Positions 1 to 64,000 of a stretch of DNA of 64,000 nt are shown piece by piece. The notes below the pieces were generated by a model that saw only the letters and a list, made by a program, of their open reading frames with translations, was not told the origin of the DNA and did no database searches. Each line of letters starts with the position of its first letter. Position 1 is the stretch's first letter. Both the position numbers and the translations under genes were made by a program. This DNA comes from Komagataeibacter saccharivorans (GTDB lineage: Bacteria > Pseudomonadota > Alphaproteobacteria > Acetobacterales > Acetobacteraceae): NCBI RefSeq assembly GCF_003207825.1, contig NZ_NKTY01000011.1, forward strand, positions 1 to 64,000, in the 5' to 3' direction.

Positions 1-1198
1 CTCTCGCATACAACTGCAAAAGAATGGCACGGCTTCAGGCAGCATAAGCCGGGTCAGCCTCGGCGTTATCAGCCGCAAAATGCCCAACCCGACAGGCTGT
101 TATGACGCCTTTGGCCAGCGTGCGGCTTCGGTCATCTACAACCCGCTGAACCAGTACCGGGTGGTGATGAACGTACTGCCGAAATACTGGGACAATGCGG
201 ACATCCTGCAACAGGTATGGGTCAGCACATCGGGCGGGACCGCCAGCGGCAGCACGCAGAGCAATACGATCAAGGTGACATCGTCTTCCACTACGTCCAC
301 GACCACATCCGCGCTCAGCAGCCAGTCCTTTGCCAACCAGATCCAGAACAGCCTTGCGGGCGGCAGTGGGGCTTCCAGCGGGTCGGCCGTCTCCTCCACG
401 GCGGAAACGATGGTCCCGCTTTCGGTCGTGTCCAGCATGCAGTCCGCCACCATGCCGCTGAGTGTGAACCATCAGGGGCAGTCGCTGGCGGCGACACTGT
501 CGTTCAACCTGGCGTCCGGCGCGTCCATGTCCGACGCCACGCGGATCATTAATGAGGAGATCGCCCGGTTGCAGGTGCCAGCGACCGTGCACGGGCATTT
601 TGCAGGCACCGCCGCCCAGTTCCAGAGTTCCGCCAGTAACGAACCGCTGCTGATTGTGGCGGCACTGGGTGCTGTCTATCTGGTGCTTGGCATCCTGTAT
701 GAAAGCTATGTTCACCCTCTGACCATTCTTTCCACCCTGCCCTCCGCTGGTGTGGGGGCATTGCTGGCGCTGTACCTGCTGGGGCAGGAGTTCGACCTGA
801 TCGCGCTGATCGGGCTGATCCTGCTGATCGGGATCGTGAAGAAGAACGCCATCATGCTGGTTGACTTCGCCATTACCGAGGAGCGCAACCACAACCGCAC
901 GGCACATGACGCCATCCATACCGCCTGCCTGCTGCGCTTCCGCCCGATCATGATGACGACCATTGCCGCCGCCATGGGGGCGCTCCCGCTTGTGGTGGGT
1001 AACGGTTATGGGGCCGAGCTACGCCGCCCGCTGGGTATCGCGATCATGGGGGGGCTGCTGTTCAGCCAGATCCTGACGCTTTACACGACGCCGGTCGTGT
1101 ACCTGTATCTCGACCGTCTGGGCCAGTGGGGGCGCCGCCGCCTTCCCGCCTTTTTCCATGCCATTGCGCGCGCCGTGCGCCCTGCCCGTTCCTCGTGA
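1..1198 (+). CDS. RND efflux pump inner-membrane permease, C-terminal part (MdtB/MdtC type)
   Basis: This is the 3' end of a hydrophobe/amphiphile RND permease, a proton-driven trimeric inner-membrane pump; the start lies outside the window. Recognisable blocks are YDAFGQR and [11 protein letters not shown] in the porter domain, the membrane segment with [16 protein letters not shown], and the C-terminal [16 protein letters not shown] typical of MdtB/MdtC. Between WVSTSGG and VPLS (about 238-408) the protein carries a Ser/Thr/Gly-rich insertion of roughly 55-60 residues that MdtC-type porter domains normally lack. The roughly 25 codons before YDAFGQR stay open but do not resemble the family, so a frameshift near 60-110 is possible. 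The outer-membrane partner follows after 26 bp. Confidence 0.9.
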
Positions 1199-1224
1199 GC
1201 GTGATGACGTATCAGGACAGTTCC

Positions 1225-2766
1225 ATGCCGTATTCTTCCTTTCTTTCCGCCCGTTTCCGCACGGCCATGCGCGGCACGACAGTACTGCTGGCGGCGGTCA
1301 CGCTGTCGGGCTGCCTTATGGTTGGTCCGCGCTACAAACACCCGGCGCCCATCATTTCTGCCCGGTTCAAGGAACTGCAGCCCGCCCCGGGCTGGACGGT
1401 CAGCCAGCCGGATATGGCCGCAATACCAAAGGGCAAATGGTGGCTGGTCTATAATGACCCGACGCTGAACGCGCTGGAGGATCAGGTCGCACTGTCCAAT
1501 CAGAACCTGAAGGAATACGAAGCCCAGTACCGCAAGGCGCGGGCGCTGGTGAATGCGGCGAAGGCCAGCCTTTACCCGACGCTTTCCGGTGATCTCAGCT
1601 TTGCCCGCAACAGTCAGGGCAGTTCTGCCACATCAACCAGCGGCACCACCTACAGCACCGGCTCCACGCGCAACACCTATGCCGCTGAACTGAGTGCCGA
1701 CTGGGATCTGGACCTGTGGGGCAAGATCCGCCGCCAGATACAGGAACAGGTGACCGCAGCACAGGCCAGTGCCGCCGATATTGCCAATGCCCGCCTGTCC
1801 TACCAGTCGCAACTGGCGCAGGACTATTTTGAAATGCGCTATGAGGAATCCCTCAAGTCGCTACTGGACCGCTCGGCAGCGCTTTATGCCCATAATCTCC
1901 AGATCATCCGTAACCAGCATGAAGGCGGCACGCTGAATGCAGGCGATGAATTGCAGGCTGAAACCGAACTGGAGCAGACCCGCGCCAGCGCCACCGCAAC
2001 GGATGTGGCGCGCTCGGAATATGAACATGCGATCGCTGTGCTGGTTGGCCGCGCGCCCGCCGACCTGACCATTGCGCGCGCCGCCATGCCTTTGGCCATT
2101 CCGGCCGTGCCGGTCACCCTGCCTGCAACGCTGCTGCAACGCCGCCCCGATATTGCCGCGGCCGAACGGGCCATGGAGGAATATAATGCGGAAATCGGGG
2201 CCGCCATTGCCGCCTTCTATCCCGATGTCACCCTGTCCGCTGCCTATGGCTATAGCGGCAATCCCGTCCAGTCGCTGATTCAGGTTGCCAACCGGATCTG
2301 GTCACTGGGGGCAGCGGGCAGCGAAACCCTGTTTGAAGGCGGTGCACGGACGGCAGCGGTGCAGGAAGCCAATGCCGATTACGACAACGCGGTCGCCACC
2401 TATCGCCAGACGGTGCTGACCGCCCTGCAGGATACGGAGGACCAGCTTTCCAGCCTGCGTATTCTTGAACAGCAGGCCAGCCAGCAGGATGCCGCCGTGC
2501 GTGCGGCGGTGAAAGCCGTGGACGTGTCGATGAATGAATACCGTTTTGGCACCGCCATCTACACCACTGTCATCACCACCCAGCAGACCGCGCTGGGGGA
2601 TCAGGAAACGGCATTGCAGATTCAGGAAAGCCGCCTGCTGGCCAGCGTGAAGCTGATTGCCGATCTGGGTGGTGGCTGGGATGTATCGCAACTGCCCGGC
2701 AAGAATTCCCTTCAGAGCGATAATCCCCTGGTGCCCTCCTTTCTGGAAAGGCATGGGAAAGACTGA
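1225..2766 (+). CDS. RND efflux outer-membrane lipoprotein (NodT/OprM family)
   Basis: Outer-membrane channel of the tripartite pump, 513 aa. A short signal peptide ends in the lipobox LSGC, followed by MVGPRYKHPAP, the usual opening of NodT-family factors. Two repeated OEP domains follow, with LYPTLSGDLSFARN and the paired second-half motif FYPDVTLSAAYGYSG; the motif LLQRRPDIAAAERAM is diagnostic. I chose the ATG at 1225 because AGGA at 1213-1216 sits at a good distance; ATG 1204 and GTG 1201 are in frame just upstream. The gene directly follows the permease and is probably cotranscribed with it. Substrate cannot be read from sequence. Confidence 0.92.
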   Translation: MPYSSFLSARFRTAMRGTTVLLAAVTLSGCLMVGPRYKHPAPIISARFKELQPAPGWTVSQPDMAAIPKGKWWLVYNDPTLNALEDQVALSNQNLKEYEAQYRKARALVNAAKASLYPTLSGDLSFARNSQGSSATSTSGTTYSTGSTRNTYAAELSADWDLDLWGKIRRQIQEQVTAAQASAADIANARLSYQSQLAQDYFEMRYEESLKSLLDRSAALYAHNLQIIRNQHEGGTLNAGDELQAETELEQTRASATATDVARSEYEHAIAVLVGRAPADLTIARAAMPLAIPAVPVTLPATLLQRRPDIAAAERAMEEYNAEIGAAIAAFYPDVTLSAAYGYSGNPVQSLIQVANRIWSLGAAGSETLFEGGARTAAVQEANADYDNAVATYRQTVLTALQDTEDQLSSLRILEQQASQQDAAVRAAVKAVDVSMNEYRFGTAIYTTVITTQQTALGDQETALQIQESRLLASVKLIADLGGGWDVSQLPGKNSLQSDNPLVPSFLERHGKD

Positions 2767-2881
2767 TGAAAAAGGGGTGCTTTCAGGGATTTTCCACAAT
2801 TCTAATCAACAATATCAGTATGTTGCGGCATGATGTCCCCTGCCATAGCCTGATTTGGACCCTCAACCGGAGAAGAAACCC

Positions 2882-4369
2882 ATGACCGATGTATCAAGAC
2901 GCAACTTCGTGACGGTTGGCGCGGCTCTGGCCGGGGCGGTCTCCACAATGGGGCTTGGCGTTCAGGGCGCACGGGCGGCGGAGGGCGGGCATGGCTTCAT
3001 GGCCGCATCTTCCGCAGGACCGGACGCACCCGACGGTCCCGGTCCCCATGGAAAGAAAACCCCCGGAATTCAGGGCATCAGCGCATTGTGTGAGGTCACG
3101 GGCGGGGGCGAGAAGGTCTATGGCATCGCAGTGGAATACGATGTTGCAATCGACCCGGCCAGCCTGTCGCCTGATACATATGCCACGGCAGTCTTTCCTG
3201 CGGCCAAAGGGTTCTTCGCGGGGATGCCACAGGAACCTGACAAGAATGATACGACGGCAGCCGCGAAACCGCGCCCGGTTGCGGCCATCTATACCAGTAA
3301 CACGCCTGCACTCCGGCCTGACCGGAAGAGTATTTCCGGCAGATATGTCATTGCCGAGTTTACGCATGACCCGGACCTGAGCCTGCCCACAACCGATAGT
3401 GACAGGGTCACGCTGATACAGGACAGGAACGTCCGCACCACGGGCGGTGCCGTGTATGCGGCCAGTAAGACCGTATGGAGCAACGCGGGGCCGCACGGGA
3501 ACAGTGTTGTCATACGTGGGGTCGATGCGTGGGAACAGAATCACTGGTGGTGGGACGATACGCGGTCCGCGTGGCTTGAATACAGCATTTATCTGCCGAA
3601 ATCTTTCCTTGCAAAGGGTGGGGAGAACCGTTCCTATCCCCTCCTCCTTGCCGTCACCCATTCAGGGACAAGTCCGGATGGAACCTGTGCCCAGACGCTG
3701 ACCGAACAGTGCATCGCCAGCATATGGAGCCTGCCCGAGGAGCAGGAGCGGCATGAATGCGTGATCATCACCCCGCGCTACGAGCGCACGACGATGAACG
3801 ATTACTGGGAACATACATCCGATGTCGAAAATACTTACCGGCTTGTCGAATCCCTGCTCGGTAATACATGGAATTATGGCAACCCCAATCTGGATGACCG
3901 GCGTGACAAGGTTCTGAAGATCGACCCGAAAAGGGTTTACTGCACCGGCTGGTCCATGGGGGCCATGACATCGCTGTGGCTGATGGCAAAACACCCTGAA
4001 ACCTTTGCCGCCGGGCTGATCATCGCGGGACAGCAGCGCCCGAGTGATCTGATACCGCTTGCAAAACAGAAGGTGCTGATCATCACCGGGTCGGAAGACA
4101 ACAAGGCCACGCCATGGAACGAGAAATGCGTGCCGGTATGGGAACAGGCTGGCGCTACAGTGGTGCGACCGGCGGAATACCTTGATCCTGCGCGTATTTT
4201 TCCTGTCGATGCCCAGAAGAAACTGACCGATCAGGTCAATGGCTACCTTGCAAGGGATGGCAACATCACCTTCCTGACCTTTGACGGTGTCGACCATATG
4301 GGGTCCGCGCGGAAATTCTTCTACATCAAGGCGGCAAGGGACTGGCTGTTCAGGCAGGTGAAATCGTGA
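2882..4369 (+). CDS. Tat-exported alpha/beta hydrolase (esterase/PHB-depolymerase-like)
   Basis: Predicted periplasmic serine hydrolase, 495 aa. The N-terminus has a twin-arginine signal (SRRNFVTVG, then an Ala/Gly-rich hydrophobic stretch ending ARAAE). Residues about 50-220 look like the Ig-like N-terminal domain found ahead of some esterases; the second half is an alpha/beta hydrolase with nucleophile elbow GWSMGAMTS, a candidate acid in ITGSEDNKATPW and a candidate His in FDGVDHMGSARKF. GGAGAAG at 2869-2875 supports ATG 2882. It is a single gene between the efflux genes and the EctC operon; whether it works with the latter is unknown. Substrate is not predicted. Confidence 0.75.
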   Translation: MTDVSRRNFVTVGAALAGAVSTMGLGVQGARAAEGGHGFMAASSAGPDAPDGPGPHGKKTPGIQGISALCEVTGGGEKVYGIAVEYDVAIDPASLSPDTYATAVFPAAKGFFAGMPQEPDKNDTTAAAKPRPVAAIYTSNTPALRPDRKSISGRYVIAEFTHDPDLSLPTTDSDRVTLIQDRNVRTTGGAVYAASKTVWSNAGPHGNSVVIRGVDAWEQNHWWWDDTRSAWLEYSIYLPKSFLAKGGENRSYPLLLAVTHSGTSPDGTCAQTLTEQCIASIWSLPEEQERHECVIITPRYERTTMNDYWEHTSDVENTYRLVESLLGNTWNYGNPNLDDRRDKVLKIDPKRVYCTGWSMGAMTSLWLMAKHPETFAAGLIIAGQQRPSDLIPLAKQKVLIITGSEDNKATPWNEKCVPVWEQAGATVVRPAEYLDPARIFPVDAQKKLTDQVNGYLARDGNITFLTFDGVDHMGSARKFFYIKAARDWLFRQVKS

Positions 4370-4378
4370 AAGCCGGTT

Positions 4379-4403
4379 GGGCGGGTGGCTTTTCATCCCG
4401 CCC
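4379..4403 (+). terminator. Stem-loop after the Tat hydrolase gene
   Basis: GGGCGGG (4379-4385) pairs with CCCGCCC (4397-4403) around an 11-nt loop, ten bases after the hydrolase stop. There is no strong T-run after the stem, so termination is plausible rather than certain. Confidence 0.45.
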
Positions 4404-4459
4404 GATACGGTGTTGTATGGCAGGGACGATAAAGCCGCTTTCCCTAGCCTGAGGTCGTG

Positions 4460-5626
4460 ATGACTGTGCCCCCGATTGATCCGTTTCATGCCCTGTCCAT
4501 CAGTAAGCTGGCACATGAACTGGCGGCGCAAGGGCGCAGTATCATCCATATGGAGTTCGGCCAGCCTTCCACCGGCGCGCCGAAGGCGGCGCTTGAGCGC
4601 GCGCAGCATGTGCTGGCCACCGATCCCATGGGCTATTGGGAAAGTCAGGCGCTAAGGGACAGGATCGCCCGGCACTATCACGAAACCTACGATGTTTCGG
4701 TCCAGCCTGCGCAGGTTATCCTTACATGCGGCGCGTCACCGGCACTGGTGCTTGCCCTGCTGGCCAGTTTTGTGCCCGGTGCCCGCGTGGCCATGGCGCG
4801 TCCGGGTTATGTCGCCTACCGCAATGTGGTCAGGACATTACACATGGAGCCTGTTGAAATTCCATGTGGGGAGAAAGAGCGCTTTCAGTTGACCGCCAGC
4901 GCCATCAGGGCGCTGGAGCCTGCCCCCGACGGGCTGATCCTGGCCAGCCCCGCCAATCCGACCGGCACCATCCTGTCAGCCGACGAAATGCAGGCCATTG
5001 TCGCAGTGTGCAGGGAACGCGGGATCTGCATCATATCGGATGAGATCTATCACGGCCTCAGCTTTGGCGAGCGCGCGCATAGTATCCTGGAATATGATCC
5101 CCATGCGCTGGTGGTAAACAGCTTTTCCAAATACTTCAGCATGGCGCCGTGGCGGTTGGGATGGCTTGTCGTGCCACCGGAAAAAGCGGAGATCGCTCAC
5201 GCGCGGATGGGAAACCTGTTCCTGCCGCCTGCGGCCCTCAGCCAGCATGCGGCCCTTGTCGCATTCGATGGCAGGGATGAAGTGGACGGCCATATTGAAA
5301 CCTATCGCCGTAACCGTGACCTGCTGCTACAGGCTTTGCCACAGATGGGTTTGAATCATATCGCCCCACCGGATGGCGCATTCTATATCTATGCCGATAT
5401 CCGGCACCTGACGGATGACAGCATGGCGTTCTGCAGGCGCCTGTTGATGGATACAGGTGTCACCACGGCACCCGGTATCGATTTTGATCCCGTCGACGGG
5501 AAGTTCTTCATACGCTTCAGTTTTGCGGTGAATACAGCTTTGATTGAAGAAGCAATACGGCGCATGGTCCCATGGTTTCAGGAACAGGCGGCAAGAACGC
5601 ACAAATGTAACGCATTACAATACTGA
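4460..5626 (+). CDS. PLP-dependent aminotransferase, class I/II
   Basis: Fold-type I aminotransferase, 388 aa, cytosolic. The PLP lysine is in NSFSKYFSMAPWRLGW; NPTGTILS and SDEIYHGLSF are the cofactor-binding Asn and Asp segments, and FFIRFSFA near the end supplies the carboxylate-binding Arg. Closest in appearance to AspC/MalY-like enzymes of unknown specificity. GAGG at 4451-4454 favours ATG 4460 over the in-frame GTG at 4457. It begins a tight operon with an amidase (22 bp gap) and ectoine synthase (21 bp after that). It is not EctB, which is a class III enzyme, so if the operon makes a diamino precursor it does so by another route (inference). Confidence 0.88.
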   Translation: MTVPPIDPFHALSISKLAHELAAQGRSIIHMEFGQPSTGAPKAALERAQHVLATDPMGYWESQALRDRIARHYHETYDVSVQPAQVILTCGASPALVLALLASFVPGARVAMARPGYVAYRNVVRTLHMEPVEIPCGEKERFQLTASAIRALEPAPDGLILASPANPTGTILSADEMQAIVAVCRERGICIISDEIYHGLSFGERAHSILEYDPHALVVNSFSKYFSMAPWRLGWLVVPPEKAEIAHARMGNLFLPPAALSQHAALVAFDGRDEVDGHIETYRRNRDLLLQALPQMGLNHIAPPDGAFYIYADIRHLTDDSMAFCRRLLMDTGVTTAPGIDFDPVDGKFFIRFSFAVNTALIEEAIRRMVPWFQEQAARTHKCNALQY

Positions 5627-5648
5627 CCATTCACGCCGGGGTGGAAAA

Positions 5649-7004
5649 ATGAATACCGACGTCTCGCCGTTGCATATACAGCAGGACCATGCGGAATCGC
5701 ATATATCCGCAAACGCGCCTGCACGGCTTGATCGGGCGCTGGCTGACTATGCCGCCCGTGACTGGACGGATCAGGCCATTTTCCTCAATGAACGGTTTGA
5801 AGCGGCGCGCGCGGAACTTGGGCACTGGCAGGCGTTGTCCCGGACCAGTCGGGAACTTCCCCCGCTCGCTGGCCTGACCATGACGGTCAAGGCCTGTTTC
5901 GATACCGCAGGCTGGGTCAGTAGCTGCGGATCTCGGGTCTTGCAGCACGCGAAACCGGCCATGCGGAGTGCGGCACTTGTCCATAAGCTGCGTATGGCTG
6001 GCGCGACCCTGCTGGCGCAGACCAATATGACCGAGTTCGCTTATGGTGCGCTGGGGGTCAATACCCGTTTCGGCACGCCCCGCACGCCGCTTGACCCAAC
6101 CGGGACACGGATTGCCGGGGGTTCAAGTTCAGGAGCCGCAGTCGCGGTTGCGCGCGGATACGGCGATGTGGCCGTCTGTTCCGATACCAGTGGTTCAGCC
6201 CGTATTCCCGCCGCGTTTTGTGGTGTGGTCGGGTTCAAGCCCAGCCGCGCGCGTTACGACACGCAGGGCATGCACTGGCTTTCCACCAGTTTTGACGTGC
6301 CGGGTCTTATCTGTCCCACTGTGGGGCTGTGTCGGCAGGTGGATCGTGCCATTACCGGTTGTGGGGCGGATGTCCCTTCCCCTCCCCTTGCTATCCGTCT
6401 GGCGGTTCCCGGCACATTATCCGATATGGGGCTGGATGAAGATGTGCATGCTCTGTTCAGGACCTGCCGGGATGTCCTCACGGCGGCGGGTGTAACCATT
6501 CACGAAATCCCTCTGGACAGCCTTATGGACAGTGCCCGTATTGCAGCGGAGGGCGGAATCATCGGGGCGGAAGCATACGCATTGCACCGCCATCGTCTGG
6601 CGACGGATTTTGACGGATACGATCCCGTAGTCGGTAAACGCCTGCTGGCCGGGCGGGAAAATCCTGCCTATCGCTATGTGGATGCCCTGCAGGCCCTGTC
6701 TGCCTGCCGCGACAGGTTCGACCGGGAGATAACCGGATATGACGGCTTCCTGTTGCCCACCGTTCCGATCCTGCCACCGGCTGTGGCGGAACTGCGGGAT
6801 GAGGCAACCTATCTGCGGCTTAACCGGCGCGCATTTTCATTAACCGAATTCGCCAACCGTCTGGATCTGCCCGGCATTTCCCTGCCGGTTGGCAAACTTC
6901 CCGTCGGCCTGATGCTGACGGGAATACGGGGTGGCGATGATGCCCTCCTCGCCATGGCCAGTGTACTGGAACCACTGGTCAGTAACCTTCAGCAGCCCGT
7001 GTGA
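5649..7004 (+). CDS. Amidase signature family hydrolase
   Basis: Amidase signature (AS) enzyme, 451 aa. The catalytic triad is visible: Lys in MTVKACFDTAG, cis-Ser in GGSSSGAAVAVA and the nucleophile Ser in DTSGSARIPAAFCG, followed by VVGFKPS. Such enzymes hydrolyse small amides; GatA is unlikely because no gatB or gatC is present and the C-terminal half is short. The start follows a GGGGTGG purine run just upstream. It sits between an aminotransferase and ectoine synthase. A role in opening, trimming or recycling an amide or cyclic amidine intermediate is an inference from position only. Confidence 0.88.
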   Translation: MNTDVSPLHIQQDHAESHISANAPARLDRALADYAARDWTDQAIFLNERFEAARAELGHWQALSRTSRELPPLAGLTMTVKACFDTAGWVSSCGSRVLQHAKPAMRSAALVHKLRMAGATLLAQTNMTEFAYGALGVNTRFGTPRTPLDPTGTRIAGGSSSGAAVAVARGYGDVAVCSDTSGSARIPAAFCGVVGFKPSRARYDTQGMHWLSTSFDVPGLICPTVGLCRQVDRAITGCGADVPSPPLAIRLAVPGTLSDMGLDEDVHALFRTCRDVLTAAGVTIHEIPLDSLMDSARIAAEGGIIGAEAYALHRHRLATDFDGYDPVVGKRLLAGRENPAYRYVDALQALSACRDRFDREITGYDGFLLPTVPILPPAVAELRDEATYLRLNRRAFSLTEFANRLDLPGISLPVGKLPVGLMLTGIRGGDDALLAMASVLEPLVSNLQQPV

Positions 7005-7025
7005 AATCATCATAAGGGAAAGATC

Positions 7026-7412
7026 ATGATTGTTGTTACATCCAACGAAATCGCGGGTACGGCACGGGATGCTTCGGGACCGGGATGGGAAAGCCGCCGC
7101 ATGATCGTGCGCGATGATGGCATGGGTCATTCCGTGCACGAAACGCGCGTCAAGAAGGGCGCGGAACTGCATCTGCATTACAAGAACCATTTTGAGACCA
7201 ATTATTGCATTTCCGGTGAAGGTGAGGTCGAAGATACGCAGACCGGTGAAGTTTTTCCAATCCGTCCCGGCACCATTTACGCCCTGAACAGGAACGATCC
7301 GCATATCCTGCGCGCGACAGGAAGCGATCTTCTGCTGGTCTGTGTTTTTACGCCCCCGCTTGCGGGCAATGAAGTCCATCGCGAGGATGGCAGTTACGCA
7401 CCCGTCGAATAA
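7026..7412 (+). CDS. ectC: L-ectoine synthase (EctC), solitary copy
   Basis: Cupin-fold EctC, 128 aa, the usual size. In ectoine producers it cyclises N-gamma-acetyl-diaminobutyrate to ectoine by loss of water. Residues known from studied EctC proteins occur at the same numbers: Trp21, Arg25, Thr40, Tyr52, His55, metal ligands Glu57, Tyr85 and His93, and a Glu at 116 beside the usual 115. HYKNH and the GEGEVED strand are also typical. No ectA, ectB or ectD is found anywhere in the window. Solitary ectC genes are known and are thought to use imported precursor or other substrates; the neighbouring aminotransferase and amidase make a dedicated alternative substrate plausible (inference). A purine-rich AAGGGAAAG lies just upstream. 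Confidence 0.93.
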   Translation: MIVVTSNEIAGTARDASGPGWESRRMIVRDDGMGHSVHETRVKKGAELHLHYKNHFETNYCISGEGEVEDTQTGEVFPIRPGTIYALNRNDPHILRATGSDLLLVCVFTPPLAGNEVHREDGSYAPVE

Positions 7413-7532
7413 TACGGCAATCGCGGCCTTTCCTTACCGTCACCGACAGGCATCGCTGCGTAACATGGGGTTATCCTTAACCTGTATCGCGTCGATACGG
7501 TGCCTGTCCTTCATGAGCAGGACATCTATCCG

Positions 7533-9023
7533 TCAGAAGATCTGGATCTGTGACTTGAAACCTATGAATTCCACGTTTTTCAGGTTTCTCTGTGCATTGG
7601 GATGGAAATAGATCTGAAAATCGGGGGCCACTACTACACCACGCATGACGTGGATCTGATAATTCGTTTCAAAGATGGTTTCATGGCCCTGAATGCCTGT
7701 TGCGTGGTTCGGCGCTGTTTTTGCCGGGACCATGCTCAGGTCCAGTGCATCCGTATATGAGACGCCGGGCGCAATCTTGACGTAGGTCATGGCCACGCCA
7801 AAGGAATCATAGGGCCTGCTTTTAATAAAACCACGGTCAACCATAGCCGCGTAAGTCTCATAATTACGCAGTGATGTACGCGGATCATTATAGATCACCC
7901 CGCTCATTATGGTCAGGCCGTCTTCGGCATTGGAATAGGAATGCCGCAGAAGTTTCTGGTCTATTTCAAACCACGTACTCCATGTCTGCTGATGATTGGC
8001 CGCCGTTTTGCCCGTTAGTGCAAAAGGCTGACCATTCACATCATAATAATTGTCAGGGTTGGGGGCTGAAATCAGTTGTCCACCGATCTTGTAATGCCCC
8101 GGCAGCTTATGCTGGCGGCCAAGCATGGGTTCCCAGCCGAATTCGATCGGCGCAAGCTGACCTACGATATTTGATGAATTGAAGTGGAAACCGGTCCTGT
8201 GCTGGCTGTTTGCATAAATACCGCGTTCGGCAAAATAGACGCCTGCCTGTATGTAGGTGTAGCGGGACGGGCGACCACGGACACGAAAACCCCACTCTCC
8301 GGCAGGATAGGAAGTGATATACTGATTATCGATGGCAGCCTTGGGCCGGCCGCAGAAACTGTTGTTCTGGAAATTGCAGAAAAGCGAACTGGCACTGAAT
8401 TCGCTCATTTCCGTCAGTCGTCCGCCAGCAATACTTACGCGACCACCAAGTAATGTTTCTTCACCATAAGCAGTGACAAGATGGACGACGACATTGCCTC
8501 CCCCGCCATATATTTCCGATGAATGGGCCATCCAGTCCCCCATCATGCGGTTGGCAGTCGTGCCGTACCGGCTGGTAAAGAGGGTATGGGTGGCGAAACC
8601 CTTCAGGCCAATAATTTTTTCCCAGTTTATATGAAGGGCCGTATTGACCTGTCCTGCGTTACTTGACCCCTGCCTGTAACCGGGATGACCGGGGGTCGGT
8701 CGGGAAATGGCAGCCGTGTATTCATTGGTATTGTCCATCGTCAGCGCAATGCCGCGTGTACGGAGCCATGTGGTCATGCCAAATGGGTCCGCGAACACGG
8801 CTTCGGGCCGGGAAAACGGGGGTACGACAGGCGCGTTGGACGGATGGGCCATAAGCGGTGTGGCCACCCGCAGGCGGGCGTCGCTGTTCGAGTTGTCCTG
8901 AAAGGTCTGGCCCATTGCATGACCGCACAGCATCATCACCGCGACGACAGGTATATGGGCTGTTATTCTTAAAAGCGGTTTCTGGCGATAGAATGCTGCA
9001 ATTATCGTAAATAACGTACGCAT
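7533..9023 (-). CDS. OprB-family carbohydrate-selective porin
   Basis: Outer-membrane beta-barrel, 496 aa, with an N-terminal signal sequence ending near GHAMGQ. Residues about 70-110 contain WLRTRGIALTMDNTNEY, the opening of OprB barrels. Later segments such as AGRLTEMSEFSASSLFCNF, YIQAGVYFAERGIY and GVAMTYVKIAPG, and the extreme C-terminus ending in aromatic/hydrophobic residues, fit the family. In acetic acid bacteria OprB porins often pass sugars and sugar acids. The gene converges on ectC (120 bp gap) and is followed upstream by a minus-strand catabolic operon that it may feed (inference). Confidence 0.88.
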   Translation of the reverse strand: MRTLFTIIAAFYRQKPLLRITAHIPVVAVMMLCGHAMGQTFQDNSNSDARLRVATPLMAHPSNAPVVPPFSRPEAVFADPFGMTTWLRTRGIALTMDNTNEYTAAISRPTPGHPGYRQGSSNAGQVNTALHINWEKIIGLKGFATHTLFTSRYGTTANRMMGDWMAHSSEIYGGGGNVVVHLVTAYGEETLLGGRVSIAGGRLTEMSEFSASSLFCNFQNNSFCGRPKAAIDNQYITSYPAGEWGFRVRGRPSRYTYIQAGVYFAERGIYANSQHRTGFHFNSSNIVGQLAPIEFGWEPMLGRQHKLPGHYKIGGQLISAPNPDNYYDVNGQPFALTGKTAANHQQTWSTWFEIDQKLLRHSYSNAEDGLTIMSGVIYNDPRTSLRNYETYAAMVDRGFIKSRPYDSFGVAMTYVKIAPGVSYTDALDLSMVPAKTAPNHATGIQGHETIFETNYQIHVMRGVVVAPDFQIYFHPNAQRNLKNVEFIGFKSQIQIF

Positions 9024-9147
9024 TCATGCTGATCCGATTTAATTCTCATTATATTTATTATTTTAAGAATTTCTTCCGTTACAGAAGAATGGTTGAGACC
9101 ATAAATGGTACGCGGTCGGCGGCATCACCATCATTCCTGCCGCCATG

Positions 9148-9177
9148 CCGGATACGCCCGACCGGGGGCGTATCCGG
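9148..9177 (-). terminator. Strong stem-loop downstream of hydroxyacid dehydrogenase
   Basis: CCGGATACGCCC (9148-9159) pairs perfectly with GGGCGTATCCGG (9166-9177) around six bases. It lies 17 bp past the dehydrogenase stop, so it probably ends the minus-strand operon; no clear U-run follows. Confidence 0.6.
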
Positions 9178-9194
9178 ACAGGCTGTATGTCCGC

Positions 9195-10127
9195 TCAGAT
9201 AACGGCGGTAAGTAACGATTCATCCGCAAAATGCGCGGCAAGATTTTTTACAACCAGATTTCCCATGGCCAGCCGGGTTTCGACCGTAGCACTCGCACGA
9301 TGCGGCTGCAGCACGACGCGCGACGAATGGCGCAGTGCTTCGGGTACCTCCGGCTCATGCTCAAAGACATCCAGTCCCGCGCCACCCAGCGTGCCCGCAT
9401 CAAGGGCCTGCGCAAGGGCCTGTTCATCCACCACCGAACCACGGGCGACATTGATCAGGAAACCGTCCGGTCCCAGCGCGTCCAGCACCTCCCTGTTGAC
9501 CAGATGCCGTGACCCGGCTCCGCCGGATGCCGCGATAACCAGAATTTCGCTGCTGCGCGCCAGCGTTTTCAGGTCGGACATAAAAGCATAATCCTTCAGT
9601 TCCAGATCCCGCAGGTCGGTATAGGACACAGGCATTGCAAAAGACCGGGCACGGTGCGCAATCGCGCGCCCCACCTGCCCCATGCCAACAATACCCAGCT
9701 TTTTTCCTGTTACCTTACGGCCTAGTGGCGGGGCGGCTTTATGGCCCCATTCCCCATCGCGCACGTATCGATCACCGGCAGGCAGGCCGCGCAGCAGCGA
9801 TACGATCAGTCCGATCGCCATATCCGCGACATCATCGGTCAGGACACCGGGTGTTGTTGTGACATGGATATTGCGCTGTCTTGCTTCCTTCAGGTTCACG
9901 GCATCGGTGCCAATCCCGTTTATGGCAATGATTTCAAGGGCTGGCAGGCTGTCCATGACGGCTTGCGGCACGCCGGTCGCTCCGCCGGTAGCAATGCCGC
10001 GAATGCGGCCCGCGATGTCTTTCAACTGTGCGAGCGAAGTAAAGCGATGGACCGTATAGGCGGCATCAAGCTGCTTTTCGATTTCCGGCATCATGGGTTC
10101 GATCAGCAGGATTTCAGGTTTCGTCAT
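9195..10127 (-). CDS. D-isomer-specific 2-hydroxyacid dehydrogenase (GhrB/hydroxypyruvate reductase-like), copy A
   Basis: NAD(P)-dependent reductase of 2-keto acids, 310 aa. The Rossmann motif GMGQVGRAIA, the catalytic Arg in NVARGSVVD, Glu in DVFEHEP and His in LQPHRASAT are all present. It starts 14 bp after the hydratase gene and is the last gene of the minus-strand run. It is strongly similar along its full length to the protein at 36569-37510, including the opening KPEILLxEPMMPEIE and the segment AINGIGTDAVNL, so the two are paralogues. Likely substrates are small 2-oxo acids such as glyoxylate or hydroxypyruvate; the actual one is unknown. Confidence 0.9.
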   Translation of the reverse strand: MTKPEILLIEPMMPEIEKQLDAAYTVHRFTSLAQLKDIAGRIRGIATGGATGVPQAVMDSLPALEIIAINGIGTDAVNLKEARQRNIHVTTTPGVLTDDVADMAIGLIVSLLRGLPAGDRYVRDGEWGHKAAPPLGRKVTGKKLGIVGMGQVGRAIAHRARSFAMPVSYTDLRDLELKDYAFMSDLKTLARSSEILVIAASGGAGSRHLVNREVLDALGPDGFLINVARGSVVDEQALAQALDAGTLGGAGLDVFEHEPEVPEALRHSSRVVLQPHRASATVETRLAMGNLVVKNLAAHFADESLLTAVI

Positions 10128-10141
10128 CTCAGATTTCCTGT

Positions 10142-10903
10142 TCAGGCAAGATGGGCGCGTACGCTGCCAATGGCGGGAAAGCAGGCTGTAATGTCAGCGT
10201 CATGCTCGACAAAAATGGTTCCCGTTGTGGAGCCGGTCGTGACGATATCACCAGCGGCGATGCCGATTTTTCGCCGGGATGCGTGATTGGCCAGCCAGAC
10301 CAGCAGGCGCAGTGGATCACCAGCGGAATTGCCGCCCGTATGTTCAGCTACGATGCGGTTGTTGATGGTCAGCACAACCGGTTCCTGCACGGGCGTAAAC
10401 CGGCGCCAGTCCGCTACTCCTGGCCCCACAATCAGGGCGCCATGGCTCTGCTGGTCAGCGGTATGGAGCAGTTTATGCTGCGACCCCGGCTGTGCGAAAC
10501 GCGTATCCAGAATTTCGATCGCCGGATGGATCGTGCCAATGGCGTCAAGCACCTCGTCACGGGTCCATTCCCGTGTGCGCGGCGGCAGGCCATGGGCAAA
10601 GCGGTATGCGATTTCCGCTTCCACACCAAGATGACGGCAGAGTTCGGCAGGCACCGTCGCGCCATCGGTAAAAATGGTTGATGTATGGATGGGTGCGCAG
10701 AACGGTTCCGAAGCCGGGGTTTCTGATCCGACCTTCCAGCCCGCTATCGGTCCCAGATGGCGTGCGACTTCATCCTGTATGGTGTAGGCGTCTTCAATCG
10801 AAAGCGGGATCTGGCTGTCGGGCACATGTGCGGGCGGCGCGGTTTTTCCATTCCGCACCGACAGCAGCATGTGTGCGACATCAGACGAGATTACGGTCTG
10901 CAT
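10142..10903 (-). CDS. 2-keto-4-pentenoate hydratase/decarboxylase-like protein (MhpD/FAH family), copy A
   Basis: Member of the fumarylacetoacetase-like hydratase group, 253 aa. Metal-ligand glutamates appear as GVEAEIAYRF and PAIEILDTRF; GWKVG and GDIVTTGSTTGT are other family landmarks. I chose the ATG at 10903 because AGGAA sits 9 nt before it, and this gives the same length as the paralogue at 35781-36542; an ATG at 10912 is too close to the ribosome site. Paired with copy A of the dehydrogenase, downstream of an MFS carrier and an oxidoreductase. The reaction is probably addition or removal of water on a 2-oxo acid, but no aromatic meta-cleavage genes accompany it. Confidence 0.85.
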   Translation of the reverse strand: MQTVISSDVAHMLLSVRNGKTAPPAHVPDSQIPLSIEDAYTIQDEVARHLGPIAGWKVGSETPASEPFCAPIHTSTIFTDGATVPAELCRHLGVEAEIAYRFAHGLPPRTREWTRDEVLDAIGTIHPAIEILDTRFAQPGSQHKLLHTADQQSHGALIVGPGVADWRRFTPVQEPVVLTINNRIVAEHTGGNSAGDPLRLLVWLANHASRRKIGIAAGDIVTTGSTTGTIFVEHDADITACFPAIGSVRAHLA

Positions 10904-10935
10904 ATTCAGCATTTCCTGTAATGAAATAAAAATGA

Positions 10936-12336
10936 CTAGATAATGTCGTGTTGTTCAACGAGATCGCGGTTACGACATTCCGGAATGAAGAAAGTCGTCC
11001 CGATGGTGATAAGCGCAAGAAAAATGACATAGGCCGCAATGGGCAGCCATGACATCTGACCGGGATGCGCTGCGGACGGGGAAAAGGTTGCAACCCACCT
11101 TATGATGCATGAACCGACCAGCGGGGTCAGGCCACCGGCAATAACGGCCGAAACTTCGCGTGAAAGCGACACGGCCATGTAGCGATGCCGCGCGCCAAAC
11201 ATTTCTGGCAACATGGCGGCCTGCGTGCCGAACATGCCCCATGTGGTCACCCCCAGCGCGATGGACAGCGCGATAACTGCGGCAAAGGGGCGGCCCGTAC
11301 TGAAGGCATACCATACCGGCAACGCCGTTACGGCCTGCAGGATGGCACAGGTCCGGTACACCTTTATGCGTCCGAACCGGTCACTCAGCCTGCCTGCGAT
11401 GGGTACGGTAAATCCACCAATAACGGCAGCCGTTATCAGCGATGTGGTACCCCACAGTCCGGGCAGGCCCATCGTATTGACAAGATAGCTGATCGCCAGC
11501 ACCTGATAGATGGACGATCCGCCGTTTTCAGCCATTCTTACGCCAATCCCCGCAAGGATCGTGCGCCAGGAGCCGTGGATGAGGGTAGTAAGGGACTCAC
11601 GCTCTTCCACCACCTTGCGCTGGATCGTCTCGAAAGTGGGAGATTCCTTGAGCTTGAGCCGCATATAGAGTGCAACCACAAGAATGACGGCACTGACCAG
11701 AAATGGCAGGCGCCATATCCATGAATGCGTGATATCCGTCACCCCGAACAGGAGCGCACAATAGACCAGCGCCGCAATGATGGTGCCAATCTGGATACCG
11801 AGGAATGGCAGCGAGGCATAGAACCCGCGCTGGCCCAGAGGGGCGTATTCCGTCATCATGACGGCGGCCCCGGCCTGTTCAGCTCCGGCCCCAAGGCCCT
11901 GCAGCATCCGTGCCGTAACCAGCAGGACAGGCGCCCATATCCCTATCGTCTGATAGGTGGGGATCAGCCCGATGCCCGTACTGGCAAGCCCCATAAGGGT
12001 TACGGTCATCAGCAGGACCTTCTTGCGGCCGATATGATCGCCCAGCCTGCCGAAAATGATGCCCCCAACGGGACGCACGGCAAAGCCCACGAAATAGGTG
12101 GCAAAACTGGCGATGAGGCTGGTAACGGGTGTTGCCGACGGAAAGAACAGCGGCCCGAAAATCAGCGCGGAAGCAAGGCTGTAGAGGGCAAAATCATAAT
12201 ATTCCAGCGCACTGCCCAGCGAGCAGGTCCACGCCGCGCGCCGCAGTTCACTTACGGTCAGGGTGACCCGGGCCGTGCCCGCCCCGGCCATTATCCGGCC
12301 ATCGGCACCGATGGCCCCGAAAGCTGCGTGTCTCAT
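10936..12336 (-). CDS. MFS transporter, metabolite:H+ symporter (MHS) type
   Basis: Twelve-segment inner-membrane carrier, 466 aa. ALEYYDFALY in the first helix, FAVRPVGGIIFGRLGDHIGRKK between helices 2 and 3, and the central-loop repeat GRLSDRFGRIK are MHS signatures (relatives: ShiA, ProP, KgtP). Its ATG overlaps the TGA of the upstream oxidoreductase by 4 bases, and it lies 32 bp before the hydratase, so all four genes form one operon. It probably imports the organic acid or sugar acid that the downstream enzymes process (inference). Confidence 0.9.
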   Translation of the reverse strand: MRHAAFGAIGADGRIMAGAGTARVTLTVSELRRAAWTCSLGSALEYYDFALYSLASALIFGPLFFPSATPVTSLIASFATYFVGFAVRPVGGIIFGRLGDHIGRKKVLLMTVTLMGLASTGIGLIPTYQTIGIWAPVLLVTARMLQGLGAGAEQAGAAVMMTEYAPLGQRGFYASLPFLGIQIGTIIAALVYCALLFGVTDITHSWIWRLPFLVSAVILVVALYMRLKLKESPTFETIQRKVVEERESLTTLIHGSWRTILAGIGVRMAENGGSSIYQVLAISYLVNTMGLPGLWGTTSLITAAVIGGFTVPIAGRLSDRFGRIKVYRTCAILQAVTALPVWYAFSTGRPFAAVIALSIALGVTTWGMFGTQAAMLPEMFGARHRYMAVSLSREVSAVIAGGLTPLVGSCIIRWVATFSPSAAHPGQMSWLPIAAYVIFLALITIGTTFFIPECRNRDLVEQHDII

Positions 12337-13340
12337 GGGATTTCCACTTCGATCTGACGGCCGGTACGGGCCGATTCACGAATGGCCAGCGCTATGGCCA
12401 GGGCAGCAAGACCGTCTTCGCCAGTAGCGGCGGGTTGTCCCGTGCCGCGCACCGCATTGCTGAAGGCGGCGAGCGCGTAGTGGTAAAGATTATGGTGCTC
12501 AACCGGTATTTCTTTCTCGCCATCGGCGTTGCGCATGAACAGTCGGCCCGCGGCCCGCTGGCTCATGCAGTCCCGCCCGACAAGTACGCCATCGCTGCCG
12601 TAGAATTCCACGCCCCCTTCGGAAAACGGGACGGTATAGGCCCCGTGGATCTGGACCAGCACATCGCCGGGGAAGCGCATGATGACCATGATGCCGTCCT
12701 CCACCCCGTCATGGGCAAGGCGTCCGCTCTGGGTCATCGCCATGACATGCGTGGGATTGCTTCCGATCAGGAAACGCAGCGTATCAATGTCATGGATGGT
12801 GCTGTCGAGTATCAGCCCGCCCCCATCGGGGTCGTTAACCCGCCAGCCATGCAGGGCCTGAGGCAGGAAATTGGCATGAAACACCCGTACGGCATTAAGC
12901 CTGCCGATGGTTCCTTCCGCCAGAATCCGCCGCAGTTTCTGGTGCATGGCGTTGCAGCGCAGGTGATGGTTTACTCCCAGTACCACGCGCGCGTCCCGGC
13001 AGGCGGCGATCATCCTGCGGGCATCCGCGACCGTCAGCGCAACCGGTTTTTCGCACAGCACATTCTTACCGGCACGGGCTGCCGCCAGTGTCTGCTCGCA
13101 GTGGAACTGGTTGGCCGTACTGATGTAGACAGCATCCACCCTGTCATCCGTCAGAATGGCGTTTATATCCGTGGTATGGGCCGGAGTACCGTTTTCAGCC
13201 GCAAACTTCGCACCGCGTTCATCGCTTGAACTCAGTACGTTGAGGATGCTGCTGTTAGCCTGTACCTGAATGGCATCGATAATCCACTGTCTGGCTACAT
13301 TACTTGCACCAATCAGGGCCCAGCCAATATGTTTGCTCAT
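12333..13340 (-). CDS. Gfo/Idh/MocA-family oxidoreductase
   Basis: NAD(P)-dependent sugar, polyol or sugar-acid dehydrogenase, 335 aa. The Rossmann start reads WALIGASNVARQWI; the family motif NVLCEKPVALT supplies the catalytic Lys, and the second domain has GGGLILDSTIHDIDTLRFL. I placed the start at ATG 13340 because the fold begins immediately after; in-frame starts at 13376 and 13382 (GTG) add 12-14 residues and lie near a GGAGGG sequence, so the start is uncertain. First gene of the operon with the MHS carrier, hydratase and dehydrogenase. Confidence 0.88.
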   Translation of the reverse strand: MSKHIGWALIGASNVARQWIIDAIQVQANSSILNVLSSSDERGAKFAAENGTPAHTTDINAILTDDRVDAVYISTANQFHCEQTLAAARAGKNVLCEKPVALTVADARRMIAACRDARVVLGVNHHLRCNAMHQKLRRILAEGTIGRLNAVRVFHANFLPQALHGWRVNDPDGGGLILDSTIHDIDTLRFLIGSNPTHVMAMTQSGRLAHDGVEDGIMVIMRFPGDVLVQIHGAYTVPFSEGGVEFYGSDGVLVGRDCMSQRAAGRLFMRNADGEKEIPVEHHNLYHYALAAFSNAVRGTGQPAATGEDGLAALAIALAIRESARTGRQIEVEIP

Positions 13341-13596
13341 TGAATAGTCAGGGACAATTGATGACCCTCCCCACATGGGCACGCTTTCCCCATCGGGGGC
13401 GTGTCTTTGGTGTCAGTTGCACAAAGCAACTGAACGTTGAATTTTTATTTATTATTTATTTGTTCATGTCCGACGAGTGATGACGGCTTACTGAAAACGT
13501 CACCCTGACCGACCGGTTTTCTTCCACTGAAAACAAAATCGTGAAGAAATATTGCAGGACTGTCTCCTGCGGTCCGTGTTGTCGGTGCCCCTGCTG

Positions 13597-14532
13597 CTAT
13601 GAAGCCGACAGCCCTGCGGAAAGGGTGAGCGTGCCCCCTTTTGCCAGTACACCGGCAACAAGGGCCGTCTGTCCGGTATTCCAGGTCATGTCGAGCATAC
13701 CCGGAAGAGTGCCCCCATTCCTGTCGGATGCCAGCATGTCCATTGTATAGTCGGCCAGACGGCTGTACTCCCCGGCCGTGTATTTTACAGTACCGAACCC
13801 GCCCGGACGATCATTTGGATAGAGCATGAACAGCGGGTCATTCTCATACATGGCTACGGGCGCGTAGTCGGGTTCGTACCAGTCTACCACGGCATCGTAG
13901 CGATGATCGCGACCGGACTGCATTGGCACTGTCGTCTTATTGATCGTGACGACCAGCACCGTGTTTATGCGGCTATGGCTACTTCCCATATCCAATGCCG
14001 TGTCCAGCGTGACCTTCAGCGGTACAGGCCCGGTATCACACCGTATCTGGTCGCCTGTCAGAATGGCGGTCGCGCCGCAATCCCCAAGCCGCTCCGCCAG
14101 CGCCTGTGCATCCAGATGCGTGGGTAGCACGACATGCACTGCGCCGATACGCATGCAGGCCAGTACCGCCACTATACTTTCCGCAATCAGAGGCAGGTGG
14201 ATTGCAACCCTGTCGCCGCGTTGCACGCCCTGATCCTGCAACGTGTTGGCCAGGCGACAGACCCGTTCATGCAGTTCCCGATATGACATCCGTCCGTTCG
14301 GCGTGTTACCTGCGCCGCGCCAGATTACCGCACTCCTGTCCGCATGGTCCCCCAGATGGTAATCCACGCATGAAGCGCAGATGTTCTGTATACGCTGGCC
14401 GCGCTTCGATACCGGGATAATGTGGGAAGGGGCAACGTATCCTGCCTGCCGGGGAATGTATTGCCGCGAATGAAGGGCGGACAGAATGGAAACGCTGTCA
14501 AAGGTTCTACGCATCATGGGCCTGTTTCCCAT
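13597..14532 (-). CDS. Truncated, motif-degraded acetyl-CoA synthetase-like protein
   Basis: 311 aa matching only the N-terminal half of AMP-forming acetyl-CoA synthetase (about 650 aa). MSYRELHERVCRLANTL, GDRVAIHLPLIAESIVAVLACMR (read in parts) and RIGAVHVVLP are clear. Where the ATP-binding loop TSGSTGKPKG belongs, the protein reads LYPNDRPGGFGTVK, so the glycine/serine/threonine loop is lost. It stops soon after the segment equivalent to DVGWVTGHSY (here DMTWNTGQTA). Without the second half and loop it should be unable to adenylate acetate. The frame is open throughout, so it may be a retained non-enzymatic protein rather than a fresh pseudogene. Start uncertain: ATG 14517 or 14514 are alternatives. 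Confidence 0.7.
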   Translation of the reverse strand: MGNRPMMRRTFDSVSILSALHSRQYIPRQAGYVAPSHIIPVSKRGQRIQNICASCVDYHLGDHADRSAVIWRGAGNTPNGRMSYRELHERVCRLANTLQDQGVQRGDRVAIHLPLIAESIVAVLACMRIGAVHVVLPTHLDAQALAERLGDCGATAILTGDQIRCDTGPVPLKVTLDTALDMGSSHSRINTVLVVTINKTTVPMQSGRDHRYDAVVDWYEPDYAPVAMYENDPLFMLYPNDRPGGFGTVKYTAGEYSRLADYTMDMLASDRNGGTLPGMLDMTWNTGQTALVAGVLAKGGTLTLSAGLSAS

Positions 14533-15250
14533 CGTTCAGCCGCTCCGGTCTTTATGACTTGCGGTGCAGCAGTATATGAAAGAGGTGAATCCGGGCGTTT
14601 TACGCGGTAAAAAACGGTGAGGATAATACCCTCACCCGGCCGAAAACGTGCCTGATATTTAGTCCGCCCCGTATGGGATGCCCTTGCCCTGAAATCACCA
14701 TGCGTGTTGGCCGGGATGCGGCGAAGTGGTGGCGTGGCGGTGCATGCGCCTGATTGTGGCATTTCATTTGTGCTGCTCTTGTTTGTTTTTGTTGCTACGG
14801 ACTGTGGCAAATCCGGCTGACGGACGGAAGATGCTTTGCCGTTTAAAGTGGTGAAAGCAAAAACAGTAATTGCAAAGATTGCAAATATGTATAATCACGG
14901 AACCGTGTATATAACATCAACGAAATTTTGTTGGAATTATACAGAACAGATCAGAACATATATTATATAACTTCCCGGCGTTACGTGGACCCTTATCAAT
15001 TGCCTATAAAGCATATTTGAGGAAAATCCTGTCAGTTCCATATTGCACAACTATGTATTTAAATATATTAATTTCTATAATTAAATTAAAAATACAAATA
15101 GAAACAGTATTCAGGAAGATGTACCGGTCTGCCTGTTACATATCCGCCATTCATACATCTTGCAGTTGACTTTTTCTGAAGCATGCAAATATGACCGCAA
15201 TCCATCGTTATCCATTATAGTATGAGTCTGATCGCGTGGGTTATAAGAAG
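14533..15250. other. AT-rich intergenic region, no gene seen
   Basis: About 700 bp. The first 300 bp have ordinary composition, then from about 14840 the sequence becomes strongly AT-rich with long A/T runs, unlike the flanking genes. Open frames here read as unpatterned peptides and I do not support any as genes. It marks the left edge of the mobile region. Confidence 0.6.
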
Positions 15251-15359
15251 CTGTTTGAAAAACTGTCTGGAAACATCCAGAAATCATAAAGAAGTTTTTG
15301 GTGAAGCTTTTTTCAAAAATCTTCGTAAGGCGACACCCAAAAAAGTTTCCTATTTTTAT
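15251..15359. repeat. Dispersed hairpin repeat, copy 1
   Basis: Shares an ordered series of words with 19390-19509 in the same orientation: CTGTTTG, CTGTCTGGAAA, CCAGAAA, ATAA, GAAG, GCACCC/ACACCC AAAAA and TTTCC. Its right half is an imperfect hairpin: AAGTTTTTGGTGAAGCTTTTTT opposite AAAAATCTTC...ACCCAAAAAAGTTT (15293-15347). Lies 28 bp outside the left end of the IS pair. Probably a non-coding mobile or regulatory repeat family. Confidence 0.6.
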
Positions 15360-15387
15360 CAAATACTTATTTTCAAAAAATCTCTAA

Positions 15388-16225
15388 GAGCCTGATTCGA
15401 AAGTTTTTCAGCACTGACAATGCCTTGCGGTTCTGCGGGTCAGCATGCGGATTGAGGCGATCAAAGTCCACGCTGTTGACGAGGCTATGGACTGTTCCCA
15501 GTCTTTGGCGAGCCGCCTGCAGCGACCGAGCCAGGCGAATGTTTGTTCGACCACCCGGCGGCGAGGCAGGATTTCAAGGCCCCTGGCTGTGTCTGATCGC
15601 CTGATGATTTCGACCGTCCATTTTCCCATGCTGGCGAGCGCGGATCGCAGTTTATTACCGGCATAGCCGCCATCGGCGAAGATGTGGCGAAGCCATGGAA
15701 AGTGTTTGCGTATTGCCGCCAGGACATCGACAGCCCCGTCACGATCCTGAATGTCAGCGGCATGAACAAGGAGGAAGATCAGGAAGCCGCAGGTATCCGT
15801 CAGAATATGGCGCTTGCGACCTTTGACCTTCTTTCCAGCGTCATAACCGGAAATTCCCCCACTTTCCGTGGTTTTCACCGACTGGCTATCAATCACGCCC
15901 GCGCTCGGGGAGGTCTCACGCCCTTCGATCTCCCGCAGGTTTATGACCAGTACCGTGTTCATCGCTTCGAACAGTCCGGCATCACGCCATGCATAAAAGT
16001 AGCGCCTGACGGTCGAGACCGGTGGAAAGCATTTCGGCAGCAGACGCCACGCACACCCTCCCGAGGCAATATAGAGTATCGCGTTTACAACCTCGCGCAT
16101 ATCCGCCGTGCGAGGCCGTCCGCCCCGTTTCGCCGGGGGCACGAACGGCATAATCAAAGCCCACTCGGCATCCGTCATATCCGATGGATATCGCAATCCC
16201 TCCCGGCTATGTTCGTGTCAGGCAA
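15388..16225 (-). mobile_element. IS5-family insertion sequence, near-complete
   Basis: About 838 bp containing one intact transposase. The left terminus is GAGCCTGATTCGAAA. A weaker match is found at the other side: read inward from 16225, TTGCCTGACACGAAC agrees with the left end at 10 of 15 bases. No TAA follows it, so the right end is diverged or has been rearranged. Confidence 0.6.
15408..16196 (-). CDS. IS5-family transposase (IS1031/IS427-like), intact
   Basis: Full-length DDE transposase, 262 aa. It opens MRYPSDMTDAEWALIMPF, with the catalytic residues visible as Asp in GVIDSQSVKTT, Asp in FADGGYAGNK and Glu in RRVVEQTFAWLGR. A GYDAGKKVKGRKRHI stretch follows the first Asp, as usual in this group. 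Encoded in a single frame without the internal stop seen in the copy at 17723-18365. If expressed it could act on both its own ends and the related right end at 18374. Confidence 0.92.
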   Translation of the reverse strand: MRYPSDMTDAEWALIMPFVPPAKRGGRPRTADMREVVNAILYIASGGCAWRLLPKCFPPVSTVRRYFYAWRDAGLFEAMNTVLVINLREIEGRETSPSAGVIDSQSVKTTESGGISGYDAGKKVKGRKRHILTDTCGFLIFLLVHAADIQDRDGAVDVLAAIRKHFPWLRHIFADGGYAGNKLRSALASMGKWTVEIIRRSDTARGLEILPRRRVVEQTFAWLGRCRRLAKDWEQSIASSTAWTLIASIRMLTRRTARHCQC

Positions 16226-16240
16226 TACCAGTCCATGTCA

Positions 16241-16269
16241 CCCGTCAGAATGATTTCTGACGGGTTTTT
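16241..16269 (+). terminator. Rho-independent terminator
   Basis: CCCGTCAGAA (16241-16250) pairs with TTCTGACGGG (16255-16264) around TGAT, followed by TTTTT. It points rightward and stands between the IS and the effector gene, so it would shield the effector gene from rightward read-through out of the IS. Confidence 0.75.
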
Positions 16270-16324
16270 GTCGTTTGATGATTCATCAACAGATTTCCTC
16301 AAAAAACCAATCATGGAGGAAAAT

Positions 16325-16693
16325 ATGCCGTGGGATGTCAATAGGGCAATCCAGCACCTTCGGACACATGTTCTACCAGAAAGTAAAGCAAAATGTGCAA
16401 CTTATACTCGCGAAGCCATCGGCGCTGGTGGTATTCGTCTTATGAATACGAGATCTGCGAAGGATTATGGCTCACCTCTCAAAGCATCAGGTTTTCGTGA
16501 GGTTCCATCAACGGGACCATTTCGGGGCGGAGATGTCGCCATTATCCAACCTGTCACAGGACATCCAGCTGGATATATGTGTATGTTTGATGGTAGTATT
16601 TGGATATCAGATTTTAAACAACTGCGCGGATTGTATCCTGGGCCAGCGTATCGCAATGAAAAGCCAAGTTATAAAATTTATAGACATCCATAA
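16325..16693 (+). CDS. Probable NlpC/P60-CHAP peptidoglycan amidase, candidate T6SS-type effector (BPSL0067-like)
   Basis: Small cysteine amidase-like protein, 122 aa, without signal peptide. Cys24 opens a helix (KAKCATYTREAI), His80 sits in PVTGHPAGYMCMF and Asp96 in WISDFKQ, a Cys-His-acid arrangement of the papain-like peptidoglycan amidases. GGDVAIIQP before the His and the ending PGPAYRNEKPSYKIYR resemble the BPSL0067/Tae-type amidases as I remember them. GGAGGA at 16315-16320 selects ATG 16325. The next gene, overlapping its end, encodes a small exported protein, the usual order for an effector with a periplasmic immunity partner. Composition is more AT-rich than the chromosome around it, and IS copies flank it. 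No secretion-system genes are in the window. Confidence 0.6.
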   Translation: MPWDVNRAIQHLRTHVLPESKAKCATYTREAIGAGGIRLMNTRSAKDYGSPLKASGFREVPSTGPFRGGDVAIIQPVTGHPAGYMCMFDGSIWISDFKQLRGLYPGPAYRNEKPSYKIYRHP

Positions 16694-17192
16694 TCAATTG
16701 AAAATGTTGAGTGTTAGCATTTTTGTTTTTTTTCCGTTCTGGGCATATGCCCAGAACGGAAAACCAGAACAAAAAGTTCTGGAATTTTATCAAAAATATA
16801 TGACTGCATGTGCTCAACCGTCTATGGATGAACCAAACCGTGAATTGGATGGTTTGTTCTGTAACATGGATATAAAAAATTATGTTACAAGCCAGCTATA
16901 TAAAAAAATAATTCATGCTTATAAAACTGGAGTTTACGGTGATTTGGCTGGAGATAGGGATTATTTCACACATACGCAGGATTCTAGCGTAGAATGGACT
17001 TCCGGTATGAAAGCCACAAAGATTAAAGAAAACAGCAACAATGCAGTTGTTCGATTGTTTATGAGCTTTCCGTCTGGGGCTGGTGATCCGCTTGCAGTGT
17101 GTGTCAGGCTACACCGTGAAAGTAGTGTTTGGAAGATTTACCAAGTAGACTCGTCTCTGTATACTGACCTACCTGATTGTAAGGATAAATGA
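16656..17192 (+). CDS. Exported DUF3828-like protein, candidate immunity partner
   Basis: 178 aa with a signal peptide: a lysine-bearing start, then a hydrophobic run ending PFWAYAQ. The mature part begins KVLEFYQKYMTAC and contains DRDYFTHTQDSSVEW, then CVRLHRESSVWKIYQV near the end, a layout like the DUF3828 family that often sits beside secreted amidases. Four cysteines could form disulfides in the periplasm. The start at 16656 overlaps the amidase gene by 38 bp; ATG 16704 is an alternative but leaves a signal peptide without positive charge. AT-rich, unlike neighbouring chromosomal genes. Role as inhibitor of the preceding amidase is inferred from gene order and export. Confidence 0.55.
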   Translation: MKSQVIKFIDIHNQLKMLSVSIFVFFPFWAYAQNGKPEQKVLEFYQKYMTACAQPSMDEPNRELDGLFCNMDIKNYVTSQLYKKIIHAYKTGVYGDLAGDRDYFTHTQDSSVEWTSGMKATKIKENSNNAVVRLFMSFPSGAGDPLAVCVRLHRESSVWKIYQVDSSLYTDLPDCKDK

Positions 17193-17229
17193 GTAATTTA
17201 TTGATAGTATATATTATTTTTTTGTATAA

Positions 17230-17538
17230 TTAATATGTGAGTTTCTCTTCTGGGAATGTGGCGTTTTCCTGATTTTTATGTTGTCGTGACTTTCTGCGAA
17301 CAACCTTGCTGACAGCATCTTTCAACGCATAAGCATGTTTCCTGAGTTCTGCGAGGTCTTCAGGACTATCCTGAATAACGTCCAGTAAGGTGGCAAGGTC
17401 TTTGAAGACAACAGGAATCTTTATGACCTGACTTCTCACACGTTCGCGGTTCACGGCTTCACTGGTGACACGCCACCATTCCAGCACCTCGGCTTTTTCC
17501 TGCGTGGTGCATTTGTCTAGAATGGAATGGGGAACCAT
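17230..17538 (-). CDS. Hypothetical protein, probably lacking its 5' end
   Basis: 102 aa, charged and mostly helical by appearance (EKAEVLEWWRVTSEAV, LAELRKHAYALKDAVSKV). I do not recognise the family. Upstream of the first ATG the same frame stays open for about 35 more codons and reads like protein (WEISRWTYSPEKKRA, then LKKTLGSFPC) until a stop near 17647, close to the decayed IS. The original start is therefore probably gone, removed when the IS or a deletion arrived. Converges on the immunity-like gene. Confidence 0.5.
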   Translation of the reverse strand: MVPHSILDKCTTQEKAEVLEWWRVTSEAVNRERVRSQVIKIPVVFKDLATLLDVIQDSPEDLAELRKHAYALKDAVSKVVRRKSRQHKNQENATFPEEKLTY

Positions 17539-17702
17539 GGAATAATAGCAAGGGAAAGAACCAAGGGTTTTCTTGAGGGCTCGTTTCTTTTCAGGGCTAT
17601 ATGTCCAACGGCTGATTTCCCATTTGGGTCTGGCTTTATTGTCTCAGTGTCTGACCGAAAATGAGTTGAGTGATTTCAGCAGGTTATGATTTATGGGTTT
17701 GC

Positions 17703-18374
17703 GAGAACCTGATGAGATCAGGATGGCCTGGACTGAAATCACCCGCGCGCAGTATCAAAGGGACGATCTGGAATATGCAAGCGACCTGCGCGATGCGGAG
17801 TGGGCGCTGATTGCGCCGCTGATGCCCGAGAGGAAACGACTGGGGAGACCACGACGTACGGGTTTGCGCCGGGTCACGGAGGCGATCCTCCATATCGTCA
17901 CGACCGGCTGCCAATAGCGGCCCGCGCGGTTATGACGCGGGCAGGAAGATCAGGGGTCGCAGGCGGCATATCGCGACCGACACGCCGGGTCATGTCGTGG
18001 CTGCTGTCGTACATCCCGCCGACGTTCAGGATCGTGATGGTGCGCCGCTGGTAGCAACCAGAATACGTTCATTGTTTCCCTGGCTCCGCCATCTGATCGG
18101 TGACGGGGGATATGCTGGCGAGAAGTTGCGTGGTGCGCTGGCTGAACTCGGCCGATGGATGATCAAGATCGTCAAACGTAGCGATCGCGCCGAAGGCTTC
18201 GTCGTCCTGCTCAAACGCAGGATCTTGGAGCGCAGCTTCGCATGGCTCGGACGCTGCCGTCGCCTCACGAAGGATATCGAGGCAACAATCTCGTCATCCC
18301 ACGCGTGGTTGATGATTGCCTATATCCGCAGAGTTCTGCGAAAAATCAGTCAAACCGCTTTTTGATTCAGGCTC
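17703..18374 (+). mobile_element. Decayed IS5-family insertion sequence
   Basis: The right terminus is clear (GATTCAGGCTC ending at 18374). At the left, GAGAACCTGATGAG from 17703 may be a degraded terminal repeat. The element is shortened by an internal deletion in its transposase gene and is expected to be non-autonomous. Confidence 0.6.
17723..18365 (+). pseudogene. IS5-family transposase, internally deleted
   Basis: The N-terminal part opens MAWTEITRAQYQRDDLEYA and continues to HIVTTGCQ, then a TAG (17915-17917). After the stop the same frame resumes with RGYDAGRKIRGRRRHIATD and runs to the natural end, including GDGGYAGEKL (second Asp) and LERSFAWLGRCRR (Glu). Compared with the intact transposase at 15408-16196, about 70 codons are missing, among them the first catalytic Asp. 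It belongs to a different subgroup from that transposase but shares its terminal sequence type. Confidence 0.85.
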
Positions 18375-18434
18375 TAAGAAATAAGTCCGTTTCAAATGAT
18401 ACGAATACGTGGGCAGACTGGATTGTATGGAACG

Positions 18435-18462
18435 TATGCCCGCAAGCGCCGCTGCGGGCATA
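18435..18462. terminator. Perfect 10-bp stem-loop after gno
   Basis: TATGCCCGCA (18435-18444) pairs with TGCGGGCATA (18453-18462) around eight bases, 21 bp beyond the gluconate dehydrogenase stop. Probable transcription end for the minus-strand gene; no U-run. Confidence 0.55.
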
Positions 18463-18482
18463 TGCCCATATCATCACAAGAA

Positions 18483-19253
18483 TTACAAAGACGCGGTAAT
18501 ACCACCGTCCACCATAAGGACGTGACCATTCACAAAACTGGACGCATCCGATGACAGAAAAACCGCAGCGCCGACAAGCTCCTCCACATTTCCCCAGCGA
18601 CCGGCGGGCGTGCGTTTGCACAGCCATTGGGTAAATTCCTGATCCGCCACCAGCTTTTCATTCATTTCTGTTTTAAAATAACCGGGCGCAAGCCCGTTGA
18701 TCTGTAATCCATGGCGCGCCCAGTCCGTCGCCATGCCTTTGGTCAGGTTTTTGACCGCGCCCTTGGTTGCGGTATACGGCGCGATGCCGGGCCGTGCCAG
18801 TTCGCTCTGTACCGAGCAGATATTGACGATCTTGCCCCGTCCACGGGGCAGCATGTGCCGCGCCACGGCCTGTCCTACAAAGAAAACCGCGTTCAGGTTG
18901 GTCGCAATCAGCGCATCCCAGTCTGTCCGGCTGAACTGGTCCAGCGGCGCGCGACGCTGGATGCCCGCATTGTTTATAAGAATATCAATCGGGCCGTGTT
19001 CATGTTCTATTTTTTCAACCCCGGCGATGACGGCTTCCTGATCGGTCACATCAAACGGGGCGGTTACGACATCCAGCCCTTCGCGCTGTAGCATCTCGCG
19101 GGCTGTTTCAAGCGGTTCAGGATTGCGACCGTTCAGCACGATCTTTGCCCCCGACTGGCCCAGTCCGCGTGCCAGGGTCAGCCCGATGCCACGGGAAGCC
19201 CCGGTGACCAGCGCCCGTCTGCCGGTAAGGGAAAAAAGCGTATTATCAGCCAT
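18483..19253 (-). CDS. gno: Gluconate 5-dehydrogenase (SDR family)
   Basis: Short-chain dehydrogenase, 256 aa, cytosolic, expected to interconvert gluconate and 5-ketogluconate with NADP(H). The cofactor motif is VTGASRGIGLTLA; NNAG follows in DILINNAGIQRRAPL; the catalytic Ser lies in NICSVQSELARPG and the YxxxK in PYTATKGAVKNL. Long stretches such as GMATDWARHGLQINGLAPG match the Gluconobacter Gno enzyme as I know it. Single gene between the mobile region and the urease operon, pointing away from the latter's promoter. Confidence 0.9.
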   Translation of the reverse strand: MADNTLFSLTGRRALVTGASRGIGLTLARGLGQSGAKIVLNGRNPEPLETAREMLQREGLDVVTAPFDVTDQEAVIAGVEKIEHEHGPIDILINNAGIQRRAPLDQFSRTDWDALIATNLNAVFFVGQAVARHMLPRGRGKIVNICSVQSELARPGIAPYTATKGAVKNLTKGMATDWARHGLQINGLAPGYFKTEMNEKLVADQEFTQWLCKRTPAGRWGNVEELVGAAVFLSSDASSFVNGHVLMVDGGITASL

Positions 19254-19389
19254 GATACGTCCGTCTTGCTTATGAAGGATGCGACGGTAGCAGGGAATAA
19301 TGTCCCCTGCCCTTACACGTCTTCGCGCGTGGACGATACTTCCTATCTCCTGATGGCTGAACCGGTATGGAAAGTCAGTATTTTAGAGA

Positions 19390-19509
19390 CTGTTTGCAAA
19401 GCCTGTCTGGAAATACCCAGAAAAAATAAGGAAGATTTTTCCAAAGAACTTTGAAGAAGGCGTCTTTTTGGAAAAAGGCAGCACCCAAAAACTTTTCCTG
19501 TTTTTTATA
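19390..19509. repeat. Dispersed hairpin repeat, copy 2
   Basis: Same orientation and word order as 15251-15359. The internal hairpin differs: GCGTCTTTTTGGAAAAAGGC forms its own stem, and GGAAGATTTTTCC is nearly self-complementary. Lies in the 520-bp gap between gno and ureG. The remainder of this gap (19254-19389 and 19510-19774) is AT-rich and holds no gene that I can support. Confidence 0.6.
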
Positions 19510-19774
19510 AAAGATTGCGTTTGAAGCAATATTTTAGGAAATGGTGACCTATGAATTAATGGAAAAAGGGTTCCATCCACTTCTGTTGATCGTCAGAAAA
19601 AAGTATCTCATTCATAGGCGTGTATTTATATGCCTCCATGGGGGCGCTGATTATCGACCCATTCCAATAATTTCCGCTGGCTCGAAGCATTTTTAATTTG
19701 TCTTGATGAAATGAACCATCTGATTGGAACACATATTATGCGTTCGGATTTACGAACAGTTTTATAATAATATT

Positions 19775-20389
19775 TTACAGCGCCCCCTGTTCAATAATGA
19801 AACGTGCAATGGCTTCGACTCCTTCGCCCGCGCGGATATTGGAGAATACGAAGGGCCGTTCGCCACGCATGCGCCTGCTGTCGCGGTCCATCACCCCAAG
19901 GTCGGCCCCCACATGCGGTGCAAGGTCGATCTTGTTGATGACCAGCAGATCGCTGCGCGTAATGCCGGGGCCACCCTTGCGGGGGATCTTGTCGCCCGCC
20001 GAAACATCAATGACGTAAATGGTCAGGTCCGCCAGTTCCGGGCTGAAGGTGGCGGCAAGGTTGTCCCCTCCGCTTTCCACCAGTACGAGGTCCAGACCGG
20101 TAAAACGATCTGTCAGTTCGGCAATACCGGCCAGGTTGATGCTGGCGTCCTCCCGGATGGCGGTGTGGGGGCAGCCACCGGTCTCGATCCCCATGATCCG
20201 CTCGGGTGGCAGGGAACCGGCGCGGGTCAGGAACTCCGCATCTTCACGTGTGTAGATATCGTTGGTGATGGCGGCGATATTGTAATTATTGCGAAAGCGG
20301 CGGCACAGCGCATCCATCAGTGCTGTCTTGCCCGTGCCAACCGGACCGCCGATGCCTACCCGAAGCGGGCCGTGTTTTGCCTCTGTCAT
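19775..20389 (-). CDS. ureG: Urease accessory GTPase UreG
   Basis: SIMIBI-class GTPase, 204 aa, that powers nickel delivery to apo-urease. The P-loop reads [10 protein letters not shown]; the metal-binding CPH motif is in [31 protein letters not shown] and [15 protein letters not shown] (G4) are standard. Last gene of the minus-strand urease operon; its ATG overlaps the ureF stop by four bases. Confidence 0.97.
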
Positions 20390-21066
20390 GTCCTGAACAA
20401 CCTCGTTTCCTGAGTTTCATGATGTATCGCCGCAAGGTCGGAGCCAAAACAGGCTCCGCCCACATCTTCCAGTGTCTGCGCCTGTGCGCGGTCTGCCATT
20501 TCCGCCATTACGGGTTCCAGCCGGGAAAGCGCGCGTAGTCCGTCCGTCTGTCCCAGCGGCACCAGCCTTACGGCAGCGGATACAAGGGCTGCGACGGCAG
20601 CATAACCGCCAGAAAGCACGGCTTGCCCCCGCGAAACGCCGCCCCGGCGGAACACAAGTCCCTGCGCCACCGGAAGCGGCCAGCGTACCCCCGCCCGAGC
20701 GACCTCGGACGGCACGACACCCCATACGCCTGCCGCGCGCAGGAAGGCTTCGCCCTGATAGACCGTTTCCTCATACCGTTCGCGCGAGGTGGCGCAGGCA
20801 CAGGCGAATTCGGCAATATCGCGCAGGCGTTCATCGTCGTTCCCCGCAGCCCAGGCGGCATGCAGGATAATCAGATCGTTGCCGGTACTGCCATGGCGCA
20901 ACAGGGTGCCTATCCATGCGCAGAGTGTCTCCACATCCCGCACATTGCCCCGTTCAACAGCCCATTCCAGCCCGTGACTATAGGCGTAGCCACCTGTGGG
21001 AAAGGCGGGTGACACCCATGACAGCAGGCGCAGGAAGTCCAGTCCGGCCGGTTCGTGTTCAGTCAT
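20386..21066 (-). CDS. ureF: Urease accessory protein UreF
   Basis: Helical chaperone, about 226 aa, that bridges UreD and UreG on apo-urease. [19 protein letters not shown] is the family opening and GLEWAVERG follows. The ATG at 21066 overlaps the ureE stop by 8 bases; ATG 21087 is an in-frame alternative, as no convincing ribosome site separates them. Ends overlapping ureG. Confidence 0.93.
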
Positions 21067-21544
21067 GGGAATGATGGTGGTGTTCATCCCCGTGGGCATG
21101 GCCTGCCCCGCGTCCGGCATAGGCCCCGCTTTCAGGGTCGAATGCCGCCCGCACGTTATGGACGTGACCACCAAGACCCCGGACCATATCGGCAATCACA
21201 TGGTCATGGCGCACAAGGATACGCTGTCCCCCGATCGCTGCGGGCAGATGCCGGTTGCCCAGATGCCATGCCAGCCGCAACAGGTGCAGCGGGTCGTGGG
21301 CCGTGACCGCCATCAGGTCTTCGGCCATGGCTTCGACCCGTATGATACGGCCATCTTCCAGCCGCAGGCCGTCGCCATCGTGCAGAAGCCGGGCGTGTTC
21401 CAGTTCCAGCAGCACCTTTGCGCCTGAACGCAGGGTCAGCACCATGCGGCGGCGGTGGCGGCCTTCGTAATCAGCAGCGAATATGTCGGCCGCATCGGCT
21501 TCATTCCAGCTTCCCGCTGGCAGGATTTCGGCAACACGGGTCAT
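21059..21544 (-). CDS. ureE: Urease accessory nickel chaperone UreE
   Basis: 161 aa. The N-terminal domain has GRHRRRMVLTLRSGAKVLLEL; the metal-binding C-terminal domain has LAWHLGNRHLPAAI and the conserved His in LVRHDHVIADM. The protein ends with a His-rich tail ([13 protein letters not shown]) that would hold extra nickel. Start and the ureC stop share one base (TGATG), so translation is coupled. Confidence 0.95.
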   Translation of the reverse strand: MTRVAEILPAGSWNEADAADIFAADYEGRHRRRMVLTLRSGAKVLLELEHARLLHDGDGLRLEDGRIIRVEAMAEDLMAVTAHDPLHLLRLAWHLGNRHLPAAIGGQRILVRHDHVIADMVRGLGGHVHNVRAAFDPESGAYAGRGAGHAHGDEHHHHSHD

Positions 21545-23250
21545 CAGAACAGGAAATACCTCTGGGCCATGGGCAGGATGTCGGCAGGTTCACACGTCAG
21601 CAGCACGCCATCGGCCCGTACTTCATACGTTTCGGGATCGACCTCGATATGCGGCATGACGTCGTTATGGATCATGCTGCGCTTGCCAATGCCGCCACGC
21701 GTGTCGGATACGGCGGAAAGGCTTTTACGCAGGCCGAGTTTTCGGCCGATATCATCCTCAAGGGCCGCTTTTGACACGAATGTCAGGCTTGTATGGGTCA
21801 GTGCGCCGCCATAGCCGCCAAACATCATGCGGCCATGCACGGGCTGCGGCGTGGGGATGGAGGCGTTCGGGTCGCCCATCATGGCATAGGCGATGGCCCC
21901 ACCCTTGATGACAAGATCGGGCTTCACGCCAAAGAAGGCAGGCTCCCACAATACAAGATCGGCCAGTTTGCCCACCGCGATGGACCCGACCTCGTGCGAC
22001 AGGCCATGGGCGATGGCGGGGTTGATGGTGTATTTGGCGATATAGCGTTTGACGCGGTTGTTGTCCGCCGCGCCATCGCCCGGCAGTGCGCCGCGCTGGC
22101 TTTTCATCTTGTGGGCGGTCTGCCACGTACGCAGCGGCACTTCGCCTACCCGGCCCATGGCCTGACTGTCGGATGACATCATCGACAGCACGCCCATGTC
22201 GTGGAAAATGTCCTCCGCCGCGATGGTCTCGCGCCGGATGCGGCTTTCGGCAAACGCAATATCCTCCGGCACCCTGGGGTCAAGGTGGTGGCAGACCATG
22301 AGCATGTCCAGGTGCTCATCCAGCGTATTGCGCGTATAGGGCCGCGTGGGATTGGTGGAAGACGGCAGCACGTTGGGCAGCCCGGCCACGCGGATGATGT
22401 CCGGCGCGTGGCCGCCGCCCGCGCCTTCGGTATGGAAGGCGTGGATGGTGCGGCCCTGAAAGGCTGCAATCGTATCCTCCACAAAGCCGCTTTCGTTCAG
22501 CGTGTCGGTATGGATCATGACCTGTACATCCATCTGGTCGGCCACACCCAGACAGCAGTCGATGGCCGCAGGCGTCGACCCCCAGTCTTCATGCAGTTTC
22601 AGGCAACACGCTCCGGCGCGGACCATTTCCTCCAGCCCTTCGGGGCGTGAGGCATTGCCCTTGCCGGCAAAGGCCAGATTGACGGGAAACGCATCCGCCG
22701 CCTGCAGCATGCGGGCCAGATGCCATGGTCCCGGCGTGCAGGTGGTGGCCGCCGTGCCCGTGGCCGGTCCCGTGCCGCCGCCAAGCATGGTGGTGATGCC
22801 CGATGCCAGCGCTTCCTCGATCTGCTGGGGGCAGATGAAATGGATGTGGCTGTCCATGCCGCCTGCCGTCAGGATTTTGCCTTCCCCCGCGATGATTTCC
22901 GTCCCCGGCCCGATGATGATGTCAACGCCGGGCTGGATATCGGGATTCCCCGCCTTGCCGATGCCTGCGATCCGTCCGTCGCGCAGCGCCACATCCGCCT
23001 TGACGATGCCCCAGTGGTCGATGATCAGCGCGTTGGTGATGACCGTATCCGCCGCCCCCTGCGCGCGGGTGGCCTGTGACTGGCCCATGCCATCACGGAT
23101 GGTCTTGCCGCCGCCAAAGCGGACTTCCTCGCCATAGATGGTGAAGTCCTTCTCCACCTCCACCAGCAGGTTCGTATCCGCCAGCCGTACGCGGTCGCCG
23201 GTGGTGGGACCGAACTGGCCCGCGTAATCATGCCGCGTAATCCGGGTCAT
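21544..23250 (-). CDS. ureC: Urease alpha (catalytic) subunit
   Basis: 568 aa nickel amidohydrolase that splits urea into ammonia and carbamate. [16 protein letters not shown] gives the first His pair; the carbamylated Lys is in [20 protein letters not shown] and [16 protein letters not shown] carry the further ligands and catalytic residues, and MVCHHLDP the flap His region. All expected residues appear intact. ATG overlaps the ureB stop by four bases (23247-23250). Confidence 0.98.
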
Positions 23251-23591
23251 TTATCCACGCTCCCCATGACATCGCCGCGAAAGCCGATGGCGCGCCGTAA
23301 CCCGCGCAGAGGCACCAGTGTCACGTCTCGCTCCTGCCCCGGTTCAAAGCGTACAGCGCCGCCGGATGGCACATCCAGCCGCCAGCCAAGCGCCTGCGCG
23401 CGTTCAAAATGCAGGGCGGGATTGACTTCGGCAAAGTGATAGTGACTGCCCACCTGTACGGGACGGTCGCCGGTATTGGTCACGCGCAGCACGCGGCGGG
23501 GCTGGCCTTCGTTAAGGATGATATCACCATCGGCAGGCAGGATTTCGCCCGGAATGGCCCCTTCGGACAGGGGATCAGCGTATCGGGTCAT
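23247..23591 (-). CDS. ureB: Urease beta subunit
   Basis: 114 aa. Conserved features include [31 protein letters not shown] and [15 protein letters not shown]. Separate from ureA, as in most Gram-negative operons; the reading frames overlap by 17 bases. Confidence 0.97.
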
Positions 23592-23877
23592 GTACCGTCA
23601 CCAGTTTCGTACCATCAGGAAAAGTGGCTTCAACCTGCACGTCATGGATCATTTCCGCCACGCCGGGCATGACCTGCGCGCGCGTCAGTACATGGCCACC
23701 GCTGGCCATGAGTTCGGCCACGCTCAGGCCATCGCGGGCGCCTTCCACCACATGGTCGGTAATCAGCGCCACGGCTTCGGGGTAGTTCAGGCGCACGCCG
23801 CGTTCCAGCCTGCGCCGGGCCACCATGGCCGCCATGGAAACGAGCAGCCTGTCTTTCTCTCGGGGTGTCAGCTTCAT
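23575..23877 (-). CDS. ureA: Urease gamma subunit
   Basis: 100 aa, the standard length. Begins [20 protein letters not shown] and contains [21 protein letters not shown] (in parts) and [21 protein letters not shown]. The frame remains open further upstream, but the conserved start and length fix ATG 23877; ureD ends 40 bp before it. Confidence 0.97.
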
Positions 23878-23917
23878 GTAGTCATCCGCTCCCTTGCGCG
23901 CCGGTCGGGCGCCATCA

Positions 23918-24742
23918 TCATGACCGCCATGTGCCGGGCATGGGCCGGCCATTGCGCAGGACGGGCAGGATTTTGCGCACCGCGACTTCCAGCATCCATC
24001 CACTTTGTGCCAGCCCCCGCACCACCAGCATGCCATTCCATGCGGAGGCGGCAAACCCCGCGCATTCGGGGGGCGCCAGCCGCATGCGCACGTCCGGCAG
24101 CAGGTCCATCGCCTGCGGGCTGACCAGCACCAGTGTCGTCACGCCCCCCTGCCCGTCAGCTACTGCCGGTTGTGCCAGCAGGGTGGACACGTCCGGGCTT
24201 TCCAGCCGCAGCATATCTTCCACTAACAGCCTGCCGTCCCGCCGGATGGACAGCCGGTCACGCACATCCAGCCGCGACAGGTTCTCGCCCGAACCCCTGC
24301 GCCCGAATATCCGGCTTTCCAGAAACATGAAGGTGGCCGAGCCTGCCATGTCTACCGTCATGCGACGATGCAGGCGGCTGCCATCAAAAAAGATCGTGCC
24401 ATGGGGAAGCCACTCCAGCCGGGCATTGGCATCAATCTGGCACGAGACCGCAATTTCAGCCGGGGCATCATCAGGGCGCGCACGATAGATCCGTTCCGCC
24501 GCCTGAGATGTCATCAGCAGGTCCGTTCCCTCCCCGCAGGCAAGACGGCCTTCGATACGGTCACCCGCTGCAATCCCGCCCGATATGTTGACGGTAACCG
24601 TCTCCATCCCCGGCCCCGCAATCCGGGGAAACAGAAGGCGGCAGCATCCCTCCTGCACCAGATCGGCCATGCGCGTACGGGTGCCTGCTGCCCTGACTTC
24701 CAGTCCGAACCGCCCTTTTGCACGCTGGAGAGTCGTAGTCAC
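23918..24742 (-). CDS. ureD: Urease accessory protein UreD/UreH
   Basis: 274 aa, first gene of the operon, scaffold for the UreDFG activation complex. [32 protein letters not shown] and [18 protein letters not shown] are the family motifs. Order ureDABCEFG is complete; no urea or nickel transporter gene adjoins it. The 285-bp gap upstream to tonB shows no gene and must contain the promoter; I see no clear operator. Confidence 0.94.
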
Positions 24743-25027
24743 CCGGTCACTTTCATCCTGCCATAACCGGGCTGATCCTAGCGCCTGCGCAGAACAGGTC
24801 TATAGCGTAATGACTTTTTCTGGTCAGCCGACCAGAGCCTGCCAGAATATCTGGTGAAAGGGTGTATTCCCGATGGTGGATGCCGATCGCACCATTTTAC
24901 CGCCCGTAGCAGGGATGGGGCGCAGGGGGTGGACAGGCTGCTGCTGAACGGATCAGCCGTCTGGATCACGAGAAACCGGAACAGACCTGTACGCGGACCT
25001 GCCGTAACGTGTCGGGCAGCCTCGTGG

Positions 25028-25906
25028 TCAGTTCTGATGCAGGTAGAATTCGACCGGCACGGTCAGTTTAATGGGATCGCCTGCCACGCTGTCCGGCGGG
25101 ATGGGTAGCGGCTGGGCGCGGCTGGGCAACGCCAGTGCTTCCTGATCCAGCAGGGCATGACCGGAACTTTGGGCCAGCGTGACCGACAGCACGTGCCCCT
25201 TGCGGTCCATGGAGAAGGTTACGGTCGGCACGCCCTCCTGATGGTCGGCCATGGCCGCGGACGGGTAACGCTTGAATTTCTCAAGCTGCGCCAGCAGCGC
25301 GCCCTGCCATGTAACCGGATCATGTGCGGCATGGGCCGATGAGGAACCGGGCGCGGGTGCTGCCTGTGTCGGTGCGGGCGGCGCTTCGGCCGAAGGTGGC
25401 GCGGTGGTCGCGTCGGCAGGTGGTGTTTTATCCGGAACCGGTTTCTTTTGCTGTAGCGTCGGTCTGGTTTTCTTTCTGGGGATTTTCCGCTGTTCTTGTG
25501 CGGGCACCGGAACCGGCGGGTTGGGCGCGGGCGAAGGCGGCGCCGTGATCTTTGGCGGCGGATCGGGTTGCGGGTCGGGTATGGACAGTGTCTGCTTCGG
25601 TCCGACCGGCGCGTCAGTCGGCGGGGTGGGGATGGAGACAGGTTCGGGGGCCATATCTATGGCAATGGCGGCAGGTGCCTGTTCCGCCACGACCACCGGC
25701 GCAGGCGGCAGGTGCATGACCCACCCGATGACCCCACCAGCGGTCGCCAGAACCGCAAGGAGGGACAGCCCCCAGCGGATGGTGTCCGTACGCCGGGTCA
25801 GTCGCGCCCGGTTGCGTTGCCACTGGGCAAAGGATGGCACGGCAGGGCTTTCAATCGGGTATGCGGCATGCGTTCCCCCGTCCGGCGTGTCGGTGGCGAT
25901 AGTCAC
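25028..25906 (-). CDS. tonB: TonB energy-transducing protein
   Basis: 292 aa. One N-terminal membrane anchor (about residues 44-65, WGLSLLAVLATAGGVIGWVM), then a long Pro/Ala/Lys-rich periplasmic spacer (roughly 70-200), then the C-terminal domain with FKRYPSAAMADHQEGVPTV, typical TonB_C. Third gene of exbB-exbD-tonB; its start overlaps the exbD stop by four bases. Serves outer-membrane receptors such as the one at 50468-52768. Confidence 0.93.
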   Translation of the reverse strand: MTIATDTPDGGTHAAYPIESPAVPSFAQWQRNRARLTRRTDTIRWGLSLLAVLATAGGVIGWVMHLPPAPVVVAEQAPAAIAIDMAPEPVSIPTPPTDAPVGPKQTLSIPDPQPDPPPKITAPPSPAPNPPVPVPAQEQRKIPRKKTRPTLQQKKPVPDKTPPADATTAPPSAEAPPAPTQAAPAPGSSSAHAAHDPVTWQGALLAQLEKFKRYPSAAMADHQEGVPTVTFSMDRKGHVLSVTLAQSSGHALLDQEALALPSRAQPLPIPPDSVAGDPIKLTVPVEFYLHQN

Positions 25907-26391
25907 GGTGTGCCGCCTGTTGCGGAAGCGCGGTTGGCGTCCGGCAGCGCAGTCGTTCCGGCCTCGCTGCCTTCCTCCTGCCCCTGCAGGTTAACCAGGG
26001 CGACCTTGAGGTACCCGGCGGCGCGCAGCTTATCCATCACCCCCATCAGCGTGCCGTAATCGACGGTCCTGTCAGCGCGTAGGAAGATCCGTTCATCCCT
26101 GTTGCCCTTCGTTGCGGTTTCCAGCGCGCCGGGCAGCGCATCTGTCGAAATGTCGTCTTCTCCCAGCGCCAGACCGTGATCGGCTTTTACCGTCAGAAAT
26201 ACCGGATCATCCGGGCGCGGCGTCGGCTTTTCGGTCGAGGACGGCAGGTCCACCGGCACGTTCACCGTGGTCAGCGGGGCGGTGACCATGAAGATCACCA
26301 GCAGCACCAGCATCACGTCGATGAAGGGCGTGACGTTGATCTCGCTGGCCTCATGCGGGTTTTCATCGGCGTGACGGATGCGAATGGCCAT
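25903..26391 (-). CDS. exbD: Biopolymer transport protein ExbD
   Basis: 162 aa. EINVTPFIDVMLVLLVIFMV places the essential membrane Asp; the periplasmic domain has VFLTVKADHGLALG and IFLRADRTVDYGTLM. It is longer than many ExbD proteins because of a C-terminal tail of about 25 residues. Works with ExbB as the proton-driven motor; 9 bp after exbB. Confidence 0.95.
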   Translation of the reverse strand: MAIRIRHADENPHEASEINVTPFIDVMLVLLVIFMVTAPLTTVNVPVDLPSSTEKPTPRPDDPVFLTVKADHGLALGEDDISTDALPGALETATKGNRDERIFLRADRTVDYGTLMGVMDKLRAAGYLKVALVNLQGQEEGSEAGTTALPDANRASATGGTP

Positions 26392-26400
26392 GACCGCCCC

Positions 26401-27141
26401 CTATTCCGCCGCCGCGCGGGCATCGTGCGACTGTCCGCCAAGGCGCACGATATTATCCTGCGCCATCAGCATGTGCATGCGGCCCAGATCGCGTGACACC
26501 AGACGCATGACCAACGCGGTAAGGTCCGCCACCTGCGCGCGGCATGACGCCGTCTGGCGGGCAAGGTGGTTGTAGATCACCACAGCCGGAATGGCCGCGA
26601 CCAGCCCCAGCGCCGTGGCCAGCAGTGCCTCCGCAATGCCGGGAGCCACCACGGCGAGGCTGGTGGCCTTGCTCGCCGCAATGCCGGTAAACGAGGTCAT
26701 GATCCCCCAGACCGTGCCGAACAGGCCAATGAAGGGCGACGTGGCGCCGATGGTGGCAAGCAGTCCGGTGCCCCGCATAAGGCGGCGCCCTTCGGCAGCT
26801 TCCAGTCGTTCGAGATGCAGGACAATGCGTTCTTTCAGCCCTTCGCCATCATCAGGAATGTCCCGCGAACGACGGCGTTCGGTCTCCGCAGCCATGACCA
26901 GCGTGTGGGCGATGGAAGAATTTCCGCGCGTCCACTCTTCGCCCAGATCCAGCGTGTTGGCCTCCTCCAGCGATTTTTCCGCTTTGTGGAGTGTGAGACG
27001 CACGCGCAGCAGTTCGACGGACTTGGCGATGAAGATGGTCCAGGTCAGCAGCGAAGCCACCGCCAGCAGGATCATGACGCAGCGGACCACGGGACCGGCA
27101 CTAAGGAACATCTCCCACGGGGAGAAAGAAATCGGGGTCAC
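26401..27141 (-). CDS. exbB: Biopolymer transport protein ExbB
   Basis: 246 aa MotA/TolQ/ExbB membrane protein. The final segments read [22 protein letters not shown] and [21 protein letters not shown], the family's conserved helices. The GTG at 27141 is chosen because AGGGAGG (27147-27153) precedes it at a suitable distance; upstream in-frame ATG lacks one. The AT-rich stretch 27219-27245 (GTGATAATTAATCG at its core) vaguely resembles a Fur box and could place the operon under iron control, but this is weak. Confidence 0.93.
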
Positions 27142-27281
27142 AACTGACCTCCCTTGACAGACGGTGTGCGGCACCAGAACCAGCGCCGCCGGGCGCGGCG
27201 TGTCATGGGCGGGTGAATTAGTAATGAATGTGATAATTAATCGCAACATGATTCAGCATAAGACCCATCCATTTTATTGTG

Positions 27282-27491
27282 TCATAATCCTTCAGGACTG
27301 CGGAAAATGAACAGGCCATTCACCGTGAAATAGCGGTCATCACGCCATACGATGACCCGTGGCGCCTGTGCATGCGTCTGGTCAGCGTCCTTACGGGGCG
27401 CCAGTCGGCTGCACGGGCCGGTGGAAAGATCGGTGGTGCTGAAACGGAACGCTTTCCCTGCTTTCGCACCCGCAGCGGAGCATTGTGCGGA
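27282..27491 (-). pseudogene. Possible C-terminal gene fragment
   Basis: A minus-strand frame of 69 codons without a start reads like protein: KAFRFSTTDLSTG, then RVIVWRDDRYFTVNGLFIF and RSPEGL before the stop. Upstream the frame is closed by TGA. I could not name the family. Might be the remnant of a larger gene lost from 27282-27850; the rest of 27500-28054 shows nothing I can support. Confidence 0.25.
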
Positions 27492-28054
27492 TCAGGATAT
27501 TTGCCGAGCCGAGAACATCGCGCAGGGCGGGCGATCCCCCGTCAGGCCGTATCGTTACGGATGAAGGCTATATTCCGATCGGTATGGGTGGTGGCGCACG
27601 CAGGGAGACCACCGGTTGATGTATATGGAGCGGGTTGGGGACCTGCACGTCGCTCTGCCCGCAGTCATGGACTGTTCCGATGGAAAAGCCTTTGAAATGA
27701 TATGGCTGGCATTCTACCCTGGTCTCTGACTGCCGCTTTCGGGGCGACCTGGGGTCGTATGCAGTTGAACGGTAGGTTATCCGTGCGGCGGAAGGGTTCT
27801 GCGTAAGGGAAACGGGACCGTAGCCCGATGGAAAACGCGTGCGGTGTCCCTGCCCTGTCGTGGCCTTGCCCGACTGGTTGGGGCAGCCACCATTGTCTGG
27901 TTAGCTCTGGTAAATGGGCCGGTCAGTCATGGCAGAGGCCGTTCTTTGTCCGGGCTGTTTCAATCCGTTTCCTTTATTCACACACCGTACGTTTCCGCGG
28001 CAGATGATGCATCGTGGTCCTCGGGGACCCGCCTGCCTATCGGAACCGTTTTTC

Positions 28055-28738
28055 ATGCAGACGCTTTTGCAGCCCGTGGTTCGTGTCAAGATGTCCAGCG
28101 ACGTGCATGAACGACTGGCGGAACTGCGAATTCCCTACCCGCCCGGACCAAAACGGCAGCGCCGTGCGGCCATGGTGCGTGAACGGGGCGTATTCTTCCT
28201 TCACATACCCAAGAATGCCGGAACATCCATAACCCGTGCATTGTACGGCATGGATGTCGGGCATGAAACGGTCCGGTATTTCCAGCATCGGATGCCTGAT
28301 CTGCTGCGTTTTCCCTCTTTCGCCATTCTGCGCGACCCGGTGCAGCGTTTCCTTTCGGCCTGTCGATACGCGCGGACGGGCGGTGGTGAAACGCGGCAGG
28401 TGGCCCGGGGCTTCCGGGCGCATTACATGGGGTTACGTGATCTGGACGACGCGCTTGATCTTGTTGCGCAGGCGCGGCGAACATACGAAATCGACCATAT
28501 TTTCCGTCCCCAGACATGGTACCTGACTGACCGGGATGGACACATTGCGGTCGATCGCCTGTTCATGCTGGATGATATGAAGGGCATTCAGGACTTTGTG
28601 GCGGGATATACGCCTGTCGCAATCAGGCAGATGAATGGAACGGTCAATAAAGGCGAACTGCCCCGGCCCGACCAGATCGAGCGGATCAGGCAGATTTACC
28701 GGGCTGACTATGATCTCATCGCCCGTATCCGGCACTGA
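28055..28738 (+). CDS. Sulfotransferase-family protein
   Basis: 227 aa. FFLHIPKNAGTSITRALYG is the PAPS 5'-phosphosulfate loop and FAILRDPVQRFLSACRYAR the 3'-phosphate site with the conserved RDPxxRxxS. The C-terminal part has WYLTDRDGHIAVDRLFMLDDM, seen in Sulfotransfer_2-type proteins acting on glycans. Start uncertain: ATG 28055 gives a compact protein, ATG 28091 is possible, and the frame is open to 27914. A lone gene: no sulfate activation or polysaccharide genes adjoin it, so the acceptor is unknown. Confidence 0.75.
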   Translation: MQTLLQPVVRVKMSSDVHERLAELRIPYPPGPKRQRRAAMVRERGVFFLHIPKNAGTSITRALYGMDVGHETVRYFQHRMPDLLRFPSFAILRDPVQRFLSACRYARTGGGETRQVARGFRAHYMGLRDLDDALDLVAQARRTYEIDHIFRPQTWYLTDRDGHIAVDRLFMLDDMKGIQDFVAGYTPVAIRQMNGTVNKGELPRPDQIERIRQIYRADYDLIARIRH

Positions 28739-28829
28739 ACAGACCTCACTTCCGAAAAAAAACCAGTGGCTCCGGTCCTGATGTGATGGTCACGTTACTT
28801 GGCGTAGGGGAATTCTGTCCTATTCCCGG

Positions 28830-28970
28830 ATGATTGTTGCATGGCTTGTGTTCTTCCTGTCGGGCATGGATATCGTTCCGGCCCATGCGAAGGACGTGTT
28901 TACGCACGGGCACGGCAGGCGGATGGAGGGCAAGGTTAGCGGATTTTGGAAAAAATACCGATGGCTGTAG
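28830..28970 (+). CDS. Possible small secreted peptide
   Basis: 46 codons: a hydrophobic start MIVAWLVFFLSG then VPAHA, which looks like a signal-peptide cleavage site, followed by a short basic tail (GFWKKYRWL). No good ribosome-binding site. Lies in the 372-bp gap after the sulfotransferase; nothing else is seen there. Doubtful. Confidence 0.25.
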   Translation: MIVAWLVFFLSGMDIVPAHAKDVFTHGHGRRMEGKVSGFWKKYRWL

Positions 28971-29110
28971 TGGCAGATCGGCACCCGGTAACGGGCAATG
29001 TCTTTTTCAGGTATCCCTGTCTTCATATAATTATCACACTCGTTGGGGATGGTTTTTGGTAAGGCATTTACGCCTGTGCTTCTGCGGGCTTTTTCAGAGG
29101 TTTCCGGATC

Positions 29111-29272
29111 ATGAACATAAAATCCGATTCCACCCCCAAACCCCGTAAAGAGCCGCATGAAGAATGGCGCGAAGCCCTGATTCATGCCTGGAAAAACAGA
29201 CGCGGCTACGTGCGGACGCACGAAGGCGTATCTGCCATGCCGGAAGAAGGATTTATTTACGACGAACCCTGA
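29111..29272 (+). CDS. Small hypothetical protein, 53 aa
   Basis: Charged cytosolic peptide without signal sequence: KPRKEPHEEWREALIHAWK followed by RRGYVRTHEGVSAMPEEGF. The balanced composition and AGAGG at 29096-29100 (10 nt before ATG) support coding. I do not recognise the family. Stands alone ahead of the His-rich protein gene. Confidence 0.45.
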   Translation: MNIKSDSTPKPRKEPHEEWREALIHAWKNRRGYVRTHEGVSAMPEEGFIYDEP

Positions 29273-29436
29273 CCTGCACAGTAATCGGATACCTGACCTG
29301 TGTTTTTGTCGGGTGTGTCATGATGCATTCCGTTACAATTGGTTGGTCCCTGAACACTTTATTTATTCTGTTCGATATTTTAGACTAAACCTGACTGATT
29401 TGAGATGAATCAGCTTATTAAGAGGATATTAATTAC

Positions 29437-29718
29437 ATGAAAAAAGCACTCCTTTTCGCTGCCGCTCTTGGTCTGTCCCTGCCGGTTGTGGCGCATGCGG
29501 ATGACAACACGGAATCCCGTCACCACGGCCATCATGGTGAACACGGCGGCCACCACGGCAACCGTAGCGAAGGCGACAACCAGAACAGCGATAACGGCGA
29601 TCGTTCGCAGGGCAACGAGCGTGGTGATCGCGGCGACCGCGGCGAGCGTGGCGGTGAGCACGGTGAGCACGGTGAGCACGGTGAGCATGGCGAACACCGC
29701 AATCAGGACCAGCAGTAA
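29437..29718 (+). CDS. Small secreted His/Gly/Glu-rich repeat protein
   Basis: 93 aa. Signal peptide MKKALLFAAALGLSLPVVAHA, then a mature part made almost only of His, Gly, Glu, Asp, Arg and Asn: HHGHHGEHGGHHGN, GDRGDRGERG and five GEH units. No folded domain is evident. The histidine clusters could bind divalent metals (inference). A purine-rich AAGAGGA precedes the ATG, and a strong terminator follows 26 bp after the stop, so it is a self-contained transcription unit. Confidence 0.75.
   Translation: MKKALLFAAALGLSLPVVAHADDNTESRHHGHHGEHGGHHGNRSEGDNQNSDNGDRSQGNERGDRGDRGERGGEHGEHGEHGEHGEHRNQDQQ
29653..29697 (+). repeat. Five 9-bp tandem units inside a coding region
   Basis: GGTGAGCAC repeated five times (the last two copies with single-base or few-base changes), each encoding Gly-Glu-His. 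In-frame copy-number change would lengthen or shorten the His-rich tail without breaking the gene. Confidence 0.85.
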
Positions 29719-29743
29719 TCTGCGGTTGTAAAACCAGAATAAA

Positions 29744-29773
29744 GGGGCACCCGTTCAGGGTGCCCCTTTTTTT
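29744..29773 (+). terminator. Rho-independent terminator of the His-rich protein gene
   Basis: GGGGCACCC (29744-29752) pairs with GGGTGCCCC (29758-29766) around GTTCA and is followed by seven T. Confidence 0.92.
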
Positions 29774-30107
29774 GTGCGCGCTGGCAATGCGATCTGGTTA
29801 TCGCGGTCAGTTCTTTCTTCTGTTTTCAGATGTTCATCTGTGACTGCGCTCGAGATGAAATATACATGAAGTCATTTCAGGACTGTTCCCTCCCCTGCCC
29901 CTTCTGACTGCCGGATACGCTTCAGCCGGATGGCAAAGGCCAGTCTGACAAGGCACGGGTGATTACAGGGCCGAAAGGACTATGGACTGCGAACCGTCGA
30001 CAGGCCGAGTATAAAGAATACGGTCTGCTACAAGTGATGGAATATATCGGATTTTATTAAATAAGTTATTTTAAATGGAAACGGTAAAAATAATAACATT
30101 TTTATTT
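29774..30107. other. Intergenic region, nothing recognised
   Basis: About 330 bp with an AT-rich right part (30040-30120). No gene, repeat or RNA structure that I can support. Confidence 0.5.
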
Positions 30108-30507
30108 TTATAATACTATTATCTTATTCCGCAATTCCAGACTCGTCAGGGTGATGATGTCATCTGATGCGTAATCGGCACGGACATGCACTCGGATACG
30201 GCATAGCCCTCGTTCTGCCCGGTATCCGTAACGCAGGCGATCGGCTTTTTCATAGAGCAGGCATGTTGATTGGGGCGGTTGCCGCCAAAGTGTAACGGAG
30301 GCCCGTGATGGTGGGTTCAGGCTGGTCGGAAACCGGCTGCCGAGTGCAATGGCATAAGCCCGCCTGACTGTGTGCGTGACAGTTCGATCGGAGATGCAGG
30401 TCAGCATTATTTTCGGTCATGAGAGCAGCATTGAAGCGGTCGGGATTGACCAGCGACATGGACTGCCACCAGTGTTTTTCCAGTCTTTGCGTAATTGTGG
30501 GCATCAT
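30108..30507 (-). pseudogene. Possible frame-split hypothetical gene
   Basis: An ATG at 30507 follows AAAAGGGG and opens MMPTITQRLEKHWWQSMSL, which reads like protein for about 35 codons and then loses character. A second minus frame, overlapping from 30407, continues to 30108 with YRAERGLCRIRVHVRADYA. The two could be one gene broken by a frameshift around 30380-30410. Family unknown; coding nature is uncertain. Confidence 0.2.
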
Positions 30508-30608
30508 CCCCTTTTCGTGCCGCGGTGATAACGCTAAAGCGGCCACGCACGGCCTGTCGGAAGATGGTCATGTGCTATCTTCTTCATGCCCGTCAGGTGT
30601 CTGTGATT

Positions 30609-31751
30609 ATGTTGCGTATCGTCCTGCTCTCCATGGGAGCATTCGTGTGGGGTGTGACCGAACTCCTGCCCATCGGCCTTCTGACGGATATTGCACAGGG
30701 GTTGCAGGTCTCCGCTGGCAGTGTGGGACAACTGGTCACGGGGTATGCATGGATGGTGGCGCTGGGTGCCATACCGCTTACGCTGCTGACCTCCGGCGTG
30801 GACCGGCGCGTCATCATGGTCGGTCTGCTGGGCCTTGCCGGGGTGGTGGACATCGCCTGCGCGTTCATCACCAATTATGCGCTCATGGCCGTGCTGCGGG
30901 TGATACTGGCGCTGGGGCATGGCATTTTCTGGTCGATCATTGCCGGTGTGGCGGTACGGCTGGGGCCGGGCCTGCCGGTCGCGCGGGTTACGGCATGGGC
31001 ATTCAGCGGTGTTGCGGTCGCCATTGCCGGTGGCATTCCCCTGGCTTCCGCCATCGGGCAATGGCTGGGATGGCGTGCGGCCTTTGGCGTTTTCGGGGTA
31101 ATGGCCTTTATGGTCATGGCGGGCATGATGGTGCTGCTGCCGCCGCTTCCTGCGCAGCGCAGGCATCTTGATGTCATGCAGTTGCTGCGTCAGCCACGGC
31201 TGCGCTATATCGCCGTGCTGACGGCACTGGTGGAGATGGCCCAGTTCACGGCCTATACCTACATCGTCCCCCTGTTGCAGGCCATTCCGCACAGTCCGGA
31301 AACCCTGCTGCCGCTGCTGCTTCTGGTATGCGGGGTTGCCGGGGTTGCGGGCAACTGGCTGGGCGGTAACCTGCCCTATTCCGCCGGGCGGACCATCGGG
31401 TTTGCCGTGGTGGGGCTGTTGGCCAGCCATGCGTTTCTCATGCTTTCGGGCTGGTTTCCGGCTGCGGTATGGGCCGATATGGCGGTGTGGGGGATTGTTA
31501 CGGGCGTGTTGAACCTCAGCCCGCAGAGCTACGCCATCGAACTGGCCCCGGACGAGCGGGAAGCCGCGTGTTCCTTTTGCGTATGCGGCTTCAATATGGG
31601 CATTGGCGCGGGCGCGCTGTGTGGGGGTGTAGCGTTATCCACCACCGGGGCCTATGCCGTGGTGGGGGGCAGCACGGTCCTCGCGCTGCTGGCGTTGCCT
31701 GTCCTGCGGATGGGCAGGCGCTTTGCCATTCCCCGCCAGATGGGCCATTGA
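30609..31751 (+). CDS. MFS transporter, DHA1 family (AraJ/SotB-like exporter)
   Basis: 380 aa, about 12 membrane segments. The first helix has FVWGVTELLPIGLLTDIAQGL and the loop after helix 2 GVDRRVIMVG, as in sugar/drug exporters of the SotB/AraJ/PbuE type. LSPQSYAIELAPDEREAACS near the end is typical. The start is taken at ATG 30609, where the first helix begins; upstream in-frame ATGs (30570 and 30576) would add an untypical extension. Substrate unknown. Confidence 0.85.
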   Translation: MLRIVLLSMGAFVWGVTELLPIGLLTDIAQGLQVSAGSVGQLVTGYAWMVALGAIPLTLLTSGVDRRVIMVGLLGLAGVVDIACAFITNYALMAVLRVILALGHGIFWSIIAGVAVRLGPGLPVARVTAWAFSGVAVAIAGGIPLASAIGQWLGWRAAFGVFGVMAFMVMAGMMVLLPPLPAQRRHLDVMQLLRQPRLRYIAVLTALVEMAQFTAYTYIVPLLQAIPHSPETLLPLLLLVCGVAGVAGNWLGGNLPYSAGRTIGFAVVGLLASHAFLMLSGWFPAAVWADMAVWGIVTGVLNLSPQSYAIELAPDEREAACSFCVCGFNMGIGAGALCGGVALSTTGAYAVVGGSTVLALLALPVLRMGRRFAIPRQMGH

Positions 31752-31818
31752 AAGGCCCGTCTTCCGCCAGTAGCGGGAAAACAGGGGCGGCTCAGGCCCC
31801 GCAATCAGGAAAGGCGCC

Positions 31819-32163
31819 ATGGCTGACCGCATCGTTTACAAGATCCTGACCTCCGCCGAACATGAGATTTTCGAGCGTACGGGAAGTTTTTCCGGCTCCC
31901 CGGCCGATCTGGCGGACGGGTTCATCCATTTTTCCACCGAGGCACAGGTTCCCGGTACGCTGGACCGGCATTTCAGCGGGCAGAGCGACCTGATGCTGCT
32001 GGCCGTTGACTGCGGCCTGCTTGATCCCGCCGCCATGCGGTGGGAACCGGCACGGGGCGGCCAGCTTTTCCCGCATCTGTATGCCGTGCTGCCGTGGGGC
32101 GCGGTCGTGGCCGTCTGTCCCGTTACGCGCGATGCAAACGGGCAGGTGCAACTGCCGGTGTGA
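31819..32163 (+). CDS. DUF952 family protein
   Basis: 114 aa, cytosolic. Opens with IVYKILTSAEHEIFERTG and has the family's DGFIHFSTEAQVPGTLDRHF and WEPARGGQLFPHLYAVL. The family is related to glutathione S-transferase-adjacent small proteins of unknown function. 67 bp after the MFS gene and possibly cotranscribed. Confidence 0.85.
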   Translation: MADRIVYKILTSAEHEIFERTGSFSGSPADLADGFIHFSTEAQVPGTLDRHFSGQSDLMLLAVDCGLLDPAAMRWEPARGGQLFPHLYAVLPWGAVVAVCPVTRDANGQVQLPV

Positions 32164-32299
32164 AGGGCCGGCGGCGATCACGGCTGCATGAGCGTGCTGT
32201 CCCTCCCCTCGACAGAAGGGGCGGCCTTCTGTTCACAATAGGGAAATCGTATGCCCCGGCGCACGCCCGGCGTGGCATGTCAGGAACGGAGAGTCAGTC

Positions 32300-33355
32300 A
32301 TGTTTTCATGCGTAGGTTACGCGGCCACCGCTGCCGATGCGTCCCTTGGTCCCTTCGCGCTGGACCGCCGCGATCCCGGCCCCGAGGATGTGCAGATTGA
32401 CATCATGTATTGCGGTGTCTGCCATTCCGATCTGCATCAGGCCCGCAATGAATGGCACAACACCATTTTTCCCTGCGTACCGGGGCATGAAATCGTCGGG
32501 CGCGTGACACGCGTGGGCCCGTCCGTCACCCGCTTCCGCGCGGGCGAACTGGTGGGGGTTGGCTGCATGGTCGATTCCTGTCGGGAATGCAGCAGTTGCC
32601 GTGCGGGGTTCGAGCAGTATTGCGAGGTAGGATTTGTCGGCACCTATAACGGGGAGGACCGGCAGGGGCGCGGCATCACCTTTGGCGGATATTCCCGCGC
32701 GATTGTGGTCGATCAGGCTTTCGTGCTGAAGGTGCCCGAAAAACTGGACCCTGCTGCTGTCGCCCCCCTGCTGTGCGCGGGAATCACCACCTATTCCCCC
32801 CTGCGCCACTGGAAGGTCGGGCCGGGCCAGCGTGTGGGGATCGTGGGGCTGGGTGGACTTGGCCATATGGGCGTGAAATTCGCCCGTGCCTTTGGCGCGG
32901 AGGTGGTGCTGTTCACCACATCCGCCAGCAAGGTCGCTGATGGGCTGCGTCTTGGCGCGCATGAAGTCGTGCTGTCCAAAGATCCGGAAGCCATGGCGAA
33001 GGAACGCGGTCGCTTTGACTTCATTCTCGATGCTGTCGCTGCCGATCATGATATCAATGCCTATCTGGACCTGCTGCGCCGCGACGGTACGCTGGTGCAG
33101 GTGGGCGCGCCGGAAAACCCCCTGCCCGTTTCGGTTTTCAGCCTGCTGATGAAGCGTCGCAATTTCAGCGGCTCGCTGATCGGCGGCATCCCCGAAACGC
33201 AGGAGATGCTGGATTTCTGTGGCGAGCATGGCATCACCGCCGATATCGAGATGATCCGCATGGATGAAATCGAGACCGCCTACGCCCGTATGCTGCGTTC
33301 GGACGTGAAATACCGCTTCGTCATCGACATGGCGACGATGCCCGAAACGGCCTGA
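32300..33355 (+). CDS. Zinc-dependent NADP alcohol dehydrogenase (YahK/cinnamyl-alcohol type)
   Basis: 351 aa medium-chain dehydrogenase. Catalytic-zinc residues are in MYCGVCHSDLH and PCVPGHEIVG; the four structural-zinc Cys in CRECSSCRAGFEQYC; the Rossmann motif is VGLGGLGHMGVKFA. RQGRGITFGGYS is characteristic of the YahK/AdhC aldehyde reductase group, which detoxifies or reduces aldehydes with NADPH. Single gene with a stem-loop right after it. Confidence 0.93.
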   Translation: MFSCVGYAATAADASLGPFALDRRDPGPEDVQIDIMYCGVCHSDLHQARNEWHNTIFPCVPGHEIVGRVTRVGPSVTRFRAGELVGVGCMVDSCRECSSCRAGFEQYCEVGFVGTYNGEDRQGRGITFGGYSRAIVVDQAFVLKVPEKLDPAAVAPLLCAGITTYSPLRHWKVGPGQRVGIVGLGGLGHMGVKFARAFGAEVVLFTTSASKVADGLRLGAHEVVLSKDPEAMAKERGRFDFILDAVAADHDINAYLDLLRRDGTLVQVGAPENPLPVSVFSLLMKRRNFSGSLIGGIPETQEMLDFCGEHGITADIEMIRMDEIETAYARMLRSDVKYRFVIDMATMPETA

Positions 33356-33361
33356 TCCCAA

Positions 33362-33384
33362 CCCCGCCGGTTGACGCGGCGGGG
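33362..33384 (+). terminator. Stem-loop after alcohol dehydrogenase gene
   Basis: CCCCGCCG (33362-33369) pairs with CGGCGGGG (33377-33384) around seven bases, just after the stop. No T-run. Confidence 0.5.
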
Positions 33385-33457
33385 GATGATGTTACGCTGA
33401 TACAACTACTTGCCAGAAAAACCTGTTGCCAGGTCCGGCGCTGTCAAAGGTTGGTTC

Positions 33458-34693
33458 ATGCATATCCGCGGATGTATCGGCATTATCGTCCTGATATGCA
33501 TCGGCATCGCATTTTCCACCGACCGCAGGCATATCCGCCCCCGCATTGTCATGGCATGCCTGCTGCTGCAGGTCGCCATAGGCTTTGTCGTGCTGCGTGT
33601 CCCCATGGGGCAGGCAGCGCTGCGGATCATATCGACCATGGTGACGCGCCTCCTGTCCTACGGCGATCAGGGGGCGCGTTTTCTGTTTGGCCCCCTTGTG
33701 GGGCCGCGTATGCGCGACCTGTTTCCCGATGGGGGCTATGTCTTCGCGTTTCAGGTACTGCCATCACTTGTCTATGTCAGTGCGCTGATCGCAATCCTGT
33801 ACCATTGCGGGGTGATGCAGGCGTTCGCGCGCATCTTCGGGCGCGCGCTGCAACGGCTGCTGGGCACGTCACCCGTGGAATCCTTTGGGGCGGTCATCAC
33901 CATTTTCGTGGGCCAGAGCGAACTGCCGGTGGCCCTTGGTCCCTACCTTGCCGCAATGGACAGGACGGAACTGTTCAGCGTGCTGTGCAGTGGCGCTGCC
34001 TCGGTATCGGGGGCGACACTCGTGGGGTATGTGGGGCTGGGTATTCCGGCGGATTATCTTGTGGCTGCATCCTTCATGGCGATACCGGGCGGCCTGATGT
34101 TCGGCAGGATACTCGCGCCCCGTGGGCCGGAAAACCGGACAGGTTCGATTGACGCGGCGCGCGGCGCCTATCACCGCGCGTTTTTCGAGGCGGTGATGGA
34201 AGGCGCCCTCAAGGGTGCCCGGACCGCCCTTGCGGTCGCGGCCATGCTGGTTGCCTGCATCGGCCTGATCGCGCTGGTCAACGGTGTATTGCAGGCGGCG
34301 GGTGGCGTGGTCGGGATCCCCGCCTTGTCACTGGAATACCTTATGGGTTTCGTGTTCGGGCCGCTTGCGTGGCTGCTGGGCGTAAGCGGGCGTGAATGCG
34401 GCGCGGTGGGTTCGGTGCTGGGGCTGAAGGTGGTGGTGAACGAATTCGTCGCCTACGCCCGGCTCGGCCCCGCCATTCAGGCGGGCCATCTGTCCCATCA
34501 GGCGGCGGCCATTGCATCCTTCGCGCTGTGTGGTTTTGCCAATCTCAGTTCGGTCGGGTTACTGGTCGCGGCGTTTGGCAGCCAGTGCCCTGACCGGCGC
34601 GAAGAAGTGGCGCGCAGCAGCGCACGCGCCGTGCTGGGTGGCATGCTGTCGAACCTGACGAGTGCCGCCATAGCCGGTATCATCATTCAGTAA
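33458..34693 (+). CDS. nupC: Concentrative nucleoside transporter (NupC/CNT family)
   Basis: 411 aa inner-membrane nucleoside:proton symporter. ALIAILYHCGVMQ, then FGAVITIFVGQSELPVALGPYL and VGYVGLGIPADYLVAASFM (read in parts) are CNT signatures, as is the ending GFANLSSVGLLVAAFGSQCP. AAAGG at 33446-33450 supports ATG 33458. The stop TAA and the next gene's ATG share a base (TAATG), so it is coupled to the nucleoside hydrolase: import then cleavage. Confidence 0.92.
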   Translation: MHIRGCIGIIVLICIGIAFSTDRRHIRPRIVMACLLLQVAIGFVVLRVPMGQAALRIISTMVTRLLSYGDQGARFLFGPLVGPRMRDLFPDGGYVFAFQVLPSLVYVSALIAILYHCGVMQAFARIFGRALQRLLGTSPVESFGAVITIFVGQSELPVALGPYLAAMDRTELFSVLCSGAASVSGATLVGYVGLGIPADYLVAASFMAIPGGLMFGRILAPRGPENRTGSIDAARGAYHRAFFEAVMEGALKGARTALAVAAMLVACIGLIALVNGVLQAAGGVVGIPALSLEYLMGFVFGPLAWLLGVSGRECGAVGSVLGLKVVVNEFVAYARLGPAIQAGHLSHQAAAIASFALCGFANLSSVGLLVAAFGSQCPDRREEVARSSARAVLGGMLSNLTSAAIAGIIIQ

Positions 34694-35664
34694 TGCTTAA
34701 TTTCTACCGGAACAGGACGATGGCCGACAGGCGCAGGATCATAATCGATACGGACCCGGGGCAGGATGATGCCATCGCCATCATGCTCGCCCTTGCTTCA
34801 CCCGAACTGGATATTCTGGGGCTGGTCAGCGTGGCGGGCAACGTGCCGGTACGGCAGACGGCGGCCAATGCGTGCAAAATACTGGAACTGGCCGGGCGGC
34901 GGGACATTCCCGTTCATGCCGGTTGCGCGCGTCCCGTCCGGCGCGATCCGGTAACGGCGGAACACGTGCATGGCCAGACCGGCATGGATGGCCCCGCCCT
35001 GCCCGAGCCGACCCTGCGCCCCGCAGCGCAGCACGGCGTGGATTTCCTGATCGATACGATCCGCGCCCATCCTGACCACACTGTAACAGTCGTCACGCTG
35101 GGGCCGATGACCAATCTCGCCATGGCCGTCATCAAGGCCCCCGATATCGCAACGCGGGTGGAACGGGTGGTGTCGATGGGCGGCGCCTATGCGGAATGCG
35201 GCAATATTACCCCCAGCGCCGAATTCAACATGTTCGCGGACCCTGATGCTGCCGATATCGTCCTGCGCAGCCGGATGCCGCTTACGCTTGTGCCGCTGGA
35301 TGTCACGCACCGCTTTCTGGTCACGGCACCGCGTCTGGATCAGTTGCGCGCGTTGCGGGGTCGATGCGCCGGGGCGGCGGCGGAAATGCTGGGTTTTTCC
35401 GGGCGCTTCGATCTGGCGAAATATGGCTGGGACGGCGCGCCCCTGCATGACCCCTGCACGATCGGCTGGTTACTGGCCCCGGACCTGTTCACCGGGCGGG
35501 AGGTCAATGTCGCGGTCGAGGTCGCCAGTCCGCTCATGCAGGGGGCAACGGCAGTGGACTGGTGGCATGTAACGGACAGGCCACGCAATGCGCTGTTCCT
35601 GCGTGATGTGGACAGCGATGGCCTGTGGTCGCTGCTGTTGGACCGTCTGTCGCGCCTGCCATAA
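34693..35664 (+). CDS. Inosine/uridine-preferring nucleoside hydrolase
   Basis: 323 aa IunH-family N-ribohydrolase that splits nucleosides to base plus ribose. The calcium-binding DTDPGQDDA is present, as are TLGPMTNLAMAV, SMGGAY with a downstream AEFNMFADPDAA, and HDPCTIGWLLAP near the end. The ATG at 34693 is coupled to nupC; ATG 34720 could also serve. Probably supplies ribose or deoxyribose to the following enzymes (inference). Confidence 0.93.
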   Translation: MLNFYRNRTMADRRRIIIDTDPGQDDAIAIMLALASPELDILGLVSVAGNVPVRQTAANACKILELAGRRDIPVHAGCARPVRRDPVTAEHVHGQTGMDGPALPEPTLRPAAQHGVDFLIDTIRAHPDHTVTVVTLGPMTNLAMAVIKAPDIATRVERVVSMGGAYAECGNITPSAEFNMFADPDAADIVLRSRMPLTLVPLDVTHRFLVTAPRLDQLRALRGRCAGAAAEMLGFSGRFDLAKYGWDGAPLHDPCTIGWLLAPDLFTGREVNVAVEVASPLMQGATAVDWWHVTDRPRNALFLRDVDSDGLWSLLLDRLSRLP

Positions 35665-35780
35665 GCCATGGCCGGTGCGGGTCTATCCCGCGTGGGTGGC
35701 GTGGCTCAACGTCGGGGGATGTGTCATCTTGCGGAACCTGTCATCCGCCCTTTCCCATTTCACGCAGGAAAATGACTTTC

Positions 35781-36542
35781 ATGCCGTCTTCGTCCCCTTC
35801 CTCCCTTGTTGACCTGCTTGTAGCCATCCGTCGCGGCGACCAGCCGGCACCTGCGGGGGTTGATGAAAGCCTTGTCCCGGCGGACATGGCGCAGGCTTAC
35901 AGGGTGCAGGATGCGGTGGGGCGGCATATGGGGCCGATTGGCGGGTGGAAGGTTGGCGCTTCCGGCCCGGATGCGGAACCTGCCTGCGCGCCCATTCATA
36001 CCGGTACGATCTTCACTGATGGCGCGACCGTGCCGCATGCGCTGTGCCGGTATCTGGGGGTGGAAGCCGAAATTGGCTACCGTTTCGCCCGTGCCCTTCC
36101 ACCCCGTGATGGCGAATGGACGCGCGATGAGATTCTGGACGCGATCGGCACCATTCATCCGGTTATCGAGATTCTGGATACCCGTTTTGAAAAACCGTCC
36201 TCCCAGCCTGCGCTGGTGCATGCCGCGGACCAGCAGAATCACGGGGCGCTGATTGTGGGGCCGGGCCGGGCCGACTGGCGCGCCATTGTCCCCCAGACCG
36301 AACGCGTGATCCTGCGCATTGATAACGATGTGCGCGTGGACCGGATTGGCGGTAACGCCGCAGGCGATCCGCTGCGCATGCTGGTATGGCTGGCCAATCA
36401 CGCATCGCGTCGCGGGATCGGTATTGGCAGGGATGTGATTGTCACAACGGGGTCAACCATGGGTACTCTCTTTGTCGCTCATGGCACGGATGTCGATGTC
36501 AGCTTTGCCGGCCTCGGCCATGTGCGCACCCATCTGGCCTGA
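35781..36542 (+). CDS. 2-keto-4-pentenoate hydratase/decarboxylase-like protein (MhpD/FAH family), copy B
   Basis: 253 aa paralogue of 10142-10903, collinear throughout: WKVG, IHTGTIFTDGATVP, GVEAEIGYRFARALPPR, DAIGTIHPVIEILDTRFE, DQQNHGALIVGPG and GGNAAGDPLRMLVWLANHAS. The Glu metal ligands are kept. AGGAAAA at 35766-35772 favours ATG 35781 over 35772. Here the pair follows a nucleoside transporter and hydrolase instead of an MHS carrier, with 116 bp between the hydrolase gene and this start. Confidence 0.85.
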   Translation: MPSSSPSSLVDLLVAIRRGDQPAPAGVDESLVPADMAQAYRVQDAVGRHMGPIGGWKVGASGPDAEPACAPIHTGTIFTDGATVPHALCRYLGVEAEIGYRFARALPPRDGEWTRDEILDAIGTIHPVIEILDTRFEKPSSQPALVHAADQQNHGALIVGPGRADWRAIVPQTERVILRIDNDVRVDRIGGNAAGDPLRMLVWLANHASRRGIGIGRDVIVTTGSTMGTLFVAHGTDVDVSFAGLGHVRTHLA

Positions 36543-36568
36543 ACGGCCCCTACTGGAAGGCATGACCC

Positions 36569-37510
36569 ATGAAGCCTGAAATCCTGCTGCTGGAACCCAT
36601 GATGCCGGAAATCGAGCAACAGCTTGATGCGGCCTATACGGTCCATCGTCACACACCCTCCGCAACGCTGGCCGCGACACTGGGGGATGCGGCGGGCCGG
36701 ATACGGGCGGTTGCGACCGGCGGCGGGACGGGCGTGCCCGATGCGGTCATGGATATCCTGCCCGCCCTTGGGCTGATCGCCATAAACGGGATCGGGACCG
36801 ACGCCGTCAATCTGGATCTGGCCCGGCAGCGGAAAGTGCATGTCACGACCACCCCCGGTGTCCTGACGGATGACGTGGCGGATATGGCGATGGGGCTGAT
36901 CCTGTCGCTGCTGCGGGGCCTGCCTGCCGGGGATCGTTACGTGCGTGCGGGGGAATGGGGCAAGGCACCCGGCCCGACGCTGGGCCGCAAGGTATCGGGG
37001 CGGAAGCTGGGCATTCTGGGCATGGGGCATGTGGGGCAGGCCATTGCACGCCGGGCCGGGGCGTTTGGCATGCCCGTCGCCTATACCGACCTGCGTGACC
37101 TGAATCTGGAAGGCTACCGTTTTATCCCCGACCTCGCGGCGCTTGCGGCGGATAGTAGCATTCTGGTGGTCGCGGCATCCGGTGGGGCGGGATCACGGCA
37201 TCTGGTCAGCCGACAGGTTCTTGATGCACTGGGGGCGGACGGGTTCCTCATCAACGTAGCCCGTGGTTCGGTGGTGGATGAGCAGGCCCTGAGCAGTGCG
37301 CTGGAAGCGGGAACGCTTGGCGGTGCGGGTCTGGATGTGTTCGAGCATGAACCCGATGTGCCCGAATCCCTGCGCACCAGCCCGCGCACGGTGCTGCAAC
37401 CCCACCGCGCCAGCGCAACGGTGGAAACCCGGCTGGCGATGGGGGATCTGGTCGTACGCAATCTGGCTGCCTATTTTGCGGGCCAGCCCCTGCCTACACC
37501 CGTTATCTGA
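36569..37510 (+). CDS. D-isomer-specific 2-hydroxyacid dehydrogenase, copy B
   Basis: 313 aa paralogue of 9195-10127. GMGHVGQAIA binds the cofactor; the catalytic Arg (NVARGSVVD), Glu (DVFEHEPDVP) and His (LQPHRASATVETR) are conserved. The opening KPEILLLEPMMPEIEQQLD and the segment LLRGLPAGDRYVR are almost identical in both copies. 26 bp after the copy B hydratase, so the hydratase-dehydrogenase order is the same in both modules. Confidence 0.9.
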   Translation: MKPEILLLEPMMPEIEQQLDAAYTVHRHTPSATLAATLGDAAGRIRAVATGGGTGVPDAVMDILPALGLIAINGIGTDAVNLDLARQRKVHVTTTPGVLTDDVADMAMGLILSLLRGLPAGDRYVRAGEWGKAPGPTLGRKVSGRKLGILGMGHVGQAIARRAGAFGMPVAYTDLRDLNLEGYRFIPDLAALAADSSILVVAASGGAGSRHLVSRQVLDALGADGFLINVARGSVVDEQALSSALEAGTLGGAGLDVFEHEPDVPESLRTSPRTVLQPHRASATVETRLAMGDLVVRNLAAYFAGQPLPTPVI

Positions 37511-37519
37511 CGGGCCAGC

Positions 37520-38512
37520 CTACAGCGCGGATCGCAGCGCCGCCGTCAGTTCCAGCGAATGACGGCGCTGCGCGTGATCGAACAGGGGTACGGCGGTCAG
37601 CAGTTCATCAGGCCGGTAACGGGTCATGAAGTCCCGCAGGGATGGTGCAATCGTGTCCACCGATCCGGCAAAGGTAAAGGCCAGCGCGTGGTCCAGCATG
37701 GCCTGTTCCGCAGGTGACCACAGGGCTTCATGCGTGTCATGCGGGGGCGGAAAGGCAATGGGCCGTCCCCGGCGCAGGGCGACGAAGTATTGCTGTAGCG
37801 ACGTGGCCAGGCGCTGTGCCCCGGTCGCATCATCGGCTGCGATGATGTTCACGCTCAGCATCACATGGGGCCGGGGGCAGCGTTCCGATGGTTCGAAACG
37901 TGCGCGGTAAAGGCTGATTGCCTCCTCCATCTGCGCGGGCGCGAAATGGGATGCAAAGGCATAGGGCAGGCCCAGACGTGCCGCCAGAACGGCGGAAAAA
38001 AGCGACGATCCCAGCAGCCATACCGGCACGCGCAGTCCCGCCCCCGGTATGGCACGGACCCGATGGGTGTCATTTTCGTCCATGGGTTCGAAGTAATGCA
38101 GCAGTTCAACCACATCTTCCGCAAAGCGGTCCGGTGCGTGCGGGTCGCGGCGCAGGGCGCGCGCCGTGTGCTGGTCCGCCCCCGGCGCACGGCCCAGCCC
38201 AAGGTCGATGCGACCTGGAAAAAGCGTTTCCAGCGTGCCGAACTGCTCGGCCACCATAAGGGGGGAATGGTTGGGCAGCATGATGCCGCCTGCCCCCACG
38301 CGGATGCGCTGTGTCGCGGCCGCGACCTGTCCGATCAGGATCCCTGTCGCGGCGGAAGCAATGCCCGGCAGGGCATGGTGTTCCGCCAGCCAGTAGCGAT
38401 GAAAACCCAGCCCGTCCGCCAGTTGCGCCAGATCACACGTGTTGCGCAGCGCATCAGCCACGCCTGATCCGCGTGTGATGAGGGAGAGGTCAAGAACCGA
38501 AAATGGAATCAC
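37520..38512 (-). CDS. Luciferase-like flavin-dependent oxidoreductase (YhbW-like)
   Basis: 330 aa LLM-class monooxygenase-type protein. [22 protein letters not shown] and [25 protein letters not shown] (in parts) are the signature of the F420/FMN group 1 subfamily, and [13 protein letters not shown] follows. Single gene, converging on the copy B dehydrogenase with only 9 bp between the stops. Substrate unknown. Confidence 0.9.
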
Positions 38513-38624
38513 GCAGGGTCCCCTTCAGCATGGCAGGACAGAGTGGGTGCGCGGGCATGCTGCACGGCGGAACCGTACACAATCCCTTACGTTGGGTCAG
38601 CAGGCATTTTGTGGAGTATATCCC

Positions 38625-38819
38625 ATGCTGACCCTTCTTGTGATCTGCCTGCTCATATTCGCCATTGGCGGGGGCGGCTATGGTTTCCGTTCTGGTTGGT
38701 ACGGGGGTGCCAACAGTCCGGGGCTTAAGGGGATCGGTCTGTTACCGATCCTTTTGCTGGTTATCGCGCTGTTCCTTCTGTTCAACATGCCCGGCACCAG
38801 CAATGCCCCGCTGCCCTGA
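38625..38819 (+). CDS. Small membrane protein, DUF3309-like
   Basis: 64 aa with two hydrophobic segments ([18 protein letters not shown] and [15 protein letters not shown]) joined by a Gly/Ser linker. Resembles the DUF3309 family of tiny membrane proteins of unknown role. GGAG at 38613-38616 precedes the ATG. Its 3' 78 bases overlap the end of the convergent BASS transporter gene. Confidence 0.65.
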
Positions 38820-39740
38820 CCGCCCGGAACCGGCTGGACCGGGAGGTCGCCCCGCCCAGATGGCGGCCAGGGCCGAGCCGGAAATATTATGCCAGATCGA
38901 GAATACGGCCCCCGGCAACGCCGCCAGCGGGGAAAAATAGACACGTCCCAGCGTTGCGGCCAGTCCGGAATTCTGCATGCCGACCTCCAGCGCCAGCGTG
39001 CGGCATACCGTTTCGTCAAAACCCAGCAGACGGCCACCCCAGTAACCGCCCAGCAGCCCGATTGCGTTATGCAGCACCACGCCCACCAGTACCAGCGGCC
39101 CCACCGCCGCAAGGGATGGCCGCACACCGGCGACGATACTGCCGATGATGGTCATGATCGCCACCATGGCCACCAGCGGCAGGACCGGTTCGATCCGGCG
39201 GATCGTGCGTGCGCATGATGCGTTGACCACCACCCCGGCCAGAACCGGCAGGGCGACGATTTCCACAATGCTGCGGAACAGGCCCCAGCTATCGACCTGC
39301 ACACCGGCGGAGACATACAGACGGGTCAGCAGCGGGGTGGCGACAATGCCAACCAGTGTGGAAAGCGTGCTGATACTGACCGATAGCGCCAGATCGCCAC
39401 GTGACAGATAGATCATGACATTGGATGCCGTGCCGCTTGACACGCATCCCACCAGCACCATGCCGGTCGCAAGCATGGGGGGCATGCCCAGCAGATGCGC
39501 AATGGCCCACGCCGCCAGCGGCATGACAAGATAATGCAGCGCCACACCGGCCAGCACCGGAAGCGGGCGGCGTGCGATCCGCGCGAAATCCCCCACCGTC
39601 AACGTGACACCCATGGTGAACATGATGAAGGCCAGAAGCGGCGTGATCGCCGGTGTCAGCGCCACGAACGGGGCGGGAAACAGCACGGCGCAAAGCGAGA
39701 CAAGAACCGCCCATACCGGAAAAAGGCGCGTCAGGCTCAC
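38742..39740 (-). CDS. Bile acid:sodium symporter (BASS) family transporter
   Basis: 332 aa inner-membrane carrier, 9-10 helices. [38 protein letters not shown] and [15 protein letters not shown] are the family motifs (relatives: YocS, PanS). A GTG at 39740 is chosen because a G-rich AGGGGGG lies 8 nt ahead; ATG 39764 has no such site. The last 25 or so residues are hydrophilic and overlap the convergent small gene, so the natural C-terminus may have been extended. Probably moves organic anions such as ketopantoate or pyruvate. Confidence 0.88.
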
Positions 39741-40028
39741 AGTGCCGCCCCCCTGTCCATCCATCGAGTTTTCAATTTCGTGCCCTTCACTTCCTGTTGC
39801 CAACGCATGAGGGGGCCATTTACCCCCATGGGGTCCGGTTTGCATACCTGCCTGCGTATCATCTGCATGGGTTCATCAGCAGACGGGACTGACGGCCTGG
39901 GGCAGGATTGTGGGGAACCAATCCGGTGCCAGGGTGTTTCAGCCATATGCATTCTGGCCCGCGCGACAGCGGTTCAGCCTTCAGTATTTCCGCCATGCCC
40001 GACCATGGCATAAAGTGTGGAGGCATAG

Positions 40029-42029
40029 GTGCCCGATACCATTTATCGCAATGCCCTTTTCTTCGATGGTACGGGATGTGAGCCTGTCGTAACCGACGTG
40101 GCGGTTTCCGATGGCCGGATCAGTGCAATCGGCATCGGGCTTGAAGCCGATGAAAGCACCCGGCAGGTCGCCTGCGGCGGGTTGTGGCTCATGCCCGGCC
40201 TGCTGGATATCCATACGCATCTCGACCTTGAGCTGGAACTTGCCCCTGAACTGCCGGAAGTCGTGCGCCATGGCACGACTGCGGTGGTGATTGGCAACTG
40301 TTCCATCGGCGTAACCTATGGCAACCAGCGCCGGGACGGGGAAGACCCGATCGTTGACTGTTTCGCCCGGGTGGAAAACATGCCCAAAAGCGTGCTGGGC
40401 AAGGTGGCCGATACCTGCACATGGACTGATTCGCAGCAGTATCTCGACCATCTGGGTGGGCTGGCGCTTGGTCCCAATGTCATACCCCTTATTCCCCATT
40501 CCATGTTGCGGGTCGAAGTCATGGGGTTGCAGGCGTCCATCAACCGCAGGCCCACCCGGCGCGAACGCGCAAGCATGGAACGTCTGCTTGATGCGGGCAT
40601 GGCGCAGGGATATGCCGGTTTTTCAACCGATGCCCTGCCCTTCCATTTTCTGGCGAACAGCCCGCACAAGAAAAGCCGGATTCCAACGCAGTACGCAGGC
40701 TTCCGCGAACTGGCGCGGTTGACCGGGGTGGTGCGGCGCTATGGCCGCGTATGGCAGGCGACGCCACCCAAGGACAATATTTTCGAGGCATTCCGCAGTT
40801 TTCTGCTGACTAGCGGTCGCCTGTTTGGCCGCCCCCTGCGCACGACGGTGCTGGCCATTCTCGACCTGCATACGAACCGTGCCGCGGTGAAGCTGTGCCT
40901 TATGCTTTCGGCCATCCTCAATTCCCGCCTTCTGGACGGGATGTTCCGGTTTCAGGTCCTGTCCGGCACGTTCCGTATATGGAGCGACGGGGCAATAAAT
41001 CCGCTGGCCGATGAAATTCCCGAACTGCGCGCCCTGAATGAATGCGAGCCAGAGGACCGGGCCGCGCGGGCGCGCATCCTGAATAATCCGGAATGGATCG
41101 CATCATTCCGGCATATGTGGCTCAACGGCAAGAAAGGTCTGTCGCTGGCCCGGCTGCGCCGCGTGCTGCGGCAGGAAGAAACGGTGCTGACCCGCAGGCT
41201 TGCGGATATGATGGTCAGCGAATGCCCGTTGGACAACTGGTGCGATCACACGCTGGATGCCCCGTATCAGCGCCTGTTATGCTGGCAGGAATCCGGCGGC
41301 CAGCTTGGCGCGGCGACCTCGGCTGAAGCGCGGTTTTTTGAAACCTTTCCCAATCCCATATGCGATGACGCGGCCTTCATCGTGCATCTGCTGCGGCAGT
41401 GGGATACCGACCTGCGATGGGAAACGACGATTGCCAACCGGAACCCTGCCGTACTGGAAAAACTTCTGTTCCATCCCCTGACCCTGCCGGGGTTCAATGA
41501 TAGCGGTGCGCATCTGGCCAATATCGGTTTTTATGACGGCAACCTGCGTTTCCTCAAAATAGCCCAGAAACAGGGATTGCAGAAGGTGGCGCAGGCCGTG
41601 CATCGGCTGACCGGCCTGCCTGCGGAATTCTTCAACCTCAATACGGGCGTAGCGAAGGTTGGCGCGCAGGCGGATCTGTGTCTGATCGACCCCACGGCCC
41701 TGCGGCAGTGGAATCCGGAACGAACCTATGAATTCGTCTATCGCAGCCAGTTGGGCTGTCGGCAGGTCATCAATCGCCCAAAAGGCGTGGTGCATGAAGT
41801 CATGATCGCGGGCAGGACGGCATGGCGTGACGAAGAATATGTGCCCGATTTTGGACAGACGCAGTTTGGCCGCGTCCTGAAGCCACAGGACCATCCCGAT
41901 GAACAGATGCGCGATGCTGCGGCACGGGCTACGGCGGAACAGAACCCCGATATGAACCCGCTGGACAACGCCGTCCGCGCCAGGGTGCGCGCGACCTACC
42001 AGAACGTGGTCATGCTTCTGCCGCAGTAG
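40029..42029 (+). CDS. N-acyl-D-amino-acid deacylase-like amidohydrolase
   Basis: 666 aa metal-dependent hydrolase. The metal-binding DIHTHLD, the segment GTTAVVIGNCSIGV and the late FNDSGAHLANIG identify the D-aminoacylase/dihydroorotase-like group. It is longer than classical D-aminoacylase (about 480 aa) owing to a middle insertion. GGAGG at 40019-40023 sits 5 bases before the GTG start. It converges on a class IV aminotransferase that could act on D-amino acids, which suggests D-amino-acid release and use (inference). Confidence 0.85.
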   Translation: MPDTIYRNALFFDGTGCEPVVTDVAVSDGRISAIGIGLEADESTRQVACGGLWLMPGLLDIHTHLDLELELAPELPEVVRHGTTAVVIGNCSIGVTYGNQRRDGEDPIVDCFARVENMPKSVLGKVADTCTWTDSQQYLDHLGGLALGPNVIPLIPHSMLRVEVMGLQASINRRPTRRERASMERLLDAGMAQGYAGFSTDALPFHFLANSPHKKSRIPTQYAGFRELARLTGVVRRYGRVWQATPPKDNIFEAFRSFLLTSGRLFGRPLRTTVLAILDLHTNRAAVKLCLMLSAILNSRLLDGMFRFQVLSGTFRIWSDGAINPLADEIPELRALNECEPEDRAARARILNNPEWIASFRHMWLNGKKGLSLARLRRVLRQEETVLTRRLADMMVSECPLDNWCDHTLDAPYQRLLCWQESGGQLGAATSAEARFFETFPNPICDDAAFIVHLLRQWDTDLRWETTIANRNPAVLEKLLFHPLTLPGFNDSGAHLANIGFYDGNLRFLKIAQKQGLQKVAQAVHRLTGLPAEFFNLNTGVAKVGAQADLCLIDPTALRQWNPERTYEFVYRSQLGCRQVINRPKGVVHEVMIAGRTAWRDEEYVPDFGQTQFGRVLKPQDHPDEQMRDAAARATAEQNPDMNPLDNAVRARVRATYQNVVMLLPQ

Positions 42030-42038
42030 CCCTGCGCT

Positions 42039-42902
42039 TCAGCCGCCGATGGGGGGCAGGCTGTCTATGTAGTTCAGGTAAAGCTGCTGCAGCCGCTGCG
42101 TGGTTGCGCCGCGCTGTCCGTTTCCGATCGTGCTGTCCCCGATGCGGACAACCGGCATGACAAGGCTGGTGGCACTGGTCAGGAACACTTCAGGCGCGGC
42201 AAGCAGCGCGTCCACGGTTATGGTCTCTTCACGCACGGTAAGCCCCGCCTCGCGTGCAAGGATCATCACACGGTTGCGGGTGCAGCCGGGTAGCAACTCG
42301 TGTGAAAGGGCACGGGTAACGACGTCACCCTGTGCTGTCACGATGAACACATTGGCCGAGGCCCCTTCGGTCACGCCCGTACTGTCGTAAAAAATGGCGT
42401 CCTGCCTGCCATGAGCCATGGCGGCCTTTTTCGCCATGACCTGTGGCAGCAGCATGATGGTCTTGATGTCGCGGCGCAGCCAGCGGATGTCGGGCACCAG
42501 ATCAACGGCGATGCCGGATTGCAGCGCAGGTGCCGCCAGCGCGTCCTTTTCCTGCGCAAGGATCAGCAGGGTCGGGCGCGTGCTGGCCTCACCCGTGAAG
42601 TTTCGTTCCCCCGCGCCGGACGTGATCTGAAGGTAGATGAAGCCGTCTGTTATGGCGTTGCGCGTGATGATTTCTGCTAAAATGGCGGGCAGTGCCGCGC
42701 GTTCCGGCGGGACGGGAATGCCGGTTTCACGCAGCGAGCGGTCAAGGCGGCTGAGGTGGCTGTCCAGATCGACCAGCCTGCGCCCTACAACCAGCCAGAC
42801 TTCATAAATCCCTTCGCCAAACAGGAACCCGCGATCGAAGGCGGACACGGTTGCCTGTTCAGGCGGCAGGTAACGGCCATTGAGAAACAGTTCACCCGAC
42901 AT
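42039..42902 (-). CDS. Class IV aminotransferase (D-amino acid aminotransferase-like)
   Basis: 287 aa fold-type IV PLP enzyme. FDRGFLFGEGIYEVW opens the family pattern, the PLP Lys is in RRDIKTIMLLPQVMAK, and EGASANVFIV with SHELLPGCTRNRV completes it. The DIK-containing segment fits D-alanine aminotransferases better than BCAT (IlvE) or ADC lyase (PabC), but assignment by motif is not certain. AAGGAAGG a few bases before ATG 42902 fixes the start. Converges on the deacylase gene. Confidence 0.83.
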   Translation of the reverse strand: MSGELFLNGRYLPPEQATVSAFDRGFLFGEGIYEVWLVVGRRLVDLDSHLSRLDRSLRETGIPVPPERAALPAILAEIITRNAITDGFIYLQITSGAGERNFTGEASTRPTLLILAQEKDALAAPALQSGIAVDLVPDIRWLRRDIKTIMLLPQVMAKKAAMAHGRQDAIFYDSTGVTEGASANVFIVTAQGDVVTRALSHELLPGCTRNRVMILAREAGLTVREETITVDALLAAPEVFLTSATSLVMPVVRIGDSTIGNGQRGATTQRLQQLYLNYIDSLPPIGG

Positions 42903-43137
42903 GTGCGCCTTCCTTTGCGTCAATGGGATTGCCCCCTGATACAGGGAATGAAACCGAAAAAACAGGGAGCCAGACCGTAATCATTACGCAATGATCCAGT
43001 GGTTGCCATAGCTCCACGCGGTCGGCTGCCATGCCCGGTCTGCGCGCCTGTGCGTTCTTCTCCCCCCTTGCGTGTTCACCACGCGGCAACACCCCCCTTC
43101 AAAGATTCGATACCCCTGCCCGCGCTGGCCCCGTGTT

Positions 43138-44388
43138 ATGACTGTCAGCCTTGTGAAGCCAGTGATGGGAGCGTGGCCCCTTTTGTCGTGTCGGTTACAA
43201 ACCGGTTTTTTGGTTTGCCTGTCCCTGCTGGGTCCGTGTGGTATCGCGCATGGACAAAGCATTCCCGCAATCACCCTGCCCGGCATTATCATCCGGCCCT
43301 ATGCCACGGACCAGCTTGATGTAGGCGGCTTTGCCCATGCCGCGCCCCAGCAGCCCGGAACCGGCGCCCGTGGCGCACGCCTGCGCAATGGCGTGCGGAT
43401 GGATATTCACAAACAGGTGGAAATTGGCGCGATATGGGATGCGGGCCCCGCGCCCGGCGGGCCGATGCGCCTGTTTGAAGGACAGGTTTCCTATATCGGG
43501 CTGAAGCATTTCGTCTTTACCGCCGGTATTTTCAAACCCAGCTTCGGCCTTGAATCCATGCAGGCGCAGGGGGATACGGTCTTTGTCGAACGGGCCAGCA
43601 TTTCCACCCTTACGCGCAATCTGGCTACAGGCATTGAACGGCAGGCCGTGCAGGCTGAATCCTATGGCAGGCGCTATCATGTGGCCCTTTCCGCCACGGG
43701 CGGCACCGCAGGGCCCGGCGAAGATGGCAACCAGCGCGCCATGGCGTTCCGTCTGGTGGGGCTGCCGGTGCGCACCCGCTCGGTCCTGCTCCATCTGGGT
43801 GTTTCGGGGGAATGGGTGTTCCGGCCCGCATCCGCCCGCAACGCCAGCCCTGCCCTGTCCTTTGCCGATACGCCCGAAATGAATACGGGCACCGACGCGA
43901 AATACCTTGGAACCGGAAAAATCGCGGCAGACAGCGCCGGAGCGTTCGGCATGGAGGCCGCTCTGGCATGGAAAAAGCTGCTTTTCCAAGGGGAAGGATA
44001 CGATATTCTGGTCAACAGCCATACCGGCAGCAGCGGCAGGCAATTACAGTTTCACGGATGGTACGGCCAGCTTGCCTATACCATCAACGGTCAGCCACGC
44101 GCATGGAAGGGACGCACCGCCGCCTTTTCATCGCCTGTGTGCGACCGCAGGCAGACCGTATTGTGCAATGGGTATGGCGTGCTGGAAGTAGCGGCCCGCT
44201 ATTCCCATGCGAACCTGGATTCAGCCCCGATTTCGGGGGGCAACCAGCAGGTCGGCACGCTGGCGGTCAACTGGTGGCCCACGGCGATCGTGCGCATGAC
44301 GATGCAGTATGAATACGGGCAGGTCAGCGGTGGCCGGAATCCGGAACATTTTCATGGCATCATGTCGCTGTTCCAGATCAAGTTCTGA
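43138..44388 (+). CDS. Phosphate-selective porin O/P-like outer-membrane protein
   Basis: About 416 aa with a signal peptide ending near CGIAHGQ. The barrel part has VEIGAIWDAGPAPGG, YIGLKHFVFTAGIFKPSFGLE and FVERASISTLTRNLATG, the arrangement of OprO/OprP-type porins, and it ends LFQIKF with terminal Phe. Start uncertain between ATG 43138 and 43165. No Pho box recognised; the ligand may not be phosphate. Confidence 0.8.
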   Translation: MTVSLVKPVMGAWPLLSCRLQTGFLVCLSLLGPCGIAHGQSIPAITLPGIIIRPYATDQLDVGGFAHAAPQQPGTGARGARLRNGVRMDIHKQVEIGAIWDAGPAPGGPMRLFEGQVSYIGLKHFVFTAGIFKPSFGLESMQAQGDTVFVERASISTLTRNLATGIERQAVQAESYGRRYHVALSATGGTAGPGEDGNQRAMAFRLVGLPVRTRSVLLHLGVSGEWVFRPASARNASPALSFADTPEMNTGTDAKYLGTGKIAADSAGAFGMEAALAWKKLLFQGEGYDILVNSHTGSSGRQLQFHGWYGQLAYTINGQPRAWKGRTAAFSSPVCDRRQTVLCNGYGVLEVAARYSHANLDSAPISGGNQQVGTLAVNWWPTAIVRMTMQYEYGQVSGGRNPEHFHGIMSLFQIKF

Positions 44389-44394
44389 TGTGTT

Positions 44395-44416
44395 CCCGCG
44401 CGCCTGGGCGCGCGGG
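44395..44416. terminator. Bidirectional stem-loop between convergent genes
   Basis: CCCGCGCGCC pairs with GGCGCGCGGG, 6 bp after the porin stop and 19 bp from the stop of the minus-strand lipoprotein gene. Likely serves both. Confidence 0.65.
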
Positions 44417-44435
44417 TATCTGTAACCGGGCGGGA

Positions 44436-44633
44436 TTAGCGGCCCCCCATGCCCCCTCCGGGATAGGGACCACCACCCTGACGCCCCGGTCCGGGTCCGC
44501 CGCCATAGCCGCCGCCGTAATGGCCATCCTGATAATAGCCGTCACGACCGCCATGGTGGGGATGGCCGCCGTAACATGCGGCCAGCGCGGCGCTGATCGC
44601 CACGACGTAAAGGGTCCTGATGAAAGGTTTCAT
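44436..44633 (-). CDS. Small Gly/His/Tyr-rich lipoprotein
   Basis: 65 aa. KPFIRTLYVVAISAALAAC is a lipoprotein signal with Cys at the cleavage point. The mature part consists of YGGHPHHGGRDGYY-type and GGG-rich sequence ending PGGGMGGR, with no folded domain evident. AGGAGGA immediately upstream selects ATG 44633. Confidence 0.7.
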   Translation of the reverse strand: MKPFIRTLYVVAISAALAACYGGHPHHGGRDGYYQDGHYGGGYGGGPGPGRQGGGPYPGGGMGGR

Positions 44634-44727
44634 GTCTTCCTCCTGCAACTTGAAGACGAACGTTGCAGCGCAAGGAAGGTTTGATTGCGGTTAAATCCTG
44701 GCGGGAATGCGGCTGCGTGGGGTGGGT

Positions 44728-45681
44728 TCAGGCGTCAGTTTCCGGTGCGGCCGGGTCTTCGCTTGCGGCCCGGCACCCTTCGGGCACGTTTTCGCGCAGG
44801 AAGTGGGCGAATTCGTTGAAGGCGGCGGCCCGCGGGTCTGTCGTGCGCCAGACAAGCCCGATGGTGCGCCGGGCTTCGGGAATGGGGACAAGGGAAATCA
44901 GGTCCGACCACTCGCTGCGGTTGCGCAGCGCAAGACGCGGGATGAGGGAGTAGCCTTCCCCCGCGCCGATCATGTGCCACAGCATTTCAAGGCTTGCGGC
45001 AAGACGCTGGTGGTCGCGTTGCAGGGGCATGCCACACAGCGCCAGTGCCTGATCGCGCAGGCAGTGCCCGTCTTCCAGCAAAAGCAGGTCCGGTCCCTGC
45101 AGGTCCGGCATGGTCAGGCCCGGACGTGTGGCCAGAGGGTGCTCGGCGGGAAAGGCGGCCACAAACGGCTCGTCGAACAGGGGCACGCAGTGAAAATTAT
45201 CGCCCTTGACCGGCAGGGCCGCAAAGACAAGATCCAGTTCATCATGCCGCAGGGCGTCCAGCATGATGTTGGTCAGGCTGTCGGTCAGTTGCAGTTTCAG
45301 TTGCGGGTAGGTCCGGCGCAGCAGCGGCAGCAGGCTGGGTACGTAATACGGGCCAAGGGTTGCTATGACCCCCATGCGCAGCACCCCTTCCAGCGGGCCG
45401 GTCTGCACGCGGGCGGCTTCGATCATCGCACGGGCGGCGGCCAGCACGTCGCGGGCACGGGCGATCAGGCGCGCGCCATCCGGTGTCAGCGTGACGTGGC
45501 GGCGGGAGCGTTCAAACAGCACGATACCCAGCAGCCCTTCCAGCTTGCGCACCTGTTCCGACAGGCCGCCCTGGCTTACCCCGCAGCGTTCCGCCGCGCG
45601 GGAAAAGTTACGCAGGTCATCAACCGCCACCACATATTCGATATCCCGTAGCGACAGACCGGAAAGGGGAATATACGTCAT
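44728..45681 (-). CDS. oxyR: Hydrogen peroxide-sensing LysR regulator OxyR
   Basis: 317 aa. N-terminal winged helix with NFSRAAERCGVSQGGLSEQV and the long dimer helix; the C-terminal sensor contains GHCLRDQALALCG with Cys207 and Cys216, nine residues apart, equivalent to the peroxide-reactive Cys199/Cys208 of E. coli. Divergent from ahpC-ahpF with a 142-bp shared control region, the classic arrangement for an OxyR regulating peroxidase genes. Confidence 0.93.
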   Translation of the reverse strand: MTYIPLSGLSLRDIEYVVAVDDLRNFSRAAERCGVSQGGLSEQVRKLEGLLGIVLFERSRRHVTLTPDGARLIARARDVLAAARAMIEAARVQTGPLEGVLRMGVIATLGPYYVPSLLPLLRRTYPQLKLQLTDSLTNIMLDALRHDELDLVFAALPVKGDNFHCVPLFDEPFVAAFPAEHPLATRPGLTMPDLQGPDLLLLEDGHCLRDQALALCGMPLQRDHQRLAASLEMLWHMIGAGEGYSLIPRLALRNRSEWSDLISLVPIPEARRTIGLVWRTTDPRAAAFNEFAHFLRENVPEGCRAASEDPAAPETDA

Positions 45682-45823
45682 GGGTATAGATAGGACCGAT
45701 TCCTGTCTGTTTGTAAAATGGTTTTACCGATTACAGCCATTGACAGAAACTGTTTCCCCGCATTTCGTGTTCGTGGGACAACAGGCCCGTCAACATTGAC
45801 AGTGCAAGCAAGGAGAATTCCAC
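45682..45823. promoter_or_regulatory. oxyR-ahpC shared control region with candidate OxyR site
   Basis: Near the oxyR start lies ATAGATAGGACC followed by GATTCCTGTC (45686-45707), an imperfect inverted repeat (GATAGGA / TTCCTGTC) and a candidate OxyR half-site series beginning ATAG. TTGACA at 45740-45745 could be an ahpC -35 box, but no good -10 is seen 17 bp on. AAGGAG at about 45810 is the ahpC ribosome site. Confidence 0.4.
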
Positions 45824-46387
45824 ATGGCACGCATCAATTCGCCACTGAAGCCTTTTGAAACCGACGCCTTCCACAACGGCCAGTTCATCAAGGTGACCGA
45901 TGCCGACGTGAAGGGCAAATGGTCCGTATTCTTCTTCTACCCCGCCGACTTCACGTTCGTCTGCCCGACCGAGCTTGAGGATCTGGCCGACAACTACGAG
46001 ACGTTCAAGAAGCTGGGCGTTGAAATCTATTCGGTCTCCACCGACAAGCATTTCACGCACAAGGCATGGCACGACACGTCGCCGGCCATCGGCAAGATCC
46101 AGTACGTCATGCTGGGCGACCCGACCGGCCAGATCGCGCGCAACTTCGACGTGCTGATCGAGGAAGCAGGTCTTGCCGATCGCGGCACGTTCCTGATCGA
46201 TCCGGAAGGCAAGATCCAGTACATCGAGATCACGGCAGGCGGCGTGGGCCGTAGTGCCGCCGAACTGATCGACAAGATCCAGGCCGCGCAGTACGTCGCA
46301 AGCCATCCCGGTGAAGTCTGCCCGGCGAAGTGGAAGGAAGGCGCCGAGACGCTGACCCCGTCGCTGGACCTCGTCGGCAAGATCTGA
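45824..46387 (+). CDS. ahpC: Alkyl hydroperoxide reductase, peroxiredoxin subunit AhpC
   Basis: 187 aa 2-Cys peroxiredoxin. The peroxidatic Cys47 is in [17 protein letters not shown] and the resolving Cys in [13 protein letters not shown]. Reduced by AhpF, encoded 77 bp downstream. Removes hydrogen peroxide and organic hydroperoxides in the cytosol, fitting an organism with intense membrane oxidase activity. Confidence 0.97.
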
Positions 46388-46464
46388 TCCCGACGGCGGT
46401 GGCCCGAGCCTGCGGGACCGGGCCACCGCGCTTCACCTTTTCAGGAAAAGCGGAGTTCACTCCC

Positions 46465-48045
46465 ATGTTGCAAGACACCATCAAGACGCAGCTCAAGGCC
46501 TATCTGGCAGACCTGGCGCACCCGGTCGTGCTGGAGGCATCGCTCGACAGCAGCCCGAAATCGCGTGAGATGCATGAATTGCTGCACGAGGTCGCCGCCC
46601 TTTCTGACAGGGTGCAGGTGTCCGAACAGGGCGAGGCCACGCGCCGCCCCTCCTTCGTCATCAGGCGCGATGGGGCGAAAACCGGCGTGACATTCGCCGC
46701 CATCCCGATGGGGCATGAGTTCACGTCCTTCGTGCTGGCGCTGTTGCAGGCCGGGGGCCACCCCCCCAAATTCACCGATGACCAGATCGCCCAGATCCGC
46801 GCGCTGCCGGGGCATTACAATTTCGAGACCTATGTATCCCTGTCCTGTCAGAACTGCCCGGACGTGGTGCAGGCGCTCAATGCCATGAGCGTCATCAACC
46901 CCAACATCCATAACGTCACGATTGACGGCGGGCTGTTTCAGGACGAGGTCACGGCAAGGAACATCATGTCCGTGCCGCAGGTCTACCTCAACGGGGAACT
47001 GTTCGACACCGGGCGGATGGATATTACCCAGATTCTGGCCAGGCTGGACGCCAATGCCCCCAAACGTGCGGCGGAGCAGCTCAGGAATGTCGCACCCTTC
47101 GACGTGCTGATAATCGGCAGCGGCCCTGCGGGCGCTTCCGCCGCGATCTATGCGGCGCGCAAGGGGCTGCGCACGGGGCTGGTGGGCGAGCGCTTCGGCG
47201 GTCAGGTCATGGATACCGAAGGCATCGAGAATTTCATTTCGGTCAAGGAAACCGAAGGGCCAAAACTGGCGGCTGCGCTGGAAGCACATGTGCGGCAGTA
47301 TGATGTGGAGATCATACCCGCCCAGCGCGCGGCGGAACTGTTTCCGGCGGTAAAGCCCGGTGGCCTGCATGGGGTCGCGCTGGAAAGCGGGGCGATCCTG
47401 CATTCCCGCACGGTCATCCTTGCCACCGGCGCGCACTGGCGTCACCTCGGCGTGCCGGGCGAGGAGGAATACCGTAACAGGGGCGTGGCCTACTGCCCGC
47501 ATTGCGATGGCCCGTTCTACAAGGGCAAGCGGGTTGCCGTGGCCGGTGGTGGCAACAGCGGCGTGGAAGCGGCCATCGACCTTGCCGGTATCGTGGCCCA
47601 TGTCACGCTGCTGCAGCGCGGATCACACCTGAAGGCGGACAAGGTGTTGCAGGACAAGCTGCACAGCCTGCCCAATGTCACCGTCCTGACCGAGGCCCTG
47701 ACAACGCGGGTGGAAGGCAACGGCCGGAACGTGACTGGCCTGACCTATCGCGGCGGTGACGGCGCGGACCACCATGTCGATCTGGAAGGGGTATTCGTCC
47801 AGATCGGCCTGCTGCCCAATACGGACTGGCTGAAGGGCACGGTCAGGCTGAACGATTTCGGTGAAATCGTTGTGGATGACCATGGCACGACATCGGTGCC
47901 CGGTGTCTTTGCGGCGGGTGATGCGACCACCACGCCGTACAAGCAGATCGTGATCGCCATTGGCGATGGCGCGAAGGCGGCCCTGTCCGCATTCGATTAC
48001 CTGATCCGCGTGCCGGTGGCGGAAGAAAAGCGCGTCCCCGCCTGA
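46465..48045 (+). CDS. ahpF: Alkyl hydroperoxide reductase, flavoprotein subunit AhpF
   Basis: 526 aa. N-terminal double thioredoxin-like domain with CQNC ([10 protein letters not shown]), then the FAD/NAD(P)H reductase with [27 protein letters not shown], the redox CPHC ([11 protein letters not shown]) and [17 protein letters not shown] at 46452-46455 supports ATG 46465. Transfers electrons from NADH to AhpC. Ends 47 bp before the convergent glucanase gene. Confidence 0.96.
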
Positions 48046-48091
48046 TGCAAAACGGGGCCGGGGGATAGTCGCCCCCTGCCCCACCGGGCGG

Positions 48092-49645
48092 CTACGAATG
48101 CCCGGCCGGATTTGCCGCCGTGCGGTCCGGGCTGGCGTGGTCCTGCGCAACCTGTGTGGATGATGGACGGTTCGGGACGTTGGCTGCGGTTGTGGTGGCG
48201 GGCAGCCAGCCGCCTTCAAATCCCGCACGTTCCATGCCGGTGCGGATATAGGGGTTGCGCTTCATCACGTTCCAGACCAGTCCGCTGCGCCAGTTCTCGA
48301 TCATAAGCAGGATGGGCCCCTGATCTATCCCCAGATATTCGTTATCCGACCAGAAGGACTGGCCGGTGCGGAAACTGGGATTGAAAGCGTCCACAAAACC
48401 ATAACGGCCATAAATGCGCTCGCCGTAGCGGGCTTTCATGTTCTGTAGCGTCGGCAGCACGATTTCGGGGGCGAAGGCGATGGAGCCTGCCGCGGCGGTG
48501 GGGGCCACGGTGCCATCATCCTGCGTGTAGTCACGGCCCGCGCCACGGGCGGAATAGGACAGGAAACGCCGGCTCTGGCCATCAATCGGCTGCGTGGTGT
48601 CACCGGGGCCGTCACAGGCGGTCAGCCCCCACATGGTCGGCCCGTAATCGTGCCACTTACCCGGATTGGCGATGGCGTAAGCCTGCTGCGCATAGACCGC
48701 GCGGCGGCTGTTTTCAAAATAATCAATCCGCTTTGCGCGCGCCCATGCGTCCTGCACGCCCCGGAAATCAATCCATGCGTGGCTGTACTGGTGGCCGAAC
48801 AGGGGTGCGAAGTTCAGGAATGTCTGGCCATAATAATCGCCCCATCGCCGGTCATTGGTGGCAAGCCATGCCTGCCATGATGCCGGGGCCAGCGGGTGAC
48901 TGGGTGAGCCGAGGCCAAGGATATAGGCCATCATGCCTTCGCTGTACCCTTCCCAGTAGCTGGGTATGAACTGGTGTTCGGGCGACCAGCCCATGCTCAG
49001 CCGGTTATCGGGGCGGGTGATCCACTGCCAGTTGACGCGCCTGTACAACTGGTCGGCCAGATCACGTATCTCGTGCTCGCGCGGGGTATCGTGGTCATAG
49101 AAGGATTGCGAAAACAGGATGCCCTGCATCAGCAGCGCCGTGTCGATGCTGGACAGTTCGATGTCGCGGTTGAAGCGCTTACCCGTCTCCCGGTTCAGGA
49201 AATGGTAGTACAGGCCGTTATATCCGGCTGCATCATCCTCGCTGTCATTCTGCGGGCTGCGCATGAGATAGCGCAGGGTGACAAGCGTGCGGTCAATGGC
49301 CTGTTCACGGGTGATGTAGCCACGGGTCACGCCTATGCCATAGGCGGTCAGGCCAAACCCGATGGAGGCGACGCTGCTGAATGTCTGGCCGGAAGGATAG
49401 CGGTCGGGAACCAGCCCCGTTTTCGGATCACCTGCATCCCAGAACCATTGAAAGGTCCGGCGTTCGAGATCATCGATCAGGATGGTATCGGCGCGGCTGG
49501 CTGCGGCCGGTGCGGCGGAAGGGGTGCTGGCGCTCGTGGTGGCTTTTGCGTCAACCGCGTGGGCCGGGACGGATGCAAGGGACGCGCCATATAACAATGC
49601 CGAAATGAATACAGCCGCATGTTTCCCCGTTTTGCGAGGGTACAA
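48092..49645 (-). CDS. Secreted glucoamylase-family protein, probable GH144 beta-1,2-glucanase
   Basis: 517 aa with a signal peptide ending VPAHA, then an Ala/Ser-rich linker. DDLERRTFQWFWDAGDPKTGL opens the glycoamylase-like (PF10091) barrel; GFGLTAYGIGVTRGYIT and ALLMQGILFSQ follow, and the mid-region W-rich stretch (NWQWITRPDNRLSMGWSP) is typical. Related characterised enzymes are endo-beta-1,2-glucanases, so a role in periplasmic or external beta-1,2-glucan turnover is likely but not shown. The Ser/Thr/Pro-rich tail of about 35 residues is non-catalytic. Confidence 0.8.
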   Translation of the reverse strand: MYPRKTGKHAAVFISALLYGASLASVPAHAVDAKATTSASTPSAAPAAASRADTILIDDLERRTFQWFWDAGDPKTGLVPDRYPSGQTFSSVASIGFGLTAYGIGVTRGYITREQAIDRTLVTLRYLMRSPQNDSEDDAAGYNGLYYHFLNRETGKRFNRDIELSSIDTALLMQGILFSQSFYDHDTPREHEIRDLADQLYRRVNWQWITRPDNRLSMGWSPEHQFIPSYWEGYSEGMMAYILGLGSPSHPLAPASWQAWLATNDRRWGDYYGQTFLNFAPLFGHQYSHAWIDFRGVQDAWARAKRIDYFENSRRAVYAQQAYAIANPGKWHDYGPTMWGLTACDGPGDTTQPIDGQSRRFLSYSARGAGRDYTQDDGTVAPTAAAGSIAFAPEIVLPTLQNMKARYGERIYGRYGFVDAFNPSFRTGQSFWSDNEYLGIDQGPILLMIENWRSGLVWNVMKRNPYIRTGMERAGFEGGWLPATTTAANVPNRPSSTQVAQDHASPDRTAANPAGHS

Positions 49646-50361
49646 AGCTTTCGTCTCCTGCCGGTTGTCCGGCCTTTATGATTTGAGATCCGGGCAGAAT
49701 GCAATATCCCCGCGCCCGCAGGGCAGCGACATGAACGTTGCAAATTGTGACGGAGATCGTCGTGCAGTCCACAAAGCCGGATCATGCGGTCCGGTGCCCT
49801 GCCCCCTGTCCATCATTGCCGGGCGCGGACGAAAAAAAATGTTTTCTAATGAAATCAGGATGTTCCGTCCGGTGCGGCCTGTATCTTCGCCATGCAGGCA
49901 CCGGTATTTTCGATGGATCGGTCGATAACACGCCAGTTTCTGTGCGCTGGCTGACATTCGGGCCGTTGTTCTTACTTTTTCTGCTCCCTCACCGCTTCCC
50001 CTCTGCATCGGACAGGATACCGGAACGATTCTGGTCAGGGCCAAACGGCTTGATGGGATGATGGCTGTCCGGTTGCGGGGCTACGCTCCATGCGTCGGGA
50101 ATGGCTTTTAATATTCTGCCGTAACGGTAAGCAGAGAACCCCTTTTTCGCGCCATGCCATAATCGGTTGTGGATGTGTTCTTTAGCCCTTCCCCATTTTG
50201 CGGAAGGCGTAGACCAGCGCATGGTCCTGCGGCTGTTTATAATAACAAAAACATATAAAACGGGCATTTCATTACATATCATTTCTGATTTTTGACCTAG
50301 TTTTTCTTGGGTCGGTCTATCTGTGTCAGTAATGCCACACTCGCCCTTTTCTCATGTTATA
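49646..50361. other. Intergenic region between glucanase and siderophore receptor genes
   Basis: About 700 bp between divergent genes. The right third is AT-rich. Around 50190-50240 a short minus-strand stretch reads like a peptide (DHALVYAFRKMGK) and may be a transposase remnant, but it is too short to call. Otherwise nothing recognised. Confidence 0.4.
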
Positions 50362-50380
50362 GCGAATGATTATCATTTGC
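50362..50380. promoter_or_regulatory. Fur box upstream of siderophore receptor
   Basis: GCGAATGAT-T-ATCATTTGC is a 9-1-9 inverted repeat with 8 of 9 pairs matching, close to the Fur consensus. It lies 88 bp before the receptor start, so iron should repress the operon. Confidence 0.8.
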
Positions 50381-50467
50381 TAATGCAGTTGAGAATGAAT
50401 ATCAAACAGCCGTCCCCTGTTAGCAATAAACGACGCGACAGCACATGCCGCGTCAGGAGAGTGGTGA

Positions 50468-52768
50468 ATGAGTGAGACAGAACTGTCCCCATCAGCCCCG
50501 CCAGGCCGCGGGTTGCGGCTGGCGGTAGCCCTTGGCATGTCCGTTGGCCTTGGTGTGGGCGCGGAAGATGCGAATGCCGATGATGCCGCCCAGCCCGCAG
50601 CACCCGACAGCAGCATAAAACTGTCCGCCGTGCGCGTGGGCGGCCATGTGGAAGCCGGGGATGCGGACAATGAATCCGGCAATACCAATAGCGAGATCCT
50701 GCATATATCGCGCATGCCGGACAGCGTGCGTGACACGCCGCAGACCATTACCGTCGTGCCGCAGGAACTGATAAAGCAGCAGCGCGCCTTTACGCTGGAT
50801 CAGGCGCTGGCGAATGTGCCGGGTATTACCCTGTCCACCGGTGAAGGGGCTGGCGGCCTGAATGGCGACCAGTTCCGCATTCGCGGCCTGCAGGCGCGAC
50901 AGGACATCTATACTGATGGATTAAGGGATTTCGGCACCTATACACGCGATACGTTCAATACGGATAGTGTCGAGGTCATCAAGGGGCCTTCGGGCGAATA
51001 TTTTGGCGCGGGTAATGTTGGTGGCGTCATCAACCAGAGCCAGAAACACGCCCATGCGGGCAACAGCTACAGCTATGACCAGACCTTTGGCAGCGGCCCG
51101 TTATACCGGGGTGCGGGAGATATCAATTACCAGATCAATGATGACATGGCCATTCGCGTCAATGGCATGTACAACAAGCAGGACGTGGTTGACCGCAACA
51201 ACGTGTCCTCCAACCGCTACGGTGCGGCGGTGGATTTTGGCGTGGGCCTGCGTAGCCGGACCTCGTGGCATCTGACATGGCAGTGGCTGAACAGCGACAG
51301 CAAGCCTGATTACGGTGTCAGCATGATTCAGGTCAACGGCATCTACCGCCCCATTACCGAATACGGTGTGGCGCGCAATACAAGCTATACGCGCAGCTTC
51401 GATTTTGACCGCTCCAACATCCATACGCTGACCTCCGCGCTGAAATCCGACATCACGCGATGGTTCACGCTGACCAACGATACGCGGCTGAGCCTGTACG
51501 AGCGCGACTATACCGCCACCACGCCCGCCGCATGTTCGGGCGCGTGCGCCGCGGCCATCCTGGGTGGTGGCAATTACGCCCTGCCCTACGGCGCGGGTGG
51601 TGGGGCCGCGTACCGGCAGCAGGGCTGGGGCGTGCAGAACGTCATCATGGGACGTGCGCGGTTCAAGACCGGCTTTGTCCATCATGACCTGAAGGCCGGG
51701 GTGGATATCAATTACGCCAGTGATTCACGCTGGCCGGGCAGCTTTACCAACCGCACCAACAACCAGACCATCCGCAACCCGCAATATTCCTATCCGTCCA
51801 CCTCCCTCACCTTTCCCGACAGCGGTTACGGCAATGCCAATGCGCGTGATCTGGGGCTGTTCCTGGCCGATCGCATCCAGTTGACCCGGCAGCTTTCCCT
51901 GTTCGGTACCGCACGGTGGGATTCATTCAGCAGTTCGTATTACAGCCGCTCGACCGCAAGCCAGGGGCGCGCGGAACAGAAATCTGATCGCTGGAGCCCG
52001 TCGGGCAGCATCATGTATTCGCCGCTGAAGACAACGTCCTTCTACTTCACCTTCGCGCGGTCGTACAAACCCGTTGGCACCGATGTGTCCTCCCTTGTCA
52101 CAATCAAGCCGCAGGCGGGCGATGTGGCGCAGAAGGGTGTCAACCTGTCACCACAGCGCAGCGACCTGTTTGAAGTGGGCAACAAGACGGACTTCTTCCA
52201 CAAACGTCTTGGCACCACGGTTGCGTTCTTCCAGATCAGCGAAAACAATTCGCAGTATTATGATGTCAATGGCGATCTGGAAACCGGCTTTGCGGATTCC
52301 GGCAGTGGCCGCCGCATTCGTGGCGTGGAACTGAGCGCCAATGGCAAGATCACGCGCGACTGGCAGGTATTTGCTTCCTATTCCTACATGGATGGCCGGG
52401 TGACGCACAGCAACACCGGCGACAACGGCAAGGTCGCCCCCCAGGTGCCGCATAACAACATGTCGGTATGGAGTTCGTATGACCTGTCCCACCTGCTGCT
52501 GCGTCCCGACTGGGGAAGCCTGAAGGTTGGTGGTGGCGCACAGTATTCATCGGGCTACTGGGCCGGGCCGGATACGACCAATACGGCACGCATGCCCTAT
52601 ACTTTCAACCTCAATGGCATGGTTTCGTGGGATTACCGTCATTACCGCGTATCGTTCAACGCCAATAACATTACCAACCGGCTTAATTACGCCTCCTCCT
52701 TCTCCGGGTCGCGTGCGGTTCCTTCTCCCGGTCGCTACTTCATGGGTAATATTGGCGTAACATTCTGA
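50468..52768 (+). CDS. TonB-dependent siderophore receptor (Fiu/catecholate type)
   Basis: 766 aa outer-membrane receptor. After the N-terminal signal region (cleavage near ANADDA), the plug has MPDSVRDTPQTITVVPQEL, FRIRGLQARQDIYTDGLRD and DSVEVIKGPSGEYFG; the barrel ends with Phe (NIGVTF). Gene order with a piuC homologue three genes on matches the E. coli fiu-ybiX arrangement, with two extra genes between. Powered by TonB-ExbBD (25-27 kb). Fur box upstream. Confidence 0.92.
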   Translation: MSETELSPSAPPGRGLRLAVALGMSVGLGVGAEDANADDAAQPAAPDSSIKLSAVRVGGHVEAGDADNESGNTNSEILHISRMPDSVRDTPQTITVVPQELIKQQRAFTLDQALANVPGITLSTGEGAGGLNGDQFRIRGLQARQDIYTDGLRDFGTYTRDTFNTDSVEVIKGPSGEYFGAGNVGGVINQSQKHAHAGNSYSYDQTFGSGPLYRGAGDINYQINDDMAIRVNGMYNKQDVVDRNNVSSNRYGAAVDFGVGLRSRTSWHLTWQWLNSDSKPDYGVSMIQVNGIYRPITEYGVARNTSYTRSFDFDRSNIHTLTSALKSDITRWFTLTNDTRLSLYERDYTATTPAACSGACAAAILGGGNYALPYGAGGGAAYRQQGWGVQNVIMGRARFKTGFVHHDLKAGVDINYASDSRWPGSFTNRTNNQTIRNPQYSYPSTSLTFPDSGYGNANARDLGLFLADRIQLTRQLSLFGTARWDSFSSSYYSRSTASQGRAEQKSDRWSPSGSIMYSPLKTTSFYFTFARSYKPVGTDVSSLVTIKPQAGDVAQKGVNLSPQRSDLFEVGNKTDFFHKRLGTTVAFFQISENNSQYYDVNGDLETGFADSGSGRRIRGVELSANGKITRDWQVFASYSYMDGRVTHSNTGDNGKVAPQVPHNNMSVWSSYDLSHLLLRPDWGSLKVGGGAQYSSGYWAGPDTTNTARMPYTFNLNGMVSWDYRHYRVSFNANNITNRLNYASSFSGSRAVPSPGRYFMGNIGVTF

Positions 52769-52831
52769 AACCCATAAAGTTTTGATTTATTGTCCCCTGC
52801 CCTTCATTGTCCTGACAACAACCGTGCCCCC

Positions 52832-53554
52832 ATGACCGAAGACATGAAACGTGCAAATAAAAACAGCACAACACACGACACGACCGGCAATGCGCCGTGT
52901 GAGCCGGTGGCGCTGGTGGATGTTCAGCTCATGCTGGGGCAGGTCCATCTGAACAACGGCAACATGGCGGATGCCTTCAGCATGTTCGAGGTCGCGGCCC
53001 GCAGTGGTGATCCGCGCGCCCTGAACATGCTGGGCCGCGCGTTTGAACGTGGCTGGAGCGTATCGCGCAACCCGGCCACTGCCGCCATGTATTTTGCACA
53101 GGCGGCACGGTGCGGCGATGGCTGGGCCATGTTCAACCTTGCCGATCTGTATCTGGCGGGCGACGGTGTGGCCGCTGATCCGCACCGGGCCTGCGCCCTG
53201 TATGTGGCGGCGGCGCGTAACGGGGTGGCCAAGGCATTCAACATGCTGGGCATCATGGTGGAAGACGGCGTGATGCCCCATGCGCAGGTGGATGCGGCCG
53301 CCACATTTTTTCATGCCGCCGCCATGGCCGGTGACTGCTGGGGGTGTCTCAATCTGGGGCGTGTCCATCTTGCAGCGCGGGACGTGCCCGCAGCACTGAC
53401 ATGGCTGGAAAAGGCGCTTGAACTGGGTTTTGCGGACGTATTCCGTGCGGTCGAAACCCTTCTGGCCGGGTCTGACGACCCGCGCCTGCGTCGTGTGGCA
53501 CAGGATGCGCGCAGGCGGTTATGTGACGGCACGCATTCCAGACCAGCAGCATAA
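52832..53554 (+). CDS. Sel1/TPR-repeat protein
   Basis: 240 aa built of about five Sel1-like helical repeats: LGQVHLNNGNMADAFSMFE, LGRAFERGWSVSRNPATAA, LADLYLAGDGVAADPHRA and two more. No signal peptide in the chosen start (ATG 52832; 52844 also possible), so probably cytosolic. Second gene of the Fur-boxed operon (63 bp after the receptor). Such Sel1 genes accompany piuC in several proteobacteria; their role is not established. Confidence 0.85.
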   Translation: MTEDMKRANKNSTTHDTTGNAPCEPVALVDVQLMLGQVHLNNGNMADAFSMFEVAARSGDPRALNMLGRAFERGWSVSRNPATAAMYFAQAARCGDGWAMFNLADLYLAGDGVAADPHRACALYVAAARNGVAKAFNMLGIMVEDGVMPHAQVDAAATFFHAAAMAGDCWGCLNLGRVHLAARDVPAALTWLEKALELGFADVFRAVETLLAGSDDPRLRRVAQDARRRLCDGTHSRPAA

Positions 53555-53578
53555 AGCGATAACAGGACAGCATTACAT

Positions 53579-54094
53579 ATGAACCGCTTCGTAAAAAAAT
53601 ACGCGACCCCGTTTGTTACGGGTTTCTTTGTCATTTCCGCCGTTTCGGGCACGGCCCTGTTCTTTCACTGGCAGCCCGGCCTGTTCCATTCCATGCATGC
53701 CTGGCTGAGCATGGTGCTGCTTGTGCCGTTCGTGCTGCATATGTGGCGTAACTGGCCGCAGTTTCTTGGATATTTCCGCAGCCGGACCATGCTGGTGGCC
53801 TGTGGGATTTCGGTGCTGGCGGCTGTGGCTTTCATGGTCACGACCGGGCATCGTGGCGGCAATCCGGCGCAGCGTCTGTTTCCCATCCTGACGCATGCCC
53901 CGCTGACCGCTCTGGCGCCCCTGCTGCATGCCACGCCGGATGAACTGGCCGCGCGGTTGACCCATACGGGATATGCCGTGCGCTCCACTGACGAAACACT
54001 GGATGAAATCGCTTCCGCCGCCGGACAGAAATCCAACGATGTCCTGCTGAAGATCCTGCCGCAGCATGGCGGTGGTGGTGGAAGGCACCGATAA
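53579..54094 (+). CDS. DUF4405-like membrane protein
   Basis: 171 aa with three hydrophobic segments. FVTGFFVISAVSGTALFFHW, then HSMHAWLSMVLLVPFVLHMWRNW holds paired His residues spaced like those of cytochrome b-type DUF4405 domains. The C-terminal 60 residues are soluble and end Gly/His-rich. 24 bp after the Sel1 gene. A role in electron transfer for iron reduction is possible (inference). Confidence 0.75.
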   Translation: MNRFVKKYATPFVTGFFVISAVSGTALFFHWQPGLFHSMHAWLSMVLLVPFVLHMWRNWPQFLGYFRSRTMLVACGISVLAAVAFMVTTGHRGGNPAQRLFPILTHAPLTALAPLLHATPDELAARLTHTGYAVRSTDETLDEIASAAGQKSNDVLLKILPQHGGGGGRHR

Positions 54095-54125
54095 TGCTGT
54101 TTTACCCAAAGACGCGGAACATATC

Positions 54126-54809
54126 ATGCTGATCCATATTGCCGGGGTGCTGAGTGCGGCGGAAGTGGCTTACTGTCGCGCCCTGCTGGAAAAATCGCAG
54201 TGGGTCGATGGCAGGGTTACGGCGGGCGACCAGTCCGCCAAGGCCAAATTCAACCTCCAGATCCCGCAGGACAGTGCGGAGGGACGCGAGCTGGCCGATC
54301 TGGTCCTGCAGGCATTGGGACGGAACGCGCTGTTCAACAGTGCTGCCCTGCCGCTGCGTGTCTTTCCGCCGCTGTTCAACCGTTATGATGCGGGCATGTG
54401 TTTCAATACCCATGTGGACAATGCCATCCGTCCCCTGCCCGGCACGGGGTTCCGGTTCCGCACCGATGTATCATCCACCCTGTTCCTGAGCGAACTTGAT
54501 GAATATGACGGCGGTGAACTGATTATTCAGGACACGTATGGCACCCAGAAAATACGCTGCCCGGCGGGGGACATGGTGCTTTATCCCGCAAGCAGCCTGC
54601 ATAGCGTGAGCACGGTTACACGGGGCAGTCGCTGGGCATCCTTTTTCTGGTCGCAGTCCATGGTGCGCGACGATACGCAACGCACGCTGCTGTATCAGTT
54701 TGATCGCTCGATTATCGAAACGCGCCAGTCCCTGCCCGACGACCATCCGGCCGTACTGGGTCTGACAGCCACGTACCACAACCTGATCCGCCGGTGGGCG
54801 GAGCTGTAA
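54126..54809 (+). CDS. piuC: PKHD-type Fe(II)/2-oxoglutarate hydroxylase PiuC
   Basis: 227 aa. The iron triad is visible: His and Asp in FNTHVDNAIRP and the distal His in SSLHSVSTVTRG, with the 2-oxoglutarate Arg in RGSRWASFFW. FLSELDEYDGGELIIQDTYG is the family core (E. coli YbiX). GGAAC just before ATG 54126 supports that start. Last gene of the iron operon; PiuC homologues accompany catecholate receptors and may modify siderophores, but substrates are not established. Confidence 0.92.
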   Translation: MLIHIAGVLSAAEVAYCRALLEKSQWVDGRVTAGDQSAKAKFNLQIPQDSAEGRELADLVLQALGRNALFNSAALPLRVFPPLFNRYDAGMCFNTHVDNAIRPLPGTGFRFRTDVSSTLFLSELDEYDGGELIIQDTYGTQKIRCPAGDMVLYPASSLHSVSTVTRGSRWASFFWSQSMVRDDTQRTLLYQFDRSIIETRQSLPDDHPAVLGLTATYHNLIRRWAEL

Positions 54810-55096
54810 GGCGTAATACCCCCTGCAACCGGGAAGTGTGCCAGTGCGTTACCGCGCAGAAGGACCGTGCCTGCCGCCCGCGCAATGCAGGCGTATGGTC
54901 CGGCAATCCAGCAGACAGGGGAAGATACCGGATTTCCATTGCTACGTAATAACCTGCACCGGAAGCGACGTTACGTAATGCGCGGACCCACGCATAAAAA
55001 AGCCGTTATTTCCGGGCATGGTAAGATCATTGTTTTTCAGGATTGTAGATGCCTTTCTCAATGAAGCTGCATATTGAATTCGGACTGGAACGATAC

Positions 55097-55537
55097 ATGA
55101 AAACCACATCCCTCATCGCTATGGGGACAGCCTGCCTGCTGGGCATGGCATCACCTTCCTACGCCCAGCAGGGGCCGAATGGACCTGGCGGCCCCGGTGG
55201 TCCCGGTGGCGGCGGACCGCAGGGCCAGCAGCATGGGCCGCAACAGGGACCGCGTGGTGGTGGTGGACATGGCCGTCCCATGCGTAATGCGCCCCCATCC
55301 CGTGGCGGTTACGACAATGTTGACATGAACCGGGTATGGCATCGGGGCGACCGTTACGATGGTCCGCGCAACAGTCGCTGGGTTGTCAATAACTGGCAGT
55401 CCTATCGCGGTCTTTCCGCCCCGCCGCCGGGTTATCAGTGGATGCGTTACGGTAACCAGTACCTGCTTACGGCCGTGGCGACCGGCGTGATTGCCGGTGT
55501 GGTCAGCGCCACGATCGCGTCCCCGATGATGCGGTGA
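55097..55537 (+). CDS. RcnB-family periplasmic protein
   Basis: 146 aa. Signal peptide KTTSLIAMGTACLLGMASPSYA, a Gly/Pro/Gln-rich stretch (about 25-70), then the RcnB domain: RGDRYDGPRNSRWVVNNWQ, LSAPPPGYQWMRYGNQYLL and a final VATGVIAGVV. RcnB in E. coli influences nickel/cobalt homeostasis; many homologues are uncharacterised. GGAAC ahead of ATG 55097 supports the start. Confidence 0.82.
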   Translation: MKTTSLIAMGTACLLGMASPSYAQQGPNGPGGPGGPGGGGPQGQQHGPQQGPRGGGGHGRPMRNAPPSRGGYDNVDMNRVWHRGDRYDGPRNSRWVVNNWQSYRGLSAPPPGYQWMRYGNQYLLTAVATGVIAGVVSATIASPMMR

Positions 55538-56032
55538 CAAAAGCATCATCCTTTTACGTTTTCGATACGCTGTGACACCATCGGCTTTGCCGGTCATATC
55601 GTGAATGAAATGGGCGCTGGGGGGCGAACGTGAAACGGCAGCATCCCCCGGCGTCCGGCCGGTTTTCCGGGATGGGCAGGTATTTCATATCCCCATACTG
55701 AACCGGGGTATTCCTGCAAGGCATGGATGATGCCCAACGGACCGGTTTTGTGTGTGCCCCTTTTGGAAAGGAGCACTGAAGCCAATTTTTCTGCATGACT
55801 TCACATGCCCGTTGTGTATGTGCCTTTCTAGGCATTTATACCTATAAATAATAGTGTTGTATTTTTCTATACAATATCATAACTGTGCATATGTAGTGAA
55901 TTATTATAAAATACACAATAAATATTCATAATATTAAAAATTACAGTGTGGTCTGTTGCTTTCGATAATATTCCTTTGGGCTTCCTGTCACGTCAGACTT
56001 TCAACAGGCTGATAAAATTTCCTTACACCATT
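55538..56032. other. AT-rich intergenic region before mntH
   Basis: About 500 bp, very AT-rich from 55830. No gene or manganese riboswitch recognised. Promoter of mntH is expected in the right part. Confidence 0.5.
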
Positions 56033-56055
56033 CAATATAGCATATTGCATATTTG
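56033..56055. promoter_or_regulatory. Candidate palindromic operator of mntH
   Basis: AATATAGCATATTGCATATT within this interval is an imperfect palindrome (GCATATTGCATAT core) ending 6 bp before the mntH ATG. Possible MntR/Mur site; its closeness to the start would allow blocking of transcription or initiation. Unproven. Confidence 0.3.
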
Positions 56056-56061
56056 TGGGGG

Positions 56062-57444
56062 ATGGGATTGAGTAACCTTATGTCACGCCCTGAACCCGCC
56101 CTGTCCCCTACCCCAAAATCCGCATGGCGTTTCGCCAGTGATGCGCAGGCCGACACCAACAGCCTGCCCGGCGCATTCGCCAGCGTGCAGGTTCCCGGTG
56201 CCGGTGCATCATGGCTGCGGCGGTTCCTTGCCTTTGTGGGGCCGGGTTACATGGTTTCCGTGGGGTATATGGACCCCGGTAACTGGGCGACGGATCTGCA
56301 GGGTGGGGCGCAGTTTGGCTATACGCTGCTTACCGTCATTCTGCTGTCGAACTTCATGGCGATCATCCTGCAGTCGCTTGCGGCCCGTCTGGGCATTGCA
56401 ACGGGGCGCGATCTGGCACAGGCATGTCGGGACCATTTCCCGCCTGCCGTCAATATCGTGCTGTGGCTGGCCTGCGAACTGGCCATTATTGCCTGCGACC
56501 TGGCGGAAGTGATCGGCACGGCGGTCGCCCTGCACCTTCTGTTTGACATACCGCTGCTGGCGGGGGCCATCATTTCCGCGCTGGATGCCTTTCTGGCGTT
56601 ATATCTCATGAACCGGGGCTTCCGTTATCTGGAAGCGTTCGTCATCGGCCTGCTTGCGACTGTTGCCCTATGCTTCGCGGTGGAGGTCGTGGCGGCACAG
56701 CCCCCGGTGGCGGCCATACTGAAGGGTTTTCTTCCCTCCACCGAAATCATGACCAACAGCCAGATGCTCTATATTGCAATCGGCATCATCGGGGCGACGG
56801 TCATGCCCCATAACCTCTATCTTCATTCATCCATCGTCCAGACGCGCGCGTTCGAACGTACGTCGTCCGGCCGCAGGGAGGCGATCCGCTGGGCCACATG
56901 GGACAGCACCATCGCCCTTATGCTGGCGCTGTTCATCAATGCCGCAATCCTGATTGTGGCCGCCGCCGCCTTTCACACATCGGGTCATCAGGACATAGCG
57001 GAAATCGAGGATGCGTATCGCCTGCTTTCCCCCCTTCTGGGCCTTGGCGTGGCGTCTACCCTGTTTGCCGTCGCCCTGCTGGCGGCAGGCACCAATTCCA
57101 CCGTGACCGGCACGCTGGCGGGTCAGATCATTATGGAAGGTTTCCTGCGTCTGACCATTCCGCACTGGGCACGGCGACTGCTTACGCGCGGGCTGGCGAT
57201 CATTCCGGTGGTGGCCGTTACGGCGCTGTATGGCAACCGGGGCGTGGGGGAACTGCTTCTGCTCAGTCAGGTGGTCCTGTCCATGCAACTGCCATTCGCG
57301 GTTATTCCGCTGCTTATGTTCGTGACCGACCGGGGCAAGATGGGGGAATTCGTGATCTCCCGCCGCATGACCGTGCTGGCATGGGCGGTGGCGATCATCA
57401 TTCTGCTGCTGAATGGCAAACTGCTGTTTGATGCAATTGCCTGA
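56062..57444 (+). CDS. mntH: Manganese/iron transporter MntH (Nramp family)
   Basis: 460 aa, 11 or so helices. The metal-site motif MDPGNWATD in helix 1 and [15 protein letters not shown] in helix 6 are intact, the latter supplying the His/Met region of Nramp proteins. A longer N-terminal cytosolic tail of about 55 residues precedes helix 1. ATG 56062 follows GTGGGGG; ATG 56080 is an alternative. Proton-coupled Mn(II) import complements the peroxide and iron genes nearby. Confidence 0.94.
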
Positions 57445-57793
57445 AGCTGCGGGAATGCTGCGTCTCTTCAGGGCATAAGATAATCCATTCAGCGTCTGCC
57501 ATGGCTTTGGGTTGTGATGCCGCTTCAGCGCAATTGTGGATTGCTTTTGGCCCTTCCGAACGGGCTGGCCGGAAACGGGCATGTGTGCCTGCAAGTTATC
57601 AAGGAGCTTTTGGTGTGATGCCGACCCTTCCCTGTCAGCGAAGCACTGACCATCGAACTGCGCCTTGCCGCAAGGTGGCTGCTGGGTAACCAGCGGGTAC
57701 GGACCGCGCCTTCTGGCTGCTCGCCCGTTATGGGATGAGCGAACAGCCATGCGTGTCACAAGAATGCAAAGACGGAGGTGGGTAACGCCCTTT
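57445..57793. other. Intergenic region after mntH, nothing recognised
   Basis: About 350 bp of normal GC content. Short open frames are present but none has a recognisable pattern; it could hold a decayed mobile element. Confidence 0.35.
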
Positions 57794-60208
57794 CTACGCC
57801 TTTGCCTGTGGTGTTGCGCTGTCTGGCCGCGTGGGGGTTATGTTGACGTGCAATCCATCGTCGCCGGGGCCGTTCCCCAGCAGGTTGAGGAAACTGGGTA
57901 CCGGGAACCTGATGCCTTCTTCATTCATGCGTACCGCAACACGGGCATAATATTCCCGGTAGACGGTCCATTTTGATCCCGGTGCCGTGCGGACGGAGCC
58001 AAGGAAGCGCGCGCCATTGCCGTCCGCCTGCTCTATGCCCAGAAATGAAAACCCGGACATGATAAGATGGCCAAAGCGCGGGGTCTGGCGCATCTTTTCC
58101 AGCTCTTCGTGAAATATATCGGTAAGCTGCTTCGTATCCTGCGTCAGATCGATCATGAGATCGACAACGACCAGATTATAATCGCGGGAGGTATTGGCGA
58201 TGGACGATACCTCCGAAAACGGGATGATATGCAGGTCCCCATTGATCGAACGCAACCGCAGCGTGCGGATGGACAGATGTTCCACCGTGCCCGATATGCC
58301 CCCGGCAGTAACCCAGTCGCCCACCTGGATCGCATTTTCCACCAGCATGAAGAAGCCGGTGATGAAGTCCTTGACCAGACTCTGCGCGCCAAAGGCGATC
58401 GCCGCGCCCATGATACCCGCGCCGGTCAGCAGCGGTGCGACATTGATGCCGATCTGGGACAGCGTCGTGACCGCCACGATAATGATGATGACGGCCAGCA
58501 GCACGGTCTTGATAATGGGCAGCACCGTGCGCAGGCGGCTGGCGCGTCCTTCCTGTGACGAGTTTTCAAAGTGTGTGATCTGCCGTTCAAGGGCGGCGTT
58601 TGCGACCTCCCATATCAGGATGGCGACCGTATAGGCGACAATCATGGACAGGATCGCGCCAATGATTTTCGGTCCCAGCCGTCCATAGAAAAAGAAATGG
58701 ATGGCAGGTAGGCCAAGCGCCTGGAAAAACAGGATCGTGGTCGTGAAAAACAGCAGGAAAGACAGTAGCTTGCGCGATGCCGGGTAATAGTAGTCAACCC
58801 GCGCCTGTAACCCCGGATAGCGGGCTTCCAGCGCGGGCGAGATGTGGAACAGCCGGTTCTGCAGGTTATACAGCACGACGGATACCACGCGCGACAGGAT
58901 CACCACGGCGGTAGTCAGGATGACCGTGCGGATGATCCACGCATACCCCCCCTGAATATGGGTCGCCCAGATCAGCCACAACGCGAAGTTGAAGAACATT
59001 GCCGGAATCCACCACAGGTAGACCATCCGGCCCATAAACATCCAGAACGGCTGCTTGCGCAGGCGTGCGGGTGGTTGCAGGCTTAGCGCGACATGGGCGC
59101 GCACACGCCATGTAAACAGGGCCACCAGCACATGTTCAACCAGCACCACGCTGCGGATGATCGCCTCCGTCCCGCGCGCGGGCATGTCAAACACCCCGCC
59201 CAGCGTGGAAAGGCACACCACAACCGATGGCGCGGCCACCAGAAAGTTCAGCCAGCGCGTGACCATGAACGCGGTCTGGTTACTTGCGCTGCAAAGCCGG
59301 ATGGCGGGCGAATGGGGAACGAACAGTGTTTCCATCAACAGATAGACAACGCGCGCGACGACATAAGCGTTGGTCAGGGTGATCGTGACCATTTCCGCCT
59401 GATGGGTGGTGGTCAGCAGATAGGCGAAACTGGACCCCAGTGCGAAGAACAGGCCGACGGGCAGCAGTTTGATCAGCAGGTGCAGCAGTGAAAAGGGAAT
59501 GCGGGCCAGCAGGCGCAATGTGGCGTGCTGTGCCTGCATGTCGTGCTGCTGGGCCTGCTGGGCAAGCTGTTCGTCGCTTGCCTGCGTCGGGCCGGTTGCA
59601 GGCGGTGGCGCGTCAGGCTGCGCCGGGGTGGACGCATCGGGCAGGTTCAGGCGACGTTCGGTCGCAACCGCCCGTTCCGTCACTTTCAGCAGCGGCCTGC
59701 GCAGCAGCATGGAAAAACCACGTTCCGCCGCCAGCGCCAGTAACAGGATCAGCGTGGCCCGCCCCACGGCATCCAGCAGGATCGAACGTGACTGCGGGTC
59801 GGCAAAAATCGTATGGGTCCAGTGCGCCACGAACACCAGATCGCCAAACAGGGCCACAAAATGCTGTGCCTGCACCAACAGTCTGGACCGCAGCGATGTC
59901 ACGTCCTGCACCAGATCGCTGCCAAGGCTGTCTGGCTGGACTGATACTTCATCCGCCTTTGCCGGGGCCGTGGCGTGCGGTGTGGGTGCCGCGACCGGGG
60001 CGGTGGTCGGCAACTGTGCGGCGATGGCAGCAAGGGTATTCTGGAATTCCGCGCGTTTTGCCGGGTCATTGATGACGTCCAGCACCTGTCGGGCCTGTTC
60101 TTGGGTCATGCCCTGCGCCGGTTGCGTATCCGCCGCCCTGGCGTGGCCCGACAGGGTTGCGGTACAGAACAGCAGTAATCCGAAAATGGCTATGCGCATC
60201 ATGACCAT
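57794..60208 (-). CDS. Large MscS-family mechanosensitive channel (YbiO/YnaI type)
   Basis: About 804 aa. Signal-like start (IAIFGLLLFCTATLSGHARAA), a periplasmic region (roughly 30-150), then about 10 membrane segments and the MscS core: LLTGAGIMGAAIAFGAQSLVKDFITGFFM (in parts) is the pore helix, followed by NAIQVGDWV, GTVEHLSIRTLRLRS and GDLHIIPFSEVSSIAN. The C-terminal cage domain follows. ATG 60208 is preferred because the signal sequence begins there; the frame is open to 60346. Opens under membrane tension on osmotic downshock. Confidence 0.9.
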   Translation of the reverse strand: MVMMRIAIFGLLLFCTATLSGHARAADTQPAQGMTQEQARQVLDVINDPAKRAEFQNTLAAIAAQLPTTAPVAAPTPHATAPAKADEVSVQPDSLGSDLVQDVTSLRSRLLVQAQHFVALFGDLVFVAHWTHTIFADPQSRSILLDAVGRATLILLLALAAERGFSMLLRRPLLKVTERAVATERRLNLPDASTPAQPDAPPPATGPTQASDEQLAQQAQQHDMQAQHATLRLLARIPFSLLHLLIKLLPVGLFFALGSSFAYLLTTTHQAEMVTITLTNAYVVARVVYLLMETLFVPHSPAIRLCSASNQTAFMVTRWLNFLVAAPSVVVCLSTLGGVFDMPARGTEAIIRSVVLVEHVLVALFTWRVRAHVALSLQPPARLRKQPFWMFMGRMVYLWWIPAMFFNFALWLIWATHIQGGYAWIIRTVILTTAVVILSRVVSVVLYNLQNRLFHISPALEARYPGLQARVDYYYPASRKLLSFLLFFTTTILFFQALGLPAIHFFFYGRLGPKIIGAILSMIVAYTVAILIWEVANAALERQITHFENSSQEGRASRLRTVLPIIKTVLLAVIIIIVAVTTLSQIGINVAPLLTGAGIMGAAIAFGAQSLVKDFITGFFMLVENAIQVGDWVTAGGISGTVEHLSIRTLRLRSINGDLHIIPFSEVSSIANTSRDYNLVVVDLMIDLTQDTKQLTDIFHEELEKMRQTPRFGHLIMSGFSFLGIEQADGNGARFLGSVRTAPGSKWTVYREYYARVAVRMNEEGIRFPVPSFLNLLGNGPGDDGLHVNITPTRPDSATPQAKA

Positions 60209-60565
60209 CGGGCTGGTCAACCGGCCTGCCCCCGTCTGGCAGGTATTCGTAAAATGGCGCATTCCTTGATATTCCGTCCCGACTGCTGAAATCTGCCCCA
60301 TGCAATGTAAATCCGGCATGCCGACATGCCATTCCATACGGGGCATCCAGTTTATCGCAGACAGGGCCGCAAAAGCGCAGATCGCGGGAAGCCGATCTGA
60401 TATGCAATAAAATGCTCTACCGTTTTCTGATATTCTTTAAATATCTGTATTTTACTGGTATGTATTGGTTGGTTGAAATAAGATATATGTATAAATTATA
60501 TATATGCTTATTTCATTATTTTATGAATAAATGATCGGGAGAACACCAGCCGGAGACCGCTGGTG
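60209..60565. other. Intergenic region, AT-rich core
   Basis: About 350 bp between two minus-strand genes; 60415-60530 is AT-rich and probably carries the promoter of the MscS gene. No other feature seen. Confidence 0.45.
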
Positions 60566-61054
60566 TCATGAAGGGCGGGATGGTCCCGACGAAGATGTCG
60601 GGGTGTTCGCATGTTTCTTCAGCAGCGGTATGGCGTCGGGGCTGTTTTCCAGCGCACGTTCCAGCAGTTCTCGTCCCAGCGCCCGCAGGGCAAGTGGATG
60701 CAGCGTGTCCACCGTGGCTGTCAGGTCGTGACGTTCCGTATCGCTCAGTCCGGTATCGGTAGCGACGCGCTGGCGCAGCCTGTCGATCGCATCGGGCGCG
60801 TTGAGTGTAAGGTGCATTTCATCCTTGCGCTCCAGATAGGCGCGACCCGCATCGGTCAGGGTGGTGTCGCCCGTGATCTGGAAGCTGCTGCCTGAAATGC
60901 TGACCCCGCCCTTGCACAGTCCCTGCAATTCAAGGTCGAGCAGGTTGCGGGCGCATTGCGTCGCATCCGTGCCAGTGGGCGGGGCCAGATTGGCCGCTCC
61001 TCCGTTTTCGGCCATGCGGCGAAGCATCGCGTCCTGCAGGTCACGATCAATCAC
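60566..61054 (-). CDS. Hypothetical protein, 162 aa
   Basis: Cytosolic, mostly helical by appearance. It opens MIDRDLQDAMLRRMAENGG and contains ITGDTTLTDAGRAYLERKD, which resembles the wing of winged-helix proteins, then a helical C-terminal part (LRQRVATDTGLSDTERHDL). I do not recognise the family. Single gene. Confidence 0.6.
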   Translation of the reverse strand: MIDRDLQDAMLRRMAENGGAANLAPPTGTDATQCARNLLDLELQGLCKGGVSISGSSFQITGDTTLTDAGRAYLERKDEMHLTLNAPDAIDRLRQRVATDTGLSDTERHDLTATVDTLHPLALRALGRELLERALENSPDAIPLLKKHANTPTSSSGPSRPS

Positions 61055-61291
61055 GTCAGCTCCTCCATTCTGATCAGGTGGCTATGGTGGGCTGGCAGTG
61101 CAGTGCAGACAACCTGCCGGATCGGGAATACGGTTATGCACAAGCAGTCTTAATGTAATTACCGACTACAGGACGTGAAACGGATATTCGGGTCCGGCAT
61201 CCCTTCCATACGGCAACGATCCCGACACGGCTCCTCCGGCTGATGGAAAGAAGCGGATAGTTCGGTTCCATCCGGTGACGCCAGAACAGAA
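61055..61291. other. Intergenic region, nothing recognised
   Basis: Together with 61322-61483 this leaves about 400 bp without a supported gene, apart from the terminator at 61292-61321. Confidence 0.45.
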
Positions 61292-61321
61292 ACGCCCCCT
61301 GCCGGATCTGGCAGGGGGCGT
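61292..61321 (-). terminator. Strong stem-loop
   Basis: ACGCCCCCTGCC pairs perfectly with GGCAGGGGGCGT around GGATCT (12-bp stem). On the minus strand it is followed by TTCTGTTCT; on the plus strand by an A-run. Probable end of the minus-strand small gene at 61484-61714. Confidence 0.7.
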
Positions 61322-61483
61322 GGGTATAAAAAAGGCCGGTTGTTCCGATGCGCGTCGATCAGCTCCACACTCTGTGCGTGAAGCGGTAATGACCCCTGCC
61401 CCCATTACCGGATGGAGTATGCGCGGACCCGCTGCCCGCGCAGGGCATCGGTGCGTCCGCCGATCCGGTGCAGGCTGCCAGTG

Positions 61484-61714
61484 CTACATGCACTCCCGAC
61501 CGTGGGAAACGGTCAGTGCATGCGCTGCAAGGAACCGGAACTGCGCCTGCTCCTCGGGGAAGGCCGGGATGCCTTCCAGCGCGTGCGCGGTCTTGTGGTA
61601 ACGGTGCATGCTGCCCACGCGCCGCCAGGGGCGGTCGGGGTGCTGTTTTTTCCACAGGCTGATCGCCCGGGTTTCCAGTTCCTGATTGTTCACTTCATGA
61701 TCTGACGGTGTCAT
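61484..61714 (-). CDS. Small hypothetical protein, 76 aa
   Basis: Opens MTPSDHEVNNQELETRAIS and continues LWKKQHPDRPWRRVGS, somewhat like small DUF2934-type proteins, but I would not assign it. GGGAG at 61722-61726, 7 bases ahead, favours ATG 61714 over the in-frame ATGs at 61720 and 61732. Confidence 0.55.
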   Translation of the reverse strand: MTPSDHEVNNQELETRAISLWKKQHPDRPWRRVGSMHRYHKTAHALEGIPAFPEEQAQFRFLAAHALTVSHGRECM

Positions 61715-61983
61715 GTCCATCTCCCTGTGCATCCGCGATTGGGGTGTTGGAACGGTCACGAGTTATGTATCTGGATATTGTGGTGGCATGGCCCCTGCAT
61801 CGAACGTCGCAGTCTAACATAAGTTGCGGTCGACCGGATGGTTTTCATGGCCCGCCACCGTACAAAAAAGTGCTGAAGGCGGCCTCCTGCACTTTTGGAA
61901 TGAAAAATAACATTTCGTGACAGGATTATCGAACCCTCCCCCCATTACAGTGCCGCCAGTATTTTTCATGCGCAGGCCACCAG

Positions 61984-62466
61984 ATGATTTTTGTACCCCG
62001 CGGGCATATCCGTGCCGCGACCCTGTTCAGTTTCGTTCTGCCCATGGCGCTTGCCGCCTGTCATAACCGCCCCGGTGGGGAGGTGTGTCGTCGTGTCCCC
62101 CTGCCCCATGACGCCGCAGTCGCCGATGTGGACCATGGGATACATGGCAGTGTTACTTCCGGCTTCGGCGTGGGTGGTGGTCCCGGCATGATGGGCGGGG
62201 GTATGATGCCCGGTGGCGGCATGGCCGGGAATGGCCTGTTCAATCGGGGCATGATGGATAATGGCATGGCGGGTGAGTACGGGCCGCCCGATGGAATGGA
62301 TATGCACAGGGGCGGCCCGCCGGAGCATGAACGCATGGTCAGCCGGTGCCCGCCACCGGGTCCGTCGCGCGGGCATGGGCCGGATCATGATGGTCCGGGC
62401 AGTGCCACGGTGGACCATCATGAGAGTGTCGATGTCTCAAAAATCCGTATCGGCAATTCCGATTAG
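61984..62466 (+). CDS. Small Gly/Met/His-rich lipoprotein
   Basis: 160 aa. Lipoprotein signal ending LPMALAAC, then a mature part rich in Gly, Met, His and Pro (GGGPGMMGGGMMPGGGMAGNG). No domain recognised; Met/His richness might favour copper or other metal binding (inference). Its TAG is followed at once by the ATG of a second lipoprotein, so the two are translated together. Confidence 0.65.
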   Translation: MIFVPRGHIRAATLFSFVLPMALAACHNRPGGEVCRRVPLPHDAAVADVDHGIHGSVTSGFGVGGGPGMMGGGMMPGGGMAGNGLFNRGMMDNGMAGEYGPPDGMDMHRGGPPEHERMVSRCPPPGPSRGHGPDHDGPGSATVDHHESVDVSKIRIGNSD

Positions 62467-62697
62467 ATGACGGGCGACATGCGCAGGCTGCTGATGGTTG
62501 GGGGCTGCCTATTCCTTTTGTGCGGCTGCGCGGCCCATCGGTCCCAGCCCGATGATGACCTGGCCATGGACGAAGCAGATAACGGGCCACCACCCGGCGA
62601 TGGCCAGCACGGCGGCGGCAGGGGTGGTGGTCAGGGCATCTGGTCCGACGTGCTGCATACCGCGATGCAGGCGGGCATGGGCCTGATCCACCATTGA
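62467..62697 (+). CDS. Small lipoprotein, 76 aa
   Basis: RRLLMVGGCLFLLCGCAAH is a lipoprotein signal with Cys in LCGC. The mature part is acidic then Gly-rich (DGQHGGGRGGGQG) and ends HTAMQAGMGLIHH. Zero-base spacing from the previous gene. Family not recognised. Confidence 0.62.
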   Translation: MTGDMRRLLMVGGCLFLLCGCAAHRSQPDDDLAMDEADNGPPPGDGQHGGGRGGGQGIWSDVLHTAMQAGMGLIHH

Positions 62698-62829
62698 TCC
62701 GCTGCCGGACGGCAATCATGTAACATGAACAATATATAATCCGGATAATACATAAATGTTGTATCCAGACACAGTTGCGACACATGCGCAGCGTATAAAG
62801 GGTGCCGTATCCCCCATGGAGAAGACCCT

Positions 62830-63162
62830 ATGCCCGCGAAGCCCGCTTTTTTAGGGGCCATCATGCTGCTTGCCGCCCTGTGTACTCCACCTGTGGCACA
62901 GGCGCACACGCATCGCATCAATCTGCTGGTCGGTTCGCACCACATGCAGAACCAGCAGCATATCAGTTCCCCATACGGGACCATATCAGGCCATCATATC
63001 GCCCAGTCGAAGGACAGTGGGGCCTATGCCGGGATCGAAGCCAAATGCGAAGCACTGTCCGGTACGGGGACGTATATGAGCAGCACCACCATCGGCATCA
63101 GCCGTGTCTCCCATCGCAACTATTTCCGCGACTGCATGCTTCGTAACGGCGCGTGGCAATAG
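62830..63162 (+). CDS. Small secreted protein, 110 aa
   Basis: Signal peptide ending PPVAQAH, then HTHRINLLVGSHHMQNQQH and a C-terminal part with two Cys (EAKCEALSG and FRDCMLRNG) that could form a disulfide. GGAGAAGA 62818-62825 precedes the ATG. Family not recognised; exported. Confidence 0.65.
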   Translation: MPAKPAFLGAIMLLAALCTPPVAQAHTHRINLLVGSHHMQNQQHISSPYGTISGHHIAQSKDSGAYAGIEAKCEALSGTGTYMSSTTIGISRVSHRNYFRDCMLRNGAWQ

Positions 63163-63222
63163 GTCCATAGCCTTTGCCGGGTGGTCAGACAGGCGTTACC
63201 CGCCCCACGTCTTTCCATCCTG

Positions 63223-64000
63223 TTAGATCTTCAGACGTCCTGATGTATTCGCATCGTGGATGAGGCAGACAAGCGGCACGTTTCCACGCTCGAACGGGCG
63301 GGTGATCCGCTGCGGCACGTCGCCCAGCAGGCTGTGCCACTGCGCCCCCTCTGCCGACATGGCAAGCGAAAGCCCCATCTCCCGCCCCAGCGCCAGCGTG
63401 TCGGCACCGGGCCGCATTGCCAGCGGCAGCCGGGGGGCCACGACAAGAAGGCGCAGCGGGCCATGCCGCCGGATGAAGGCGATGGCATGGTCCCGGTCCG
63501 GTCCGTTGAGGGTGACGGGTTCATACGTGCCGCGTGCGAACAGGTCGGGATATTGCTGGCGGAATGACAGGATGCGGCGGATCAGGTCCTGCTTGACGCG
63601 GCCCGTGCGCCATGTGGCGGCAGCGGCGCTGAAACGGGTGGACTGTTCCAGCAGGGCGGCGCGGTGGAGGAAATCTGGCGGTGTGCGGTTATCGGGATCA
63701 ACCAGACTGAAATCCCACAGGTCGCATCCCTGATACAGGTCAGGCACCCCCGGCGTGGTCAGCCGCAGCAGGGTCTGTGACAGCCCGTTCAGGGCACCGG
63801 CGGGGGCGATGCGGGCGACAAGGGATTCCATCTGGTGCAGGAAATCCCCGGATATGGCGGGGTCCAGCAGCCGCGTGGCAAAGGCTGCGCAGGCGTCTTC
63901 ATACGCCACGTCCGGGTCGATCCAGCCTGTATGGCGCTTGGCTTCACGCAGGGCCTTGGTCTGCCACCCAAGGATACGGTCACGAAAATGCTGTCGGGCC
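63223..64000 (-). CDS. treY: Maltooligosyl trehalose synthase, C-terminal part (partial)
   Basis: The window holds about 259 codons of the 3' end; the 5' part lies beyond 64000. LRLTTPGVPDLYQGCDLWDFSLVDPDNR (read in parts) is diagnostic of TreY, the GH13 enzyme that converts the reducing end of maltooligosaccharides into a trehalosyl unit. KALREAKRHTGW and YEDACAAFATRLL upstream agree. Trehalose made with TreZ would serve as an osmolyte; treZ is not in view. Confidence 0.93.
   Translation of the reverse strand, partial: ARQHFRDRILGWQTKALREAKRHTGWIDPDVAYEDACAAFATRLLDPAISGDFLHQMESLVARIAPAGALNGLSQTLLRLTTPGVPDLYQGCDLWDFSLVDPDNRTPPDFLHRAALLEQSTRFSAAAATWRTGRVKQDLIRRILSFRQQYPDLFARGTYEPVTLNGPDRDHAIAFIRRHGPLRLLVVAPRLPLAMRPGADTLALGREMGLSLAMSAEGAQWHSLLGDVPQRITRPFERGNVPLVCLIHDANTSGRLKI

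Follow-up and report, generated by a model that had tools for sequence, protein, structure and literature searches.

Ectoine synthase (EctC) normally closes a ring with removal of water; in the reverse direction, the ring of a cyclic amidine is opened and an amide results. The EctC of Halomonas elongata hydrolyzes cyclic analogs with smaller or larger rings, and known EctCs hardly hydrolyze ectoine itself (PMC6344544, PMC5924519). Breakdown of ectoine is described as proceeding through EutD, the ectoine hydrolase, and then EutE, a deacetylase, with Ehu importers in some hosts. Ectoine use is regulated by EnuR, a MocR-type protein that responds to the amine-bearing ring-opening product (PMC8739950). 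Orphan EctCs made up 145 of 582 EctC-type proteins in a 2018 survey, which called their function unresolved (PMC5924519); a 2019 paper still called it so (PMC6344544). One orphan EctC of Pseudomonas lies in a conserved operon termed 'Ectoine-like 1' (eLife 2021, PMC8719888). The analysis presented here, which starts from an orphan EctC of Komagataeibacter saccharivorans, suggests that EctCs of its type help bacteria to break down an ectoine-like compound rather than to produce ectoine, because they travel with an amidase, usually beside genes for nutrient import.

The window, that is, the whole stretch of 64,000 nucleotides that was analyzed, contains the following features:

4460..5626, + strand: aminotransferase, class I/II PLP-dependent, 388 aa (Pfam PF00155, Aminotran_1_2, 176.3 bits)
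5649..7004, + strand: amidase-signature hydrolase, 451 aa (Pfam PF01425, Amidase, 219.1 bits)
7026..7412, + strand: EctC homolog, a cupin of the ectoine synthase family, 128 aa (Pfam PF06339, Ectoine_synth, 183.8 bits against a cut-off of 27)
7200..7202, + strand: codon for Asn59 of the EctC homolog, position taken from the sequence

All three genes are far above their Pfam cut-offs, and all three frames are open. They lie on one strand, and their coordinates and Pfam matches agree with the preliminary description in spacing them 22 bp (aminotransferase to amidase) and 21 bp (amidase to EctC) apart, with EctC last. That description also called them an operon, which their spacing alone suggests; the linkage of the aminotransferase is not conserved at other EctC loci. 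Further downstream, a K. saccharivorans plasmid aligns at 98.2% identity with parts of positions 9587-20469; the two aligned pieces cover 32% of the 24.9-kb query.

The window EctC scores 178.7 with PRK13290, the NCBIfam model for ectoine synthase (cut-off 128), and aligns with solved ectoine synthases at E values of 1.9e-34 to 3.1e-33. Its predicted structure (mean pLDDT 93.3) has 5bxx as its best PDB match, and the top eight structural matches are all ectoine synthase crystal structures. The active-site and metal residues listed in the preliminary description (W21, R25, T40, Y52, H55, E57, Y85, and H93) are all present in the sequence, together with S23, H38, C106, F108, E116, and H118; His38 is shared with 97% of the ectB-linked EctC set. 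In the amidase, Lys81, Ser159, and Ser183, which we take to be the Lys-Ser-Ser catalytic triad of the amidase signature family, are invariant in all 11 sequences aligned, the window's included.

The own genome, a draft of 3.35 Mb in 107 contigs with a completeness estimate of 100, contains a single EctC by whole-genome search. Across the same genome, the ectA model TIGR02406 has 0 matches and the ectB model TIGR02407 has three, ectB-like aminotransferases of which none reaches the cut-off (the highest score is 229.8 against 552.2), which extends to the whole genome the earlier observation that the precursor genes are absent. EctC is scarce among close relatives, occurring in five of 150 genomes of the family and two of 19 of the genus, own genome counted in both. 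The other member of the genus to carry it is a sister species (G160) with the order GntR-amidase-EctC and no importer adjoining; its EctC is 96% and its amidase 76% identical to those of the window. In wider draws, counting the own or centre genome and fragments, the genomes with an EctC match numbered 59 of 398 for the phylum, 43 of 297 for the family of Shinella L012, 28 of 349 for the family of Burkholderia L018, and 27 of 398 for the genus of Pseudomonas L028.

The sparse occurrence within the genus would fit a horizontally acquired fragment that is functionless in this strain, its regulator and importer missing, as would the failure of GntR and importer queries to find a match anywhere in the 64-kb window. 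However, the three frames are open, the catalytic residues are intact, and between the window and the sister species EctC has been held more strictly than the amidase, so that we regard this explanation as quite improbable.

The aminotransferase is a different case. All 200 family genomes searched contain some related aminotransferase, and orthologs of the window gene, 62-86% identical across most of its length, occur in 10 other genomes of the 200; an eleventh match (G117, 70% identity) covers residues 226-379 only. Judged by their numbering, nine of these 10 genomes were among those searched for EctC, and all nine lack it; the flanks of the orthologs are unlike the window outside the gene itself. 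No aminotransferase match was found in the 19 kb around GntR-amidase-EctC in the sister species. The other EctC loci tested gave no ortholog of the window aminotransferase; their sole match, at Brucella L013, is 23% identical, about 5 kb off, and on the opposite strand. The aminotransferase was therefore rejected as part of the module, since its orthologs lack EctC and the sister-species pair lacks it, and on the same grounds it is probably a bystander upstream of the amidase-EctC pair. The preliminary description had treated it as a pathway member and proposed a survey of relatives for the three-gene linkage, and neither its membership nor that linkage is supported: across the neighborhoods of EctC homologs, the amidase linkage is widely conserved and that of the class I aminotransferase is not. 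It is accordingly very unlikely that aminotransferase, amidase, and EctC jointly build a new cyclic amidine, a scheme to which the short gaps on one strand, and a class V aminotransferase (of another class) about 2.4 kb downstream of EctC in Rhizobium L106, lend some appeal.

The conserved unit is the amidase-EctC pair, which is found in Shinella, Rhizobium, Brucella, Paracoccus, Burkholderia, Caballeronia, and Pseudomonas. When genomes were scanned with the window EctC as query and the best 80 of 122 relatives were retained, 12 of those 80 had an amidase homolog as the gene immediately before EctC: Shinella L012, Brucella L013 and L033, Burkholderia L016-L019 and L021-L023, Paracoccus L020, and Pseudomonas L028. 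The same order is seen on annotated plasmids of Rhizobium (L104, L106) and Caballeronia (L103) and at two unannotated plasmid loci (L101, L102). At all 16 loci measured, the spacing between the two genes falls in the range of -4 to 61 bp.

The relationship of these proteins to other EctCs was examined in a maximum-likelihood tree. The 243 EctC hits, with three copies of the window locus excluded, gave 199 distinct sequences, of which 198 entered the tree; filters applied beforehand had removed hits no longer than 280 bp and any sequence that fell short of 115 residues or contained an internal stop. The window EctC falls in a clade of 34 rows (clade A, support 99/92) that also contains 29 of the 30 amidase-labelled rows; five of the 34 are without an amidase, including L283 despite its neighboring MocR and binding protein. 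The 120 ectB-linked rows lie outside clade A, with weak support (51/82) for their split from the rest, and a second orphan clade (clade B) has a support of 100/94 with 37 rows and of 98/34 when the long-branched L094 is included as a 38th.

These groups are distinguished by a single residue. Position 59 is Asn in all 34 clade A rows, the five amidase-less ones included, Val in all 120 ectB-linked EctCs, and Cys in all 37 of clade B, and among seven ungrouped rows it is Val in six and Cys in one. One of the seven, L183, is an exception: this distant EctC outside clade A has Val59, yet an amidase, likewise distant (28% identity), lies upstream of it, and its genome holds a second, ectAB-linked EctC. 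In the structural model, Asn59 follows the metal ligand Glu57 by two residues within a single strand, and for this reason its side chain probably points to the same, inner side. Two structure papers searched for this position make no mention of it. Ligand and metal residues other than position 59 are nearly all kept in clade A. Because the contacts to carboxylate and amine are constant and the change lies two residues from a metal ligand, the pattern suggests a substrate with the amino acid part of ectoine and a different, possibly polar, group at the amidine carbon.

Gene neighborhoods were compared at 30 long clade A loci, nine of which are Burkholderia-type near-relatives, so that the loci are not independent; L014 and L100 are both Shinella and count as one type. 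Neighbor counts cover the EctC loci returned or fetched. An amidase lies immediately upstream of EctC at 24 of the 30 (the others being L283, L014, L100, L015, L092, and L093), and an importer-type solute-binding protein lies within the cluster at 23, in three arrangements:

(i) SBP_bac_3 protein, fused permease-ATPase, amidase, EctC, GntR/FCD regulator, often DUF1989
(ii) MocR, EhuBCDA, amidase, EctC, then a flavodoxin-fold reductase, or DUF2817 and a glyoxalase-like protein
(iii) Liv-type binding protein, amidase, EctC, some with MocR, DUF2817, glyoxalase-like protein, and reductase

The binding proteins of the first two are both of the SBP_bac_3 type, which makes the arrangements distinct yet not unrelated. 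In the third the pair has a binding protein and no transporter beside it, and this protein could be a sensor. The DUF2817 protein is AstE/AspA-like and was linked to the clusters by homology to L103. At L015, which has no amidase, the neighbors of EctC are instead a PF04199 (putative-cyclase) protein and a protein of flavodoxin fold. Six Burkholderia loci have an MFS transporter gene beyond DUF1989, which, like the class V aminotransferase of L106, speaks against a purely catabolic role.

Similarity to ectoine importers is clearest in the second arrangement. In Rhizobium bangladeshense (L104), three components pass their NCBIfam cut-offs (EhuB 227.4 against 190.9, EhuC 235.1 against 196.95, and EhuD 209.2 against 205.2) and EhuA falls just under (328.4 against 345.4); the EhuB of Pseudomonas L028 is also above cut-off. 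The binding protein of Shinella L012, from the commonest arrangement, was rejected as an EhuB (46.6 against 190.9). The L104 MocR has EhuR as its best NCBIfam model, below cut-off (367 against 480), and all four MocR regulators examined keep a lysine motif that is presumably PLP-binding. Neither eutD nor eutE is among the genes listed within 8 kb of EctC at L104 and L106 in the PLSDB gene tables, which are incomplete.

Taken with the residue pattern, these neighborhoods give about an even chance that the amidase-EctC pair is a two-step breakdown module for an imported cyclic amidine or a closely related cyclic amino acid. As to direction, substrate, and products, we infer the following course. 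In other hosts, an ABC importer would bring the compound into the cell and a GntR/FCD or MocR regulator would control the operon; the EctC homolog would run hydrolytically, adding water onto the ring C=N bond and opening the ring to a linear amide; and the amidase would hydrolyze this amide to a diamino acid and a carboxylic acid (or a carbamate, and hence CO2 and ammonia). The aminotransferase might use the amine product as its substrate, although it more likely just happens to lie in front of the pair. Since known EctCs hardly hydrolyze ectoine, the substrate must differ from it, or else the amidase pulls the reaction.

The preliminary description had offered a new cyclic amidine or salvage of an imported precursor. 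Import is supported by the binding protein at 23 of 30 long loci, but the biosynthetic direction is less likely: importer binding proteins, GntR/FCD or MocR regulators, and extra hydrolase-like proteins together favor breakdown over synthesis. Under salvage synthesis, an imported N-acyl diamino acid would be closed by EctC to protective ectoine or an analog, with the amidase trimming the precursor or acting separately. A possible precedent is the solitary EctC of Pseudomonas syringae: its expression in a Halomonas elongata strain mutated in ectC led to ectoine, and a precursor seemed to come from plant leaves, but the review that describes these data terms them not yet conclusive (PMC5924519). 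Importer genes are indeed linked to the pair and the substrate-contact residues are retained; the amidases, the regulators, and the further hydrolase-like proteins nonetheless match breakdown better, and Asn59 occurs in none of the 120 ectB-linked EctCs, which leaves salvage synthesis unlikely.

Because the group at the amidine carbon could be polar, it is also conceivable, if rather doubtful, that the substrate of EctC is an amino acid with a cyclic guanidine or urea group and that the amidase is a ureido hydrolase like biuret hydrolase and allophanate hydrolase. The replacement of Val by polar Asn59 would suit such a substrate, and the three best solved relatives of the amidase are a 'probable amidase', a biuret hydrolase, and an allophanate hydrolase. 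Models for AtzE and allophanate hydrolase are among the NCBIfam matches of the window amidase, but these, like the UAAP matches, are all below curated cut-offs. UAAP1 and UAAP2, the urea-amidolyase-associated proteins, act as a carboxyguanidine deiminase. Their domain, DUF1989, lies beside 12 of the 30 long clade A loci, but it is missing from the MocR-type and Shinella clusters and from the window neighborhood, and it is common in any case, with at least one in each of eight genomes searched (one in the own genome, on a different contig). The two DUF1989 proteins scanned were rejected as UAAP1/UAAP2, being far below the cut-offs of TIGR03425/TIGR03424.

Catabolism of a cyclic amidine or guanidine may extend to clade A as a whole. 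We tentatively consider it possible, at somewhat less than an even chance, that clade A EctCs are catabolic hydrolases of such compounds with a dedicated amidase, forming an alternative to EutD/EutE, and that their substrate is perhaps a natural product made by operons of the clade B type. Eight of 22 long clade B loci carry an operon that encodes an AMP ligase, an unknown protein, an acyl-CoA dehydrogenase-like protein, EctC, and an MFS transporter (families defined from L290); two more have the MFS gene without the rest of the operon, and the others vary. This operon looks like synthesis with export. The clade B locus L259 has an importer of the first type beside EctC; given this and the variation among clade B loci, the contrast between the clades is a tendency rather than a rule.

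The amidase partner, the importer clusters, and one diagnostic residue make the orphan EctC question directly testable. They also bear on annotation: records name the EctCs of L100, L103, L104, and L106 'ectoine synthase', and on clade A genes this label predicts an ectoine production that probably does not happen. Among the matches listed, the open-licence literature holds no link of EctC to an amidase or to a cyclic amidine.

Compared with ectoine synthase (EC 4.2.1.108; PF06339), the window EctC has the same fold, belongs to the same family, and retains the metal residues Glu57, Tyr85, and His93 and the substrate residues, but it lacks ectA and ectB, falls in a separate clade, carries Asn59 in place of Val, and has an amidase as its partner. 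It belongs to the orphan, or solitary, set of Czech et al. 2018/2019 (PMC5924519, PMC6344544), for which the available text names no amidase, importer, or regulator partner (the word 'amidase' has 0 occurrences in that of PMC5924519); unlike in that work, most orphan EctCs here fall into two clades with differing neighbors. It is the clade B operon, and not the window's clade A, that corresponds to 'Ectoine-like 1' as described in PMC8719888. Another close parallel is the ectoine-use cluster enuR-ehuABCD-eutABCDE (doeAB), with which the Rhizobium and Pseudomonas clusters share a MocR regulator, an Ehu-type importer, and the logic of ring opening followed by amide cutting, and in which EctC and the amidase, in the second arrangement, would take the place of EutD and EutE.

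The amidase–EctC pair (5649-7004 and 7026-7412, both on the forward strand) may lie in a neighborhood that is plasmid-borne or has been exchanged with a plasmid, because parts of window positions 9587-20469 are 98.2% identical to a plasmid of Komagataeibacter saccharivorans that is 42.6 kb in size. Positions 14501-15500 have a G+C content of 42%, a drop from the 50-63% of the preceding intervals. Roughly 14 kb separate the pair from one further gene:

21544-23250, urease alpha subunit gene

In the Brucella cytisi locus (L033:5957-8383), the GntR, amidase, and EctC matches each fall in two frames, as if through decay or misassembly. A type I polyketide synthase gene directly follows EctC on a Rhizobium gallicum plasmid (L107:8001-16178), and the gene annotated as ectB in Mesorhizobium sp. 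AR07 (L105:6089-7990) spans 1902 bp, a length suggestive of an ectA–ectB fusion. At L115:954-1890, ectB is followed by a tandem of two different EctC copies; the same genome (G368) holds a third EctC at another site.

Clade B, the orphan EctCs with Cys59, has a conserved operon of its own in 8 of its 22 long loci (L264, L288-L292, L294, and L295), which come from the genus of the Pseudomonas locus L028 and the families of the Burkholderia locus L018 and the Shinella locus L012. At another site (L259:5558-8394), a clade B orphan EctC is directly followed by a binding protein and a fused permease–ATPase, both resembling those of the clade A clusters. The clade B operon—AMP ligase, an unknown 340-aa protein, an acyl-CoA dehydrogenase-like protein, EctC, and an MFS transporter—matches the "Ectoine-like 1" cluster of PMC8719888.
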